From NCBI GenBank assembly GCA_036924285.1, contig JAYKYS010000017.1:3515501-3579500 (forward strand): 64,000 nt of DNA, given 5' to 3'. This DNA is from Asterella californica (lineage: Eukaryota > Streptophyta > Marchantiopsida > Marchantiales > Aytoniaceae). This document shows positions 1 through 64,000 of the stretch, in pieces. A model generated the notes under the pieces. The model worked only from the letters and a program-made list of their open reading frames with translations. It was not told where the DNA came from and made no database searches. A program made the position numbers and the translations under genes. How positions within the stretch are numbered: position 1 is the stretch's first letter; every line of letters starts with the position of its first letter.

Positions 1-756
1 AGTCTTCAACCTTTCCACAGCTTTGGCAACATCCTCAGGTCTTCGTTCTAACTGCTGGATCCTTAATGCAAGAAGATCCTCCGTACTTCTACCATCTTCC
101 CATGGCAAAACATTCCAAGTAGACACAACCTCCTCAATCGGCATCACAGGTTTCTGTCCTAGTATCAATTCTGCTGGCATGTAACCTGTAACGGTACTAT
201 GAGTTGTACGGTCTGCCCGTAAAGCAAACGGTAGCAGTCTAGGCCATTCACGGATCTTACCCTTGCAAGCTTTTACCAAAGCTTTGATGATTGGCGGATG
301 ACCTCTTTCGCTCTTGCCATTCCCTTCAGGATTGTAAGCAGTGGTTAACGCCAACTTGATTCCCAATCGCTTGAAGAACTCAACTGCTTCTTGTGAATCC
401 AGCTCACCCCTATCTGCAGTGATCTTTCCCACACACCCATATCTACAAATAACATCTTCAAGTAGAAAGCGGCAGACACTAGCAGTGATCTTCGTCCTCA
501 AGGCACGGCCTTCAACTTGGTTAGATAGATCTTCTCTAGCCAAGACTAGATACCTCATTTGTCCAAGTCCAAATGGCATAGTTACCAGATCAACTACCCA
601 TTTGTAGTGAATGGCTAAAGGATAAGTAGGATGCAATCCATCACGATGACGTACGTTGGAATACATCTGGCAGGGTATACAGGATGAAACAAACTGTACT
701 ACATCCTTATACATACCCTTCCACCAATACTTCTCCTTCATCTTGGCAAATGTAGC
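1..756 (-). pseudogene. Integrase of element E (partial)
   Basis: The minus-strand translation continues directly from the RT/RNase H frame after one TGA stop at 757-759. The HHCC zinc-binding module spans the stop: its histidines lie before it and the paired cysteines (S-C-I-P-C) follow about 27 residues after it. The catalytic core follows, with a V-V-D-L-V-T-M segment for the first Asp, T-A-D-R-G-E for the second and N-P-E-G-N-G-K-S-E-R for the Glu. The C-terminal part is cut by the window edge. The integrase would join cDNA to chromosomal DNA. The single in-frame TGA suggests a recent nonsense mutation. Confidence 0.8.
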
Positions 757-3107
757 TCAAACTCCTCTATGACCGGCCCATAAACTCTCATGGAACTCCT
801 TGATCAGCTTCTGCTGCAATTCCAAGTCACATACCACTCGTTGCGGTATACCTCCTTGTAGCTTAGGGCGCTTCCATAGATGTCCTCCATGTAAAAAGTA
901 ACCATACGCTATTCTACGGATCCTCTTGAAATCTGCATCAGACCAGCCTTCTTGCCTTTCCAGTGAACTCAAATAGCGTCCAAGATCCAACCACTCGCCA
1001 TCATACATAGTTTCCTCAAAAAACTCCAACGAGGCTGCAAAACAGCTTCTATCTCTTCTAGCAAGAGCACTAGAATAGAATTCTGTTCCCACATCCTCCT
1101 GATCATCTATCATTTCTTTCTCATCGTAATATCTAGCCCTTGATAACATATCTGCCACAAGATTATCTTTTCCTGCAATATGTCTAAACTCTGGGTTCAA
1201 GGACTTGATATATTCTATCCACCTCAACATGGCAATATCTGGAGTTGTACAGCTAGTGATCATTCCTAAGAGAGGTAAACAATCTGTCTCCACAACCACA
1301 GGTGCTCCTATCAAGTATTCCTTATCACTCTTCATCGCAGTAACTACTCCCCATAGCTCTCTCTTGACCTGAGGATAGTCTCTCTGCCGTGAACTTAATA
1401 CCTTAGCACCAAAACGCACCACATATCTATTTCCTTCCTGATCATCTTGTCCTATAGCCCATCCAATGCCAATAGGACTAGTATCAACAGTAAGGATAAC
1501 AGATCTGCCCAACTCATATGTTACCTTCCGTAGAGTTGGTGGTGAAGCCAAAAGATCCTTCAACTTCCTCATAGCCTCGCTTTGCTCCTCTTGCCACTGA
1601 AATCTTTGCCCCTTCCTCAGCAGCTTGTACAACGGATCTGCTACATGAGCAAAGTGTGGAATCCATATATGATAAAACACACATGCACCTAAAAATCTTC
1701 TCACCTCGGTAACTGACCCACATGTTTCCTTCATCCTTCGAATGGCATCAACCTTGTTCGGACAAGGTTTTCGACCATAAGATCCACATAGGTGCCCCAC
1801 TATTAACACCTCCTGTTCTCCAAATACAGACTTTGCTCTTGATAAAGTCAAATGAACCTCCTCCAGTCGACTCAATATCTTATCACAGTCAACTATGTGA
1901 TCTGCAACAAACTTACGGCACCCCCTCTGATCCATTACCTCATTCTTCTCCTCCTCAGCACACCCTTTGATCGGCACATCATCAAGGAATGGCATAGTTT
2001 TTTCAGGAATGAAATCCCTCAAAACTTTATTCATGCCATTCATCATATGTGCTACAGAATTGGTAGCACCTTGTGGCAAGGTGCACATCCTTAGTAACCC
2101 CAAAGGTGTCCTCATTGTAGTCAAGTCTCTACTCTCAGAGGATAACTGAAACTGATCATACCCTGAATATAAGTCTCCCATTGAATAGATAGCACGACCA
2201 GCAAAAGCCTCTGCAAACTCGTCTACAATAGATCCTATACCCATATTCCTGATAGTCACCTTGTTAACTGGCTGCATATCTTGGATAAATCTCAAAGCTC
2301 CACTCTTCTTCGGAACAGTAAACCATCTGCTAGAGTAGGGAGCTATAGATGGTTCCAAGATACCCATCCTAATCCTCTCATTGAGCAAGTCTATCAGCTT
2401 TGGTAGATGAGCTCTAGGTACAGGGATAGGACGTAGATTCCAAGGCACATGCGGTATAGTAAAGATTACCATAGGTGCAACTACACTTGGATCTACACAT
2501 CCTACTTCATGTGACTCAAACGCAAACGCCTTACCATGCCTAGACAGCATCTCCCTGAAGCTCTTCTTCTCTTGCTCAGTAAGAAATCCATCGCCTCCAA
2601 TCCTCAGCTCCTTTAGTGTTGTTTCTGTGAACTGGTGCCCAATTCTTCTAGGTCCTCTGAGCGTCGGTTCTCGTGCAGCTTGCTCCATCTTCTGATTGTA
2701 ATCGAGTGATAAAGGCAAAGCCACTGGTTTGACTTTCTTTGCCACTGACTTGTACTTGGTCTCCACATACACCTCTTGCCGATCTATAAACTTATCAATT
2801 ACATCATAAAGCTCCTTGGAGCTCACTCTCACCACTCTATCTACATCATCTATAGAACTTTCTACTATCGATTTCAACTCCCCTATAGTATCTACCAAAT
2901 ACTGCTCTTCAAACACTCCAGATACGTATTCATCTCTTGCTAACTCTCCATTATCCCACAAAGACTGCTGTACATACTTCACATGTTGCCTCTCAAACCT
3001 CTTCAGATTCTCAACCTTCCTATAACATACTGATCCACATGACGTCAATCCCAAGAAGCTAGTGGATAAAGCTTCCTGCTTTACTGGATCAGGCGAGAAT
3101 CCTATCT
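757..3107 (-). pseudogene. Reverse transcriptase-RNase H of element E
   Basis: A long open frame (about 765 codons in 757-3054; the same frame extends a little further upstream without needing its own start). Counting from the codon at 3054, residues 1-180 are a linker following the protease. The RT domain covers about 200-420, with polymerase box F-L-D-D at residues 356-359 (an F in place of the usual Y). RNase H covers about 515-640, with its first Asp at 523-524 in L-T-V-D-T-S. The N-terminal part of integrase ends the frame. The frame is offset from the protease frame near 3105-3125. The only other lesion is the TGA at 757-759. This is the best-preserved pol in the first 7 kb. Confidence 0.85.
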
Positions 3108-3509
3108 CTACTGTACCGTTGAAGTCTCGCTCTTCAATGGTACTCTGCCAAAACCCCTAGACTCTCTAAACTCCTGAGTAATCTTAGGCAGTGGACGGTC
3201 TCTCAAGCTATCACGATTCCTCTCATGTTCTGCAGCAACAGTCAAAAACTGAACAGCTCTTTTGCCGTCTCTACTACGTATCCTAGCATAGGCTGAACCA
3301 TCATCCATAACTCGTGTCTCCATTCTAACAGCAGTAATGTAAGGCTGCCCTAGAATGATAGGATAGGTTGACATGTCTTGCACAAAGAAATTCTGAACAT
3401 CACTGATGTCACCCACAGTTACCTTGATGTTGGGACAAGCACCATAGAGTTCTCCCCTCTGTTGTTGGCAGCGCGGATAAGCCATCCGTGGTCGGTGTCT
3501 ATGGGCCAT
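3108..3509 (-). pseudogene. Aspartic protease, C-terminal part, element E
   Basis: This frame carries the second half of a retropepsin-like domain, including I-I-L-G-Q-P-Y near its middle, the hydrophobic-Gly flap-side motif typical of these proteases. The first half (with the active-site loop) is in the gag frame just upstream; the two frames overlap and disagree around 3440-3455, where one extra G in the coding strand accounts for the shift. A second offset, to the RT frame, lies near 3105-3125. Whether either offset was ever a programmed shift cannot be told from one copy. Confidence 0.7.
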
Positions 3510-5479
3510 CTCCCACGCTTGTACAGCTCCTTAGACATCAGATTAATCTTTGAGCCATGATCAATCAATGCCACCACAGATTCCTCTAGATCTCCCAGCT
3601 TCACTAAGGTCTCTGTGGTTGCTCTCGCCCAATGGTTGTGAGAATAATGGCACTTCTGCGATGCTTCCACCTCATCTTCAAACCTCACGTGCTGATCTGA
3701 TCTTCCTTCTGATACTTGAGAGCAATAACCAGCAATCTCATCTTCCTCATCTTCCGACAGTTTGGTCCCTAGAGCGTTAAGCGTAGCTGCTTCACCCAAA
3801 ATCTGACGTTTCCTCTTGATGATATCTATAATAACCTCATGGAACTCACGCTTTGCAATCCCAAGAATCTCACCCAAAGTAAACTCAACTTTCCCATTCA
3901 AGATACGGTTCTCTAACACCTGCTTCAAGTCTGTAACAATCTCAATGTCAGACTGAAGTTTGTATGCAGGCATCTTACCCTTCTCCTTGCTTCTCTCCTT
4001 CTCCTTTGGTGTTGTAGATGGTAGATCCTCCATAGTCTCCTCCCGAGTAGGTGTTGTCTCCTGTCTTGCATCTGGTCTAGCCCTTTCACTCCTTGTAGCA
4101 GGTCGTTTGGCTGTAGAAGCCTCACCTGCATCCTCCCTCCTGCGTTTTTCTTCTAGTAGAGCTTCATGCTGACTTCTTGCAACATAAGCATGCACTGACA
4201 TAGTATCCACAAGGTCATTCCATCCTGTAGTTTCTCTAATTGAGTTGCCAATCCTTCGTAGCACATCCTTGTCTAGCTCTGTTCTAGCTACGGACCGCAC
4301 TACATCTGACCACAACCCAGTAGTCCTTTTCTCTCTCTCCATTTCCACTTTCACTCCACACGTAGCAGCATTCACAAGAGAAACAACATGTGATGCTGAT
4401 ATATCATTCACAAGTCTCTTCATACCACCCTTGCCAAAGTTGGTTCCCAGCATCATCCCAGTCTCTCTCAAATGGATCTTACCATCTTTGAAGAAGATAA
4501 GATCCTTCCTCAATGCATCTGAAAACTCCCCACAATCTCTTCTTACATGGTCTAGGCTATCACACCATATACAACGATGAACAAAGCCTTCTCTCATCTG
4601 AGGTCTCTGCATAGCAGGCTGTACATTCTGCTCCTTCTCTTCTAACCTAGTGAGCTTAAGCTTAAGCTCCTTCATACCCTTAATCAACTCATCAAGCGGT
4701 GAGTCTTCCTCTCTAGCAATTACCAAAGCGGGCTTAGCAAGCAACTGCTTGACAGGAATTATCAGAGGTGCTGCTTCACTTACCACCACCTTGTCTCTTC
4801 TTCTCTGTCTCTTGGTCAGCAAAGAGACAGCCTCTTCAACCTCCTTCCAGTCAGTCTTCAATCCTCTCTCCTCACTCTTGTCTTCCAGCAACAGCTCAAG
4901 CTTCTCCTGAATAGTCACGTCCGCTGCTTGTAGGAAAAGCTCGGTCTTCTCCACCTCTAATGTAAGCTTTTCTGTCCTAGAAAGCTGAGCATACTGACGA
5001 TCAAATTCCCTTAACAACTCATTTACAGACAAACCTTTGTTGGGCTTAACCACCCACTCCAAGAACGTTCTCTTGGTCACCCTCTCTGAATCTTCAGTGT
5101 AGTACTCCTCCTTCAAAGCTCGCATAAAGCTCTCCCAACTCTGTCCTTGCTGCTGCTTGAGTTCCTTCACACGCCCACGAATCTCAGGGACAACAGCAAG
5201 CTCAAAGTTCTCCACCATCTCCTTCTCAGGCACCTTGTTCACCTCCATCTCCCTAGCATAGTATCGCACATACTTGGAAATATCTGTACCCTTGAACTGG
5301 TCCATCTGGTGCACCACAGATTGCAACGCCTTGGTTGCTAACACCTCCTTCCTCTCTGTGCTCTGCTGCTGCTGCATGAACATGGAAAAAGCCTGGAATA
5401 TCTTCATCGTAGCAGCATCAAACTGAATAGGTTGCTGAGCAGCAGCAGCACCTCCACTTGATGATCCTTGGTTGGCCAT
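3419..5479 (-). CDS. Gag with N-terminal half of protease, element E
   Basis: 686 codons from an ATG at 5479, which lies only 12 nt inside the proposed LTR end. Residues 1-40 are Gln/Ala-rich. Residues 50-290 are helical and charged, as in capsid regions. A CCHC zinc knuckle (C303, C306, H311, C316) would bind the RNA genome. A long Arg/Lys/Glu-rich stretch follows. At about residue 640 an aspartic protease active-site loop reads I-D-H-G-S instead of the usual D-T/S-G. The frame breaks shortly after, in R-G-E, through a one-base insertion, so the protease finishes in another frame (3108-3509). Gag-protease fusion in one frame is normal for Ty3/gypsy elements. Confidence 0.8.
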   Translation of the reverse strand: MANQGSSSGGAAAAQQPIQFDAATMKIFQAFSMFMQQQQSTERKEVLATKALQSVVHQMDQFKGTDISKYVRYYAREMEVNKVPEKEMVENFELAVVPEIRGRVKELKQQQGQSWESFMRALKEEYYTEDSERVTKRTFLEWVVKPNKGLSVNELLREFDRQYAQLSRTEKLTLEVEKTELFLQAADVTIQEKLELLLEDKSEERGLKTDWKEVEEAVSLLTKRQRRRDKVVVSEAAPLIIPVKQLLAKPALVIAREEDSPLDELIKGMKELKLKLTRLEEKEQNVQPAMQRPQMREGFVHRCIWCDSLDHVRRDCGEFSDALRKDLIFFKDGKIHLRETGMMLGTNFGKGGMKRLVNDISASHVVSLVNAATCGVKVEMEREKRTTGLWSDVVRSVARTELDKDVLRRIGNSIRETTGWNDLVDTMSVHAYVARSQHEALLEEKRRREDAGEASTAKRPATRSERARPDARQETTPTREETMEDLPSTTPKEKERSKEKGKMPAYKLQSDIEIVTDLKQVLENRILNGKVEFTLGEILGIAKREFHEVIIDIIKRKRQILGEAATLNALGTKLSEDEEDEIAGYCSQVSEGRSDQHVRFEDEVEASQKCHYSHNHWARATTETLVKLGDLEESVVALIDHGSKINLMSKELYKRGRWPIDTDHGWLIRAANNRGENSMVLVPTSR
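4532..4573 (-). other. CCHC zinc knuckle in gag of E
   Basis: Spacing C-X2-C-X4-H-X4-C (C-I-W-C-D-S-L-D-H-V-R-R-D-C), intact. It is a nucleocapsid-type RNA-binding motif and helps identify the ORF as gag. Confidence 0.85.
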
Positions 5480-5491
5480 GATATCTGATCC

Positions 5492-6977
5492 TGTAACACT
5501 CTTAAGAAAACTCCCACCCTAGGTGTTTCACGTCGAGTTCACCAAAAAAGAGTATGTCGGAGTGTAATCCGTCTACCTAGGAAAGCGCCGGGCTTCTGGC
5601 TGTGGTTGTTCACTCAAGAGGTTGGCTTTCAGGTCACAATAGGGCTATAAAAACTCACACAGATGTGCAAGATCTAGTAATATACCCAGAAGGTGAAATT
5701 CAGGTCTAGCTAGCAGTAATAGGATTCGGCGGTGAACTTTGACACTCACGGAGAGGAAAACTATGAAGGTTTAGACCTCTAAACTTCCCCTACATGCAAA
5801 TGAGGTACTACTGAACTCACAGACGAAATTTCAGCCTGAGATCAAATTCTGACACGGAGATATGAACAGAAAAGTTTTGAGCAAGAAAACTACGGCAATT
5901 TCTGGTACCTAGCTGGCTATTTCAACCTATAACAGGAGTTTGGCTCGATCAATTTCGAAGTTTCTTACAGGATTTGCAGTCTACAGGGTGCTGAACATCC
6001 CTGTGAAGTTGGGACTCCTGAATGTACATAGAACTGTAGATCTCCTCCTCTGAAGTCGCTGCTCTAGATTAAGAGCTTTTCAGACCCCCTCAGCTTCAGC
6101 GGCCGCCCTGAATTACTCAGTTGCTCAATCGATATGAAACTTTTTGTGAAATCGTAGCCCTGCTGGCGGAGAACACAACCTCGAAGTTTTGAAGCAATTT
6201 CCTCAAATCTGCTGCGAGTGACACTGAAAACCCTAAATCCAACCAAAATGATTCAATTCTAGCACAATCCGAACTTCAATTGCTCATAACTCCGTCTTTA
6301 TTGACTCAAATCGATCGAAATTTTCACTGGAAGTGCTTGGCATGACGAGACCTCTCTCCCTGTGCTCTCAGATTTCGAAGATCCCTCACCAAATGCTCGA
6401 ACTCCACTCTAGAGCTCTGTTTCTAAATTTAGAGTTTAACAAAAGACAAAAATGGACCAATGGGAGTTCATAGCTCCACTTGGTTGTCCTTTAGTACCCT
6501 AAACCACGTGGCAACTTAGTTTTACTCATAGGCTACCACGTCAAGCCCCCTAGAGTGCCAGCGTAAAACTTAAATTACTTAAAACGACACGCAGCCCCGA
6601 AAAATAACTTAAATCAGCTAGAAAGCGTGCATGGGCGACACGCAAATACAACCCATGAGCTTAAGCCCTATCAACATGGTAATCAACCTACTAAGACTCA
6701 AAATAGTGTTAACACCGTATGCAAAGGTGTCAAACATATACATAAACGACTAGAAGTAATATAAGCTAACTTCTAGAACTACTAAACTGAAGCGTCGGAG
6801 TAGAAATATAACATGTAGCCGCCAAGTAGCGCGACAACGGGATTTCTAGGCAAAACTCGTGTGTTTGTGTGTTTGAACAAATCTTAGAACTTAGAGCAGC
6901 GTTACTTGTGCAAATCCTCTGTGGGAACGATATCTTGTATACTAAATGGGCAAAAGGAGAAATCCTACGTCACTACA
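5492..6977 (-). repeat. 5' LTR of element E
   Basis: On the minus strand this stretch begins TGTAGTGACG at 6977 and ends GTGTTACA at 5492, giving TG...CA ends of LTR type. It has no substantial ORF and lies directly upstream of gag. The outer end is firm because chromovirus sequence starts right beside it. The inner end is tentative because the second LTR is outside the window and no clear primer-binding site is visible in the 12 nt before the gag ATG. Confidence 0.6.
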
Positions 6978-7359
6978 GGCCTAGATGACTGTGACCTTGA
7001 GAACCACGGAGAAGACGCCGGGACTGATGTTTCTACAAGCCAAAGTTGCTAACCGTGATGTTACTTTTCTTGTGGACATAGGAGTGACTCACTCCCTCAT
7101 AAGTCCAAAGTTGGTGAAGAAGTTGGGCTTGTCTACCTCCAAGGCAGACAAGTCTATTCAGGTGCGCTTTGCCAAGGGCAAGACGTATCAAACTTCTGAG
7201 GTGGCCTTGGACATACGATTTGCGTGTGAGAAGTTGGAGTTCACAGAGAACTTCATGGTGTGCGAGATGGATGATATCCATGCGGTTTTGGGGAACACTT
7301 TCTTTGGACAGGTTTGAAGTGGAACTTAGGCGAAAACCTTTAAGGTTGAACGTTAGAGT
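6978..7359 (+). pseudogene. Chromovirus B, protease segment left of the nested insertion
   Basis: Nearly identical to the protease region of chromoviruses A (from about 8839) and C (from about 29182). It holds the active-site loop, here D-I-G-V instead of D-T-G-A, and the downstream V-L-G-N-T-F motif, with a one-base frameshift close to the end. It stops exactly at AGAGT (7355-7359). The rest of the same ORF resumes at 17126 after the same five bases, so this is the left half of an element split by insertion D. Gag is absent because element E has inserted immediately upstream. Confidence 0.85.
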
Positions 7360-7533
7360 TGTAACACACAAGAAAACCAAAAGATGCTCGAAAGTAATAA
7401 TTTAAGGATCGAACCCACAGAGATGCAAGTAAAAATCATCCAAAAGTAGTAAACATGTGACAAAGGTGATTCTTTATGGTTGTCTTTTATTCTCACGTGC
7501 AGAAATCAGTCCCGGTAGAGATCAAACTCAAGT

Positions 7534-8657
7534 TGTCGCGCCCCTCATTCTCAAGATCGGGCGTAGACGCGAACAACAGAACCCTAGCAGACTTGCGTTA
7601 GGTTGTGAACGCTGCGAGTGGGACTTAACGGCTTGGCCGGGAAGTCGGGATCAGATGAACCCTAAGTGGTTCTCTGAACCAAGGTTAGAACCTTGGGTTA
7701 TGACATAAGGGCCTACCCCAAGAGGGCCCCAGACGAACGCTGACCTAAGGGGGCGAGTCTGGGAACGGGCTGAAACATGAGTCTCAGACATAGGTCTGAG
7801 ACGTGGGTCCGAGACGTGAGACCGAGACGTGGGTCCGAGACGCAGACGAACCATAGGGTTCGACCCTGGGTCTGGACCACAGGTTTCGGAAAAACTGCTA
7901 AGTGTTGGAGCTCTAGGGACGTTTTAGGCCGTGGACGGAGCTCCACGTAAGATCTCGAGGCGAGTGAGGTATCATTGGAAAGGTCTCGTCGAGAGCTTTC
8001 CAGTGATATATAACACTCATCGATCTGACCTTTGAACTGGAAGTTATGACCAAACCACAATCAGGTTGTGGTATAATTTTCAGGGACCAAAGAGGAGGGC
8101 GGAGCCGCCGATCCCCAGAAGTATATATGAGGGGGGTTCGATGCCTGGGTGGGCCAAGACGAGTCACTCGACCCCAGGGTTCGGCGGGCGGACTCTGGGG
8201 GCATGAGGTGATGGCTGGACCGGTTCCAAGGCACGTCCGATCCAGACTTGGACGTCTGAACTTAGGAACGATGTAAGGGCTGGGGCAAGACTAGGGAACG
8301 AGTCGGCGGGTTAGACCATCGTTCGGGAGCCTAGACCCAGACGGACATCACGGGCGGTTGGGCCGCTAGGTGTGCTGGAGGCACCGTTTAGGACCTTGGA
8401 CTTTATGGGAAGTCCGCCCCAAGTCATATGTGACTTGCTCATGTTTGGGACCGACTTAGGCGGATCTGAGTCGGGACTTAGGATTGCTGAGCTTGATGAT
8501 TAGGGAGACGGTCCGGCTCCGGTCTGGACCAAACAGAACTAAGGTAAGTGGTGCATGGACGCTAACTTGTGATTGTGTTTGCAGGTTAGCGGTGTAAAGT
8601 TTACGACCTACTGAGCTAGAGCTTCCGCTGGCGCAACAAGGCGGTAGGTGCGCAAAA
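7534..8657 (+). repeat. 5' LTR of chromovirus A
   Basis: Begins TGTCGCG and ends just before the two bases preceding the primer site. It contains a 13-bp minisatellite (about 7777-7850), a hairpin based on TATCATTGGAAAG (about 7967-8015) and a TATA-like box at 8122. It is 1124 bp, 44 bp longer than the 3' LTR, mainly through two extra minisatellite units and a 19-bp segment lost from the 3' copy between direct repeats. Confidence 0.92.
8122..8128 (+). promoter_or_regulatory. TATA-like box in chromovirus LTR
   Basis: TATATAT sits in a GC-rich context, preceded by CCCAGAAG and followed by a G run. The same block is found at 13607, 27385, 34540 and 57497 in the other LTRs of this family but is deleted from the 3' LTR of copy C. 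Position and conservation suggest the LTR core promoter; no transcript evidence is available. Confidence 0.5.
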
Positions 8658-8659
8658 AG

Positions 8660-8672
8660 TGGTATCAGAGCC
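8660..8672 (+). other. Primer-binding site, chromovirus A
   Basis: TGGTATCAGAGCC, complementary to the 3' end of plant initiator methionine tRNA, starts two bases after the 5' LTR. The identical site is at 27927 in copy C. It primes minus-strand cDNA synthesis. Confidence 0.9.
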
Positions 8673-8778
8673 AACGCTTCGGTGAGCGAGAACTTGAGGT
8701 AGCGGCTGAAGGCTGGACGCTTGAGGAAGGACGCGAGACACGAAGTGGATCAACGTTTCTAGGTGAACACTTGGAGCG

Positions 8779-9861
8779 ATGGTCGACGTAGGACAGAGTT
8801 CCAGGAGGAAGACCAAGAAACGAGGAGTGGACGTCCAGATGACTGTGACCTTGAGAACCACGAAGAAGACGCCGGGATTGATGTTTCTACAAGCCAAGGT
8901 TGCTAACCGTGATGTTACTTTTCTTGTGGACATAGGAGCGACTCACTCCTTCATAAGTCCAAAGTTGGTGAAGAAGTTGGGCTTGTCTACCTCCAAGGCA
9001 GACAAGCCTATTCAAGTGCGCTTTGCCAAGGGCAAGACGTACCAAACTTCTGAAGTGGCCTTGGACGTACGATTTGCGTGTGGGAAGTTGGAGTTCACAG
9101 AGAACTTCACGGTGTGCGAGATGGATGATATCCATGCGGTTTTGGGGAACACTTTCTTAGAAAGGTTCGACGTGGAACTTAGACGAAGACCTTTAAGGTT
9201 GAATGTCAGAGTTAAAGGGCAGAAGTTGGGAGTGAGGCTGATCCGGAAGGTGCGGAAAATTGACGATTTTGCGGTGAATTTGATCAAGGGCAAACAGATG
9301 GACTTCAACGACGGGGTCATGTGTTTGATGCGAGTTGCAAATTTGATGACGGGTGACAGACAAGAGGAAACATCAGGAGACGAGACTAAACTTCTGGAGG
9401 TGCTTCGCGAAGTGATTAAGGAGTTTGAGGATGTCTTGACGGACGAGTTACCTGCTGAGTTACCTCCAAGGCGGGTGGTGGATCACAAGATCGAGATCTT
9501 GCCAGGATCGGAACCACCTTCCAAAGCCCCTTACCGACTCAATCAGGTGGAACTCCTTGAGTTGAAAAGACAACTTGGTGAGCTATTAGCGCGGGGATAT
9601 ATTCGAACCAGCAAGTCACCTTATGGAGCCCCAGTTCTTTTCGCAAAGAAGAAGGATGGGAAGTTACGACTCTGTGTAGATTATCGTGCACTCAATAAGG
9701 TGACGGTGAAGAATAATTATCCTTTGCCAAGGATAGACGACCTCTTTGATAGGCTAGCGGGCGCAAAGTATTTCAGCAGGATAGACTTGAAGTCAGGATA
9801 TTACCAGATCCGGATAGCGGACCCAGATGTTGAGAAGACCGCTTGTCAGACCAGATACTGA
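8779..9861 (+). CDS. Protease and N-terminal RT of chromovirus A (gag-deleted ORF)
   Basis: 360 codons from the original gag ATG. Residues 1-19 are the gag N-terminus (Arg/Lys-rich). They are fused in frame at about residue 19 to the sequence just before the protease, removing the rest of gag. The protease active site is D51-I52-G53 in place of D-T-G, with V-L-G-N-T-F further on. The RT N-terminal half follows, with the [12 protein letters not shown] block and the [11 protein letters not shown] block. The ORF ends at a TGA (9859-9861) where copies B and C have GGA, a transversion, so this is a nonsense mutation and not the natural end. Confidence 0.85.
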
Positions 9862-9876
9862 TCGTTTGAATTCGTA

Positions 9877-10350
9877 GTGATGCCATTTGGACTCTGCAAC
9901 GCCCCTTCGACGTTCACTACATTGATGAACACAATTTTTCGCGAGAAGATGGATGAGTTTGTCATCATTTACATCGACGACATCTTGATCTACTCCAAAA
10001 CCTTGGAGTTGCACGCGGAGCAGCTAAGGGTGGTGTTGACGAAGCTGCGGGAGCATAAGCTGTTTGCCAACATTGACAAGAGTGAGTTTGGTTTGGAGCG
10101 CATTAACTTCTTGAGACATGTCATTAGTGCAGAAGGAGTCGGCCCGGATATGCAGAAGGTGGACGCGATTGTGACTTGGGAGCCTCCGACTACAATGAAA
10201 GGGATGCGACGATTCTTAGGCTTGGCGCAGTTCTACCGCAAGTATGTGAAGGGGTTTTCAAAGATCGCGAAGCCGCTGACGGACTGGACGGGCAAAGACG
10301 CACAAGTAAGTTGGACCAAGGAGGTGGATGATGCGTTTCAGACGATCTAA
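9877..10350 (+). pseudogene. RT C-terminal half, chromovirus A
   Basis: Continues the same pol after the 9859 stop. It starts at the M-P-F-G-L-C-N-A-P block and has an intact polymerase box Y-I-D-D followed by I-L-I-Y-S-K (about 9970-9990), then the thumb region with R-R-F-L-G-L-A-Q-F-Y-R-K. It ends at TAA (10348-10350), where B and C read AAA. Copy A is the only one of the three chromoviruses here with an unaltered Y-I-D-D. Confidence 0.85.
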
Positions 10351-10881
10351 ACTATTTTGTCACAGGCGTCAGTTTTGAAGCTGCCGGAGTTCGACAAACC
10401 ATTCGAGGTGCACACGGATGCGAGCGACTATGCGATTGGCGGAGTGTTGGTGCAGGATGGAAAACCTGTAGCGTACGAAAGCAAGAAGCTATCTGGGACA
10501 GAGAGTCGATGACCGACTCAAGAGAAGGAACTGTTTGCGGTGGTTCATTGGTCTCATCCAATGAACCACCGCAAACAGTTCATTGGATGAGAACTGTTTG
10601 CGGTGTTCTCAAACAGGAAATGGCGGCATTACTTGGGACTTCACAAGACCCAAGTGTATACTGATAACATCTCGCTCAAGTACTTTGAGACACAAGATCG
10701 GGTGACGCCAAAGCAACTACGGTGGCATGATACCTTGGCGCTCATGAATGTGGAATTAATCCACAAAGCGGGAAAGGACAATGTGGTTCCTGACACCTTG
10801 AGTCGCAAGGAGGAATATCTTCCATCGTCAACACAGATTTTGCGAGCTATGTATCCTAAGGAGTCAGATTTGGAGAGGTGA
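10351..10881 (+). pseudogene. RNase H of chromovirus A, interrupted by a palindromic insert
   Basis: The first part holds the T-D-A-S-D-Y-A-I-G-G active-site start, then meets TGA at 10510-10512 (TGG in copy C). At 10528-10610 a templated-looking insertion with inverted copies of its neighbour disrupts the region around E-L-F-A-V-V-H. After it the frame resumes (10603-10881) with Y-T-D-N for the later catalytic Asp and K-D-N-V-V-P-D-T-L-S-R, the usual end of gypsy RNase H, then stops at TGA where copy C has CGA. Confidence 0.8.
10528..10610. repeat. Templated inverted insertion
   Basis: Perfect 24-bp arms at 10528-10551 and 10558-10581 flank a 6-nt loop. A second overlapping 12-bp inverted pair is at 10552-10563 and 10581-10592. 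A third, partial direct copy of the first arm is at 10591-10605. Copy C has none of this at the same site, so it arose inside copy A. Confidence 0.9.
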
Positions 10882-10896
10882 ATACGTGAAGGTTAC

Positions 10897-11852
10897 ATGG
10901 GTGATGACCAAGAGAAGGAGTACCTGGAACAACTCAAGCGAGGAGTGAAGTTGCAGAACATGCAGCTAAGACATGGTTTACTCATGTTCAAGCAAAGTCG
11001 GGTTTATGTGGGACAAGGAAAACTTCGGACTAAGTTACTCAAAGAATGTCATGATGCACCCTTATCAGGCCATAAAGGAGAAAAGTCCACTTTAGCAGTG
11101 ATAGCTAAAAAGTTTTATTGGCTCCACATGAAAGACGATGTTGCCCACTTTGTGAAAACATGTGTAACCTGTCAAGCGAACCGCGTTTCTTATAAGAAGA
11201 AACAAGGGTTACTTCATCCTCTGCCGATTCCAGCCAGACCTTGGGAAAGCATTAGCATGGACTTCATTACCTCTCTGCCTGACTCGAATGGATACAATGC
11301 GATTTTTGTGATAGTTGATCGGTTTAGCAAACTAGCGAAGTTTGCTCCGACCTTGGTACTGCAACAGCGTTCACGACTTCTCGGTTGTTCCTAGATACTT
11401 GGTGGCGTTGACATGGATTACCCCGGAGTATTATTTCAGACCGAGACTCTAAGTTCACAAGTGTCTTTTGGAAACACTTGTTCCAAAAATTGGGGACTAA
11501 GTTAAAATTTAGTACCGCCTTTCATCCGGAAACAGATGGACAAACAGAACGAGTTAACTCGGTTCTGAATCAATACTTGAGGAATTATGTCAGCGCGGTT
11601 CAAACTGATTGGGTGGAGTGGCTCAGTCTTGCGGAGTATTGCTACAATTCCACGAAGCATTCAGCAACCGGTGAATCGCCTTTCTTGCTGGCTTACGGAC
11701 GTGAGTCAGAAGGGCCTCTTGACTTGACTCTTGCAGGGAGTTCTACATCGGCACAACCAAGAACACGGCAAACATCAGCTGAAGAGTTGGTGGCGGTAAT
11801 GCAGCGGCGCGAGGAGCAAGTCAAGAAGAACCTCGAGAAGGCGCAGCAATGA
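10897..11852 (+). pseudogene. Integrase of chromovirus A
   Basis: 10897-11394 encodes the zinc-binding HHCC region (H-D-A-P-L-S-G-H-K, then C-V-T-C) and the first catalytic Asp in S-M-D-F-I-T. A one-base deletion near 11356, relative to B and C, shifts the frame. 11478-11852 resumes with H-P-E-T-D-G-Q-T-E-R-V-N carrying the catalytic Glu; the second Asp lies between, in the shifted stretch. The frame ends at TGA (11850-11852), a CGA codon in copy C. Role: strand transfer of cDNA into chromatin. Confidence 0.85.
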
Positions 11853-11885
11853 TACACGAAGCAGGTAAACAAGCATCGGCGGCAA

Positions 11886-12335
11886 GTGAAGTTCCAAGTG
11901 GGTGAAAAAGTATGGTTAAGTGCGAAAAACTTCACACTTCCGAAGGATATATCGGCGAAGTTTTCATCGAAGTTTGCGGGACCTTTTGTCATTGTCAAGG
12001 ATCCGCACGAAGACGTCTATACCTTAGACCTTCCTCGCGAGTGGCAGTTGCATCCGACTTTCCATGTTTCTTTACTAAAGAAACACTTCAAGGATGATTT
12101 GCGACCGGAGCGCAAACCGGTTCTTAGGCCTCAACCTGATGTCGTGCAAGGCGAAGCAGAATATGAGGTGGAGTCCATTTTGCGATCTCGGCATAAATCA
12201 AACCGGATGGAGTACTTGGTCAAATGGAGTGGTTACCATTTGAAGGAAGCAACTTGGGTGCCAGAGGAAGATCTCACACATGCGAGCGAAGCATTGGACC
12301 TCTTCAAGCAGAGACAAGGACAACAAGAGCGTTAG
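11886..12335 (+). CDS. Integrase C-terminal domain with chromodomain, chromovirus A
   Basis: 149 codons in frame with the preceding integrase after the 11850 stop. Residues 1-60 are the integrase C-terminal SH3-like part (V-G-E-K-V-W-L through P-T-F-H-V-S-L-L-K). The chromodomain spans about 93-140: Y-E-V-E-S-I, then Y-L-V-K-W-S-G-Y, then A-T-W-V-P-E-E-D-L. The aromatic residues expected for methyl-lysine binding are present. Chromoviral chromodomains are thought to direct integration toward particular histone marks. The ORF ends naturally with TAG. Confidence 0.88.
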   Translation: MKFQVGEKVWLSAKNFTLPKDISAKFSSKFAGPFVIVKDPHEDVYTLDLPREWQLHPTFHVSLLKKHFKDDLRPERKPVLRPQPDVVQGEAEYEVESILRSRHKSNRMEYLVKWSGYHLKEATWVPEEDLTHASEALDLFKQRQGQQER

Positions 12336-13064
12336 CAAGATGAGGACATCTCCTTCCAGCGAGGGGTGAAGAAACGACGAACCATACAAGTAGCAACTTG
12401 AGGCGATTTGGGCCGATGGACTTGGTAGCTTTGACTTGTGTTTGGAAATAAAGATTTTGTTTCTTGAAAATTTGTCTAAGTGTATTGGTAGTGCATGACT
12501 ATGACTAGTTCTGATCAGATGCCTAAGATGTTGTCAAGAGGAGGAACGAAGCACACTCAAAGGAAGCAAGCTGGTTTGGACAAGCATCTAAATCAAGACT
12601 AAGTCTTGATGTCAAGACTTAGGTTTGCCGTAGCGTTGGCAAAGCAAGTATGAAATTTCATACTTGTCTTGGGGCTTGGGGTGATCTTGCTTTGTGGTTT
12701 TCTACAAAGTAAACTTAGTCTCGCGTCTAAGTCAAATCAGGTTGCGACCGGAAAGTGAGTTTCGGGGTACCTCGTAAATAGGTGTGAATACTTATAGTTT
12801 GCAAGTTAGAGTCTTAAGTAGAATGTTTAGAAGTTGCCAACTTGTTTTGTTTAGGGTAAGCCGAAAAGGTAAGGCTTTTCCCAAGACTAGTTGGAATTTT
12901 CTAAGTGTTCTAGCGACAACTTAAGACACAAGCCAAGAAGGGAATTGCGGATTAGCTACCAGAACGCAATTTAGACGCCAAGGGGTTGGCTACCCATTTT
13001 GAACTTGGTGTTAACTTAAAGGATCATTGTTGATGAGGGCATCAACCTCCAAAGTGGGGGTGAG
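12336..13064 (+). other. 3' untranslated region and polypurine tract, chromovirus A
   Basis: No ORF. The stretch is conserved in copy C (about 32620-33349) and forms the tail of C' (25976-26571). It ends in the purine-rich tract AAAGTGGGGGTGAG at 13051-13064 directly before the 3' LTR, the plus-strand primer. Confidence 0.8.
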
Positions 13065-14144
13065 TGTCGCGCCCCTCATTCTCAAGATCGGGCGCAGACG
13101 CGAACAACAGAACCCTAGCGGACTTGCGCTAGGTTGTGAACGCTGCGAGTGAGACTTAACGGCTTGGCCGGCAAGTCGGGATCAGATGAACCAAGGTTAG
13201 AACCTTGGGTTAGGACATAAGGGCCTACCCCAAGAGGACCCCAGACGAACGCTGACCTAAGGAGACGAGTCTGGGAACAGGCTGAAACATGAGTCTCAGA
13301 CATAGGTCTGAGACGTGGGTCCGAGACGCAGACGAACCACAGGGTTCGACCCTGGGTCTGGACCACAAGTTTCAGAAAACCTGCTAAGTGTTGGAGCTCC
13401 AGGGACGTTTTAGGTCGTGGACGGAGCTCTACGTAAGATGTCGAGGCGAGTGAGGTATCATTGGAAAGGTCTCGTCGAGAGCTTTCCAGTGATATATAAC
13501 ACTCGTCGATGTGACCTTTGAGCTGGAAGTTATGACCGAACCACAATCGGGTTGTGGTATAATTTTCAGGGACCAAAGAGGAGGGCGGGGCCGCCGATCC
13601 CAGAAGTATATATGAGGGGGGCTCGATGCCTGGGTGGGCCAGGACGAGTCATCCGACCTCAGGGTTCGGCGGGCGGACTCTGGAGGCATGAGGTGATGGC
13701 TGGGCCGGTTCCAAGGCACGTTCCGATCCAGACTTGGACGTCTGAACTTAGGAACGATGTAAGGGCTGGGGCAAGACTAGGGAACGAGTCGGCGGGTTAG
13801 ACCATCGTTCGGGAGCCTAGACCTAGACGGACATCACGGGCGGTTGGGCCGCTAGGTGTGCTGGAGGCACCGTTTAGGACCCTGGACTTTATGGGAAGTC
13901 CGCCCCAAGTCATATTGTGACTTGCTCATGTTTGGGACCGACTTAGGCGGATCTGAGTCGGGACTCAGGATTGCTGAGCTTGATGATTAGGGAGACGGTC
14001 CGGCTCCGGTCCGGATTAAACAGAACTAAGGTAAGTGGTTCATGGACGCTAACTTGTGATTGTGTTTGCAGGTTAGCAGTGTAAAGTTTGCGACCTATTA
14101 AGCTAGAGCTTCCGCTGGCGCAACAAGGCGGTAGGTGCGCGAAA
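13065..14144 (+). repeat. 3' LTR of chromovirus A
   Basis: 1080 bp, beginning TGTCGCG and ending GCGCGAAA. Same internal landmarks as the 5' LTR (minisatellite about 13294-13335, TATA-like box 13607, hairpin about 13456-13500). It is followed by CAGGT, near-match of the 5' flank CAAGT. Antisense open frames here are by-products of its composition. Confidence 0.92.
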
Positions 14145-14760
14145 CAGGTCTATCCAACAAGACAGAGTTGATAATCCTGACAAATAACATAACAGATACA
14201 AAACAGATTAGGGACCTCAAGAAACAAGTGAACAACAGAGAAACAGAGCCACGGACGGAAATGTCACACAAGGAAGTACTGCTGAAGTACTACTAGGTAG
14301 CCTCTAACACCATAAACCGCTAAGTATCTTCACACTAAGTTACTTTCACTACTACTGCTCTCGGAAAACTCTGGCGAAGAAGACTCTTCTTCCGCCTAAG
14401 TACCAGAATGAACTTCCTCCAAAACCGTTCTCACCAAAGAACTACTTCCTCCGAAGTCAACTCCGCCCAAAAACGTCTTCGTAGCAGACTAACTTCGCAG
14501 ATGTTGGTCTATTCTCAGTCCTCGCCGTAAACGTCTTACTCTGATTTCAATGTCGATAGCAAATCCTTCGGCATCCAGACTAATTCCTACCACAGCAAAC
14601 TACGATACTTCGTAGGTAAATCCCCAAAGTAGACAAACACTCAATGGCTCCGCAAACTCAGGAAATAGAAAATCTAAAAATGATAAAACACATAGAGGTA
14701 CTGAGCATGAACAATACAACGCTTATATACAGATTTTCCCGAAGATGACGAATCTTCTTC
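14145..14760. other. Insertion D, stretch without ORF
   Basis: Part of D between chromovirus A and the D gag-like ORF. It is rich in CTTCGG/CCGAAG and GAAGAC-like words, resembling in style the F-family LTRs, but I see no gene, tRNA site or terminal repeat. Confidence 0.5.
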
Positions 14761-16584
14761 CTAAGAAGTCGGGAGCACTTCTGGTCTGCCGGATGAAGGT
14801 CTTGTGTCCGAAACGACACCAGAAACAACACCGCTTTCTATCGCTAACTCTCTATCTATCTCACACACTGAGAACTCAACGGTCGCTCTAACCTCCCTAA
14901 GCTCTCTAACTACCCGTTGGCCTAGCCTAGCTACTCGGTTCTTGGCTGAAGAACCCTCTACATCTGCAGCTACAAACTCCTCCTTAATCTGGCGAAGAAA
15001 TCCCAGCTCCTCAGTATCCAATTCGACGATGAAGTAGTTCTTCAGCGTCGGCTCGATCCTACTCCGAAGTTGAGCGCTCAATTCTTTGGTCGAAGCTAAT
15101 CGACGCTTCGAGTCCTCGATCTCCTTAGTCATTTCCGCAACCACGTCTTGAGCTCGATTCCTCTGAGTGCGCATCTCGTCCAATTGCTTCTTCATCAGAG
15201 AAAGCGCTTTCTCATGAACTTTCTCCTGATCCAACTTCTGTCGAAGAAGAACCTCTTTCTCCGATGTCTCGTTCTTCAACTCCTCGACCTTCACTTTGGT
15301 CTCCTTCTGTGTCATGAGCAATGCTGTGCGTAAGTTTTCTTTCTCCTCCTTTCAGTTACCTCGGCCGAAGTGCATCATCTGCACTAACTCCGCTAGATTC
15401 AGCTTCCGACCGACAACCTCCTCGTATGTTCCTCGGTTCCCTTCTAAGCTGAGCAGCAGTGGCACGACTACCTCCTGGATGTACTTCGCCGAGGAAGTGA
15501 GTTGCTCTATTTTCTCCTATCGGCGATAGAGAAAGAGTAGTCTTCGGTGTAGTGTCAGCGTCCTTCTCCGTCTGAGGAGTGTCCCCTTCTTCGGCTTCCT
15601 CAGTCGCCTCTTCGTCAGCTGCTTCCCCATCGACACAGATTGTCTTGGTCATCTTCATCTTCTTCCTCGACTTCTGTGCGGACCTCGGTGTCTCTTCCAA
15701 AGGCTTCTTCTTTCCACTTCTTCGGACCGGAGGAGATACCTCGACAACATCTTCATCTTTGTTCGGATTCACCTCTTCGGTTGCCTTCTCTGGAAATGCT
15801 GCTGAAGTCGACGCTTCCTGCCTTTGCACTGTCTCCACCGCTACTTTGGTCGCTGCTTCTTCGACGATGACTTCGTCGAAGAACTTCTCGAGTTGTGCAT
15901 CTCTGGCTGGAGTCTGTACCACCTGAAATTCATCTTCTTCGGTTGCTGCGGTGAAGTCCAATTTCTTCTGCGCTTCGGTCGATAACAGTCTCATCCTCAT
16001 GTAGAGCGCCGAGACAAATGGTCCTATGTACACCATGTCCTCCTCCTTCCAAAGCTTCTGCACATGACGATGAAAGATTCTCGTCCAATGCGCTCTTTTC
16101 CGGACGAAGAGCTGCTCGATGAAATTGATCTGCCAATTTGACATGTTAGTTGTTCTTCGTGGTCGGAAGATCCCATGATCGCATCAGCAACCTCCCTCTT
16201 CTTCGGATGGACGTAATCGCTCGTCCTGTAACCGTTCCTCCCCTGCGGTAATTCCTTGAAGAGCTTGGGGAAGTTCTTCACTGCTTCGGGCGAAGCTGCA
16301 GCAGAAACGCTGTCAAAGAGAAGATCACGCTCCCGACCTGCATCGTCAGTCCTCAAGACGCCAGACCATAGATCTTCGGTCAAGTTACAAGGCCGCCCAT
16401 AGTTATCATCCGCCGGATGCTGTTTACAAACCTTCAACTCGTGCACCAACTTCGAGGAGACCATCCCCCACCAAGGAAGTAGGAGGAATGTCAATCCCAT
16501 CTCCTCGAGCTCCTTCTCATAACGGTGAAGAGCCGTTCGATTGACTTCTAGCGCTCGGAGTCTCTGTGATTCGTCTAGAATCAC
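14761..16584 (-). pseudogene. Gag-like coiled-coil protein of insertion D (frameshifted)
   Basis: Three overlapping or adjacent minus-strand frames look like one broken ORF of roughly 600 codons: 16584-16150, 16144-15356 and 15321-14761. The first junction, near 16144, is explained by a one-base shift just before S-N-W-Q-I-N-F-I-E-Q-L. The N-terminal third is globular and Trp-containing (L-P-W-W-G-M; W-T-R-I-F-H-R-H-V). The middle is acidic and Ser/Lys-rich with a basic R-S-G-K-K-K patch. The C-terminal 180 residues are a strong heptad-type coiled coil (K-V-K-V-E-E-L ... L-D-E-M-R-T-Q-R-N-R). I do not recognise the family. The layout resembles the F1 gag-like ORF at 22753, suggesting a structural protein of a non-autonomous element. 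Confidence 0.5.
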
Positions 16585-17125
16585 TGCAACAGGCTTCGCC
16601 GAAGACAGATTCTTCGTCGCAATTCACTTCCTTGCCCGTAACCGAGTTCTTCCTCTCAAATTGGCTTCCTCGTCAGTAACTGACTTCGGCGAAGTAGATG
16701 TACTTCGGCGATCGGAAAATGCGGCGCGCTGCGCTCCTGCTATTGCTCTGGAAATAGTAAAACAATAAAGTAAATGACTTTGTTACCTGGCTTATATCTC
16801 GCGATAGGCTTTCCCGCACGTGTCGAAGTTAGGGTTTTCCTCTTCACGATTGACATTCTTCGGTCTGCTGTAACTTCGTCATTCGGTCTCCGATTGCCTC
16901 GCACAACATATCGTTAGAAAGCTCTTCGCCTGAGGAATTCATCTATGAGGAAGTCATCTCTCAATTGTCTCCATAGATTCGATAAATTCCTCCAAAACTG
17001 AGATTCTTCACTAAACTTCTAATTAACACTATTCTACTCATATCTTTTATCTTCTATCATCTATTCTTCGTATTAACTTTACAACTAATCAATCAATTAA
17101 CAAAACGAAAAACCAAGGCTTCACA
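16585..17125. other. Insertion D, leader/terminal region
   Basis: Upstream of the minus-strand ORF. The first part has several CTTCGGCGAAG-type words, and the last 150 bp are AT-rich and end GCTTCACA. No gene seen. On the minus strand this would be the 5' end of the element (TGTGAAGCC). Confidence 0.45.
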
Positions 17126-17130
17126 AGAGT

Positions 17131-18424
17131 TAAAGGGCAGAAGCTGGGAGTGAGCCTGATCCGGAAGGTGCGGAAAATTGACGACTTTGCGATAAATTTG
17201 ATCAAAGATAAACAGATGGACTTCAACGACGGAGTCATGTGTTTGGTGCGGGTTGCAGATTTGATAGCGGGTGGCGGACAAGAGGAGACATCAGGAGACG
17301 CGACTAAACTTCCAAAGGTGCTTCGCGAAGTGATTAAAGAGTTTGAGGATGTCTTGACGGATGAATTACTCGCTGAGTTATCTCTAAGGCGGATGGTGGA
17401 TCACAAGATCGAGGTCTTGCCAGAATCAGAACAACCTTCCAAAACCCCTTACCGACTCAATCAAGTGGAACTCCTTGAGTTGAAAAGGTAGCTCGGAGAG
17501 CTATTAGCGCGGGGATATATTCGAACCTGCATGTCACCTTATGGAGCCCCAGTTCTTTTTGCAAAGAAGAAGGATGGGAAGTTACGACTTTGCGTAGATT
17601 ATCGTGCACTCAATAAGATGACGGTGAAGAATAATTATCCTTTGCCAAGGATAGACGACCTCTTTGATAGACTAACGGGCACAAAGTACTTCAGCAGGAT
17701 CGACTTGAAGTCAGGATATTACCAGATCCGGATAGCTGATCCAGATGTTGAGAAGACCGCTTGTCAAACCAGATACGGATCGTTTGAATCATGATGTGTG
17801 ATGTCATTTGGACTCTGCAACGCCCCTTCGACGTTCACTACATTGATGAACATAATTTTTTACGAGGAGATGGATGAGTTTGTCATCGACGACATCTTGA
17901 TCTACTCCAAAACCTTGGAGTCGCACGCGGAGCAACTAAGAGTGGTGTTGACGAAGCTGCGGGAGCATAAACTGTTTGTCAACGTTGACAAGAGTGAGTT
18001 TGGTTTGGAACGCATTAACTTCTTGGGACATGTCATTAGTGCAGAAGGAGTTGCCCCGGATATGCAAAAGGTGGACGCGATTGTGACTTGGGAGCCTCCG
18101 ACTACAATGAAGGGGATGCGACGATTCTTAGGCTTGGCGCAGTTCTACCGCAAGTATGTCAAGGAGTTTTCAAAGATCGCAAAGCCGCTGACGGACTGGA
18201 CGGGCAAAGATGCACAGGTAAGTTGGACCAAGGAGGTGGATGATGCGTTTCAGACGATCAAAGCTATCTTGTCAAAGGTGTCAATTTTGAAGCTGTCAGA
18301 GTTCGACAAATCATTCAAGGTGCACACGGACGCGAGCGACTATGCGATTGACGAAGTGTTGGTGCAGGATGGAAAACTTGTAGCGTACAAAAGCAAGAAG
18401 TTATCTAGGATGGAGAGTCGATGA
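17131..18424 (+). pseudogene. RT and start of RNase H, chromovirus B
   Basis: Matches A and C closely. Stops or breaks are at 17489 (TAG) and at the frame change near 17794. The polymerase box has lost 9 nt near 17884, so the usual Y-I-D-D becomes V-I-D-D, removing the conserved Tyr. The RNase H start (T-D-A-S-D-Y-A-I) is present, then TGA at 18422-18424 replaces TGG. Clearly non-functional. Confidence 0.85.
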
Positions 18425-19060
18425 CGCACTCACGAGAAGGAACTATTTGCGGTGATTCATTGCTTGAAGAAATGATGGTATTACTTGGGACTTCACAAAA
18501 CCCAAGTGTATACTGATAATATTTCGCTCAAGTACTTTGAGACACAAGATCGGGTGACGCCAAAGTAACTATGGTGGCACGATACTTTGGCGCTCATGAA
18601 TGTGAAATTAATCCACAAAGCGAGAAAGGACAATGTGGTTCCTGACGCCTTGAGTCGCAAGGAGGAATATCTTCCATCGTCAACATAGATTTTACGAGCT
18701 ATATATCCTAAGGAGTCAAACTTATAGAGGCGAATACGTGAAGGTTACATGGGTGACGACCAAGCGAAGGAGTACCTGGAACGGCTCAAGCAAGGAGTGA
18801 AGTTGCAGAACATGCAACTGAGACATGGCTTACTCATGTTCAAATAAAGTCGGGTTTATGTGGGACAAGGAAAACTTAAGACTAAGTTACTCAAAGAATG
18901 TCATGATGCGCCCTTATCTGACCATAAAGGAGAGAAGTACACTTTAGCAGTGGTAGCTAAAAAGTTTTATTGGCCCTACATGAAAGACGATGTCGCCCAC
19001 TTTGTGAAAACATGCACAACTTGTCAAGCGAGAATCGTGTTTCTTATGAGAAGAACAGGG
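18425..19060 (+). pseudogene. RNase H end and integrase start, chromovirus B
   Basis: Alignment to copy C by eye shows in-frame stops at 18473 (TGG to TGA), 18566 (CAA to TAA), 18686 (CAG to TAG), 18725 (GAG to TAG) and 18845 (CAA to TAA). A 2-bp gain near 19030 and a 1-bp loss near 19050 shift the frame within the integrase zinc region. All but one of these stops are C-to-T or G-to-A. Confidence 0.82.
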
Positions 19061-19061
19061 G

Positions 19062-19982
19062 TTGCTTCATCCTTTGCCGATTCCAGCCAGACCTTGGGAA
19101 AGCATTAGCATGGACTTCATCACCTCTCTGCCTGACTCAAACGGATACAATGCAATCTTTGTGATAGTTGACCGGTTTAGCAAACTAGTGAAGTTTGCAC
19201 CGACCTTTAATACTGCAACAGCATTTACGACTTCTCGGTTGTTCTTAGATACTTGGTGGTGTTTACATGGATTGTCTCGGAGTATTATATCAGATCGAGA
19301 CTCTAAGTTCACAAATGTCTTTTGGAAACACTTGTTTCAAAAGTTGAGAACTAAGTTAAAATTCAGTACCTCTTTTCATCTCGAAACGGATGGACAAACG
19401 GAACGAGTTAACTCGATTCTGAACCAATACTTGAGGAATTATGTGACCGTGGATCAAAGTGATTGGACGGAGTGGCTCAGTCTTGCAGAGTATTGCTACA
19501 ATTCCACGAAGCATTCGAGAACCGACGAATTGCTTTTCTTGTTGGCTTACGGACGTGAGCTAGAAGGGCCTCTTGACTTGACTCTTGCAGGGAGTTCTAC
19601 ATCGGCACGATCAAGAACACGACAAACATCAGCTGAAGAGTTGGTGGCGGCAATGCAACGGTGCGAGGAGCAAGTAAAGAAGAACCTCGAGAAGGCGCAG
19701 CAACGGTACACGAAGCAAGTAAACAAGCATCGGCGGCAAGTGAAGTTTCAAGTGGGCGAAGAAGTATGGTTAAGTGCAAAGAACTTCATCCTTCCGGAAG
19801 GGATATCGGTGAAGTTTTCATCAAAGTTTGCGGGACCTTTTGTCATAATCAAGAATCTACATGAAGATGTCTATACTTTAGACCTTCCTTCCGAGTGGCA
19901 GTTGCATCCGACTTTCCGTGTTTCTTTATTAAAGAAATACTTCAATACCGGAGCGCAAATAGATTCTCAGGCCTCAACCTGA
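19062..19982 (+). pseudogene. Integrase core, chromovirus B
   Basis: 306 codons holding M-D-F-I-T (first Asp), S-D-R-D-S-K-F (second Asp) and L-E-T-D-G-Q-T-E-R-V-N (Glu), then the C-terminal SH3-like region to S-L-L-K-K-Y. A short deletion near 19945 relative to C disrupts the link to the chromodomain. Confidence 0.85.
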
Positions 19983-20178
19983 TGTCATGCAAGGCGAAGT
20001 AGAATACGAGGTAGAGACTATTTTGTGATCACGGTGCAAATCTAACCGAATGGAGTACTTGGTCAAATGGCGTGGCTACCATTTGAAGGAAGCAACTTGG
20101 GTGTCGGAGGAAGAGCTAACACATGCAAGCGAAGTAATGGATCTCTTCAAACGGAGACAAGCACAACAAGGACGTTAG
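19983..20178 (+). pseudogene. Chromodomain remnant, chromovirus B
   Basis: Encodes the same domain as 12150-12310 and 32440-32600 (Y-L-V-K-W-R-G-Y, A-T-W-V-S-E-E-E-L), but an in-frame TGA near 20026 (CGA in C) and the preceding deletion break it. Confidence 0.75.
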
Positions 20179-20370
20179 CAAGATGAGGACATCTCCTTCC
20201 AAGTGAGGAGTGAAGGAACGACGAATCATACAAGTAGCAACTTGAGGCGACTTGGGCCGATAGACTTTGTAGCTTTATTTTGTATTTTGAGGGAATAAAG
20301 ATTTTGTTTCTTGAAATTGTCTAAGTGTATTGGTAGTGCATAGCTATGACTAGTTCTGGTCAGATGCCTA

Positions 20371-20664
20371 AAAGCAGCGTCTTCTGAACTTTGTGGAGTT
20401 CGAAGAAGACAAGAATGCAGCTTTGGAGAAGACGTACGAAGTACAAGCACAACGTAAGGTGAACTATGATGGCAAACTGAAAAAAGTGACTGTCGCGGAT
20501 GGAGACTTGGTTCTTCTGTACGTCAACAGACATCTCAAGTTCCTTGGGAAGCTTCATCTTCGCTGGATGGGTCCTTATCGAGTCTTGGAGGTCTTCAACA
20601 ATGGCTCCTTGCAGCTGGAAGAGTTAGATGGTACGTTGATGACCACCCGCGTTAATGTGTGACG
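20371..20664 (+). pseudogene. Integrase C-terminal fragment of F1
   Basis: 89 codons are open from 20393; homology starts at about 20371. It matches, by eye, the minus-strand integrase end of element F (about 39600-39930). Motifs: D-G-D-L-V-L-L-Y (the D-x-V-L core of the integrase C-terminal domain) and L-R-W-M-G-P-Y-R-V-L-E. It starts abruptly at the junction with chromovirus B and ends with TGA, followed by an R-L-K-K-Y sequence seen also in F. Confidence 0.75.
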
Positions 20665-20717
20665 TCTCAAGAAATATTGAGCGTGAACCAGCTCTGATGT
20701 TTGCGACGATGCAAACA

Positions 20718-20733
20718 TGTGAGGGTGGACGTA
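20718..20733 (+). other. Polypurine-type tract before LTR F1
   Basis: TGTGAGGGTGGACGTA precedes the LTR start TGTGGTGCCC. The equivalent in F is at 39552-39568 (GGGACGGGGTGGGCATA on the minus strand). This marks the LTR start as the 3' end of an element. Confidence 0.55.
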
Positions 20734-22727
20734 TGTGGTGCCCATAATTTACAAGATTAACAAATTTTTTAAATTTTTGAAGTTAATAACATGTCTGTGT
20801 CATTGAAATAACCTTGTTGCTTAAGATTACATCTTGCTTAGAAGAAAGATGGTCTTAAGAACTTGTTGTAAAAGAAGTCGACTTCTTCCGAAGACGGAAG
20901 AAGGACGTCTTCCCGACCAGGTCTTCGGAAGACGAAAGACGGAAGATGCGTGTCTTCTAGAAGACAGCGACAGCGACCGCGACTGCATGGACATCAACCA
21001 CGCACCACCTAGGAGGGAGGTAAGTGTACCTACCAGGTATCCACCATGGTAGTAGGTAGGTCAAGGAGGTCGAACCCCTAATCGCGCAAGGAAGATACGG
21101 GAGAAGACACATTAGCACGAAATCAGCTGACCGCTTCTCGCACCGAAAGACAATTGTGCATTAAGAGGTCGATTGCAATCAGGGTGTCGAATTGGACCTA
21201 GAAGCAAAGAGTAGTGAAATCTTGGATAGCAAGGATCGAATTGAGGCTAGAGAGAGAGCGAGAGGACGATTCTGTGAGAGCAGGAAGCACCATCGAGCTG
21301 AAAGAGTCCCCTGTAGATTTTCGAAAGCAGACATTGAAGGACGATTGAAGAAGTATCGAAGGTGGAGCACTGATCAATTAAGGAAGCAACAGGACGTAGC
21401 TCAGAATCGATGATAGGAGCAGTTTTGTGGGGTCGCATTGGAAGCAGAGGTGGAGCCGGAAGCGCATAGAAGACTGGAGGCACTACAAGAAGCAGCCAAA
21501 AGACTGTTTGAGGTTCTTCCCATGTTCTTTCTACTTCCCACCGCTTCTCGCTTCTGATTTAGTGTTCCTAGCGCTTCCCCGCTTGTTTGCAAGAAGCTCA
21601 TCGATCATTTTCTTCATACCCAAAATTTCTCTCTGTGAAATTAGGCGTGGAAATGCTACCCAATTTTCGACAGCCATCTTCCCGTTTCTTCCCGAGCTGT
21701 AATCGAGCTTCCCTATCTCTCATTCTCTAATTCGATCCCACAATTATCAATTTTCCTACCCTACCGCACCTCTTCTCCTGAACCCCTAGACAGAAGACGC
21801 TTCGGAAGATCTGAACATCTTCGGAAGACATTTCTGGACATCTGAACGTCTTAAGAAGACTATTGTGTGCAATTCGTATCAAGAGTGGATTGGATTGGGT
21901 TTTGTGTTGAGAGAGGCTTGGTACGAATCCTGAGTGACTTGGTGAGTTGTTTATTGTTTCGAGAAGCTGGAAGTTGGTAACCATGCCTGTGTCTCAAGAT
22001 CTTCCAAGCTTCTCAAAACCACATCTTCCTAGAGAGACTAGAAGGTTGGAAAAGATGGCAGAATGCGCGAGAAGACGTGAGGGTCCTTTACGGATCTCTT
22101 CTGTCTGACCCATAGCAGCCTATTCCTTCTTCTTCTTCCCGAACATAGAAGAGAGTTGTGAGAAGTCTTGCTGACAAAATCTGAAGAGAATGGTCGATGG
22201 TCATATCTTCCCGTCATGTAGCAAGCTTCTTCTGGGTGTGTATGAGAAGTGAGAAGTCGGAAGAACAGAGTATGAATGTCTTGTGTCTGTTGTGAGGTTA
22301 CTTTGCGTGTCGGAAGCAGAAGACAGGTGAGACCAGTGAGGGAAGTCTTCTGAGAACATCATTGAATCGGAAGCTGTCCTGAGAGTCTTCCTAGAGACCA
22401 TTGTCACTGCAAGAGCCCACGACCATCTTCTTAACTTCTCATACAATCTGCTTCTCTCATATTTTGTATCCTCTGTTATGAAGTAGGATGAAATGCAAGG
22501 TGGGTTGTCTTCTTAGGAATCCATGCGATGCCTTGTTTAGTTAAGATTGTTTAGATATAGCTCGGAAGACGAGAGCTACTTAGGAAGCACTGTTAGAATC
22601 TCAGAAGACGGAATAGCTGTCTTTTGGAAAGAGTAGATTCGTCTTCTGAGAGTGGAAGCTAGACTGTGAGGACTTGGGAAGGATTGAGCCTTCAGCTCAC
22701 AGTAAGTGCGTGTGGCTTAGTGTAACA
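20734..22727 (+). repeat. LTR F1 of the GAAGAC-rich family
   Basis: About 2 kb, from TGTGGTGCCC to TAGTGTAACA. It is dense in GAAGAC and GTCTTC (about 20870-20970 and throughout). Near-full relatives: 35169-37028 (minus) and about 43843-45879 (minus). Partial ones: 39078-39551, 52264-53060, 62540-63054. It is flanked on the left by an integrase end and on the right, 25 nt later, by a gag-like ORF, so it serves as 3' LTR of one unit and 5' LTR of the next. Confidence 0.8.
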
Positions 22728-22752
22728 GCGCTTGAAGTAGAAGACCACAGTG

Positions 22753-23925
22753 ATGGAAGAGGCATCCTTGCCTTTGGAAGACAAGGAAGACACCTCCGAT
22801 CGGATAGTGGAGATGAACCTGTCTTCCGCGAGAAGAAGGTTAGAGGAGTTCAGCGCCTTCTTTCATTCGGAGATTCAGTCAGCTATGGAGTTGGTCGAGA
22901 AGTGTGCGATGGCTCAGGAGAAGCCACTGCGACCTGGATTTGGTCTACGCACCCTGATGCAGCAAGAAAAAATCCAGAAGAAGGTAGAAGCGCTGGAAGC
23001 TAACCTCTGCACCACGGAGAAGCTTGCGGCGAAGTACAAGACGGAAGCAGCCTCTTCTGCCAAAGAGTCAGCACAGCTGAGGAAGAGCAACCAGGAGTTG
23101 CAAGCACGTCTACAACAGCGTGACCAGGAGGTTCTACGGGTCAGAGGTAAGATCACAATCCTCGCAGAGGAGAAGACAACGTGGAAGACACTGCGGGAAG
23201 CGACAAAAGCCCAAGATGCAGCAGAGAAGACGCAGCGAGAAGCAGCAGAAGCTCACGCGCAGGGATTGCTAGCAGAGACGATGGAAGCACTTCGCAAGAA
23301 GTTCAACTTCACCGTGGGTAGAAAGCTTCTCACCCTAGCTAGGGAGTGGGATGGCGAATCCAGAGCGATGCTAGTGGAGTGCAAGGAGAGTATGTTCCGT
23401 TACCTGGATCGGCAGATTGAGGGTTTGAAGACACTTTATGATCTTCCTTCAATTCCACCACCAGCCGCTACATCTTTCCATACTCCAGGACCAGCGATCG
23501 GGACAGATTTGGAGAAGGAGGAGTTAGACCTCGCTGTCCATTTGGTAGTGACAGCGTTAGAAGCCGAGAAGACTACAGAAGAAGCCCCAGAAGACAAGGT
23601 GTCTTTTGGAAGACAGGAAGAAGAGTTGTCTTCCCAAGTGTTTCGAGTGGAGGAGGTGACTTCCTCGGACCACTGCAAGATCACCACAGCTCTCAGCGTC
23701 AAACCAGTACCACAGAAGAGCGAGGAAGCGCAAGTCGACTTAGTTTCCTAGAAGACGTTTCCGTCTTCCGAAGCCGCACCAGCTAAGCCAGCCACGAATG
23801 TTGAGGAGGAAGCTACCTCAGTGACACCCGAGGTACTCGCAGAGCTTCCCACCTTATCAGAAGCCGAGTTAGGAGTTCAAGTAGGAGTAGATCAAGAAAG
23901 GATCACACCCAGCGAATTAGAGTAG
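22753..23925 (+). pseudogene. Coiled-coil gag-like ORF of the F family
   Basis: ATG at 22753, 25 nt after the LTR end. The frame runs to TAG at 23749 and continues without another stop to 23925, so the natural protein was probably about 390 residues with one nonsense mutation. Residues 60-190 form a long charged coiled coil. A globular stretch with F-N-F-T-V-G-R-K-L-L-T-L-A-R-E-W follows, then a Pro-rich link and an acidic tail in which GAAGAC words encode Glu-Asp. No zinc knuckle or protease is seen. By position it should be the structural gag; I do not recognise it from a known family. Confidence 0.5.
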
Positions 23926-24929
23926 ACAACAAGTCAAGAAGACAAGTGACTTGTCTAATTTTGATAGGAACCGAAATTGCTATCTCAGGAGGTGGGAGTT
24001 TAACTGTAATTTTAGATGATTGTCCATGTGGCAGGGTAGGCAGCGCATGAGTAGGAAGTAAGTTTCTAGACCAAGGCAGGGAACCGACTGCATGTGAGGT
24101 GGTGGCTTTCTGACAGCGCCCCATCTCCTTGATTGCAAGTGAGGATTGGAGGGGAACTCTCTCCTGCGCTTCAAGATGGTAGTATAAGTTAGAATGCATA
24201 GTAGGATTCAGTGCGCACTTAACACATTACTGTACGTACACATTAGACACATTGTGAACACAGTGTATACACACTACATATGATGTTAGAGACATACGAA
24301 TAGATTCGGATTACACAGGTGGGGTCTATATTCTTCTGTTGCCAACAGTGGTTCGAAGATGTAGATGGAGGTGGTGGACAGTTTAGACCAACGAACGGCA
24401 TCGTGTAGTCCTGTTCCTAAGCTGGTGTGCCGAGGAGTAGGAGCGGGACGTAGAGGTAGTGAGCTTCCCAACACCAATGTGTCTTCTTCTCGGGGAATGG
24501 ATTTTGGATTTGAGTGCAGAAGCTTTGTCTGTGTCTTCTGGATAGCGGATTTCCTCGAAATCACATCCAATTGTGCATGGGAAGCATTCTTCTTGAGTGG
24601 CGGTGGTTGTTAGCAGTTGTGCAGATTCGCAGCTTGGCTCATCCAGTGGAGCACTTCGGATCCACGTACGGACGGTCCTATGGGTAAGTGATCCCAGTAG
24701 ACAGAGTAGTCGGAGTAGCGATAGAAGAAGAAAGAAGACTTCTTCTCACAGCAGAAGACGACATCCTCAAGTAGAAGACTGTGTAACTGTAAGCGAATTT
24801 GTTGTATTCCTCCCCAAATTACTACAAGCAGGGATAGCTTGTTAGTCAGGATCCGGACTTGAAGCCTGTCGAAGTCTTAATTTCTCATTTTCATCTTGTT
24901 TTCTCTTGTTTGGATTTTCCCTTCTTCCT
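23926..24929. other. Degraded F1 internal region, no intact gene
   Basis: Contains GAAGAC-rich patches and a short basic stretch (about 24690-24840: S-R-S-S-D-R-R-R-K-K-T) that resembles the Lys/Arg-rich gag segment of element F on the minus strand (about 43480-43560). Nothing else can be assigned. Confidence 0.4.
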
Positions 24930-25975
24930 CATCTCCATAAGGTGACTTATTGGTTCGAATATATCCCCGTGTTAATAGCTCACCGAGTTGCCTTTCATCT
25001 CAAAGAGTTCCACCTGATTGAGTCTGTAAGGGACGTTGACGATGGTTCTAACCCTAGCAAGACCTCAATCTTGTGATCCACCACCCGCCTTGGAGGTAAT
25101 TCAGCAGGTAGTTCATTCGTCAAGACATCCTCAAACTCCTTAATCACTTCACGAAGCACCTTCGGAAGTTTAGTCGCCTCTTCTGATGTTTCCTCTTGTC
25201 CGCCACCTGTCATCAAATCTGCTATCCGCATCAAACACATGACTCCGTCGTTGAAGTCCATCTGTTTGACTTTGATCAAATTCACCGCAAAGTCGTCAAC
25301 TTTCCGTGTCTTTCGGATCAGCCTCACTCCCAGCTTCCGTCCTTTTACTCTAACGTTCAACCTTAAAGATTTCCGCTTAAGTTCCACTTCAAACCTGTCC
25401 AAGAAAGTGTTTCCCAAAATCGCATGGATATCATTCATCTCGCACACCGTGAAGTTCTCTATGAACTCTAACTTCCCACACGCAAATCGTACGTCCAAGG
25501 CCACTTCAGAAGTTTGGTAAGTCTTGCCCTTGGCAAAGCGCACCTGAATAGGCTTGTCTGCCTTAGAGGTAGACAAGCCCAACTTCTTCACCAACTTTGG
25601 ACTTATGAAAGAGTGGGTCGCTCCTGTGTCCACAAGAAAAGTAACATACGTCATCCGGCTCAAATAGTGATTATTTTTAAGTGGTTAGCAACTTTGGCTT
25701 GTAGAAACATCAATCCCGGAGTCTTCTTCGTGGTTCTCAAGGTCATTGTCATCTGGCTCTCCAACAATTCCTTTGCAACAAACGCATTCATGCTACAGTT
25801 ACTAACCTTAGGTTTCGTGCACCCCTTAATAATATGGCTCGCCCCGTCACAACTGTAGCAAGTAAACTTAGCACCATTGCCTTTCTGAGGTGTTTGCCCC
25901 TTAGGTTTTGCTCCTGTTTGCCGCTTTGTTGCCGGGGCAGAAGAATCCTTCCGATCCTTCTCACCCTCTTCCTTT
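24930..25975 (-). pseudogene. Chromovirus fragment, inverted (gag end, protease, RT start)
   Basis: On the minus strand it holds a degenerate zinc knuckle (about 25840, C-Y-S-C then H and C), the protease with a canonical D-T-G-A loop and V-L/I-L-G-N-T-F, and the start of RT up to S-P-Y-G. An insertion of about 35 bp (25648-25685) sits just before the protease active site. It abuts, in opposite orientation, the 3' tail of the same family at 25976, the junction lying in a short TTTCTTG stretch. Confidence 0.85.
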
Positions 25976-26571
25976 CTTGAAATTTGTCTAAGTGTATTGG
26001 TAGTACATGACTATGATTAGTTCTGATCAGATGCCTAGGATGTTGTCAAGAGGGGGAACGAAGCACACTCAAAGGAAGCGAGCTGGTTTGGATAAGCATC
26101 TAAATCAAGACTTAGGTTTGCCGTAGCGTTGACAAAGCAAGTATGAAATTTCATACTTGTCTTGCGGCTTGAGGTGATCTTGCTTTGCGGTTTTCTAACT
26201 GCAAAGTAAACTTAGTCGCGCGTCTAAGTCAAATCAGATTGCGACTGGAAAGTGAGTTTCATGAGACCTCGTAAGTAGGTGTGAATACTTATAGTTAGCA
26301 AGTTAGAGTCTTAAGTAGAATGTTTAGAAGTTGTCAACTAGTTTTGTTTAGGGTGGACCAAAAAGGTAAGGCTTTTCTCGAGACTAGTTGAAATTTTCTA
26401 AGTGTTCTAGCGACAACTTAAGACTCAAGCCAAGAAAGGAATTGCGGGTTAGCTACAAGAACGCAATTCTGACGCCAAGGGGTTGGCTACCCATTTTGAA
26501 CTTGGTGTTAACTTAAAGGATCATTGTTGATGAGAGCATCAACCTCCAAAGTGGGGGTGATTGTCGCGACC
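25976..26571 (+). other. 3' tail and polypurine tract of chromovirus C'
   Basis: Matches 12465-13064 and 32745-33349: the conserved non-coding region after the chromodomain, ending in AAAGTGGGGGTGAT just before an LTR. It shows that the LTR starting at 26572 is the 3' LTR of an older element. Confidence 0.85.
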
Positions 26572-26785
26572 CTCACTCTCAAGATCGAGCGCAAACGCAA
26601 ACAATAGAACCCTAGTGGACTTGCGCTAGGTTGTGAATGCTGCGAGTAGGACTGAGCGGCTTGGCTGCGAAGTCGAGATCAGATGAACCCTAAGTGGTTC
26701 TCTGAACCAAGATTGGAACCTTGGGTTAAGACATAAGGGCCTATCCCAAAACAACCCCGGACGAACGCTGACCTAAGAGGGCAAG
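26572..26785 (+). repeat. 3' LTR of C', left piece
   Basis: First 214 bp of a chromovirus LTR (TGTCGCG start), interrupted by element C. The last five bases, GCAAG, recur at 34160-34164 where the LTR resumes. Confidence 0.88.
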
Positions 26786-27924
26786 TGTTGCGACCCTCAT
26801 TCTCAAGATCGGACACAGACGCGAACAAAGAACTCAACCGGACTTGCGCTAGGTTGTGAACGCTGCGAGTAGGACTTAACGGCTTGGCCGGGAAGTCGGG
26901 ATCAGATGAACGCTAAGTGGTTCTCTGAACCAAGGTTGGAACCTTGGGTTAAGACATAAGGGCCAACCCCAAGAGGACCCTCGACAAACGCTGACCTAAG
27001 GGGACGAGTTTGAGAACGGACCGAAACATGAGTCTGAGACATAGGTCCGAGACGTGGGACCGAGACGTGAGTCCGAGACGCAGATGGACCGTGGTTCGGA
27101 CGTTGGTCCGAACCACAGGGTTTGAGTCTGGGTCTGGACCACAGATTTCTGAAAAATGGCTAAGTGTTGGAGCTCCATGGACGTTTTTAGGTCGTGGACG
27201 GAGCTCCACGTAAGATCTCGAGGCGAGTGGGGTATCATTGGAAAAGTCTCGAAGAGAGCTTTCCAGTGATATATAACACTCCTCGATCTGACCTTCGAGC
27301 TGGAAGTTATGGCCGAACCACAATCGGGTTGTGGTATAATTTTCAGAGACCAAAGAGGAGGGCGGGGTCGCCGATCCTCAGAAGTATATATGAGGGGGGG
27401 CTCGATGCCTGGGTGGGCCAGGACGAGTCACTCGACCCCAGGGTTTGGCGGGCGAACTCTGGGGGCATGACGTGATGGCTGGGCCGGTTCCAAGACACGT
27501 TCCGATCTAGACTTGGACGTCTGGACTTAGGAACGATGTAAAGGCTGGGGCAAGACTAGGGAACGAGTCGGCGGGTTAGACCACCGTTTGGGAGCCTAGA
27601 CCCAGACGGACATCACGGACGGATGGGCCGCTAGGTGTGGTGGAGGCACCGTTTAGGACCCTCGACTTTATGGGAAGTCCGCCCTAAGTCATCTTGTGAC
27701 TGGCTCATGTTTGAGACCAACCTAGGCGGGACTAGGTCGGGACTTAGGAACTGCTGAGCTTGTTGATTAGGGAGACGGTCCGGCTCTAGTCCGGACCAAA
27801 CTGAGATAAGATAAGTGGTGCATGGACGCTAACTTGTGATTGTGTTTGCAGGTTAGCGGTGTAAAGTTTGCGACCTACTGAGTTAGAGCTTCCGCTGACG
27901 CAACAAGACGGTAGGTGCGCGAAA
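26786..27924 (+). repeat. 5' LTR of chromovirus C
   Basis: 1139 bp, TGTTGCG to GCGCGAAA. TATA-like box at 27385, 13-bp minisatellite at about 27030-27080 and the TATCATTGGAAAG hairpin at about 27231-27275. Confidence 0.92.
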
Positions 27925-27926
27925 AG

Positions 27927-27939
27927 TGGTATCAGAGCC
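27927..27939 (+). other. Primer-binding site, chromovirus C
   Basis: TGGTATCAGAGCC, the same initiator-Met-tRNA site as in A, two bases after the LTR end. Confidence 0.9.
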
Positions 27940-28045
27940 GACGCTTCGGTGAGCGAGAACTCGAGGTAGCGGTTGATGGCTGGATGCTTGAGGAGGAACA
28001 CGAGACATGAAGTGGATCAGCGTTTCTAGGTGAACACTTGGAGCG

Positions 28046-29180
28046 ATGGCCGACGACGGATAGAGTTCCAAGAGGAAGACCAAGAAACGAGGAGCGGCTA
28101 ACGAGAGCAGATCGACTCGAGCTAGCCCCGAGGCACAGTCAAGGGACGACAACCAACAACCTTCGTCCCAATGTTAAGGAAGCCCAGTACCAGCTGCGGC
28201 ACCAGTGCAGCAAGACGGAGTATTGCCAACGGTGCCCAACGATTCAGGTGCGAGAAGTCAAGGAACTTAGTATGCAGAACTCATCAAGATGATGAAGACC
28301 ATGCAGGAGGGTATGGCCTCCAGGGATAAACGTATCGTTGAGCTTGAGGCAGGCCAAGGAAGTTCCTCGTCTACCAAGAAGCTTTGTAAGACGAATTTGC
28401 CGATCTCGTTTTCAGATATATGACGGGCTCGTAAGGTTAAGGATTTCTTAACTGAGTTGGACCTATACTTTGAGGCGCAACAGGCTAAGGAGTCTGACAA
28501 AGTGAGAGCGGCGGTTACGTTCCTGAAGGACCATGCGCTTCTCTGGTGGACTGCATACAAGGATGAGCATGCCTTGACCGTCTCGGCGCTTGGTTGGAAG
28601 GAGTTCAAGGAGTTGCTCGCAGGACGATTCACTCCGGAGTATCAAAGGATTCGGGACGGTGTTGAGTTGGTGAGACTGAAGCAGACATGGACGCTAAGTG
28701 CTTATGTACGCGAGTTCAGTGCCAAGCTGGACTCATTCTCCAAGTGGACTGAGGAGACCAAGATATGTATATTCATTGGGGGACTCAAGTCTAGCTCGGA
28801 GAAGGCTCTCTTTCGGATGTCGAAGCTGCCTGAGACATATGCCGAACTTTTGAAGCTAGCGGAGCGAATTGGAGACGACGAAGTTCAGCAACAGAAACCT
28901 TTTGAACCACGCAGCACGGACAAGTTCTAGAAGAAGAACAAGGGCTTCAAGCGACAGTGGGATGGGAGTGAGAAGGATCGGAAGGATTCTTCTGCCTCGG
29001 CAGCAAAGCGGCAGCAAATAGGAGTAAAACCTAAAGGGCAAACACCTCAGAAGGGCAATGGCGCTAAGTTTACTTGCTACAACTGTGGCGAGGCGGGCCA
29101 TATTGCTAAGGGGTGTATGAAACCTAAGGTTAGTAACTGTAGCATGAATGCATTTGTTGCAAAGGACTTGTTGGAGGGCC
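28046..29180 (+). pseudogene. Gag of chromovirus C
   Basis: The ATG corresponds to that of copy A at 8779. The sixth codon is already TAG (CAG in A), and further stops lie before about 28430 and at 28928-28930. 28457-28930 is open for 157 codons and gives the typical capsid region: L-L-W-W-T-A-Y then F-K-E-L-L-A-G-R-F-T-P-E-Y, L-K-Q-T-W-T-L-S-A-Y-V-R-E-F and an F-I-G-G-L-K motif. A CCHC knuckle follows at 29075-29116. The frame leads directly into the protease, so gag and pol were one polyprotein. Confidence 0.85.
29075..29116 (+). other. CCHC zinc knuckle, chromovirus C
   Basis: C-Y-N-C-G-E-A-G-H-I-A-K-G-C, a perfect C-X2-C-X4-H-X4-C nucleocapsid motif. It is deleted in copy A and degenerate in the inverted fragment near 25840. 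Confidence 0.9.
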
Positions 29181-29181
29181 A

Positions 29182-29601
29182 GATGACTGTGACCTTGAGA
29201 ACCACGAAGAAGACGCCGTGATTGATGTTTCTACAAGCCAAGGTTGCTAACCGTGATGTTACTTTTCTTGTGGACACAGGAGCGACTCACTCCTTCATAA
29301 GTCCAAAGTTGGTGAAGAAGTTGGGCTTGTCTACCTCCAAGGCAGACAAGCCTATTCAGGTGCGCTTTGCCAAGGGCAAGACGTACCAAACTTCTGAAGT
29401 AGCTTTGGACGTACGATTTGTGTGTGGGAAGTTGGAGTTCACAGAAAACTTCACGGTGTGCGAGATGGATGATATCCATGCGGTTTTGGGGAACACTTTC
29501 TTGGACAGGTTTGAAGTAGAACTTAGGCGGAAACCTTTAAGGTTAAACGTTAGAGTTAAAGGACGGAAGCTGGGAGTGAGGCTGATCCGGAAGGCGTAGA
29601 A
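29182..29601 (+). pseudogene. Aspartic protease, chromovirus C
   Basis: Open from 29222 after a TGA at 29219 (GGA in other copies). The active site is canonical D-T-G-A-T-H-S, unlike A and B, which read D-I-G. V-L-G-N-T-F-L-D-R-F-E-V follows. It ends at TAG near 29599, where A and B have CGG. Confidence 0.85.
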
Positions 29602-29617
29602 AATTGATGACTTTGCG

Positions 29618-30574
29618 GTGAATTTGATCAAGGACAAACAGATGGACTTCAACGATGGGGTCATGTGTTTGATTCGGGTTGCATATTTAATGGCGCCTGA
29701 CAGACAAGAGGAAACATTAGGAGACGCGACTAAACTTCTGGAAGTGCTTCACAAAGTGATTACGGAGTTTGAGGATGTCTTGACGGATGAGTTACCTGCT
29801 GAGTTACCTCCAAGGCGGGTGGTGGATCACAAGATCGAAGTCTTGCCAGGATCGGAACCACCTTCCAAAGCCTCTTATCGACTCAATCAGGTGGAACTCC
29901 TTAAGTTGAAGAGACAACTCGGCGAGCTATTAGCGCGGGGATATATTCGAACCAGCAAGTCACCTTATGGAGCCCCAGTTCTTTTTGCAAAGAAGAAGGA
30001 TGGGAAGTTACGACTCTGTGTAGATTATCATGCACTTAATAAGGTGACGGTGAAGAATAATTATCTTTTGCCAAGGATAGACGACCTCTTTGATAGGTTA
30101 GCGGGCGCAAAGTACTTCAGCAGGATAGACTTGAAGTCAGGATATTACCAGATCCGGATAGCTGACCCAGATGTTGAGAAGACCGCTTGTCGAACCAGAT
30201 ACGGATCGTTTGAATTCGTGGTGATGCCATTTGGACTTTGCAACGCCCCTTCGACGTTCACTACATTGATGAACACAATTTTTTGCGAGGAGATGGACGA
30301 GTTTGTCATCGTTTACATCGACAACATCTTGATCTACTCCAAAACCTTGGAGTCGCACGCGGAGCAGCTAAGAGTGGTGTTGACGAAGCTGGGGGAGCAT
30401 AAGCTGTTTGCCAATATTGACAAGAGTGAGTTTGGTTTGGAGCGCATTAACTTCTTGAGACATGTCATTAGTGCAGAAGGAGTCGGCCCAGATATGCAGA
30501 AGGTGGACGCAATTGTGACTTGGGAGCCTCCAACTACAGTGACAGGGATGCGGCGATTCTTAGGATTGGTGTAG
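29618..30574 (+). pseudogene. Reverse transcriptase, chromovirus C
   Basis: 318 open codons covering nearly the whole RT. The catalytic box reads Y-I-D-N: the second Asp codon (GAC in A) is AAC at 30323-30325, a G-to-A change that should abolish polymerase activity. It ends at TAG (30572-30574) where copies A and B have CAG. Confidence 0.88.
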
Positions 30575-30589
30575 TTCTACCGCAAGTAT

Positions 30590-31216
30590 GTGAAGGGGTT
30601 TTCAAATATCGCGAAGCCGTTGACGGATTGGACGGGCAAAGATGCACATGTAAGTTGGACCACGGATGTGGATGATGCGTTTCAGACGATCAAAGCTATT
30701 TTGTCAAAGGCGTCGGTTTTGAAGCTGCCGGAGTTCGACAAACCATTCGAAGTACATACCAACGCGAGCGACTATGCGATTGGTGGAGTGTTGGTGCAGG
30801 ATGGAAAATCTGTAGCGTACGAAAGCAAGAAGCTATCTGGGACAGAGAGTCGATGGCCGACTCACGAGAAGGAACTGTTTGCGGTGGTTCATTGCTTGAG
30901 GAAATGGTGGCATTACTTGGGACTTCACAAAACCTAAGTGTATACTGACAATATTTCGTTCAAGTACTTTGAGACACAGGATCGGTTGACGCCAAAGCAA
31001 CTACGGTGGCATGATACCTTGGCGCTCATGAACGTGGAATTAATCCACAAAGCGGGAAAGGACAATGTGGTTCCTGACGCCTTGAGTCGCAAGGAGGAAT
31101 ATCTTCCATCGTCTACACAGATTTTGCGGGCTATGTATCCTAAGGAGTCAGACTTGGAGAGACGAATACGTGAAGGTTACATGGGCGATGAGCAAGCGAA
31201 GGAGTACCTGGAATAA
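30590..31216 (+). pseudogene. RNase H, chromovirus C
   Basis: Two open pieces (to 30937 and from 30938) separated by TAA (CAA in A and B). Catalytic start reads T-N-A-S-D-Y-A-I-G-G (Asp to Asn, G to A). E-L-F-A-V-V-H and Y-T-D-N are present. It ends at TAA (31214-31216), CAA in A. Confidence 0.85.
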
Positions 31217-31228
31217 CTCAAGCGAGGA

Positions 31229-32620
31229 GTGAAGTTGCAGAACATGCAGCTAAGACATGGTTTACTCATGTTCAAGCAAAGTCAGATTTATGTGGGACAA
31301 GGAAAACTTAGGACCAAGTTGTTAAAAGAATCTCACGATGCGCCCTTATCAGGCCATAAAAGAGAAAAGTCCACCTTAGCAGTGATAGCTAAGAAGTTTT
31401 ATTGGCCCCACATGAAAGACGATGTTGCCCACTTTGTGAAAACATGTGTAACATGTCAAGCGAACCGCGTTTCTTATGAGAAGAAACAAGGGTTGCTTCA
31501 TCCTCTGCCGATCCCAGCCAGACCTTGGGAAAGCATTAGCATGGACTTCATTACCTCTCTGCCTGACTCGAATGGATACAATGCGGTATTTGTGATAGTT
31601 GATCGGTTTAACAAACTAGCGAAGTTTACTCCGACCTTGGACATTGCAACAGCGTTCATGACTTCTTGGTTGTTCCTAGATACTTGGTGGCGTTCACATG
31701 GATTACCTCGGAGTATTATTTCAGATAGAGACTCTAAGTTCACAAGTGCCTTTTGGAAACACTTGTTCCAAAAATTGTGGACTAAATTAAAATTTAGTAC
31801 TGTCTTTCATCCGGAAACAGATGGGCAAACCGAACGAGTTAACTCGGTTCTGAATCAATACTTGAGGAATTATGTGAGCGCGGACCAGAGTGATTGGACA
31901 GAGTGGCTCAATCTTGCGGAGTATTGCTACAATTCCACGAAGCATTTGGCAACCGGTGAATCGTCTTTCTTGCTGACTTACGGACGTGAGCCAGAAGGGC
32001 CTCTTGACTTGACTCTTGCAGGGAGTTGTACATCGGCACGACCAAGAACACGGCAAACATCAGCTGAAGAGATGGTGGCGGCAATGCAGCGGCGCGAGGA
32101 GCAAGTAAATAAGAACCTCGAGAAGACGCAGCAACGATACACGAAGCAGGTAAACAAGCATCAGCGGCAAGTGAAGTTTCAAGTGGGCGAAGAAGTATGG
32201 TTAAGTACGAAAAACTTCACACTTCTGAAGAAAATATCGGCGAAGTTTTCATCGAAGTTCGCTGGACCTTTTGTCATTGTCAAGAATCCGCACGAAGATG
32301 TCTATACGTTACACCTTTCTACCGAATGGCAGTTGCATCCGACTTTCCATGTTTCTTTATTGAAGAAATACTTCAAAGATGATTTGCGACCGGAGCGCAA
32401 ACAGGTTCTTAGGCCTCAACCTGATGTCGTGCAAGGCGAAGCAAAATATGAAGTGGAGTCCATTTTGCGATCTTGGCGCAAATCAAACCGGATGGAGTAC
32501 TTGGTCAAATGGCGTGGTTATCATTTGAAGGAAGCCACTTGGGTGCCAGAGGAAGATCTCGTACATGCGAGTGAAGTATTAGACCTCTTCAAACGGCGAC
32601 AAGGACAACAAGGACGTTAG
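31229..32620 (+). CDS. Integrase with chromodomain, chromovirus C (intact ORF)
   Basis: 463 codons, the longest intact pol piece of the family. HHCC zinc module: H36, H43, C73, C76. Catalytic triad D106, D166 and E202, with 35 residues between the last two (DD35E). The SH3-like C-terminal part follows to about residue 390, then a chromodomain at about 405-455 (Y-E-V-E-S-I, Y-L-V-K-W-R-G-Y, A-T-W-V-P-E-E-D-L). The apparent start is only the first codon after a nonsense mutation; in a working element this is the end of the polyprotein. All integrase catalytic residues look intact. Confidence 0.9.
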   Translation: MKLQNMQLRHGLLMFKQSQIYVGQGKLRTKLLKESHDAPLSGHKREKSTLAVIAKKFYWPHMKDDVAHFVKTCVTCQANRVSYEKKQGLLHPLPIPARPWESISMDFITSLPDSNGYNAVFVIVDRFNKLAKFTPTLDIATAFMTSWLFLDTWWRSHGLPRSIISDRDSKFTSAFWKHLFQKLWTKLKFSTVFHPETDGQTERVNSVLNQYLRNYVSADQSDWTEWLNLAEYCYNSTKHLATGESSFLLTYGREPEGPLDLTLAGSCTSARPRTRQTSAEEMVAAMQRREEQVNKNLEKTQQRYTKQVNKHQRQVKFQVGEEVWLSTKNFTLLKKISAKFSSKFAGPFVIVKNPHEDVYTLHLSTEWQLHPTFHVSLLKKYFKDDLRPERKQVLRPQPDVVQGEAKYEVESILRSWRKSNRMEYLVKWRGYHLKEATWVPEEDLVHASEVLDLFKRRQGQQGR

Positions 32621-33349
32621 CAAGATAAGGACATCTCCTTCCAGCGAAGAGTGAAAGAACGTCAAACCATACAAGTAGCAACTTGAGGCGATTTGAGCCG
32701 ATGGATTTTGTAGCTTTGTCTTGTATTTGGAAATAAAGATTTTGTTTCTGGAAATTTCTAAGTGTATTGGTAGTGCATGGCTATGACTAGTTCTGATCAG
32801 ATGCCTAGGATGTTGTCAAGAGGAGGAACGAAGCACACTCAAAGGAAGCGAGCTGGTTTGGAAATGCATCTAAATCAAGACTAAGTCCTGATGCCAAGAC
32901 TTAGGTTTGCCGTAGCGTTGGCAAAGCAAGTATGAAATTTCATACTTGTCTTGGGGCTTGGGGTTATCTTGCTTTGCGGTTTCTAACTACAAAGGAAACT
33001 TAGTCGCGCGTCTAAGTCAAACCAGGTTGCGACCAGAAATTGAGTTTCGGGGGACCTTGTAAGTAGGTGTGAATACTTATAGTTAGCAAGTTAGAGTCTT
33101 AAGTAGAATGTTTAGAAATTGTCAACTAGTTTTGTTTAGGGTAAGCCAAAAAGATAAGGCTTTTCTCGAGACTAGTTGGAATTTTCTAAGTGTTCTAGCG
33201 ACAACTTAAGACTCAAGGCAAGAAGAGAATTGCGGGTTAGCTACCAGAACGCAATTTAGACGCCAAGGGGTTGGCTACCCATTTTGAACTTGGTGTTAAC
33301 CTAAAGGATCATTGTTGACGAGGGCATCAACCTCCAAAGTGAGGGTGAG
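32621..33349 (+). other. 3' untranslated region and polypurine tract, chromovirus C
   Basis: Non-coding; matches 12336-13064. The purine tract AAAGTGAGGGTGAG directly precedes the LTR at 33350. Confidence 0.8.
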
Positions 33350-34159
33350 TGTCGCGACCCTCATTCTCAAGATCGGGCGCAAACGCGAACAAAGAACTCT
33401 ACCGGACTTGCGCTAGGTTGTGAACGCTACGAGTAGGACTTAACGGCTTGGCCGGGAAGTCGAGATCAGATGAACCCTAAGTGGTTCTCTGAACCAAGGT
33501 TGGAACCTTGGGTTAGGACATAAAGGTCTACCCCAAGAGGACTCCGGACAAACGCTGACTTAAGGGGGCGAGTTTGGGAACGGATCGAAACATGAGTCTA
33601 AGACATAAGTCTGAGACGTGGGTCTGAGACGTATGACCGAGACGTGAGTCCGAGACGCAGACGGACCGTGGTTCGGACGCTGGTCCGAACCACAGGGTTC
33701 GAGTCTGGGTCTAGACCACAGATTTCCGAAAAATGGCTAAGTGTTGGAGCTCCATGGACGTTTTAGGCCGTGGACGGAGCTCCACGTAAGATCTCGAGGC
33801 GAGTGAGGTATCATTGGAAAGATCTCGGCGAGAGCTTTCCAGTGATATATAACACTCCTCGATCTGACCTCCTGCTGGAGGCACCGTTTAGGACCCAGGA
33901 CTTTATGGAAAGTTCGCCCCAAGTCATCTTGTTACTTGCTCATGTTTGAGACCGACCTAGGCGGGACTAGGTCGGAACTTAGGAATTGCTGAACTTGATG
34001 ATTAAGGAGACGGTCCGGCTCCGATCCGGACCAAACTGAGATAAGATAAGTGGTGCATGGACGCTAACTTGTGATTGTGTTTGCAGGTTAGCGGTGTAAA
34101 GTTTGCGACCTACTGAGTTAGAGCTTCCGTTAGCGCAACAAGGCGGTAGGTGCGCGAAA
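33350..34159 (+). repeat. 3' LTR of chromovirus C, internally deleted
   Basis: 810 bp against 1139 bp in the 5' LTR. About 330 bp are missing at about 33870 (sequence jumps from GATCTGACCT to CTGCTGGAGG), removing the TATA-like box. The loss must postdate insertion because both LTRs are identical at birth. Confidence 0.88.
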
Positions 34160-35076
34160 GCAAGTCTGGAAACGGACCGGAACATAAGTCTGAGACGTGA
34201 GTCCGAGACACGGGACCGAGACGTGGGTTCGAGACGCAGACGGACCGTGGTTCAGACGCTGGTCCGAACCACAAGGTTCGAGTCTGGGTCTAGACCACAA
34301 GTTTCCAAAAAATGATTAAGTGTTGGAGCTCTAGGGACGTTTTAGGTCGTGGACGGAGCTCTACGTAAGATCTCGAGGCAAGTGAGGTATCATTGGAAAG
34401 ATCTCGGCGAGAGCTTTCCAGTGATATGTAGCACTCCTCGATCTGACCTCCGAGCTGAGAATTATGACCGAACCACGATCGGGTTGTGGTATGATTTTCG
34501 GGGACCAAAGAGGAGGGCGAGACCGCCGATCCCCAGAAGTATATATGAGGGGGGCTCGATGCCTGGGTGGGCCAGGACGAGTCACCCGACCCCAGGGTTC
34601 GGCGGGCGGACTCTGGGGGCATGAGGTGATGGCTGGGTCGGTTCCAAGGCACGTTCCGGTCCAGACTTGGACGTCTGGACTTAGGAACGCTGAAAGCGCT
34701 GGAGCAAGACTAGTGAACGAGTCGGCGGGTTAGACCACCGTTTGGGAGCCTAGACCCAGACGGACATCATGGGCGGTTGGACCGCTAGGTGTTCTGGAGG
34801 CACCGTTTAGGACCCTAGACTTTATGAGAAGTCCGCCCCAAGTCATCTGTGACTTGCTCATGTTTGGGACCGACCTAGGCGGGTCTAGGTCGGGACTTAG
34901 GGAATGCTGAGCATGATGATTAGGGAGATGGTCCGACTCCGATCCGGACCAAACTGAGATAAGATAAGTGGTGCATGGACGCTAACTTGTGATTGTGTTT
35001 GCAAGTTAGCGGTGTAAAGTTAGTGACCTACTGAGCAAGAGCTTACCTGGCGCAACAAGGCGGTAGGTGCGCGAAA
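34160..35076 (+). repeat. 3' LTR of C', right piece
   Basis: Continues the LTR interrupted at 26785, starting with the duplicated GCAAG. It contains the minisatellite, hairpin (about 34385-34430) and TATA-like box (34540) and ends GCGCGAAA. Confidence 0.88.
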
Positions 35077-35168
35077 GAGGTCCAATTCCTTGATGAAAGG
35101 TTTGACCGTGATCAGCTCCGCTTGTAGTAACACCAACCCTTGAGGATGCATCGACATTTTGAGCTTCG
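35077..35168 (-). other. Short F-family internal remnant
   Basis: On the minus strand this follows the end of LTR F2, where a leader/gag start would be. It is too short and degraded to call a gene and is cut off by C'. Confidence 0.35.
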
Positions 35169-37028
35169 GTTACACTATACCACACATACTTGTTGTGTGA
35201 GCTTAAGACGCAATCCTTACCATGCCTTCATAGTCCAACTTCTACTCTTAGAAGATGAATTTAGTTTTCCAGAAGATAACTATTCTGTCTTACCAATGCA
35301 TCATGTCTTCCGATCTATATCTACGCAATCCTAACTAAGCAAGGTATCTCATGGATTTCTAAGAAGACAATCCATCTTGCAATTCATCCTACTTCCTAAC
35401 AGAAGATGAAGAGATACTTGAGAAGCGAAGTCTACGAAGCGATCAAAAGAAGGCTGAGGGCTCCTGTGCTGACAATGGTCTCTAAGAAGACTCTCGGGAC
35501 AGCTTCAGGTTAACTGACGTCTTCAGAAGACTTCTCGCATCTAGGCTTCTCATCACTTGTCTCACATGTCTTCGACTTCCTATTTGCAATCTAACCTCAC
35601 AACAGACACCGAACAGTCACACTCTATCTTTTGACTCTTCACCTCGCATACACTCTCAAAAGAAGCTTGTTGCATAATGAGAAGACATGACCCTTGACAT
35701 TGCTCTCCAGATTTTGCATGCAAGTCTTCTCACAGTTCTCATCTAAAGTTCGAGAAGAAGAAGGAAAAGGCTGCTATTGGTCGAACAAAAGAGACCCGTG
35801 GAGGATCCTCACATCTTCTCACGCATTCTGCCAACCTTTTCGATATTCTAGCTCTCTAGAAAGATGCGGATTTGATAATCAGGAAGCTTGGGAGGCACTG
35901 GTCCGATTCGTAATTTCTTGCTTCTCAAAACAAACATCAACTCTCAATTTCACTATGGATTCACATCAAGCTTCTCAATTCAATTCCAATCTAATCCAAA
36001 GTACTTGATGTAAAATGTCAAACATTCTGCTTCTAGAAATGTCCACACATTCAAACGAGTCTTTTGTCCACAGATTTTGGGACAAAAGCACAGTACGGTA
36101 AGAGAATTGATAGACAAAAGAAAGAATTTTTGAACAGAGGAAAGAAGAAGCTCAAATTTGATTCTTCGAGAAGAGATTGGAGAGAGAGCTATCGAAAATT
36201 GGACAGTACTTCTGCGTCTAATTCTCCCAAGGAAGGAGAGGGATCGATAGATTTCCTATAAACAATCGGAGAAGCAGGAAACACAAGAACATAAGGACGG
36301 AAGCAAGGGGAAAGGAGAAAGAAGCGAGAAGAACCTCCGTACTGCGCTTCCAATGTGCTACGCTTCTGCTTCACTTCTTCAGACGTCTTCTGTGCACCTA
36401 AGTGATTCGATTCTACTATCGATGTCTTCATCTTGCCACGATCCTACTTCTGTCTTCGACTTCGAGCTGATGCGACTCTGCTTCTACAATCGATTTCTTT
36501 CTTCGATTCTCAATCCAAACTTCGATTCTCTTGGATTTCGGTCTCCTTCTATCTCGAGTGCGCTTCTTGCTGAAAGATGTTCACTCTCAATCTCTCATTG
36601 CAATTCGCTTCTATGCGCCTCTAGTGTCCTTCTCAATTTGAATTGAGTAGAGAAGCAGAAAAGAAAGCTATCGTGTTGTTGTGTCTTTTCTCTTGAGCTT
36701 CTTTGTCTTACTCCCTCGCGTTTAGATAATTATTCGATCGACCTTAGCCCTACTTACTACGGTAGTGACTATCTTTTAGGTATACCTAACTTCATCTAGT
36801 TGGTGCGCGGTTGGTACTTCTTATAGTTACAGTCACCGTCTTCCTAGGAAGCACACTCTGTCTTTCGGCTTCGGAAGAAGTTGGCTTCTTCCCAGGAATT
36901 CACCTTAAGTTCATCTTCCTGTTAAGCAAGATGTAGACTAAGTAATAAGGTTACTTCAATTATATAGACACATCATTAACTTAAAATTTTTGAAAAAATC
37001 TCCAATCTTACAAATTGTGGGCACCACA
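35169..37028 (-). repeat. LTR F2 of the GAAGAC-rich family
   Basis: Minus-strand start TGTGGTGCCC at 37028; end at about 35169 (AGTGTAAC). Matches F1 and F4 along its length with substitutions and small indels. Confidence 0.75.
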
Positions 37029-39077
37029 CACCCAACCACTACTTCTCCTTGCATCTAACACCGACTCAACCATGCAGCTACCTACTCCATCCGCATTGAT
37101 TCAATCCTAGTCAAATTGGAACAACTTAATCAAGCTAGGACATATAGAGATCCCACCACCGATCACCAACATAGCATGAAGAGACACGATATGTACAAAC
37201 TAGATGCGGACATACTACCAGACATGCGGACATCTCCACATTTAGATGATTATTGTATTCTGTGTCATGAGCGAGAGCACAGTATTGCCAAGTGTCTAGA
37301 AGCACATCGTATTCGACGACCTCAGCAACAAGAGAGGACCATGATAATGCACATCTCCATAACCCACCACCTAAAGAGAGAGGATGCTGAGGTATAAAAA
37401 CTCCACCACCAAGATTCCGATGCGAGATTTACGACACAAATCACTATTCTAGTGATTGTCCAAAACAAACACCCTACTACTACAATGACAGATACCACAC
37501 CATGCAAGAGTGTCTAGCATTCACTATGTTGTTGAACAGATTAGGACCAGTAGCAGCAGCAAGATCAAACAATCCATTCGAGGGAAGCATCTGATTCATA
37601 TCTGCAGTAGATACAAAGCTAGATGATCCAAAACCATTAACACTAAACGTCAAGAAGTCTTCATCACCATACGTGTAAAGCCATATGACCAAGATACTAC
37701 AAGACCATCTCGAGTTCAAAAAGTACCCCCCAACTCATATGATGAACAAATTGAAGAGGACTAAACTAGTGTAGCCAATGCAAAGAAAAATATCACCTTC
37801 AAGCAATTGCTTGACATTGCACCTGCATGTCAAAAAGGAGCTAAGGCAATTCTTGACCAAGAAGGTATCATTCGTCCATGAGCAAATCAAAGATAAATCA
37901 ATCGCTTCATCCTCTCGCACAACGATACCAAAGGACAGTCTAGTTGAGGTTTCAATCCTCTTGATAAGAACTCATGATCCTATACTCCATTATACATGGA
38001 CGGGTTACTGACTTCTAATTGTAAGGTTTACTCGGATTCTTCTGTCAATATCATGGTCAAAAACATCATGATAGATCTAAACCTACCAACCCTACCCGAA
38101 CAAATATTGTTCTCAATGTAGCTGATGATAGGACCATAACTCTGACAGGAGAGCAGAAGAACGTATCCACAATGGTTGGCAAGCAAGTATTTTTGATCAA
38201 CTATTTGATCCTCGGAGATCAATACCCTTCACAATTTCCTCTCCTGTTAGGCATTCCATGGTTGATTAGCGCAGATGTGCATACATCCTAGAAAAATGGG
38301 TAGTTACAGATTGGTTGTATACCTCATCAAACAATGCTTACTATGTATCACACAAGTATAGATTCAGAAAAATCCTCCTTCTTGGAAAACTTTTTAGTCA
38401 TGCATGCAGATTGTGACAAGGAACTCCTTGAGTTATATGCACGAAGTTGTTTCATCAGCGGCATAGACACTAATCAATGTCCCTACACCATCAAGTATGA
38501 AGTGAACAAAGCATCCATGTCATGCTTCACAATCGTCGATTACGACAATGAATCTGATTTAGACAGGATATCAATTCAATAAAACCACACTACTCATCAT
38601 AAGTGACAACGACGACACAAAATCTATGTTAGATATAACATATGGGTTCCAATTTTCTGAACAAACTCGAGATGAGGACATCCAAATTTTTTCTAGGAGA
38701 AGCCCAAAGAATCGGAAGAATCCTCACTACCACTGCACACACCAATCACGTATTCATTCAAAGATCTGGATATTTCCAGACAAGGAGAAATCCTCAAATA
38801 TGTGAAAATATCAGCATCCCTTCCATCAAAAGACATTCCACACTATCAAGAACTGTTCGAAGAATACAGGGATATTTTTGCATACCAATATAATGAATTC
38901 TTTGAAGTATTAGCCGAAAATTGTCAGCACAAGATACCTCTACATCTTGAGATGCATCCAACATGACAGAAATCATATAGAACAAACCTTAAGATGTCAA
39001 CCCTCATCAAGGAGGAATTGGAGAAATTACTCCAATTTGGATTCATATATCTTGTAGCTGAAACAGAATCCAATGTC
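37029..39077 (+). pseudogene. Gypsy-type remnant G (gag end, protease, RT start)
   Basis: Plus-strand, heavily broken. 37116-37397 holds a CCHC knuckle (C-I-L-C-H-E-R-E-H-S-I-A-K-C). About 38010-38290 has protease traces: an S-S-V-N-I-M segment where the active-site loop should be, and L-L-G-I-P-W-L downstream. 38334-38580 is an 82-codon open linker. 38800-39070 gives the region just before and at the start of RT (H-K-I-P-L-H-L, then K-E-E-L-E-K-L-L-Q-F-G-F-I). It ends abruptly where LTR F3 begins, before any catalytic RT motif. Related to, but distinct from, the other gypsy elements in the window. Confidence 0.6.
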
Positions 39078-39551
39078 TTTCTCGATTTTGAATTTGAGTA
39101 GGAAAGAAGGAAAAAAGATATGATGATTTTGTGACTCTTCTCTTGATTTGATAACTTCCTTATCTACTCCTCAGCTGCCCGCACTTTTAGGTAAATTCCA
39201 TGTCAGCCATGGTCCTACCTATTGCTTAGGTGGATGTCCATCAAGTACACCAAACACCTAATGATTCACCCAGTTGGTGTTAGGTTGGTGTCTTCCGTAG
39301 TTACAATCATGATCTTCTTTGGAAGACTTTCACTATGTCTTCTGGATCTTGTCTTCCAGACAACATCTTTCCGGAAGACGCTTGTCTTCCGGCTTCAAAA
39401 GAAGTTGACTTCTTCATAAATTCGTCTTAAGTTCATCTTCCTACTAAGGAGAATATAAACATTAAATAAAAAAGTTAATTCAATTATATAGACATGACAT
39501 TAACTTAAAAATTTAAAAAAATCTTAAAACTTACAAACTGTGAGCACCACA
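39078..39551 (-). repeat. LTR F3 (first 474 bp only)
   Basis: 3' LTR of element F, starting TGTGGTGCTC at 39551 on the minus strand and truncated at the junction with remnant G. Confidence 0.75.
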
Positions 39552-39568
39552 TATGCCCACCCCGTCCC

Positions 39569-40449
39569 TGCAAACATAGAAGTTATCCTTCAAGTCCAGT
39601 ATTTCTTGACGCGTCACCCATTAACACGAGTGGTCATCAAGATGTCATCTAGTTCTTCCAATTGTAAGGAATCATTGTCGAAGAAACACTTCTAGGACTC
39701 TGTAAGGGCCCATCCAGCAAAGATGAAGTTTTTCATGGAACTTCAGTGTCTGTTGTCGTATAAGAGAACCAAATCTCCATCCTTGATAGTCACCTTTTTC
39801 AGCTTGCTGTCATAGTTAACCTTCTATTGTGCATGTACTTCGTAAGTCTTATGTAGAACTGCATTCCTATCTTCTTCGAATTCCACAAAGTTTAGAAGAC
39901 ATTGCTCATGACTTTTCTCTTCTTCCATACGTTCTGTAACGGTCAACCTATAGGTGAGAACCTCCAACTCAATGGGACGATAGGTGTCATCTCATAAGTT
40001 CGATAGAAAGGTGTCTTTTGAGTGATGATTTTAGATGGAATCCTAAAAGTCCACAATACAGAAGGTAGCTTCGTGTCCCAATCATAGGCGTGGTTTACTG
40101 TTATCTTATTCAAAATATTACAGAGAAGATCATTTGACTTCTCTGTTAATCCATTAGCCTTCGGGTTATACGGAGTCGTCTTCAGATGCTTGATCCTGAA
40201 ATGCTGGGTCAAGAGGATAATATCTCATTCAGAAAATGAGTTCTCCTGTCAGACATCAGTTCAAGTGGACATCCGTAATGGATGATGATGTTGTGCCAAA
40301 GAAACTTGGCAACCATTGCTGCATCGTTCTTTCTGATAGCATCGCCTTCTACCATTTTCGCGACGTAGTCCGTGGCTATCAGAATGTACCGTGCTCGGGT
40401 CCTTCTAGCTACAAGAGCGATTGGACCAACCAAATCTATTCCTCACTTT
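39569..40449 (-). pseudogene. Integrase of element F
   Basis: 40433-40209 encodes the first two catalytic Asp regions (A-T-D-Y-V-A-K and M-S-D-R-R-T-H-F). 40212-39943 continues, after a small frame change, with P-K-A-N-G-L-T-E-K-S-N carrying the Glu. The C-terminal domain (39600-39930) is broken by stops but aligns with the F1 fragment at 20371-20664. The zinc-module cysteines just upstream are lost (S-E-D-V-M in place of a C-x-x-C). Confidence 0.78.
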
Positions 40450-42121
40450 TCAAAAGATGCTAGAGGTAAAATAAGAGTAAGAGACCAACGACCCCCCTCT
40501 AGCAAGCATCACATCTTCTGATTCCTTGAAAATGTCTCTGTACATGGTTGGCCACCAGTAGCCAGCATCCAACATCTTCTTCACCGTTGTCTTCACTCCA
40601 TAGTGACCGAGATACTGTTGGTCTTCCAAGAACTTCCTCAAGTCCTTGAAGATTGATTCCTTTGTGAAAGTCGCAAAGACCGGATCAGAAGACCTAGTCT
40701 CGTCTTCTAGGAAGCAGGCGGTACGCCTCCCCTCAAATGAGAGTGTCTTTGCAGAAACTGAAAATAGCTTCTCGTCAGAGAACTCATCTTCCACTTCATC
40801 TTTTCGTCGCTCTGTCTCCAATCTGGATAGGTAGTCAGCATTAACATGTTGTCTTCCAGGCCTGTACTCCACTGTGTAAGTAAATTCCTGGAGTAGAAGA
40901 ATCCACCTAGCTATCCTACCAGACAAATCTGCTTTCTTTACTAGATGTTTCAAAGAAAAATGATCCACATAGAAGACAAATGGGTTTGTCAGAAGATAGT
41001 GTCTAAACTTCCTACAGGAGTAAATCATGCCAAGACACTCCCTTTCAGTTGTAGAGTACTTCTTCTCTGCATCACTGAGTTGTCTTCCCGTATAGTAGAT
41101 GAGATAATCGTTCTTCTTCTCACCTTTCTGAATCAATACCACTCCTATGGCAAAAGCAGAAACATCCACGTAAATGTGGAAGACTCTCTCCCAATCAGAC
41201 GGTCTTAGGATAAGGGATTTTGATAGAAATCTTTTCATTTCTTCAAACTCTTCTTGCTGCTCAGAAGACCAAATGTAAGGTTCGTCCTTCTTCAGCAACT
41301 TGATGAGTCTTCCTGCTACTTCTGCATACCTGTCAATAAACCTCCTGTAGTATCTTACGTTGCCCAGGAAACTTCTCAACTGAGTCAAGTTAGCAGGTGG
41401 GTGAAGTTTCATGATAACTTCCACCTTAGCACAGTCGACTTCTATACCGCTTCCAGAAATCCTATGTCCTAGAAAAATTCCTTCTAACATACCAAAGAAG
41501 CACTTCTCATGGTGAAGAGCCAAGCGATGCTCTCTACACTTCAAAAAACACTTCCTCAGAAATATCAGGTGATCTTCTTTCGATCCAAACACACAGAAGT
41601 CATCCAAGAAGATCTCCATGAAAGTGCAAAGATACTCCTTGAAGATCGTGATCATGAAATGTGATGGGTGCTTTGCATAAACCAAACGACATTTGGTTGT
41701 ACGCGTACGTGCCCCAATCAGTGGTAAAAGTGATTTTTGACTTGTCTTCTTCTCTGATTGAAACTTGGTTGTACCCCGAATACCCATCCAGGAAGCTGTA
41801 GAACTCATGTCCGGCTACCTGGTCTAACACAGAATCGGTGAAGGGTAAAGGATGATGATCCTTTTTTGTGACCAAGTTCAGCTTCTGAAAGTCCTGACAC
41901 ACTCGGATCTTACATGTTTGCTTCTTCGGCACGATGACAATAGGAGCTACCCACTCACTACTAAGTACTGGGAAGATGACTCCTGCCTTCAGATATTGAT
42001 CGATCTGATCCTTCACCAGAAGCGAGTACTGCCTCTGCCGTGCAGGAACAACATCTTCCAGCAAGTCAATACGATGCTCTCTCAGTTCTCGAGGTATGCC
42101 CTTCATGTCTTCTATGGTCAA
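40450..42121 (-). pseudogene. Reverse transcriptase-RNase H of element F
   Basis: Two overlapping frames. 42121-41690 has the RT fingers (K-I-R-V-C-Q-D-F-Q-K-L-N, F-L-D-G-Y-S-G-Y-N-Q, M-S-F-G-L-C-K-A-P). 41680-40450 has F-L-D-D-F-C-V-F-G, the thumb (L-R-S-F-L-G-N-V-R-Y-Y-R-R-F-I), RNase H (Y-V-D-V-S-A-F-A-I-G, T-E-R-E-C-L-G, Y-V-D-H-F-S-L-K-H-L) and the histidine half of the integrase zinc module. One frameshift, near 41650-41690, separates them. RNase H reads D-V-S where D-A-S is usual. Confidence 0.85.
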
Positions 42122-42132
42122 GCGAAGACGTC

Positions 42133-42528
42133 CTAGAACTCTGTCAAAAGTTCTCTAAAGTCTTCCAACTGTTGGCCCTCGATCACTTTGGAAAGCTTCA
42201 GTTTCTTCCCATGAGCAACCTCTATTTCTTGAAAATCATCAGAGCTCACCATTCCTTCAGTGTGACTGTACTCACTGGCATCAAAATATTCCGGTTTGGG
42301 AGCTTCTTCCGGTTCAGATTCGTCTTCTAGAAGATCAACTAATTGGTCTTCCGAAGAGAAGATAATACTTTCGTCTTCTGGAAGACTAACTAACTGATCT
42401 TCCGAAAGGAAGACGATACTTTCGTCTTCTGGCAGCTCTTCTTCCGCAATTTCATAGCACTCAATGTATCCACAGATCACTTCTTCTGCTATCTCTGCTA
42501 CTTCTATAGTACACAAGTTATTCACCAC
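42133..42528 (-). pseudogene. Acidic linker of element F with Glu-Asp repeats
   Basis: 131 open codons between protease and RT. It contains a tandem peptide repeat of about 16-17 residues (L-P-E-D-E-S-I, S-E-D-Q-L-V), two full copies and part of a third, encoded by GAAGAC-containing DNA. No known domain. It connects in frame order to the protease upstream. Confidence 0.6.
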
Positions 42529-42540
42529 AAACTCATCATA

Positions 42541-43032
42541 TCATTCATCAATGTCAGAAGACGCAGCTGAGTCTTCTGACGTGTACCCCTCAGTCGTAGA
42601 GGGAGTTTCACCTTGATGTCCAATCTTCATCCAAGGGAGTGAGACTTTGGTCTTCTCACCCGGCTTGAGTGTAGGATTGGGAAACCTCAAATGATGTCTT
42701 CTCCAATCGATATTTACATTTGCAGCATACAGCCATGGTCTTCTTATCAAAACCTGATATCCAATCTTAGCTATAGGTCGCAAAATGATGTAAGTGAGGT
42801 AAAAAGATACTCCTCCAATTACCGTCAAGACATCTTTCAGTTGCCACAAAGGTCGTCTTCTGGTCTGATCCATCATTCTGAGGATTCTCGGAGTAGGTTG
42901 GAACTCAGTGAAGCCTAGGGCATGCACAGTTTCTTCAGTCATGATGTTAACTCCGGAGCCAGAATCAATGGGTACCTTCTTCAGAAGACAATCATGGATC
43001 TCCATCAAGTTCTGGGGCTCCCAAGTCCTCAT
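42541..43032 (-). pseudogene. Aspartic protease of element F
   Basis: 163 codons open. Active-site loop I-D-S-G-S-G-V-N-I-M (D-S-G type) at about residues 21-31, later I-R-R-P-W-L (the flap-distal motif of this group), then the N-I-D-W-R-R-H-H-L-R-F-P end. Upstream frames are broken. Confidence 0.75.
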
Positions 43033-43842
43033 GCTCTATCCTTAGGATCGGGGTACTCTGGAGAAGTTTTGCTGTCTCCTCTTTCTCGATCCTCGAAGGA
43101 AAGATTATAACAGTTTCTTGTAACCAGCATTGTCATCCAAAAGCTGTTGGAAGGTTACATCCGTCTTCTGATTCCACAAATCTCCCAAGAAGTCATAAGG
43201 AGATCGCTCTAGAAGAGTGACTGGTGTTTCCAACAGAGAAGATGTAGGAGCTGCTTTCTTGGGTGGAAGATCCAAATGGTGTCTTCCCTCGACTGGAAGT
43301 TGTTCTCGTGAGACAGGGGCTGCCGTAGTCGGTGGAGGAAGCTGCTGTACTATCTTCCGTCACTTCTCCAGCTCTTTTTGCATGATCGCTTCAACTTCTT
43401 GCCTAATGTCAGGAGCAAAGTACTTCAGATCTTCTCTGTCGTAAGCAAGAGAAGAAGGCCGCTCAGTGGAAGATGACCTCTCCTTACGCTGCTTCTTCTT
43501 CTTGATCTCCTTCTGACGAGATTTAGACTTCCTTTTGCTTCTAGTACTACTTACCTTGAATACTGCTTCATACTACTTACCTTCTAGTATACTTACCTTG
43601 AATACTACTTCATCCAGGACTTCTTCTGGAGGCCAACTGTCTGAATCTGGCAAGGGTTCCACACAGTGCCATCCGCCAAAGTGAAAGATGAAGCTGCCTC
43701 AAGTGACTTCGTTTTCTGAGCTGCAGTCGTCTTCTGCAGCTGAGGTTCTTTTTCTTCGTGCTTCCCGAGGTCTGGTTTGTCTTCCTCTATATGGAGACAA
43801 TCCGTACAATCCCCAGGATCTTCTTCTTCTACCGTGATGTGC
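43033..43842 (-). pseudogene. Gag-like region of element F (degraded)
   Basis: No long ORF. The minus-strand translation has an Arg/Lys-rich patch, an A-Y-D-R-E-D-L-K-Y-F-A-P-D-I-R-Q-E-V-E segment and a V-T-F-Q-Q-L-L-D segment interrupted by stops. A local duplication at 43549-43618 repeats a CAAGGTAAGTA word. No zinc knuckle recognised. Confidence 0.5.
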
Positions 43843-45879
43843 TATATCATTGCTAGCTCGAGTTTATACGCACTTATTGTGAGCCGAAGACTCAGTCCTT
43901 TCCAAGTCCTCACATTCTAGCTTCCACTCTCAGAAGCCGAATCTAGTCTTTCCAGAAGACAGCTATTCCGTCTTTCGAGATTCTAACAATGCTTCCTAAG
44001 TAGCTCTCGTCTTCCGCTATATCTAAACAATCCTAACTAAGCAAGGCATCGCATGGATTCTCAAGAAGACAACCCACCTTGCATTTCATCCTACTTCCTA
44101 ACAGAGGATACAAAATATGAGAGAAGCAAATTGTATGAGAAGTTCAGAAGATGGTCGTGGGCTCCTGTTGTGATAGTGACCTCTAGGAAGACTCCCGAGA
44201 CAACTTCCGATTCAATGACATTCTCGGACGACTTCCTGCAGCCAGGCTTCCCTTCACTGGTCTCATCTATCTTCTGCTTCCGACACGCAATCTAACCTCA
44301 CAACAGACACAAGACATTCATACTCTGTTCTTCCAACTTCTCACCTCTCATACAAACTCAGAAGAAGCTTGTTGCATGACGGGAAGACATGACCCTCAAC
44401 CATTCTCTCCAGATTCTGTCAGCAAGACTTCTCACAACTCTCTTCTATGTTCGTGAAGAAGAAGAAGGAATAGGCTGCTATGGGTCGGACAAAAGAGACC
44501 CGTAAAAGACCGTCACGTCTTCTCGCACATTTTACCAGCCTTTCCAATCTTCTAGTCTCTCTAGGATTATGTGGATTTGAGAAGCTTGGAAGATCGGGAG
44601 ACACAGGCCTGGTTCCCAACTTCCAGCTTCTCGAAACAACAAACAACTCACCAAGTCACTCAGGATTCATACTAAGCATCTCTCAACACAAAACCCAATC
44701 CAATCCACTCTTGATACGAATTGCACATAGTCGTCTTCCGAAGACGTTCAGATGTCCAGAAGCGTCTTTCGAAGATGTTCAGATCTTTCGAAGCGTCTTC
44801 TGTCTAGAGGTTCAGGAGAAGAGATGCGGTAGGGTAGGAAAATTGATAGCTACGAGATCGAATTAGAGAATGAGAGACAGGGAAGCTCGATTACAGCTCG
44901 AGAAGAAGTGAGAAGATGGATGTCAAAAATTAGGCAGCGCTTCCGCACCCAATTTTACAGAGAGAAATTTTGAGATGGGAAAAGCGATCGATGGACTTCC
45001 TGCAAACAAGCGGAGAAGCGCGGGGAACACTAAACTAGAGGCGAGAAGCGGTGAGAAGGGGAAAGAACATGGGAAGAACCTCAAATAGTCTTCTGGCTGC
45101 TTCATGTAGTGTCTTCAGTCTTCTACGTGCTTCCGGCTCCACCTCAGCTTCCAATGCGATCCCACAGAATCGTCCTATCGTCGATTCTAAGCTACGTCTT
45201 GCTGCTTCCTTAATCGATCAGTGCTCCACCTTCGATACTTCTTCAATCGTCCTTCAATGTCTACTTCCGAGAATCTACAAGGGACTCCTTCAGCTCGATG
45301 GTGCTTCTTGCTCTCACAGAATCGTCTTCTCGCTCTCTCTCTAGCCTTGATTCGATCCTTGCTATCCATGATTTCACTACTCCTTGCTTCCAGGTCCAAT
45401 TCGACATCCTGATTGCAATCGACCTCCTAATGCGCAATTGCCCTTCGATGCGAGAAGCGATCAGCTGATTTCGTGCTAATGTGCCTTCTCCCGTATCTTC
45501 CTTGCGCGATTAGGGGTTTGACCTCCTTGACCTACCTACTACCATGGTGGATATCTGATAGGTACACCTACCTCCCTCCTAGGTGGTGCGTGGTTGATGA
45601 CCATGTAGTCACGGTCGCTGTCGCTGTCTTCTGGAAGACACGCGTCTTCTGTCTTCCGTCTTCCGTCTTCCGAAGACCTGATCGAGAAGACGTCTTCTCG
45701 AAAGACGTCCTTCTTCCGTCTTCGGAAGACGTCCTCTTTTTTTACAACAAGTTCTTAACACCATCTATCTTCTAAGCAAGATGTAATCTTAAGCAACAAG
45801 GTTATTTCAATTACACAGACATGTTATTAACTTCAAAAATTTCAAAGATTTATAAATCCTGTAAATTGTGAGCACCACA
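43843..45879 (-). repeat. LTR F4, 5' LTR of element F
   Basis: Starts TGTGGTGCTC at 45879. The end near 43843 is approximate because it diverges from F1 in the last 40 bp. 45640-45740 is exceptionally dense in GTCTTC/GAAGAC. Shares its last 300 bp closely with F1 (22430-22710). Confidence 0.75.
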
Positions 45880-47790
45880 TTTGATCAAGATCAATCCTGG
45901 TTACTTCGTCTCTATCAACTTGCTAACAGAGGGAGTATGATGAAGACTTAGACATTTCCTCTTTGCTTCGTGGAGACTTGATACCTAAACGTGTCAAGTC
46001 TTGACTTGCTTAAAGTTTCATGAGTATGAATGGTGGCAAATTTGATGGAGTTTCATACATTGTTGCTTTGAAAATGACATCCGTTATCATTTCTCCATAT
46101 CAACATATGACGTAGACCCAATAGACGTGTTAACACGCGTAGAAAGAAGAGAGCTTGTCTCTTTGAAGAAATCTGAATATGAACATTTGAAGGCAACATA
46201 TCTTTACAATGTACTACTTTGGACCTAATCCATCGTGTTTGGGAGTAATGAATCTGAAGATTTTTCCAGCTGCGTTATCTTTGTGAATGCGCTCATCCAA
46301 CAGACATCTCATCAAAGATGAGTCGGCTAACTGCATTTGCTGATGGGCTTCTCTAGAAGGTCATGGATTCTGTCGAACACCCATGCTTTTCCATGTAGTG
46401 TACTAAAAGTACGGATCGTTTATTTCCTCTATGCGTTCTAATATGTTTTGAGATCTATTCGTCTCTCGGACAAAGTGAGCATCCTTATGCAGGTTGGAGA
46501 GTTGATGCTGATGGTTGATGTACCATAACAAACCCAACAACAGCTAGGAAGTCTACTTCCTCTTGATTGGATTAGTTCTTCGTTTGATGAGAATAACAGC
46601 TGGGAAAAGTAGAAGATTATCTTGCATAAAGTGATGATCGCTACCTTGCGCACAAGACAAGTTAGACCAGAACCAAAACTTGCATTCTAAGTGGACGAGC
46701 TTGTGAACCCCGGTGAAGCAAGGTGCTATCACGTCTCTTCCGGACGTTCAGAAATCTGTGAGATTTATCAAGTTGCCGCAGTATTTCCATGGTCGATTTG
46801 GGCTCATCAGCTCGACATGACAATGAGGTGAAGCTCTAGTGTCTTGTGACCTCAAATCAAAAGTCCAAAATGTACACCATGCTCTCATTGTATGGTCATA
46901 CACATGGCTAGTCATCATAACTCATTCATCTAATGTTCTGAATGTTATCTCAAAGAGCATCCAAGCTCCATATAAGTCTCCACCAAGCAACTGGTCTTCA
47001 CCTCAAATCTATGCATGATCCGATAGTTGACATCTTGACATACATCTGCTATCTTTGCTCCTTGACTCAGAAACTGGTTAAGTTGTACGAAGAGAAACAT
47101 TACATTCTTCCAGAGCTTGAAGATCTCGTCAAATTCTGCACCTGACCTTGTTTTCTAATCGTCTTCAAAATCATGAAAGTGGCTGGGTTAGACACCTAAT
47201 GCATCGAGCAATGTTCGCTGTTGTTTTTTTGTCAACTCTCATACAGACATGTCAGATAAAATATTCATGTAAATGCTATGTGTTGCCGTTGTGTGCAACG
47301 TTGTGGTCTTCACTTTTGGATTCTTTCTATATTCATTAGCAATGACATCGTATGAGATTTGTCTGTGCTCTTGCAAGGATGTAAGGAGAGACATGAGAAT
47401 GAGCACCGACGTCAATTGTCAATCTGTTGATATGATAACTTTCATGCTCTAGACACCTTGCTAGAAGGAACAACAAATACATCTCCTCTGAGCATCCTCG
47501 TACACATCTTGGTGCATCATTGCAATGAGGACAAGCATGACAATATTGTAGAACGAGAGATCAATTTGCATAAGTGTTCTGTACATGCTTCCACCTTGGT
47601 CGTTCTTACACATTGCATTTTCTATTTTGTTTGAAAAAAAGCGAGCGATCCATTACAATGAACCCTTATTACTCGGCATCACTCTCTTGAATCCAATCGA
47701 GTTGTAGTGGAAGTCATGTTCGTTTACAAAAAGTAGTCCTTTTCTCTATCACACAGATGAGAAATCCGTCTCTCTCGCTATGTCCAAGAG
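45880..47790. other. Degraded sequence, no intact gene
   Basis: Short fragments on the plus strand hint at a decayed gag-like protein (a C-Y-H-V-S-S-G-R-S-E-I-C string near 46710 resembles a broken zinc knuckle; an L-S-R-R-V-M-D-S-V-E segment near 46350), but stops are too frequent to assign it. Nothing else recognised. Confidence 0.35.
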
Positions 47791-48984
47791 ATAAAACTCA
47801 TGTTTTTCTCATCAGCGGGATCTTTAAGAGTTTGAATGACATCCATTACAGTCATGTGTTGTCATTCCACCTGCAATTTATATGTACAACTCAACTGATA
47901 TCATTGATATCAGACATCAATATCTTAGGAAGACTCTCTCAAGTCTTGCATTTCTGCATAATATTGGCATAGTAGATAAGATATCGGAAGTTGTCATGTA
48001 TGGAATGGAAGATAAAACATCCATTTTACCCGTCTATGAGAAGTTTATAACTTTGGTTGACATGCATTATAGCTATTTATTCAGATTCCACCCGCAGTTT
48101 ACATGCAAAAATCAATTGAAGAGATAGATATCAGACATTGATATCTTTGGTCCACTCCTTCAAGTTGTCCATTTTTATACATTTATTGATAGAGTAAAGA
48201 AATGCCAAAATATAGAATCATGATTTTTGTCTTTTTGGAGCAAGTTTAGAAGCATGGATGTGATAAAGTTATGACTCCTTTTAAGATTCCAACACGTAGT
48301 TGATCTTCAAATTTCATTAGTTGGATAGATATCAGCCCTCGATCTCTCTAATCCATTCTCTTCAGCTGTGCATTTCCGTCCAAGCTTTGTTAGAGCAGAG
48401 AAGAATCGAAGGTCGATATATAAGTCAAAGAAAGAAGAACTTCTATTTTTGCCCTAACATTGGAAGAATAAGAGCTTGAATGATATTCATAATTAGCAAT
48501 GTTTACAGATTTCAACTTGTATTTGATCTTCAAATTTCATTAACTAGATAGATATCAGACCTCGATCTCTCTTATCCACTCTTCAGTTGTGCATTTTTGT
48601 CCAAGTTTTGATAGAGTAGAGAAGATACTGAAGGTTGATATCTAAGTCGAGGAAGGAAGAACTTCCATTTTTGCCTTGGCGTTGAAGAATAAGAGCTTGA
48701 ATGATATCCATTATAGCACTGTTTCTAGAGTTCAACATGTATTTGATCTTCACATTCTTGAGCAAATTCTATTTGCAGCATAGATATTGGACCTTGATAT
48801 CTCTGGTCTACCTCTTGAATTATGCATTTCTGCTCAAGTTTTGACAGAGTTAAGAAGATATCGAAGGTCAAAATCTACAACGCGGAAGATTCACCATTTA
48901 TTCTTGCTCATTTATGAAAAATTGAGAAGGTTGTGTGACACCCATTATAACCACGTTTTCATATTTCAACCCATGTTTTATCTC

Positions 48985-49126
48985 GACTCTATACATCGTG
49001 TTACCACTTAGCAGAGTCCTGTGTTTTTAATAAACAGTCGCTACCCCCTGGTATGTGCCGCTTTCCTAATCCGAAGATAGGAGAGCACCCCTTCTCCCGA
49101 GGTTACGGGGTCATTTTGCCGAGTTC
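48985..49126 (-). pseudogene. rrn26: Nuclear copy of mitochondrial 26S rRNA fragment
   Basis: 142 bp which on the minus strand read as a conserved segment of large-subunit rRNA, including the CTCGGCAAAATGACCCCGT core, GGGAGAAGGGGTGCTCT, then the plant-mitochondrial type GCGGCACATACCAGGGGGT and GCGACTGTTTATTAAAAAC, ending at GTATAGAGTC. The insert between GTGCTCT and GCGACTG is of mitochondrial rather than chloroplast type. It is embedded in the tandem repeat with clean edges and looks almost unmutated, so transfer to the nucleus was probably recent. Too short to be functional. Confidence 0.88.
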
Positions 49127-49527
49127 AAATCACCGGATCAAAATGGATCAAATGATATCTATGATTCAAATTCCATTTGCATCATAGATATCATACTTTG
49201 GTAAGTTTGGTCTACTCCTTTGAACTGTGCATTTTTGCTCAAGTTTTGATAGAGTTAGGAAGATATCAAAGGTCGAGATATTTGCGGTGGAAGATTGGCA
49301 TCCGTTCTTGCTCATTTATTATAAATTTAGAAGGTTACATGACTTCATCCAAAGTGTGGGTGAAAATATGAGGTGGAGGGTCTAACTTTTCTTAACAATA
49401 AACTTGGTCCTTCTCTGCTTCTTTCCTCATATCTGTAAATCTACTCGTTGCATCATTTCCATACTTTGCATGTGGTTAGCACACGAAGTTGTTAAACCCT
49501 TGAAGGGTCCATATCCGAATTTCTCAC

Positions 49528-49617
49528 CTTTAATTTAGTTTCAATCAATATCATATATTGATAGTTTTACAACTATTTTATCAAAATAATATGATATTGA
49601 TTGAAACTAAATTAAAG
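49528..49617. repeat. Hairpin 1 (29-bp perfect arms)
   Basis: Arms 49528-49556 and 49589-49617 are exact reverse complements, with a 32-nt AT-rich spacer that can partly pair as well. No ORF. Confidence 0.88.
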
Positions 49618-49632
49618 TCTATTCTCTGATTT

Positions 49633-49828
49633 ATCACATAATCATTTGTTAAGTACATATAATTCATGACATAATGAGTGTGAAGTATACATATATTTTG
49701 GAGCTTATTTGAACATCTTATTTTATCAAAACTACTTTCATGGATACTCATTCGTAATATCTCATTATATGTATACTGCACACTCATTATGTCATGAATT
49801 ATATGTACTTAACAAATGATTATGTGAT
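49633..49828. repeat. Hairpin 2 (about 62-bp arms)
   Basis: Arms 49633-49695 and 49766-49828 are reverse complements with about one to two mismatches, separated by about 70 nt. It lies 15 bp from hairpin 1. Structure is consistent with a foldback MITE or a small-RNA precursor. Confidence 0.88.
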
Positions 49829-50400
49829 CATATAGTTTTGGATGACTCATTCAACCTCTATAGCGGTTAGTTTTGATCAAGAGTTTGCACACAACTCTTC
49901 CTCTTTTGTTTAGGTTCGTCAGTTAATCAAATCTAGATTCCAAATGATAGCTTAACAACATACCGTACAATCTATTATTTATTCAACTGCAATTAAAATA
50001 ATTCAGAAGCCAAAGTCAGTTTTTGATGAAAATTGATCGAAGACTCTGAACCTCTAAAAAGTGATTACATACATTGTGTTGGATACATACATTGTATACA
50101 TACATCACACATACATCATACATTGTGTTGGATAGATTCACATGGTGAACTAACTATATCTATTATCACTAAAATAATTAAGAAACCAAAGTCACTTTCT
50201 TATGAAAATGACTTTGAACCTCTAAAATAAAGTATCTAGTGAATAAAAACTTATATTTCATATCATCGATATATATATTATGATTTTTCTATCAATACTC
50301 TATAAAATTCATCTTACATATATTACTGTGACATTTGTATTTGTTGTTTTAGGATCAAGACTTCATATCTAGCCATGTTTTCATATTCCAACACGTATTC
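49829..50400. other. AT-rich gap in the tandem repeat with short internal duplications
   Basis: Contains CATACATTGTGTTGGATA-type repeats (about 50065-50130) and two copies of an AACCAAAGTCA...GAACCTCTAAAA block (about 50008 and 50190). No gene seen. Confidence 0.5.
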
Positions 50401-51154
50401 GATCTTCAAATTCCATTTGCAAGATAGATATTAAACCTCAATATCTATGATACACTCCCTTGAACTGTACACTTTTTCTCAAGTTTTGACAGAGTTGAGC
50501 AGATATCGAAGGTCGATATCTATGACATGGAAAGTCGAACATCCGTTCTTGCATGTTTACGAGAAGTTTAGCATGTTGCATGACATCCATTATAGCCGTG
50601 TTTTCAAATTCCAACTCGTATTTGATCTTCAAATTTCATCTATATCACTAGTCCTCAATATCTATAGTCTACTCCCATAAACTCTGCATGTTTGTTCAAG
50701 TTTTGACATAGTTAGGACTGTTCTTACATGTTTACGAGAAGTTAAGAAGATTGCGTGATATCCATTATAGTCTCATTTTCAAATTCTAATCCGTATTTGA
50801 TCTTCAAATTCCATTTGCATCATAGATACTGGACCTCGATATCTCTGATTCACTCTCTTGCGCTTTGCATTTTCATCCAAGTTTTGACAGAATTTCAAGG
50901 ATATCAAAGGTTGATATCTTTGACGAGAAAGATCGTGCCTCTGTTCTTGTCCATTTACTGAAAGTTTAGAGGATTGTGTGACATCCATTATAGCTACATT
51001 TTTAGAATCCAACCCATAGTTGATCTTCAAATTCTATTTGCAGGATATCGGACCACGATATCTCTAGCAATTGTACATTTGTACACAATTATTGACAGAT
51101 ATGGAAGATATCAAGGTCTGATATTTATATCGACGAGGACTCAAACTCTAGTCT

Positions 51155-52263
51155 TGCTCAAACCCTCATTGTTCCAAGCACTCATCTAGAAACGTTGATG
51201 CACTTCGTATCTCGCATCCATCCTCAAGTGTTCAACCTTCAGTCGCTATCTCGAGTTCTCGCTCATCAAAGCATTGGCTTTGATACTACTTGTCGTGCAC
51301 CTATCGTCTTGTTGCTCAGAAGCTCTTGCTCAGTAGATCACGAAACTCATTACGCTAACTTGCGAACCACAATCACATGTTAGCGTCCATGTACCACTTA
51401 CTTTTATCTCATTTGGTCCGGACCGAGCCGTACTGTCTCTTTAACTCTCAAGGTCAACATTTTCAGAGTCTCGACCTAGACCCAGCTAGATCGGTTCCAA
51501 AACATGAGCAAGTCACAACGTGACTTAGGACAGACTTCTCATAAAGTCCAAGGTCCTAAGCGATACCTCCAGCACACCTAGTGGTCCAACTGCTATGTAT
51601 GGATCTAAGCTCCCGAACGGTGGTAAAACCCGCCGTCTCGTTCTCTAGTCTTGTCCTAGCTCTTGTATTTTTTCCAAGTCGAGAAATCCAAGTCTGGACC
51701 AGAAGACGCCTTAGTACTAGTCCAGTCATCACCTCATGTCCACCCACCAAACTCTAAGGTCGAGTGACTTGTCTTGGCCCACCCAAGCATCGGGTCCCCT
51801 TCATATATACTTTTAAGGATCAGTGGTCCGCTCTCCTCTTTGGTCCCTGAAAATTACATCACAACCTGATCATGAGATCGATCATAATTCTCAGCTTTGA
51901 TGTCAGTTCAAAGAGTTCTTAGTATCATTGGAAAGCCCTCACTGAGACCTTTCCAATGATATCTTATTCACCTCGAGATCTTATTTGAAGTTTCGTCCAA
52001 TATCCAAAATGTCATTGGAGCTCGAACACTTAATGTTTTTCTGAGGAACCGTGGTCTAGCACGAGACTAGGACCTTATGGTTCGTACCAGCATCCATCTC
52101 CGCCGGTCTCACGTCTCAAACCTACATCTTAGACCTTTGTTTCGCTCTGTTTCTGAACTTGTCCTCTTAGGTCAGCGTTCGTCTGAGGTCCGTTTGAGAT
52201 AGACCTTTACGTCCTAACCCAATGTTTCAACCTTGGTTCAAAGAACCACTTGGGGTTCATCTG
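51155..52263 (-). mobile_element. Chromovirus H: diverged 5' LTR, primer site and leader
   Basis: On the minus strand: LTR from 52263 (first ~130 bp missing) to 51291, primer site at 51276-51288 reading TAGTATCAAAGCC (TGGTATCAGAGCC with two G-to-A changes), then leader to about 51155, where it is cut off. Far more diverged than A-C. Its LTR ends CGACA, the canonical complement of the TGTCG start. The missing 5' end abuts LTR F5. Confidence 0.8.
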
Positions 52264-53060
52264 TTCTCAACGTCAAGGAGGTAAGACGATGGGAAGAGGA
52301 AAAAAGCGAGAAGAACCTCGAAATGTGCTAGCAGAATACGTTGCGCTTCTTCTCGGTCTTCAAATGTCTCCTGCGCACGTTCTGATGTGAGTGTTTCGAT
52401 TGTTGTCAACTCACGAGCGACTTCTCCTTGCTAAGAACCTGCTTTTGCATAATATTTTTTGAACTCTGCTGCCTGCAGCCTGAAGCTCCAATCTTCAATT
52501 CAAGAGTTCTAATTCCTGCAATCCTTGAGAAATTCTATCTACTTCTACTTCGAGCTCTCTTCTTGTTATAAGACGACCGTCCTCACAATCCCTCACAGCA
52601 ATTTCTCTACGTGCACCTTTGATGTCTTCCTTTATGTAGGTTTGAAATTGAGTAGGAGAAAGGAACAAAAGACATGGCGCTTTCGTGTCTATTCTCTGAT
52701 TTGATAGTTTCTATGGTTATATCTCAGCTGCCCGTGTTTTAGGTAAGTGTCTTGTCAGCCCTGGTCCTATTTACTGCTTAGGTGACTGTCTTTTACGAAC
52801 ACCTACTGTGTCACCCAGTTGGTGCTAGGTTAGTATCTCTCGTAGTTATAGTCCCGGTCCTCCCTAGAAGACTTCACACTGTGTCTTCTGGATTCTGTCT
52901 TCTAGATTCTAGAAGAAGTTGATTTCTGCTCAAAAATCCATCTTAAGTTTATCTTCTCAGGGAGTAAACTTAAGTAACAAGATTAATTCAATTATATATA
53001 CACGACGTTAACTTATAAATTTTGAAAAAATTTCAAAATTTGCAAACTGAGAGTACCACA
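52264..53060 (-). repeat. LTR F5 (partial)
   Basis: Minus-strand start TGTGGTACTC at 53060. It matches the first ~800 bp of F2 and F4 with considerable divergence and is truncated at chromovirus H. The GAAGAC density is lower than in other copies. Confidence 0.65.
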
Positions 53061-53316
53061 GAGAGCCACCTTTTCTAAGAATGTATCACTGCTAGGGCCA
53101 AAATCCTATCCATGACATCTTCTCATTTCTGAGGAGGAGAAAAATCTCATCAGCAAGCAAAGACATCTCACTTAGGATGTAGGAACTTCACTTCAGCTAC
53201 CATGAGACAAATCAGATACGGAGGATACAGATGATTCACAAGGCAGCGAGGGTTGCCTAGGAGTAGTAACACACTACCCACCTTTTCAGAAGACCGAATG
53301 GAGAGCACCTCTATCT

Positions 53317-53601
53317 ATGAAGATATTTCTCGGGAACTTTGAATTACCCATGCAAAGCCTCACCCTTCTCGGAACAATGTGTCTTTTCCAATGGGATAGT
53401 TCCACCAAGCCACTTGCAGAGAGAACTAATTGGTATTTTCCCTCAGATTTTCTGGATCTATGGCTAGCCTTGGGCCATGAAAAGCTAAGTCTTCCTACCC
53501 TTGGTCATTTGGCATACATTGCTATCGAGTATGCTAAGCACAATATGTCAGCACCCTACCTGCGATCTGAAGTTACTCCGCAAAAGTTGTTTAAGGTATG
53601 A
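53317..53601 (+). CDS. Unrecognised 94-residue ORF
   Basis: The frame is also open upstream of the ATG. The product has a globular, Trp- and Leu-rich composition (F-L-D-L-W-L-A-L-G-H-E) without signal peptide, transmembrane span or zinc motif. It lies outside any element I can delimit. It may be a fragment of a transposon protein or of a host gene exon (a GT follows near its end). I do not recognise it and cannot assign a function. Confidence 0.3.
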   Translation: MKIFLGNFELPMQSLTLLGTMCLFQWDSSTKPLAERTNWYFPSDFLDLWLALGHEKLSLPTLGHLAYIAIEYAKHNMSAPYLRSEVTPQKLFKV

Positions 53602-53875
53602 TCATTATTATCACTATCCTTTTTTCTCGATCAATCATTCTAGAGAAAATTTCAGCTCCTTTGTCCATTGCGGAGAATCTCTTTCAATTTTAGAATCGTC
53701 AAAATGATACTCATGATGTTGTAGTGTATCGAACAGTTATCTATTGTTGGTTGCTGTACTATACCTTCAAACACTGTCCATCACAAGCATTCTTCAACCT
53801 TAATCAACAACAACCGATTGCACTCATCACCTTACTCCTCTCTCAAGGGTTGTATTCTTATCATAGGATCGGACA

Positions 53876-54061
53876 TTGGAGTTGGCTGTAATTGATGGGT
53901 TCCTACCAACCAAAGGCGACTACTTCCTAGATGGTGTTATACGAAGTAGAGCAAGAAATTTCTTGAAGCAAGGAAGATGTTCCATGGACGGAATCAGGGG
54001 CCAGGTTTTCCTAGATGAGGGATGTCATCTCCATCAGAACCACCCTCTTTGTCTCTTTTAA
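53876..54061 (+). CDS. Unrecognised 61-residue ORF
   Basis: Short ORF 275 bp after the previous one, on the same strand and separated by stop-containing sequence. If the two were exons of one gene, an intron of that size would be ordinary, but no convincing splice pair was established. Could be chance. Confidence 0.2.
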   Translation: MELAVIDGFLPTKGDYFLDGVIRSRARNFLKQGRCSMDGIRGQVFLDEGCHLHQNHPLCLF

Positions 54062-56515
54062 GTTTCTGACAAAGAAGCAATTCTAGGAATGAGGACAAAA
54101 GACGAGGATGACTCGACTCTTGCGAGATAAGGAGCACAAGATAAATCCGTTGTCTAACAATGAAAGAAGGGAAATCTTTTGAACCTTGCCTCATCTCATG
54201 CACAAGAAGAAGCAATCGGTCATGGTTAAATACATTTAAGAAATAGATATTCATGAACTGCTAGTACCACGGAGCCTAAAGCTCACAACCACCACCTGTT
54301 GTCGTTTAACACCGAATCATATTTTAATCCCGAGACATAGTATGTCACTGTGTCCATGATTGTAACCATTTTGGACGACAAACTGGTTATATATTCTTGT
54401 GTTCACTTTGATTGTCTGGTTGTTCAAGAACATACAAGTTTCATATTTTCTTGCAATTTGATGTACATACAATACTTGCATAATGGTCTACAAGAAGAAC
54501 AAAAGCAATTATCATACTTCCAGGTCAAATTTGGCATTTGTTTGCCGAATATTCATTTTGTCTTAAAAAATGAATCCTGCACCCAAGATTGGTTATAAAA
54601 AGGAATCTGAAAACTTTCAAATCCTTCATGTTAATCTTCAGAAATTCAAGTTTTTAAACATTTTATGCATTTGTTAGTTCAAATATGTTATAGTTTTTTA
54701 TTCTGTAAGATTTTAGCATTTTGCACATTTAATTCGTCAAAATTTTGTACATGAGTTTATTGTAATTATTTTCTGTCCAATCTGACCCCAAAGTACAGAG
54801 AAACTGTCTACGTGGTGGACTCGGTTTGTAGTAAATCACGCTCTACTTTGGGGTACGTTGAGATATATTACGCCCTTTTGAGTTTTTTACATGATTATGT
54901 TTCATGAGCTCCAGAAGACGGAGTCAAATAACATGCAACCCGACCGCATTGCAAGAACGTATGGAAAAAGACAGACGCAAGAATAGGGTGAAAATTCGTA
55001 GAGGCGGTTTGTTGTGTTTTTATTTAGTATTTCAGGTGCTGTGTTTCTTTTAGAAACAATTGGTTCTGCACGGGGAGGTGATATACATGCTTCTTGTGCT
55101 TTGCGAAAATCCCCCTAATTTGTCTATGAAGTATGCATTCAATTAGGATAAATTTGTTCTCTTGTTAGTATAAAGATGTAAATACTGTTAGTATACTTAT
55201 ACTGAATTAATATAAAATATATAAGTTTTTAATTAATATTAATTGATAAACGAACCAAGAGTTACGAGTAGATCCAGACATAACCCATAGCGTGTAACAC
55301 ACGCTTCCGAACTACAAGGCAGGGATATGATACTAAATGGATATTAATTAACGATAGAGATTAATTTGTTACTTGACACTTCTTGACGAAAAAATTAGGT
55401 TATAAATTATGAGCATGTTGCTTATGATTATTATGCATGCTTCACATTCGTATAAACTTGTCAACTTAATTTAATTCGTAAGGGGAGTTTTAGATGAGTA
55501 CTGATGTGAACCCACTTTGCAATGGGGCAAAGTTTAGTCGCGCGAAAATGCCCTACCACTTACTCGATTTCTTTCGTCAATCTCAACTTTGTATGCCTCC
55601 TCCACTTCGTCTCTCTCCTTTAAATGCCGTTGAATCATAGCCGCTTTCCTTTTATTGTCCTCAAGCAACTGTCACATACATTATGAGAATCACTAGAATA
55701 AGATACCGTTACAATTCAGTTTCTGGTGTGTTACACATGTCTGTCGGATGGTTTTCTTTTCCTTCAGAATATAATAAATAGCAAAGTATTGAACAACGCA
55801 TCGCCCGCAATATATGTCACCTTTTAGCCAAAAATTGGTGAAGAGTAAGAGATTAAACCTCTACTAAATTAGAACTCAAACGTCTTTTCCTATATGAAAA
55901 TCTCAAGGATCAAGATGAAAAAGCAGCTGGACTTAGGGCAGTACTTGGGACATATCCCGTGGGCTGGCGAGACAAGCCATCGGTGTATGATTCTTCAAAG
56001 TCCCAAACTATCGTGAATAAACTACTGTTATGGCATGTATCAGTATGTTGGAGCCTGAATTAGGATAACTAAAGAGAAGAGGAAAAGCTGAAGAATTGTG
56101 GTGAGAGCTGATTATTATCATCTCCTTCACATATGAAAAAGGAAAAACACATTAAGTCAAAATACAGTAAATAGTTCCCCGAGCTAGAGAGAAGAGTGAT
56201 GAGAACTCACTGGATATAGTTATCTTCTCTTTTTGTCTTTTATTCTCTTTATTTTTCTCTATCTTAGTAAAGTTATAGTTATAAATCAAACCAACTTATA
56301 ACCTTAAACATCACATATCTGCATATTATTGCTCTCTGGTTTCTTTTAACCGATTTAGTTGATGGTATGGTTAACTGATTCTGAACCACTTTGAACTTGC
56401 ACCATCTGTATGGAAATTGTAGACGAGTGTGTAAGTGTTCTAATGAGAGTATAATTTCTGAATAAGATAAGTTTTTTTACATCAATGCTTACTTCAAAGC
56501 AGAGTCTTTATTTTA
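54062..56515. other. AT-rich intergenic sequence, nothing recognised
   Basis: Low in ORFs on both strands, with T-rich and A-rich stretches, and no recognisable element termini or RNA gene. It is the least repetitive 2.4 kb of the window as judged by eye. Confidence 0.5.
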
Positions 56516-56896
56516 TGTCATGTCTGTTTAGCATCTCGGTTAGGTTGACCGAGTGAGAAGAGATAGGTGGGCTCAGTAGGAGCAAGATTAGGCAGGTTGG
56601 CGTCATGTGATGACGAGATTTCGACGCTCTGGTTAGAGCTTAGTGTTCGCAATTGACACGAGGGTTGTTATCACAAAGGTACATGGAGGTTCCGGCGGAG
56701 ATTCAGCTGTAGTAAGCAGTGGGTTCACACGGAGTGGTATGAGGTACCAACCAGTAACACCGGTCTCGTTGACGGAGGATATCAATTCAGACAGACGTGG
56801 TTGGAGGTACACATAATGTCATCACATCATTGTTGTAGGACATGGACGAGACTTATAAGATCATGAAGGGGCCTCGATGATACTCAAGTATGATGA

Positions 56897-58037
56897 TGTC
56901 ACGACCCTCATTCTCAAGATCGGGCTCAGACGCGAACAACAGAACTCTAACGGACTTGCGCTAGGTTGTGAACGCTGCGAGGAGGACTTAAACAGCTTGG
57001 CCGAGAAGCTAGGATCAGATGAACCCTAAGTGGTTCTCTGAACCAAGGTTAGAACCTTGGGTTAGGACATAAGGGCCTACCCCAAGAGGACCCCAGACAA
57101 ATGCTGACGTAAGGGGGCGAATCTGAGAACCGACCAAAATAGGAGTCTGAGACATAGGTCTGAGACATGGGTTCGAGACGTGGGTCCGAGACGCAGACGG
57201 ACCGTGGTTCGGACGCTGGTCCGATCATAGGGTTCGAGTCTCGGTCTGGACCACAGATTCTTGAAAAAATGAACGAGTGTTGGAGCTCCAGCAACGTTTT
57301 AGGTCGTGGACGGAGCTCCACGTAAGATCTCGAGACGAGTGAGGTATCATTGGAAAGGACTTGTCGAGAGCTTTCCAGTGATATATAACACTCCTCGAAC
57401 TGACCTCCGAGCTAGAAGTTATGACCGAACCAAGATCAGGTTGTGGTATAATTTTCAGGGACCAAAGAGGAGGGCGGGGCCGCCGATCCCCAGAAGTATA
57501 TATGAGAGGGGCTCGATACCTGGGTGGGCCAGGATGAGTCACCCGACCTCAGGGTTTGGCGAACGGACTCTAGGGGCATGAGATGATGGCTGGGTCGGTT
57601 CCAAGACACGTTCCGATCCCGACTTGGATGTCTGGACTTAGGAATGATGTAAGGGCTAGGGCAACACTAGAGAACGAGTCGGCGGGTTAGACCACCGTTC
57701 GGGAGCCTAGACCCAGACAAAAGTCACGAGCGGTTGGGCCGCTAGGTGTGCTGGAGGCACCGTTTAGGACCATGGACTTTATGGGAAGTCCGTCCCAAAT
57801 CATCTTGTGACTTGCTCATGTTTTGGGACCGACCTAGGCGGGTCTAGATCGGGACTTAGGGAATGCGGAGCTTGATGATTAGGGAGACGGTCCGGCTCCG
57901 GTCCGAACCAAAGTGAGATAAGATAAGTGGTGCATGGACGCTAACATGTGAGGGTGGTTTGCAGGTTAGCGGTGTAAAGTTTGCGACCTATTGAGCAAGA
58001 GCTTCCGCTGTTGCAACAAGGCAGTAGGTGCGCGAAA
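56897..58037 (+). repeat. Solo LTR of the chromovirus family
   Basis: 1141 bp, TGTCACG to GCGCGAAA, flanked by GATGA (56892-56896) and GATGG (58038-58042), a target duplication with one mismatch. No internal region or primer site follows. TATA-like box at 57497. It sits inside the 5' part of element I and so is younger than it. Confidence 0.88.
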
Positions 58038-58040
58038 GAT

Positions 58041-58970
58041 GGGTACCATTGAGCTGGATGACTTAATCCAAGAGTTCAACAGTTGGTGCGATCTACAACA
58101 GATGCGGAACCCACAACTGTTCACACCCTTCATGACGTGGAAGAGTTTGTTTCAACACTTGGAGGGATTGCCGATGGACGATTACCATGAGTTCAAATGA
58201 GACTACATCGTGGAGATTGAGTTGTGGAGGCATCATTGGTCTCCCAACTATGTTTCTATCACTATTGACGCAGTTTCGGGAGGCTAGCACCTATGAGTTC
58301 GGGTGTTAGTAGTAGTGATACATCCACGAATGGCGGAGTATCTATTACCGACGGTGCGTCCACTAGTAGCGGAGCAAGGGGTAGTATGAGCAGGATACCA
58401 TCAGGGTTTAACCTTGTGGTTCAGTTCTTCCAGTGTTTGAGAGAGAACTATCAAGGTGTGCGGATCGATAAGTTAAGGAGTCTGCAGGAGTTCCAGCGAA
58501 AGACTAGAGAGAGCCTACGTGAGACGTTTACTCACAAGAGACGGTTGATCAACGTTACCCAAGGGGTGACGAAAGCACAATCAGTCCAGTTTTGATATGA
58601 GATACTGGATCGAGAGTTCCGTAGGAGAGTTAGAGATGAGACTCTTCTTAGAGACATCGCTTCGACGTTGACGATTGTCTTTGGTTTGGCTGAGCGGATT
58701 AAGCTCAACATGGTGGAGGAGATAGTGATGATTGTTGGGTTCAGTAAGGAGGTACCACATGATGACCACCTCTTCTCGAGGATCACAAGCTACACAACAT
58801 CGTGATGGTGGTGGTGCTAGGGATCATGCTGAACAGTCACGATCTCAAGGAAGTGTTGGAGGACCTAGTGGGCAAAACCCGATGCCGTCTTTCTCTAATC
58901 ACTTGCAAGTGGTCCTCATCAGTAGAAAAAGGAAAAGTGATTACGAGGCATTTAGAACATCTCAAGCGAT
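58041..58970 (+). pseudogene. Gag of element I
   Basis: 58293-58595 is open for 100 codons and continues in frame after a TGA (58593, probably a former TGG) to about 58750. It contains an L-R-S-L-Q-E-F-Q-R-K-T-R-E-S-L-R-E-T-F region and L-D-R-E-F-R-R-R-V-R-D then A-E-R-I-K-L-N-M-V-E-E, typical of a retroelement capsid. A frameshift near 58750 moves to the frame that carries the zinc knuckle. An earlier piece (58041-58200) may be the gag N-terminus. Confidence 0.65.
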
Positions 58971-58980
58971 GCCTAGGCAG

Positions 58981-59022
58981 TGTGAGTATTGCGGACGATC
59001 AGGTCACAATAGTGATCATTAT
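58981..59022 (+). other. Degenerate zinc knuckle of element I
   Basis: C-E-Y-C-G-R-S-G-H-N-S-D-H-Y: spacing of C-X2-C-X4-H-X4-C with the last Cys replaced by Tyr (a G-to-A change from TGT would do this). Confidence 0.7.
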
Positions 59023-59810
59023 TTTGATCTCCACCTCGTGCTATAGCAAGAGAAGGCTAATCGTGGACGAGATGGAGGAGCTCAGAGAGCCATGGTAGTC
59101 AAGCCGGAGGTAGAAGTTCAGCATCAAGGAGAGGAACAATCGGTCCACCGTCCGCTATAATATCATATGCGGGTATGGTCCTCGGATTGAGCAGTTGGAG
59201 CAAATGATAGCTAGTATGACTATGGCTCAACGGAGGTCTAGTTCAGGAATAGAGACTTTCACATCTTATGGAGGAGAAGGAGTTGACTTCGACTTCATGG
59301 TTGGTGTGATGCAGATTGAGACATCTGCGGCAGTGATTCAGGATGCAGTACGTGTCTCTGAACCACGAGGTGCGTCGGTGGAGTTGGATCCACAATGCGA
59401 GGAGGCTGGTAGACAGACCAAGCTTCCTCAGTCATTCGTGCTATTGGAGGCGTTGAGGACCACGTCTATGGTTCCTAAACGGCCTATGACGATGCAGTGG
59501 AGTTGGAGACATCGACATCCATGAGTGAGGGTGATGCGAGTCAACCCTCGATGTCTGTGGATGTGACATCAAACTCGATGTTGGGGCGACTACAACAGTC
59601 TTGCGAGCTGCACTATTTCAGCCACAAATATGAGGACATTGGGAGTTAGCTTAGTACCAGTGTTCATGTAGTTACCTCTAGTGTTGAGGTGGTTCAGCGA
59701 GAGACGGTAGATGTGTTCATGTAGTCGAGATCAGGATGGCTACTCGTGGTACTTGACAAGCGGCGGCTGTCAAGTTAGATGAGTTACCAGCTAGACCGGC
59801 AATTGACCGT
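59023..59810 (+). pseudogene. Gag-protease linker of element I
   Basis: One 109-codon open stretch (59195-59524) rich in Thr, Ser and Glu, otherwise interrupted by stops. No domain recognised. Confidence 0.4.
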
Positions 59811-60240
59811 GCTGGTTTGGTACCAGGTGTGGTGTTGTTGGACAACAAAAGTGGTATCTTTTGTCTAGTACCACCTTCATGGAAGGTGTATCGACCACAG
59901 AAAGTCTTGGTAGACTCTGGAGCACAGTCGTTGATGTTGAGAGAGACGGCGTGTATTGGTTTGGGTCTGAGGAAGTTCGAGGGGAGAGATGTTCATTCCA
60001 GCTACAGACATCTCTAGGAGGTTCAGGAGGTACAGCTCTACACATGACACGTGAGATCGATCAGATCATCCGACATATGGCTCTATGGTGAAGGTCAAGG
60101 CCATCGTTACAGCTGTGGAGTCTTATGACGTATTGGTTAGAGGTGTTGTGTTATACCTTACAGGGTTCGTGATCGACTATTGGACGGAGACAACATCTTA
60201 TAGATCATGTTGGCAGTCCGGTGAGGGACGAGTGAGCCGT
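59811..60240 (+). pseudogene. Aspartic protease of element I
   Basis: Active-site loop V-L-V-D-S-G-A-Q-S-L-M-L at about 59908-59943. The middle continues in a second frame (T-R-E-I-D-Q-I-I-R near 60050), and from 60085 a third frame gives V-K-A-I-V-T-A-V-E-S-Y-D-V-L-V-R-G and W-T-E-T-T-S-Y-R, the C-terminal half. At least two frameshifts. The last frame leads on to the methyltransferase. Confidence 0.72.
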
Positions 60241-60540
60241 TTACTAGTGCGATCTAGTGCTAGAGTTGAGACAACGGAGCCTACACCAGAGACGACGACA
60301 TCCGTTGCAAGGTTCAGTTTGATCATCACTATGTCAAGCGTGTTGTTAGAGGATAATATCTATGCGGAGAATACTCCGGTCTTTGAGGAGGTGGGAGACA
60401 TGTCTAGCATGACTATGGTAGAACCATCTGCCTTGGATGCTCCATTCTAAAGTTCGAATGGAGAGTTGTAGCAGTATGTTGATCGGTTGGGACAGTAGGC
60501 TTGGAGTGAAGTCTTTGTATCGTCAGTAGAGGAACAAAGG

Positions 60541-61270
60541 GTTGTTCCTACTACTGGTCTTGTTATCTTATCATCGTTGGATACGACTCTCATTGTATGG
60601 CAGTATCCAGAGGAGCGTGTGTGTGTGCTGGAGTTGTTTGGAGAGATCAACATAGGTTTGACTGCGGTATTGCAAACAAGCATACGAGTACATTGATACT
60701 TGTATGTGGAGAGAGATGAGATTGTGAGACGCATATCATTGCGTCATGCGGCACGTTTGGTGCAGAGGTATCATGAGTTGTTGCTTATATCAGCTATCAG
60801 AGGATATCAACAAGCATTACCGTCAGATATTTTGCTGTTGGGGATGCAAGATCTCAGGTTTGTTGACACCATTCTCTTGGTGATAGCCGGATGGCCATGT
60901 CAAGATCACACGCGTATTGGGAGAGGTCAGGGTTTACATGATTCACGATCTAGTATGTTTTGGGAGATGTTACGGATCTTACGATATCTCTAGATGCATC
61001 AGTGGATTCTTCAACGTACATCTTGGAGAACGTTCTTTTGTTAGGTGATGCTCGTACACAGATGATGACGAGTATGCACCAAGTGCAGCCATGGGTTGGA
61101 CCGGGAGTGCTGTTGGATGCGGTGAGTGTGGGATCTCGTGCACATCATCCATGATTGTGGTGGACAAACTTGTTATCGAGAGAGGTGCTTAAGCGCACAC
61201 ATGATGGAGTGAGATGACCAACACATCTCACGGTTGATGACATCTTGGATATAGAGACAAGTAGTGAGAG
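60541..61270 (+). pseudogene. C5 cytosine DNA methyltransferase in retroelement I (broken)
   Basis: Motifs in the canonical order of C5 methyltransferases. Motif I region 60625-60657 (V-L-E-L-F-G-E-I-N-I-G, a damaged F-x-G-x-G). Motif IV at 60886-60960 with G-W-P-C-Q, catalytic Cys at 60898-60900, then R-G-Q-G-L-H-D-S-R-S-S. Motif VI Y-I-L-E-N-V (ENV at 61026-61034). Motif VIII G-S-R-A-H-H-P at 61131-61151 followed by L-W-W-T-N-L-L. In-frame TGA at 60694 and 61152 replace expected Arg codons; TAG at 60991 and a one-base shift just after it separate motifs IV and VI. The first half is in frame with the protease end. A target-recognition region and motifs IX-X are not clearly seen. It would have methylated cytosine in DNA, perhaps the element's own cDNA. 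Confidence 0.82.
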
Positions 61271-61290
61271 TCGTCGATAGATCACTTATG

Positions 61291-62539
61291 AGAATGATGA
61301 ACTTAGTGGGACCACCCATGACATCGTTGCTCACTTTGGTGAGCTTTCCAACTTGACATGCTTACAGAGATGGAGGACAATATTTACGAGGGTTCTAGGG
61401 TTCTATCTGCAAAATTTTAAGAAGGCATCAAGAGACTATCCAAAAATTTTAGTATAATTTGCAGGACTTAATAAGGTTTTGGGATGGATTTTTGGATTGA
61501 AGAGGGTGAAAGGAAAGAGTAACTTAGCTTTGAACGACCGTAGTTTCCTCTATAGAGTTCAGTTTCTAACATGCTTGATAACGTTAGGACGAAGACGACG
61601 AGATTTCTAATGTCATCTCAATTGCATTATTTGGAGCCATCGTTAGAGAACTATATGGTTTGAAGTTCATCAGGAACTTTGAGATTACATGTCAAAGTTT
61701 GTTTGAGGGCTCGTGCAAATTTCAACGAGGAAGACACTTGAAGGCTAAAGAGATGACAATCTATGCGAGGTTTCTTCAAGGAAAGGTTTGAATCTTACAA
61801 GTAGATGTAGCTCAGACTACAAGGGTCAGTTTGAGATGAACTTGGTATCATTGGATAGAGTTTTTTCAAGAGTTTTTCTGTGACACCAAAAACACCAGAT
61901 TTTGAGGTTTGAGGTTTAGGATTTTTAGACTTTACATCAAATCTATGCGAGAGTTCGTGCAGATTTCAGTGAGAAAAGGTACCTCAGGGTTAGGAGGCAC
62001 AATCTACGTGTGGGTTCGCACAAACTCTTTCACTAAGGGGTCTGAAGGACTCAAACGGCCGTAACTCAGATTACAGATATCAGTTTAGATCAAGATTGGT
62101 ATCATTGGATAAGGTTTTAGGTTTCTTGGTGACACCAAAATCATCGGATTTTGAGCTATGAGATAGAAGTTGCAGGCGTTTGAAGTTCGTCGAGATTTTT
62201 ACCGGTACGTCAAAATTGTGCAGGGGCTCACGCAGTTTGATAGTTGAGAGGGGGTTGTGAAGGTTGGAGTACATATTTCCAACCTTCACAAAGCTCGTGA
62301 AGATTCACAAAGAAGAAAAGATTTGATGACTTTGATCGGCCGTAACTCGAGTTGTAGAAGTCAACTTGGACTGAAAATGATACCGTCGAAAAGAGAGCAC
62401 GAAGAGCTTTCCAAAGACACCAAGAATGATGTATTTTGATGTGTTAAGAGATATTTGCACGATTTTGAAAGTAGAGAGACGTTTCAAGCTTGAGCGGCAA
62501 ATCTCCACGAGGGCTCGTGCAAATCCTACCAAAGGAAGA
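61291..62539. repeat. Non-coding tract with diverged internal repeats
   Basis: Three to four loosely spaced, diverged units (about 61790, 62050, 62330) each contain CGGCCGTAACTC or a variant, GGTATCATTGGATAAGG-like words, a GTGACACC word and short stem-forming CACGAGGGCTCGTG-type sequences (for example about 62499-62513). No ORF of note. It may be the degraded downstream part of element I or a flanking element's LTR. Confidence 0.5.
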
Positions 62540-63054
62540 TGTGGTGCTCACAGTTTGCAAGTTTTGATATTTTTGAAAAGATTTAAGTTAACGCCGTGTC
62601 TATATAATTGAATTAACCTTGTTATTTAAGTTTACACCCTGCTTAGTAGGAAGATGAACTTAAAACAGATTTTTGAGAAAAAATCAACTTCTTCAGAAGT
62701 CGAAAGACTGACGTCTTCCGGAAGATGTCGTCTGGAAGACGGAATCCAGAAGACATAGAGCGAAGTCTTCCTAGGGAGACCGTGACTGTAACTGCAAGAG
62801 ACACCAACCTAGCACCAACTGCGTGATCCAGTAGGTGTTTGGTGGACCTGGTGGACAACCACCTAAGCAATAGGTAGGACTAGGGGAGTCTTTATGAAGA
62901 CCATTGTCACCGCAGGAGCCCTCAACCTTCTTCTGATCATTTTGTAAGACTCGATTCTCGAGGATCTCTTCATCTTTTGCTAGGAAGTAGGATGAATTGC
63001 AAAGTGGATTGTCTTCTTAGGAATCCATGAGATGCCTTACTTAGTTAGAATTGC
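62540..63054 (+). repeat. LTR F6 (internally deleted, truncated)
   Basis: Starts TGTGGTGCTC at 62540, matches the F family to about 62885, then skips about 1.3-1.4 kb of the LTR and resumes with the last part (GTCTTCTTAGGAATCCATGA at about 63012). It stops in mid-LTR where the TGTCACGTCAG sequence begins. Confidence 0.7.
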
Positions 63055-63057
63055 ATT

Positions 63058-63300
63058 GTCACGTCAGTTTGGTACCTCGGCTAGGTTGACCGAGTGCGAA
63101 GTGGCGCATCCCGATAAGACCGTTAGTGCCGTTAGGGCGAGTTGGTGGGAGAGCCCACTAGGGGTATACTTCACAGGTAGGGCTTGGAGGCCTTAGTTCT
63201 TCGAGTTGAGCCTTCAAGCTCCAGGCTATGGTGGATAGTCTAGTTGAGTGTAACCCGGATTCTCTTCGCGTTTAGAGTGGGTTTGACTTGACCGTTTGTG
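63058..63300 (+). mobile_element. Second I-type element start
   Basis: TGTCACGTCAGTTTGG and the following GGCTAGGTTGACCGAG word match the left end of element I (56516-56560) for about 45 bp, then diverge. Probably the terminus of a related element inserted into LTR F6. No coding sequence follows within the window. Confidence 0.45.
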
Positions 63301-64000
63301 AGTAATCTTTGTTGTAGTGTTGGAGATGGTAATTTCTCAATGCAGATTATTGTGGTACACATGTGTATGTGTATGACATCGTCCATGTGTTATGTGTATG
63401 TGTGGTGTATCTCTGACAGCGATGTATGTTGTGTAGCGATGTGTATGCGCACGACACAGACCAGGATGGAAGCAGCGTTCAGATTAAAGATAAAAGTGTA
63501 GACGTAAAGAGCAACACTATGTTATCTATAATAGACTGCTCTTTCTATATACAGAAGACATCTAGTGCATTGGTAAGAGTCAGAGCGTGGAGACTCAACT
63601 ACCTGAGTTCGATCTTCACTCAGACTGAAGAAACCCGTGAATGTAGAATAATAAGCTTTCGATTGGAGTACATTTCCATCCAAAGAAACATCAAATGCTG
63701 CTGGAAACTTTCAATCTCTCCTTAGAAAGACTTAGATTAAGCTTAAATGATTAAGCTGATAAGATGTGTTAATGACTTACGTTTACAGGGGTGTGTTTAT
63801 GATTTGGTTCTATCTAGACCTTGCGAGGAGACTACATGATTCGTTACAGTTCGAAAATAATGTGTCAGAATAATATATTCAGACCTCAATACATAGAACA
63901 AACTGAGGAGGTGGTGAATATACAGTCCTGTCCCACGACCGATAGATGAGAATGTTCAAGGATTTTTGTCTGAGACAATCTTCATTGTGCCCTTAAGTTT
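63301..64000. other. Unassigned right edge
   Basis: Includes a TGTGTATGTG-rich patch at 63359-63405 and a tRNA-like segment (listed separately). No gene recognised. Confidence 0.4.
63555..63640 (+). other. tRNA-like segment, possible SINE head
   Basis: An A-box-like TAGTGCATTGG at 63563-63573 and a B-box-like GAGTTCGATCT at 63605-63615 are about 31 nt apart, as in tRNA genes and tRNA-derived SINEs. A full cloverleaf with a good acceptor stem is not evident, so it is not called a functional tRNA. Confidence 0.35.

What the first reader, a model, noticed from the sequence alone, without database searches (positions are those of the whole stretch)
60085..61290. Cytosine DNA methyltransferase fused to a retroelement protease
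The reading frame that ends the aspartic protease (from 60085) runs on, interrupted only by stop codons at 60448, 60469, 60496, 60694 and 60991, into a C5 methyltransferase with motif I, a P-C-Q motif IV, E-N-V motif VI and a G-S-R-A-H motif VIII. About 300 codons in one frame make chance juxtaposition of a host gene unlikely. Retrotransposon-encoded methyltransferases have been reported in charophyte algae and dinoflagellates; this copy suggests a gag-protease-methyltransferase polyprotein. An element that methylates DNA, possibly its own, is an unusual strategy toward host silencing.
Basis: partly seen in the sequence, partly recalled or inferred. Interest (0 to 1): 0.9.

Follow-up and report, generated by a model that had tools for sequence, protein, structure and literature searches.

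The report
Circle-inserting jumping gene with DNA methyltransferase
This is a decayed copy, in what is probably a liverwort genome, of a retrotransposon family that carries a DNMT3-like DNA methyltransferase between its protease and its reverse transcriptase; scars at its insertions suggest that its integrase likely inserts circular rather than linear DNA, which would be an unusual way for such elements to move.

Summary
The methyltransferase (MTase) is real. At 56667-61377 the window holds a broken copy (nested insert, stops, frameshifts, no RT) of a multi-copy Ty3/gypsy-like element; 37 of the 54 best-scored copies in the same genome have no stop in the protease-MTase part. An intact 9.8-kb copy reads gag-protease-MTase, one in-frame TAG, then RT-RNase H-integrase-PHD finger. 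The MTase is DNMT3-like by sequence, fold and motif order. The TAG lies in TAG-CAR-TCA in 33 of 33 distinct copies and in a distant relative, matching a recalled tobamovirus-type readthrough motif. Relatives occur in liverworts, Sphagnum, Closterium, Klebsormidium and chlorophytes, with the MTase either before RT or between RNase H and integrase; the sampled element MTases form one clade against four references (100/99). KnitGypsy-Dnmt3 (2018) is the known precedent. New here: the spread, two positions, leaky stop, PHD, and an account of its DIRS-like repeats. The LTR is best read as B-GC-A with the integrase site GACAGCTGTC inside it: that joint is constant (29 of 29), the A2|B2 joint varies (8 of 29) with polypurine-tract scars, as two-LTR-circle joints do; 24 of 25 insertions have 4-bp duplications. 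What the MTase does is untested.

The parts
56667..56886 (+). start of the gag-protease-methyltransferase frame (ORF1 residues 4-78), decayed
   Evidence: tblastn of intact ORF1, 55-61% id
56887..58038 (.). 1.15-kb repeat inserted into the element (likely a solo terminal repeat of another Gypsy family)
   Evidence: 74-89% id copies at 26791-27924, 7534-8657, 13065-14144, 34165-35077 and others
58039..59729 (+). gag (ORF1 residues 81-669), several frames, degenerate CCHC-like knuckle near 58978-59030 (read by eye)
   Evidence: tblastn; blastn 82.9% over 58042-61378 to copy L039
59730..60058 (+). aspartic protease region, D-S-G at 59910
   Evidence: tblastn ORF1 670-779. Pfam reports no protease in the liverwort ORF1; in relative P0024 gag-asp_proteas and Asp_protease_2 match below their cut-offs (24.2 of 28.2 and 23.7 of 24.3 bits); P0035 and P0209 carry both as precomputed domains
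60058..61002 (+). protease-MTase linker and MTase motifs I-IV (P-C-Q 60895-60903), five in-frame stops
61002..61377 (+). MTase motifs VI (61026-61034) and VIII (61131-61145) in another frame, then truncation before motif X and before RT
63057..63456 (+). A-B terminal repeat of the same family (94.8% id), no target duplication (GCAT / CAGA); whether it belongs to the same insertion is not known
43870..45094 (+). unoccupied paralogue (86% and 73% id on the two sides) of the site into which the intact copy L039/L040 inserted; joint at 44595/44596
   Evidence: blastn

Best explanation
The locus is a decayed copy of a Ty3/gypsy-like retroelement that encodes gag, protease and a DNMT3-like cytosine methyltransferase in one frame, followed by one in-frame TAG and then reverse transcriptase, RNase H, an rve-type integrase and a PHD finger; it is predicted to make the second part by stop-codon readthrough, and likely inserts from a circular DNA copy. 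Shown: anatomy, copies, repeats, target duplications, joint scars, conservation, low dN/dS of the MTase. Inferred: (1) the LTR is B-GC-A, with the polypurine tract just before B and the primer site just after A, so ordinary reverse transcription would give a linear copy with two B-GC-A ends. (2) Those ends would be joined to a two-LTR circle, leaving an imprecise A|B joint. (3) The integrase would make a 2-bp staggered cut in one internal palindrome GACA-GC-TGTC, which gives two 3'-processed CA ends at once, and insert the opened circle; hence A1-body-B1-GC-A2|B2 with 4-bp duplications. (4) The MTase lies before the leaky stop, so it would be made at gag level, packaged, and methylate CpGs of the new DNA; its benefit is unknown.
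Against: No circle, transcript or protein was seen. The primer site was not identified (no tRNA-3'-end match by eye after A1). The three A1-body-B copies with target duplications fit a one-LTR circle but equally a later B1 x B2 deletion. One of 25 readable insertions has no duplication (L123/L085). MTase-less relatives keep the palindrome, so the MTase is not needed for this way of inserting. The only tested relative, the KnitGypsy MTase domain, showed no activity in yeast; its authors call this inconclusive (PMC5890265, section 10 read). The readthrough motif is recalled, not looked up. The palindrome was tested in four families only; two further relatives (L102, L103) had too little 3' DNA.
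Confidence: 0.72

Rival explanations
1. The repeats work as in DIRS/PAT elements: the internal B1-A2 block is the template on which the two ends of a linear copy are joined, and the whole A1...B2 unit, including the A2|B2 joint, is copied through RNA.
For: The A-coding-B-A-B order is that of split direct repeats, and the authors of KnitGypsy-Dnmt3 described its repeats as DIRS-like (PMC5890265, Fig. 4 legend read).
Against: Pfam reports rve and no tyrosine recombinase in ORF1/ORF2 at E<=0.01. 4-bp duplications and TG..CA ends are DDE-integrase marks. The A2|B2 joint varies among very young copies and holds polypurine-tract and filler scars, which a copied joint would not.
Confidence: 0.12
2. 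Linear head-to-tail concatemers, not circles, are the substrate: two linear copies are end-joined and the integrase cuts the internal sites.
For: Gives the same A1-body-B1-GC-A2|B2 product and the same scars.
Against: Needs two molecules and two cuts; nothing in the data favours it. Not excluded.
Confidence: 0.15
3. A host methyltransferase gene or pseudogene lies next to an old retroelement by chance.
For: The window copy is broken and ends inside the MTase.
Against: All 54 scored copies (the best of 6339 candidates) have the same protease-MTase stretch at 91-100% identity; the link holds in other plants. The host's own DNMT3 (L001) and DRMs (L002, L061) are different genes outside the element clade.
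Confidence: 0.01
4. The MTase acts on host chromatin at the new site, with the PHD finger guiding the integrase, rather than on the element's own unintegrated DNA.
For: A PHD finger follows the integrase; among proteins scored, RT-RH-MT-IN order ends with a PHD in 101 against 12 without, and RT-RH-IN in 46 against 13, truncation not checked.
Against: In the liverwort type the MTase is in the gag part and the PHD in the pol part; in the other type the MTase lies between RNase H and integrase. No activity data.
Confidence: 0.3

Closest known systems
KnitGypsy-Dnmt3 of Klebsormidium nitens (de Mendoza et al. 2018, PMC5890265; abstract, sections 9-11 and passages read)
   Same: Gypsy-type pol with a Dnmt3-like MTase under purifying selection and DIRS-like A-coding-B-A-B repeats; a Klebsormidium homologue (P0219, PR-MT-RT-RH-IN) was found here with 48% id over 91% of ORF2 and lies on the type I side of both trees.
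   Different: The paper calls the capture independent in the K. nitens lineage; here the sampled elements from chlorophytes to liverworts form one clade. In its main text the words PHD, readthrough and protease do not occur and the one 'stop codon' passage concerns premature stops (finds). A second MTase position, integrase-site and target-duplication data are added here. Supplements were not readable.
SymbioDIRS-Dnmt3 of Symbiodinium (same paper, passages read)
   Same: Dnmt3-type MTase within a retroelement pol and A-B-A-B repeats.
   Different: Those use a tyrosine recombinase; this one has an rve integrase and 4-bp target duplications.
DIRS/PAT/Ngaro tyrosine-recombinase elements (recalled)
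   Same: Split direct repeats A1-body-B1-A2-B2.
   Different: No recombinase reported, target duplications present, TG..CA ends, variable A2|B2 joint.
Spumavirus integrase cutting the palindrome of two-LTR circles (PMC1180852, abstract and outline read)
   Same: A DDE integrase is reported to cut a palindrome in circular DNA, processing both ends together.
   Different: There the palindrome is the LTR-LTR joint; here it lies inside the LTR, so the inserted element is permuted.

Membership tests
Ty3/gypsy-like LTR retroelements | RT - RNase H - integrase order with an rve (DDE) integrase | tested here: met
   Pfam scan of ORF2 (L040:1-2643): RVT_1, RT_RNaseH, Integrase_H2C2, rve in that order
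Ty3/gypsy-like LTR retroelements | short target-site duplications and TG..CA ends | tested here: met
   4 bp in 10 of 10 and 14 of 15 readable
Ty3/gypsy-like LTR retroelements | two complete LTRs at the two ends | tested here: not met
   A at the left, B-A-B at the right in 10 of 10; so it is called gypsy-like by its domains only
DIRS / tyrosine-recombinase elements | split direct repeats | tested here: met
DIRS / tyrosine-recombinase elements | tyrosine recombinase and no target duplication | tested here: not met
   rve present and no tyrosine-recombinase family at E<=0.01 in ORF1/ORF2; duplications in 24 of 25 readable insertions
KnitGypsy-Dnmt3 | Dnmt3-like MTase in a Gypsy pol with A-B-A-B repeats | tested here: met
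   K. nitens P0219 in the type I clade
DNMT3 | unrearranged motif order I-IV-VI-VIII-X | tested here: met
   protein P0001 and alignment A1; motif labels recalled
DNMT3 | closest by sequence and fold to DNMT3A/3B | tested here: met
DNMT3 | nested within a sampled DNMT3 clade | tested here: inconclusive
   only four references; element MTases form their own clade
DNMT3 | de novo CpG methylation | not testable with these tools
   no wet assay
DRM | rearranged motifs (VI-X before I-IV) | tested here: not met
   host DRMs L002 and L061 show it; the element does not

The most novel reading that the evidence does not exclude
A whole clade of retroelements, from chlorophyte algae to liverworts, has moved its integrase site from the LTR edges to a palindrome inside the LTR and inserts obligatorily from circular DNA: host end-joining makes the circle, one staggered cut makes both ends. 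Many members also carry their own DNMT3-like enzyme, captured once and moved once within the polyprotein, perhaps to mark that circular form.
Probability: 0.55. Interest if true: 0.92.

Novelty: new variant of a known kind. Interest (0 to 1): 0.8.

Why it matters
Two-LTR circles are usually held to be dead ends of retroviral DNA (start of the abstract of PMC5314604, seen in the listing). A young retroelement family whose complete insertions, as far as examined here, carry a circle-type joint would make integration from circles testable in a living lineage and would explain why a Gypsy element has DIRS-like repeats. It also recasts retroelement DNMT3s of green plants from a Klebsormidium case to one old lineage with two architectures, present in Marchantia, where genetic tools exist.

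Tried and rejected
Chance juxtaposition of a host gene (rejected: all 54 scored copies link it; these are the best of 6339 candidates, so the share among all copies is not known). Ordinary LTRs (rejected: 0 of 25 readable left ends, of 30 fetched, have B-GC before A1). Tyrosine-recombinase insertion (rejected: target duplications). A2|B2 joint copied through RNA (disfavoured: variable joints in young copies). One-B copies as proof of one-LTR circles (not claimed: B1 x B2 deletion fits too). Primer site: none recognised after A1. The palindrome does not occur in the window (0 found, 0.06 expected), which fits a truncated copy. One scan of IMG/VR gave one weak MTase match (L107). Families not listed by VIA are not excluded. 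The AlphaFold alignment had 23 rows. Trees were built on cluster representatives: 85 of 171 RT-RNase H rows plus outgroup, 102 of 185 MTase rows plus four references. The first MTase tree was the quick one; the careful one agrees, though its bootstrap had not settled and three rows are long (P0248, P0252, P0255). Type II is not one side of a branch on the MTase tree (4 changes), as expected if type I arose within it, or from rooting and noise. On the RT tree the two types split once (100/99); on the quick RT tree, with rows of unknown type counted as a group and a partial outgroup included, types II and I needed 3 and 8 changes. 46 RT-RH-IN-PHD and 13 RT-RH-IN proteins have no MTase in the same frame; it may lie in another frame, as in liverworts. 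Genome-wide copy number was not obtained: 123 (at least 3 of them host genes) and 54 are lower bounds. Of 50 copies looked at for the 3' joints, 29 passed as complete; most of the other 21 are an older subfamily whose A is about 80% identical, 3 have one B, and 4 had no hit.

Full report
Observation. The later motifs are in another frame: against an intact copy the frame changes at 61002, between motif IV and motif VI. The element remnant runs from 56667 to 61377 with a 1.15-kb repeat inside it, and it stops inside the MTase. A terminal repeat of the same family lies at 63057-63456 without target duplication.

Copies. The window's genome is held (516.7 Mb, 773 contigs, unnamed). PF00145 has 123 scored matches there, a lower bound. 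The 830-aa protease-MTase piece P0001 has 54 scored matches, the best of 6339 first-look candidates, all 91-100% identical; 37 of 54 have no stop inside, many in open frames of about 1370 codons. Closest named relatives are Marchantia, Calypogeia and Riccia, and there is one LFY match; I infer a liverwort, species not known.

Anatomy of an intact copy (L039/L040/L059). Length 9,816 bp. ORF1 (1370 codons): gag with two CCHC knuckles and a D-S-G protease, both read by eye and from relatives, then the MTase, the only Pfam match in ORF1. Then one in-frame TAG, then ORF2 (1041 codons): RT, RNase H, integrase (H2C2 + rve), PHD finger. The boundary was read in 36 loci; three are second fetches of the same places (L003 = L020, L004 = L009, L008 = L018), so 33 distinct copies: 31 TAG-CAG-TCA, one TAG-CAA-TCA, and one (L015) with the same letters read out of register because of an indel. 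The distant relative L106 (34% id in ORF1, 66% in ORF2) also has TAG-CAA-TCA between the same two frames. This fits UAG-CAR-YYA, the tobamovirus-type readthrough context, which I recall and did not look up. If it is leaky, the MTase is made at gag level and RT-integrase at a lower level.

The MTase. PDB sequences: DNMT3A first (38.5 bits), HaeIII 21.2, chain 4onj 18.1 (a plant DRM, name recalled), HhaI 15.6. AF2 model pLDDT 89, pTM 0.89; Foldseek and VIA put DNMT3A/3B first. Motifs run I to X without the DRM rearrangement. Over 185 homologous domains the catalytic Cys is kept in 179 of 180 non-gap rows and the motif VI Glu in 180 of 183; the Pro before the Cys is Glu in 126 of 181. In 30 genomic copies Cys and Glu are 30 of 30 and the second motif VIII Arg 28 of 30; 20 of 30 have no stop in the 830 codons; median dN/dS is 0.148 over 69 pairs with dS at least 0.05 (range 0.12-0.45), like the gag-protease part at 0.150 over 82 pairs (pairs are not independent). 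So the MTase seems to be under much the same constraint as its neighbours.

Spread and order. Three protein searches gave 42, 162 and 379 hits (at most 120 listed per search; only the roughly 8000 candidates sharing most words were scored in each). In 270 proteins scored, two of them the liverwort's own frames, the MTase lies either between protease and RT (type I: liverworts, Sphagnum, Klebsormidium, Closterium, metagenomes) or between RNase H and integrase (type II: Chlamydomonas eustigma, Haematococcus, Tetrabaena, metagenomes); of proteins with both MTase and RT, 16 have the MTase before RT and 122 after it. On the RT-RNase H tree the two types split on one branch, 100/99 (86 rows; 12 rows, 11 of unknown type and the outgroup, not counted). 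On the MTase tree all 102 element MTases included stand apart from host DNMT3, two host DRMs and human DNMT3A, 100/99, and type I is one clade, 99/92. That fits one capture and one move within the polyprotein; with four references it does not show the donor. P0214 and P0216 show no MTase from a weakly matched protease to the PHD and sit inside type II on the quick tree, so it can probably be lost.

Repeats and insertion. Ten of ten young copies read A1(294)-body-B1(108)-GC-A2(294)-B2(108), A1/A2 at least 99.66% identical. Ends are TGTC...GACA with 4-bp target duplications: 10 of 10 (mispaired 2 of 90) and, in a second set of 20, 14 of 15 with a readable left end (which prints 14 of 16 because it counts a stretch that began inside A1; mispaired 2 of 240; four stretches had no A1, one is a true mismatch). 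An unoccupied paralogue of one site lies in the window at 43870-45094.

The joint between B1 and A2 is GACA-GC-TGTC in 29 of the 29 copies that passed as complete among 50 looked at; over all copies with a readable B1 end it is 41 of 46, with two one-base variants and three one-B copies. The joint between A2 and B2 is not constant: 21 of 29 exact, 8 of 29 with an extra base, filler, or remnants of the polypurine tract that precedes B1; an older-subfamily copy, L067, has such a remnant too. Seven of the eight have a readable left end and all seven have 4-bp duplications, as has L067, so the scars are unlikely to be later damage. These are the scars that end-joined two-LTR circles carry (recalled from retroviruses). 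The simplest reading: the LTR is B-GC-A, reverse transcription is ordinary, the ends are joined, and the integrase cuts one internal palindrome with a 2-bp stagger; the missing GC is what 3'-processing would remove. Three copies are A1-body-B with duplications: a one-LTR circle, or a later B1 x B2 deletion.

The same palindrome lies 53-107 bp after an AGGGGGG tract in L104, L105 and L106 as in the liverwort; L102 and L103 hold too little 3' DNA. L106 is type I; L104 and L105 are by best hits nearest to MTase-less members on the type II side, and no MTase was found in the six frames of L102-L105 (the contigs are partial). These contigs are filed in bacterial or archaeal MAGs and look like eukaryotic contamination (inference). 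The site is thus likely older than the split and does not depend on the MTase. Between the liverwort and L106 the longest shared word is 16 bp; in 300 shuffles the longest was 13.

Known or new. KnitGypsy-Dnmt3 (PMC5890265) is the precedent for a Gypsy with Dnmt3 and DIRS-like repeats. Searches for the bryophyte case, the PHD, split repeats with Gypsy and retrotransposon DNMTs listed no other paper that by title and abstract start reports this; the listed papers other than PMC5890265 were not opened, and literature outside the held open-access library was not searchable. Spumavirus integrase cutting two-LTR palindromes (PMC1180852, abstract) is the nearest precedent that I found for the insertion step.

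Certainty. Shown: anatomy, conservation, trees, duplications, joint scars. Inferred: readthrough, circle as substrate, MTase target. The role of the MTase stays open; that MTase-less relatives exist speaks against an essential role in insertion.

Noticed in passing
L102-L106 (records PWFW01000202.1, PUMO01000218.1, PUMO01000133.1, PWGU01000107.1, CADCWO010000201.1): PHD-Gypsy elements sit in contigs filed as bacterial or archaeal MAGs (Halanaerobiaceae, Mollicutes, Halorubrum, Synechococcales), probably algal contamination; P0097 is likewise filed as Minisyncoccia.
   Followed up: partly
L106:1-9285: Contig ends share 127 bp, so the element closes to a circle in the assembly, as expected from its repeats.
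   Followed up: partly
alignment of 185 MTase domains: Most element MTases have Glu-Cys in place of the Pro-Cys of motif IV (126 of 181).
   Followed up: no
window 757-5479, 8779-12335, 29222-32620, 40450-43032: Other Gypsy-type elements or remnants on both strands.
   Followed up: no
L001:1267-3321: The host DNMT3 exons are followed on the same strand by a DUF3444 match; possibly one gene.
   Followed up: no
P0036, P0045: A long extra C-terminal stretch follows the PHD finger in these type II proteins; not identified.
   Followed up: no
L062-L073, L079, L097: An older subfamily has nearly the same B and palindrome but an A only about 80% identical.
   Followed up: partly
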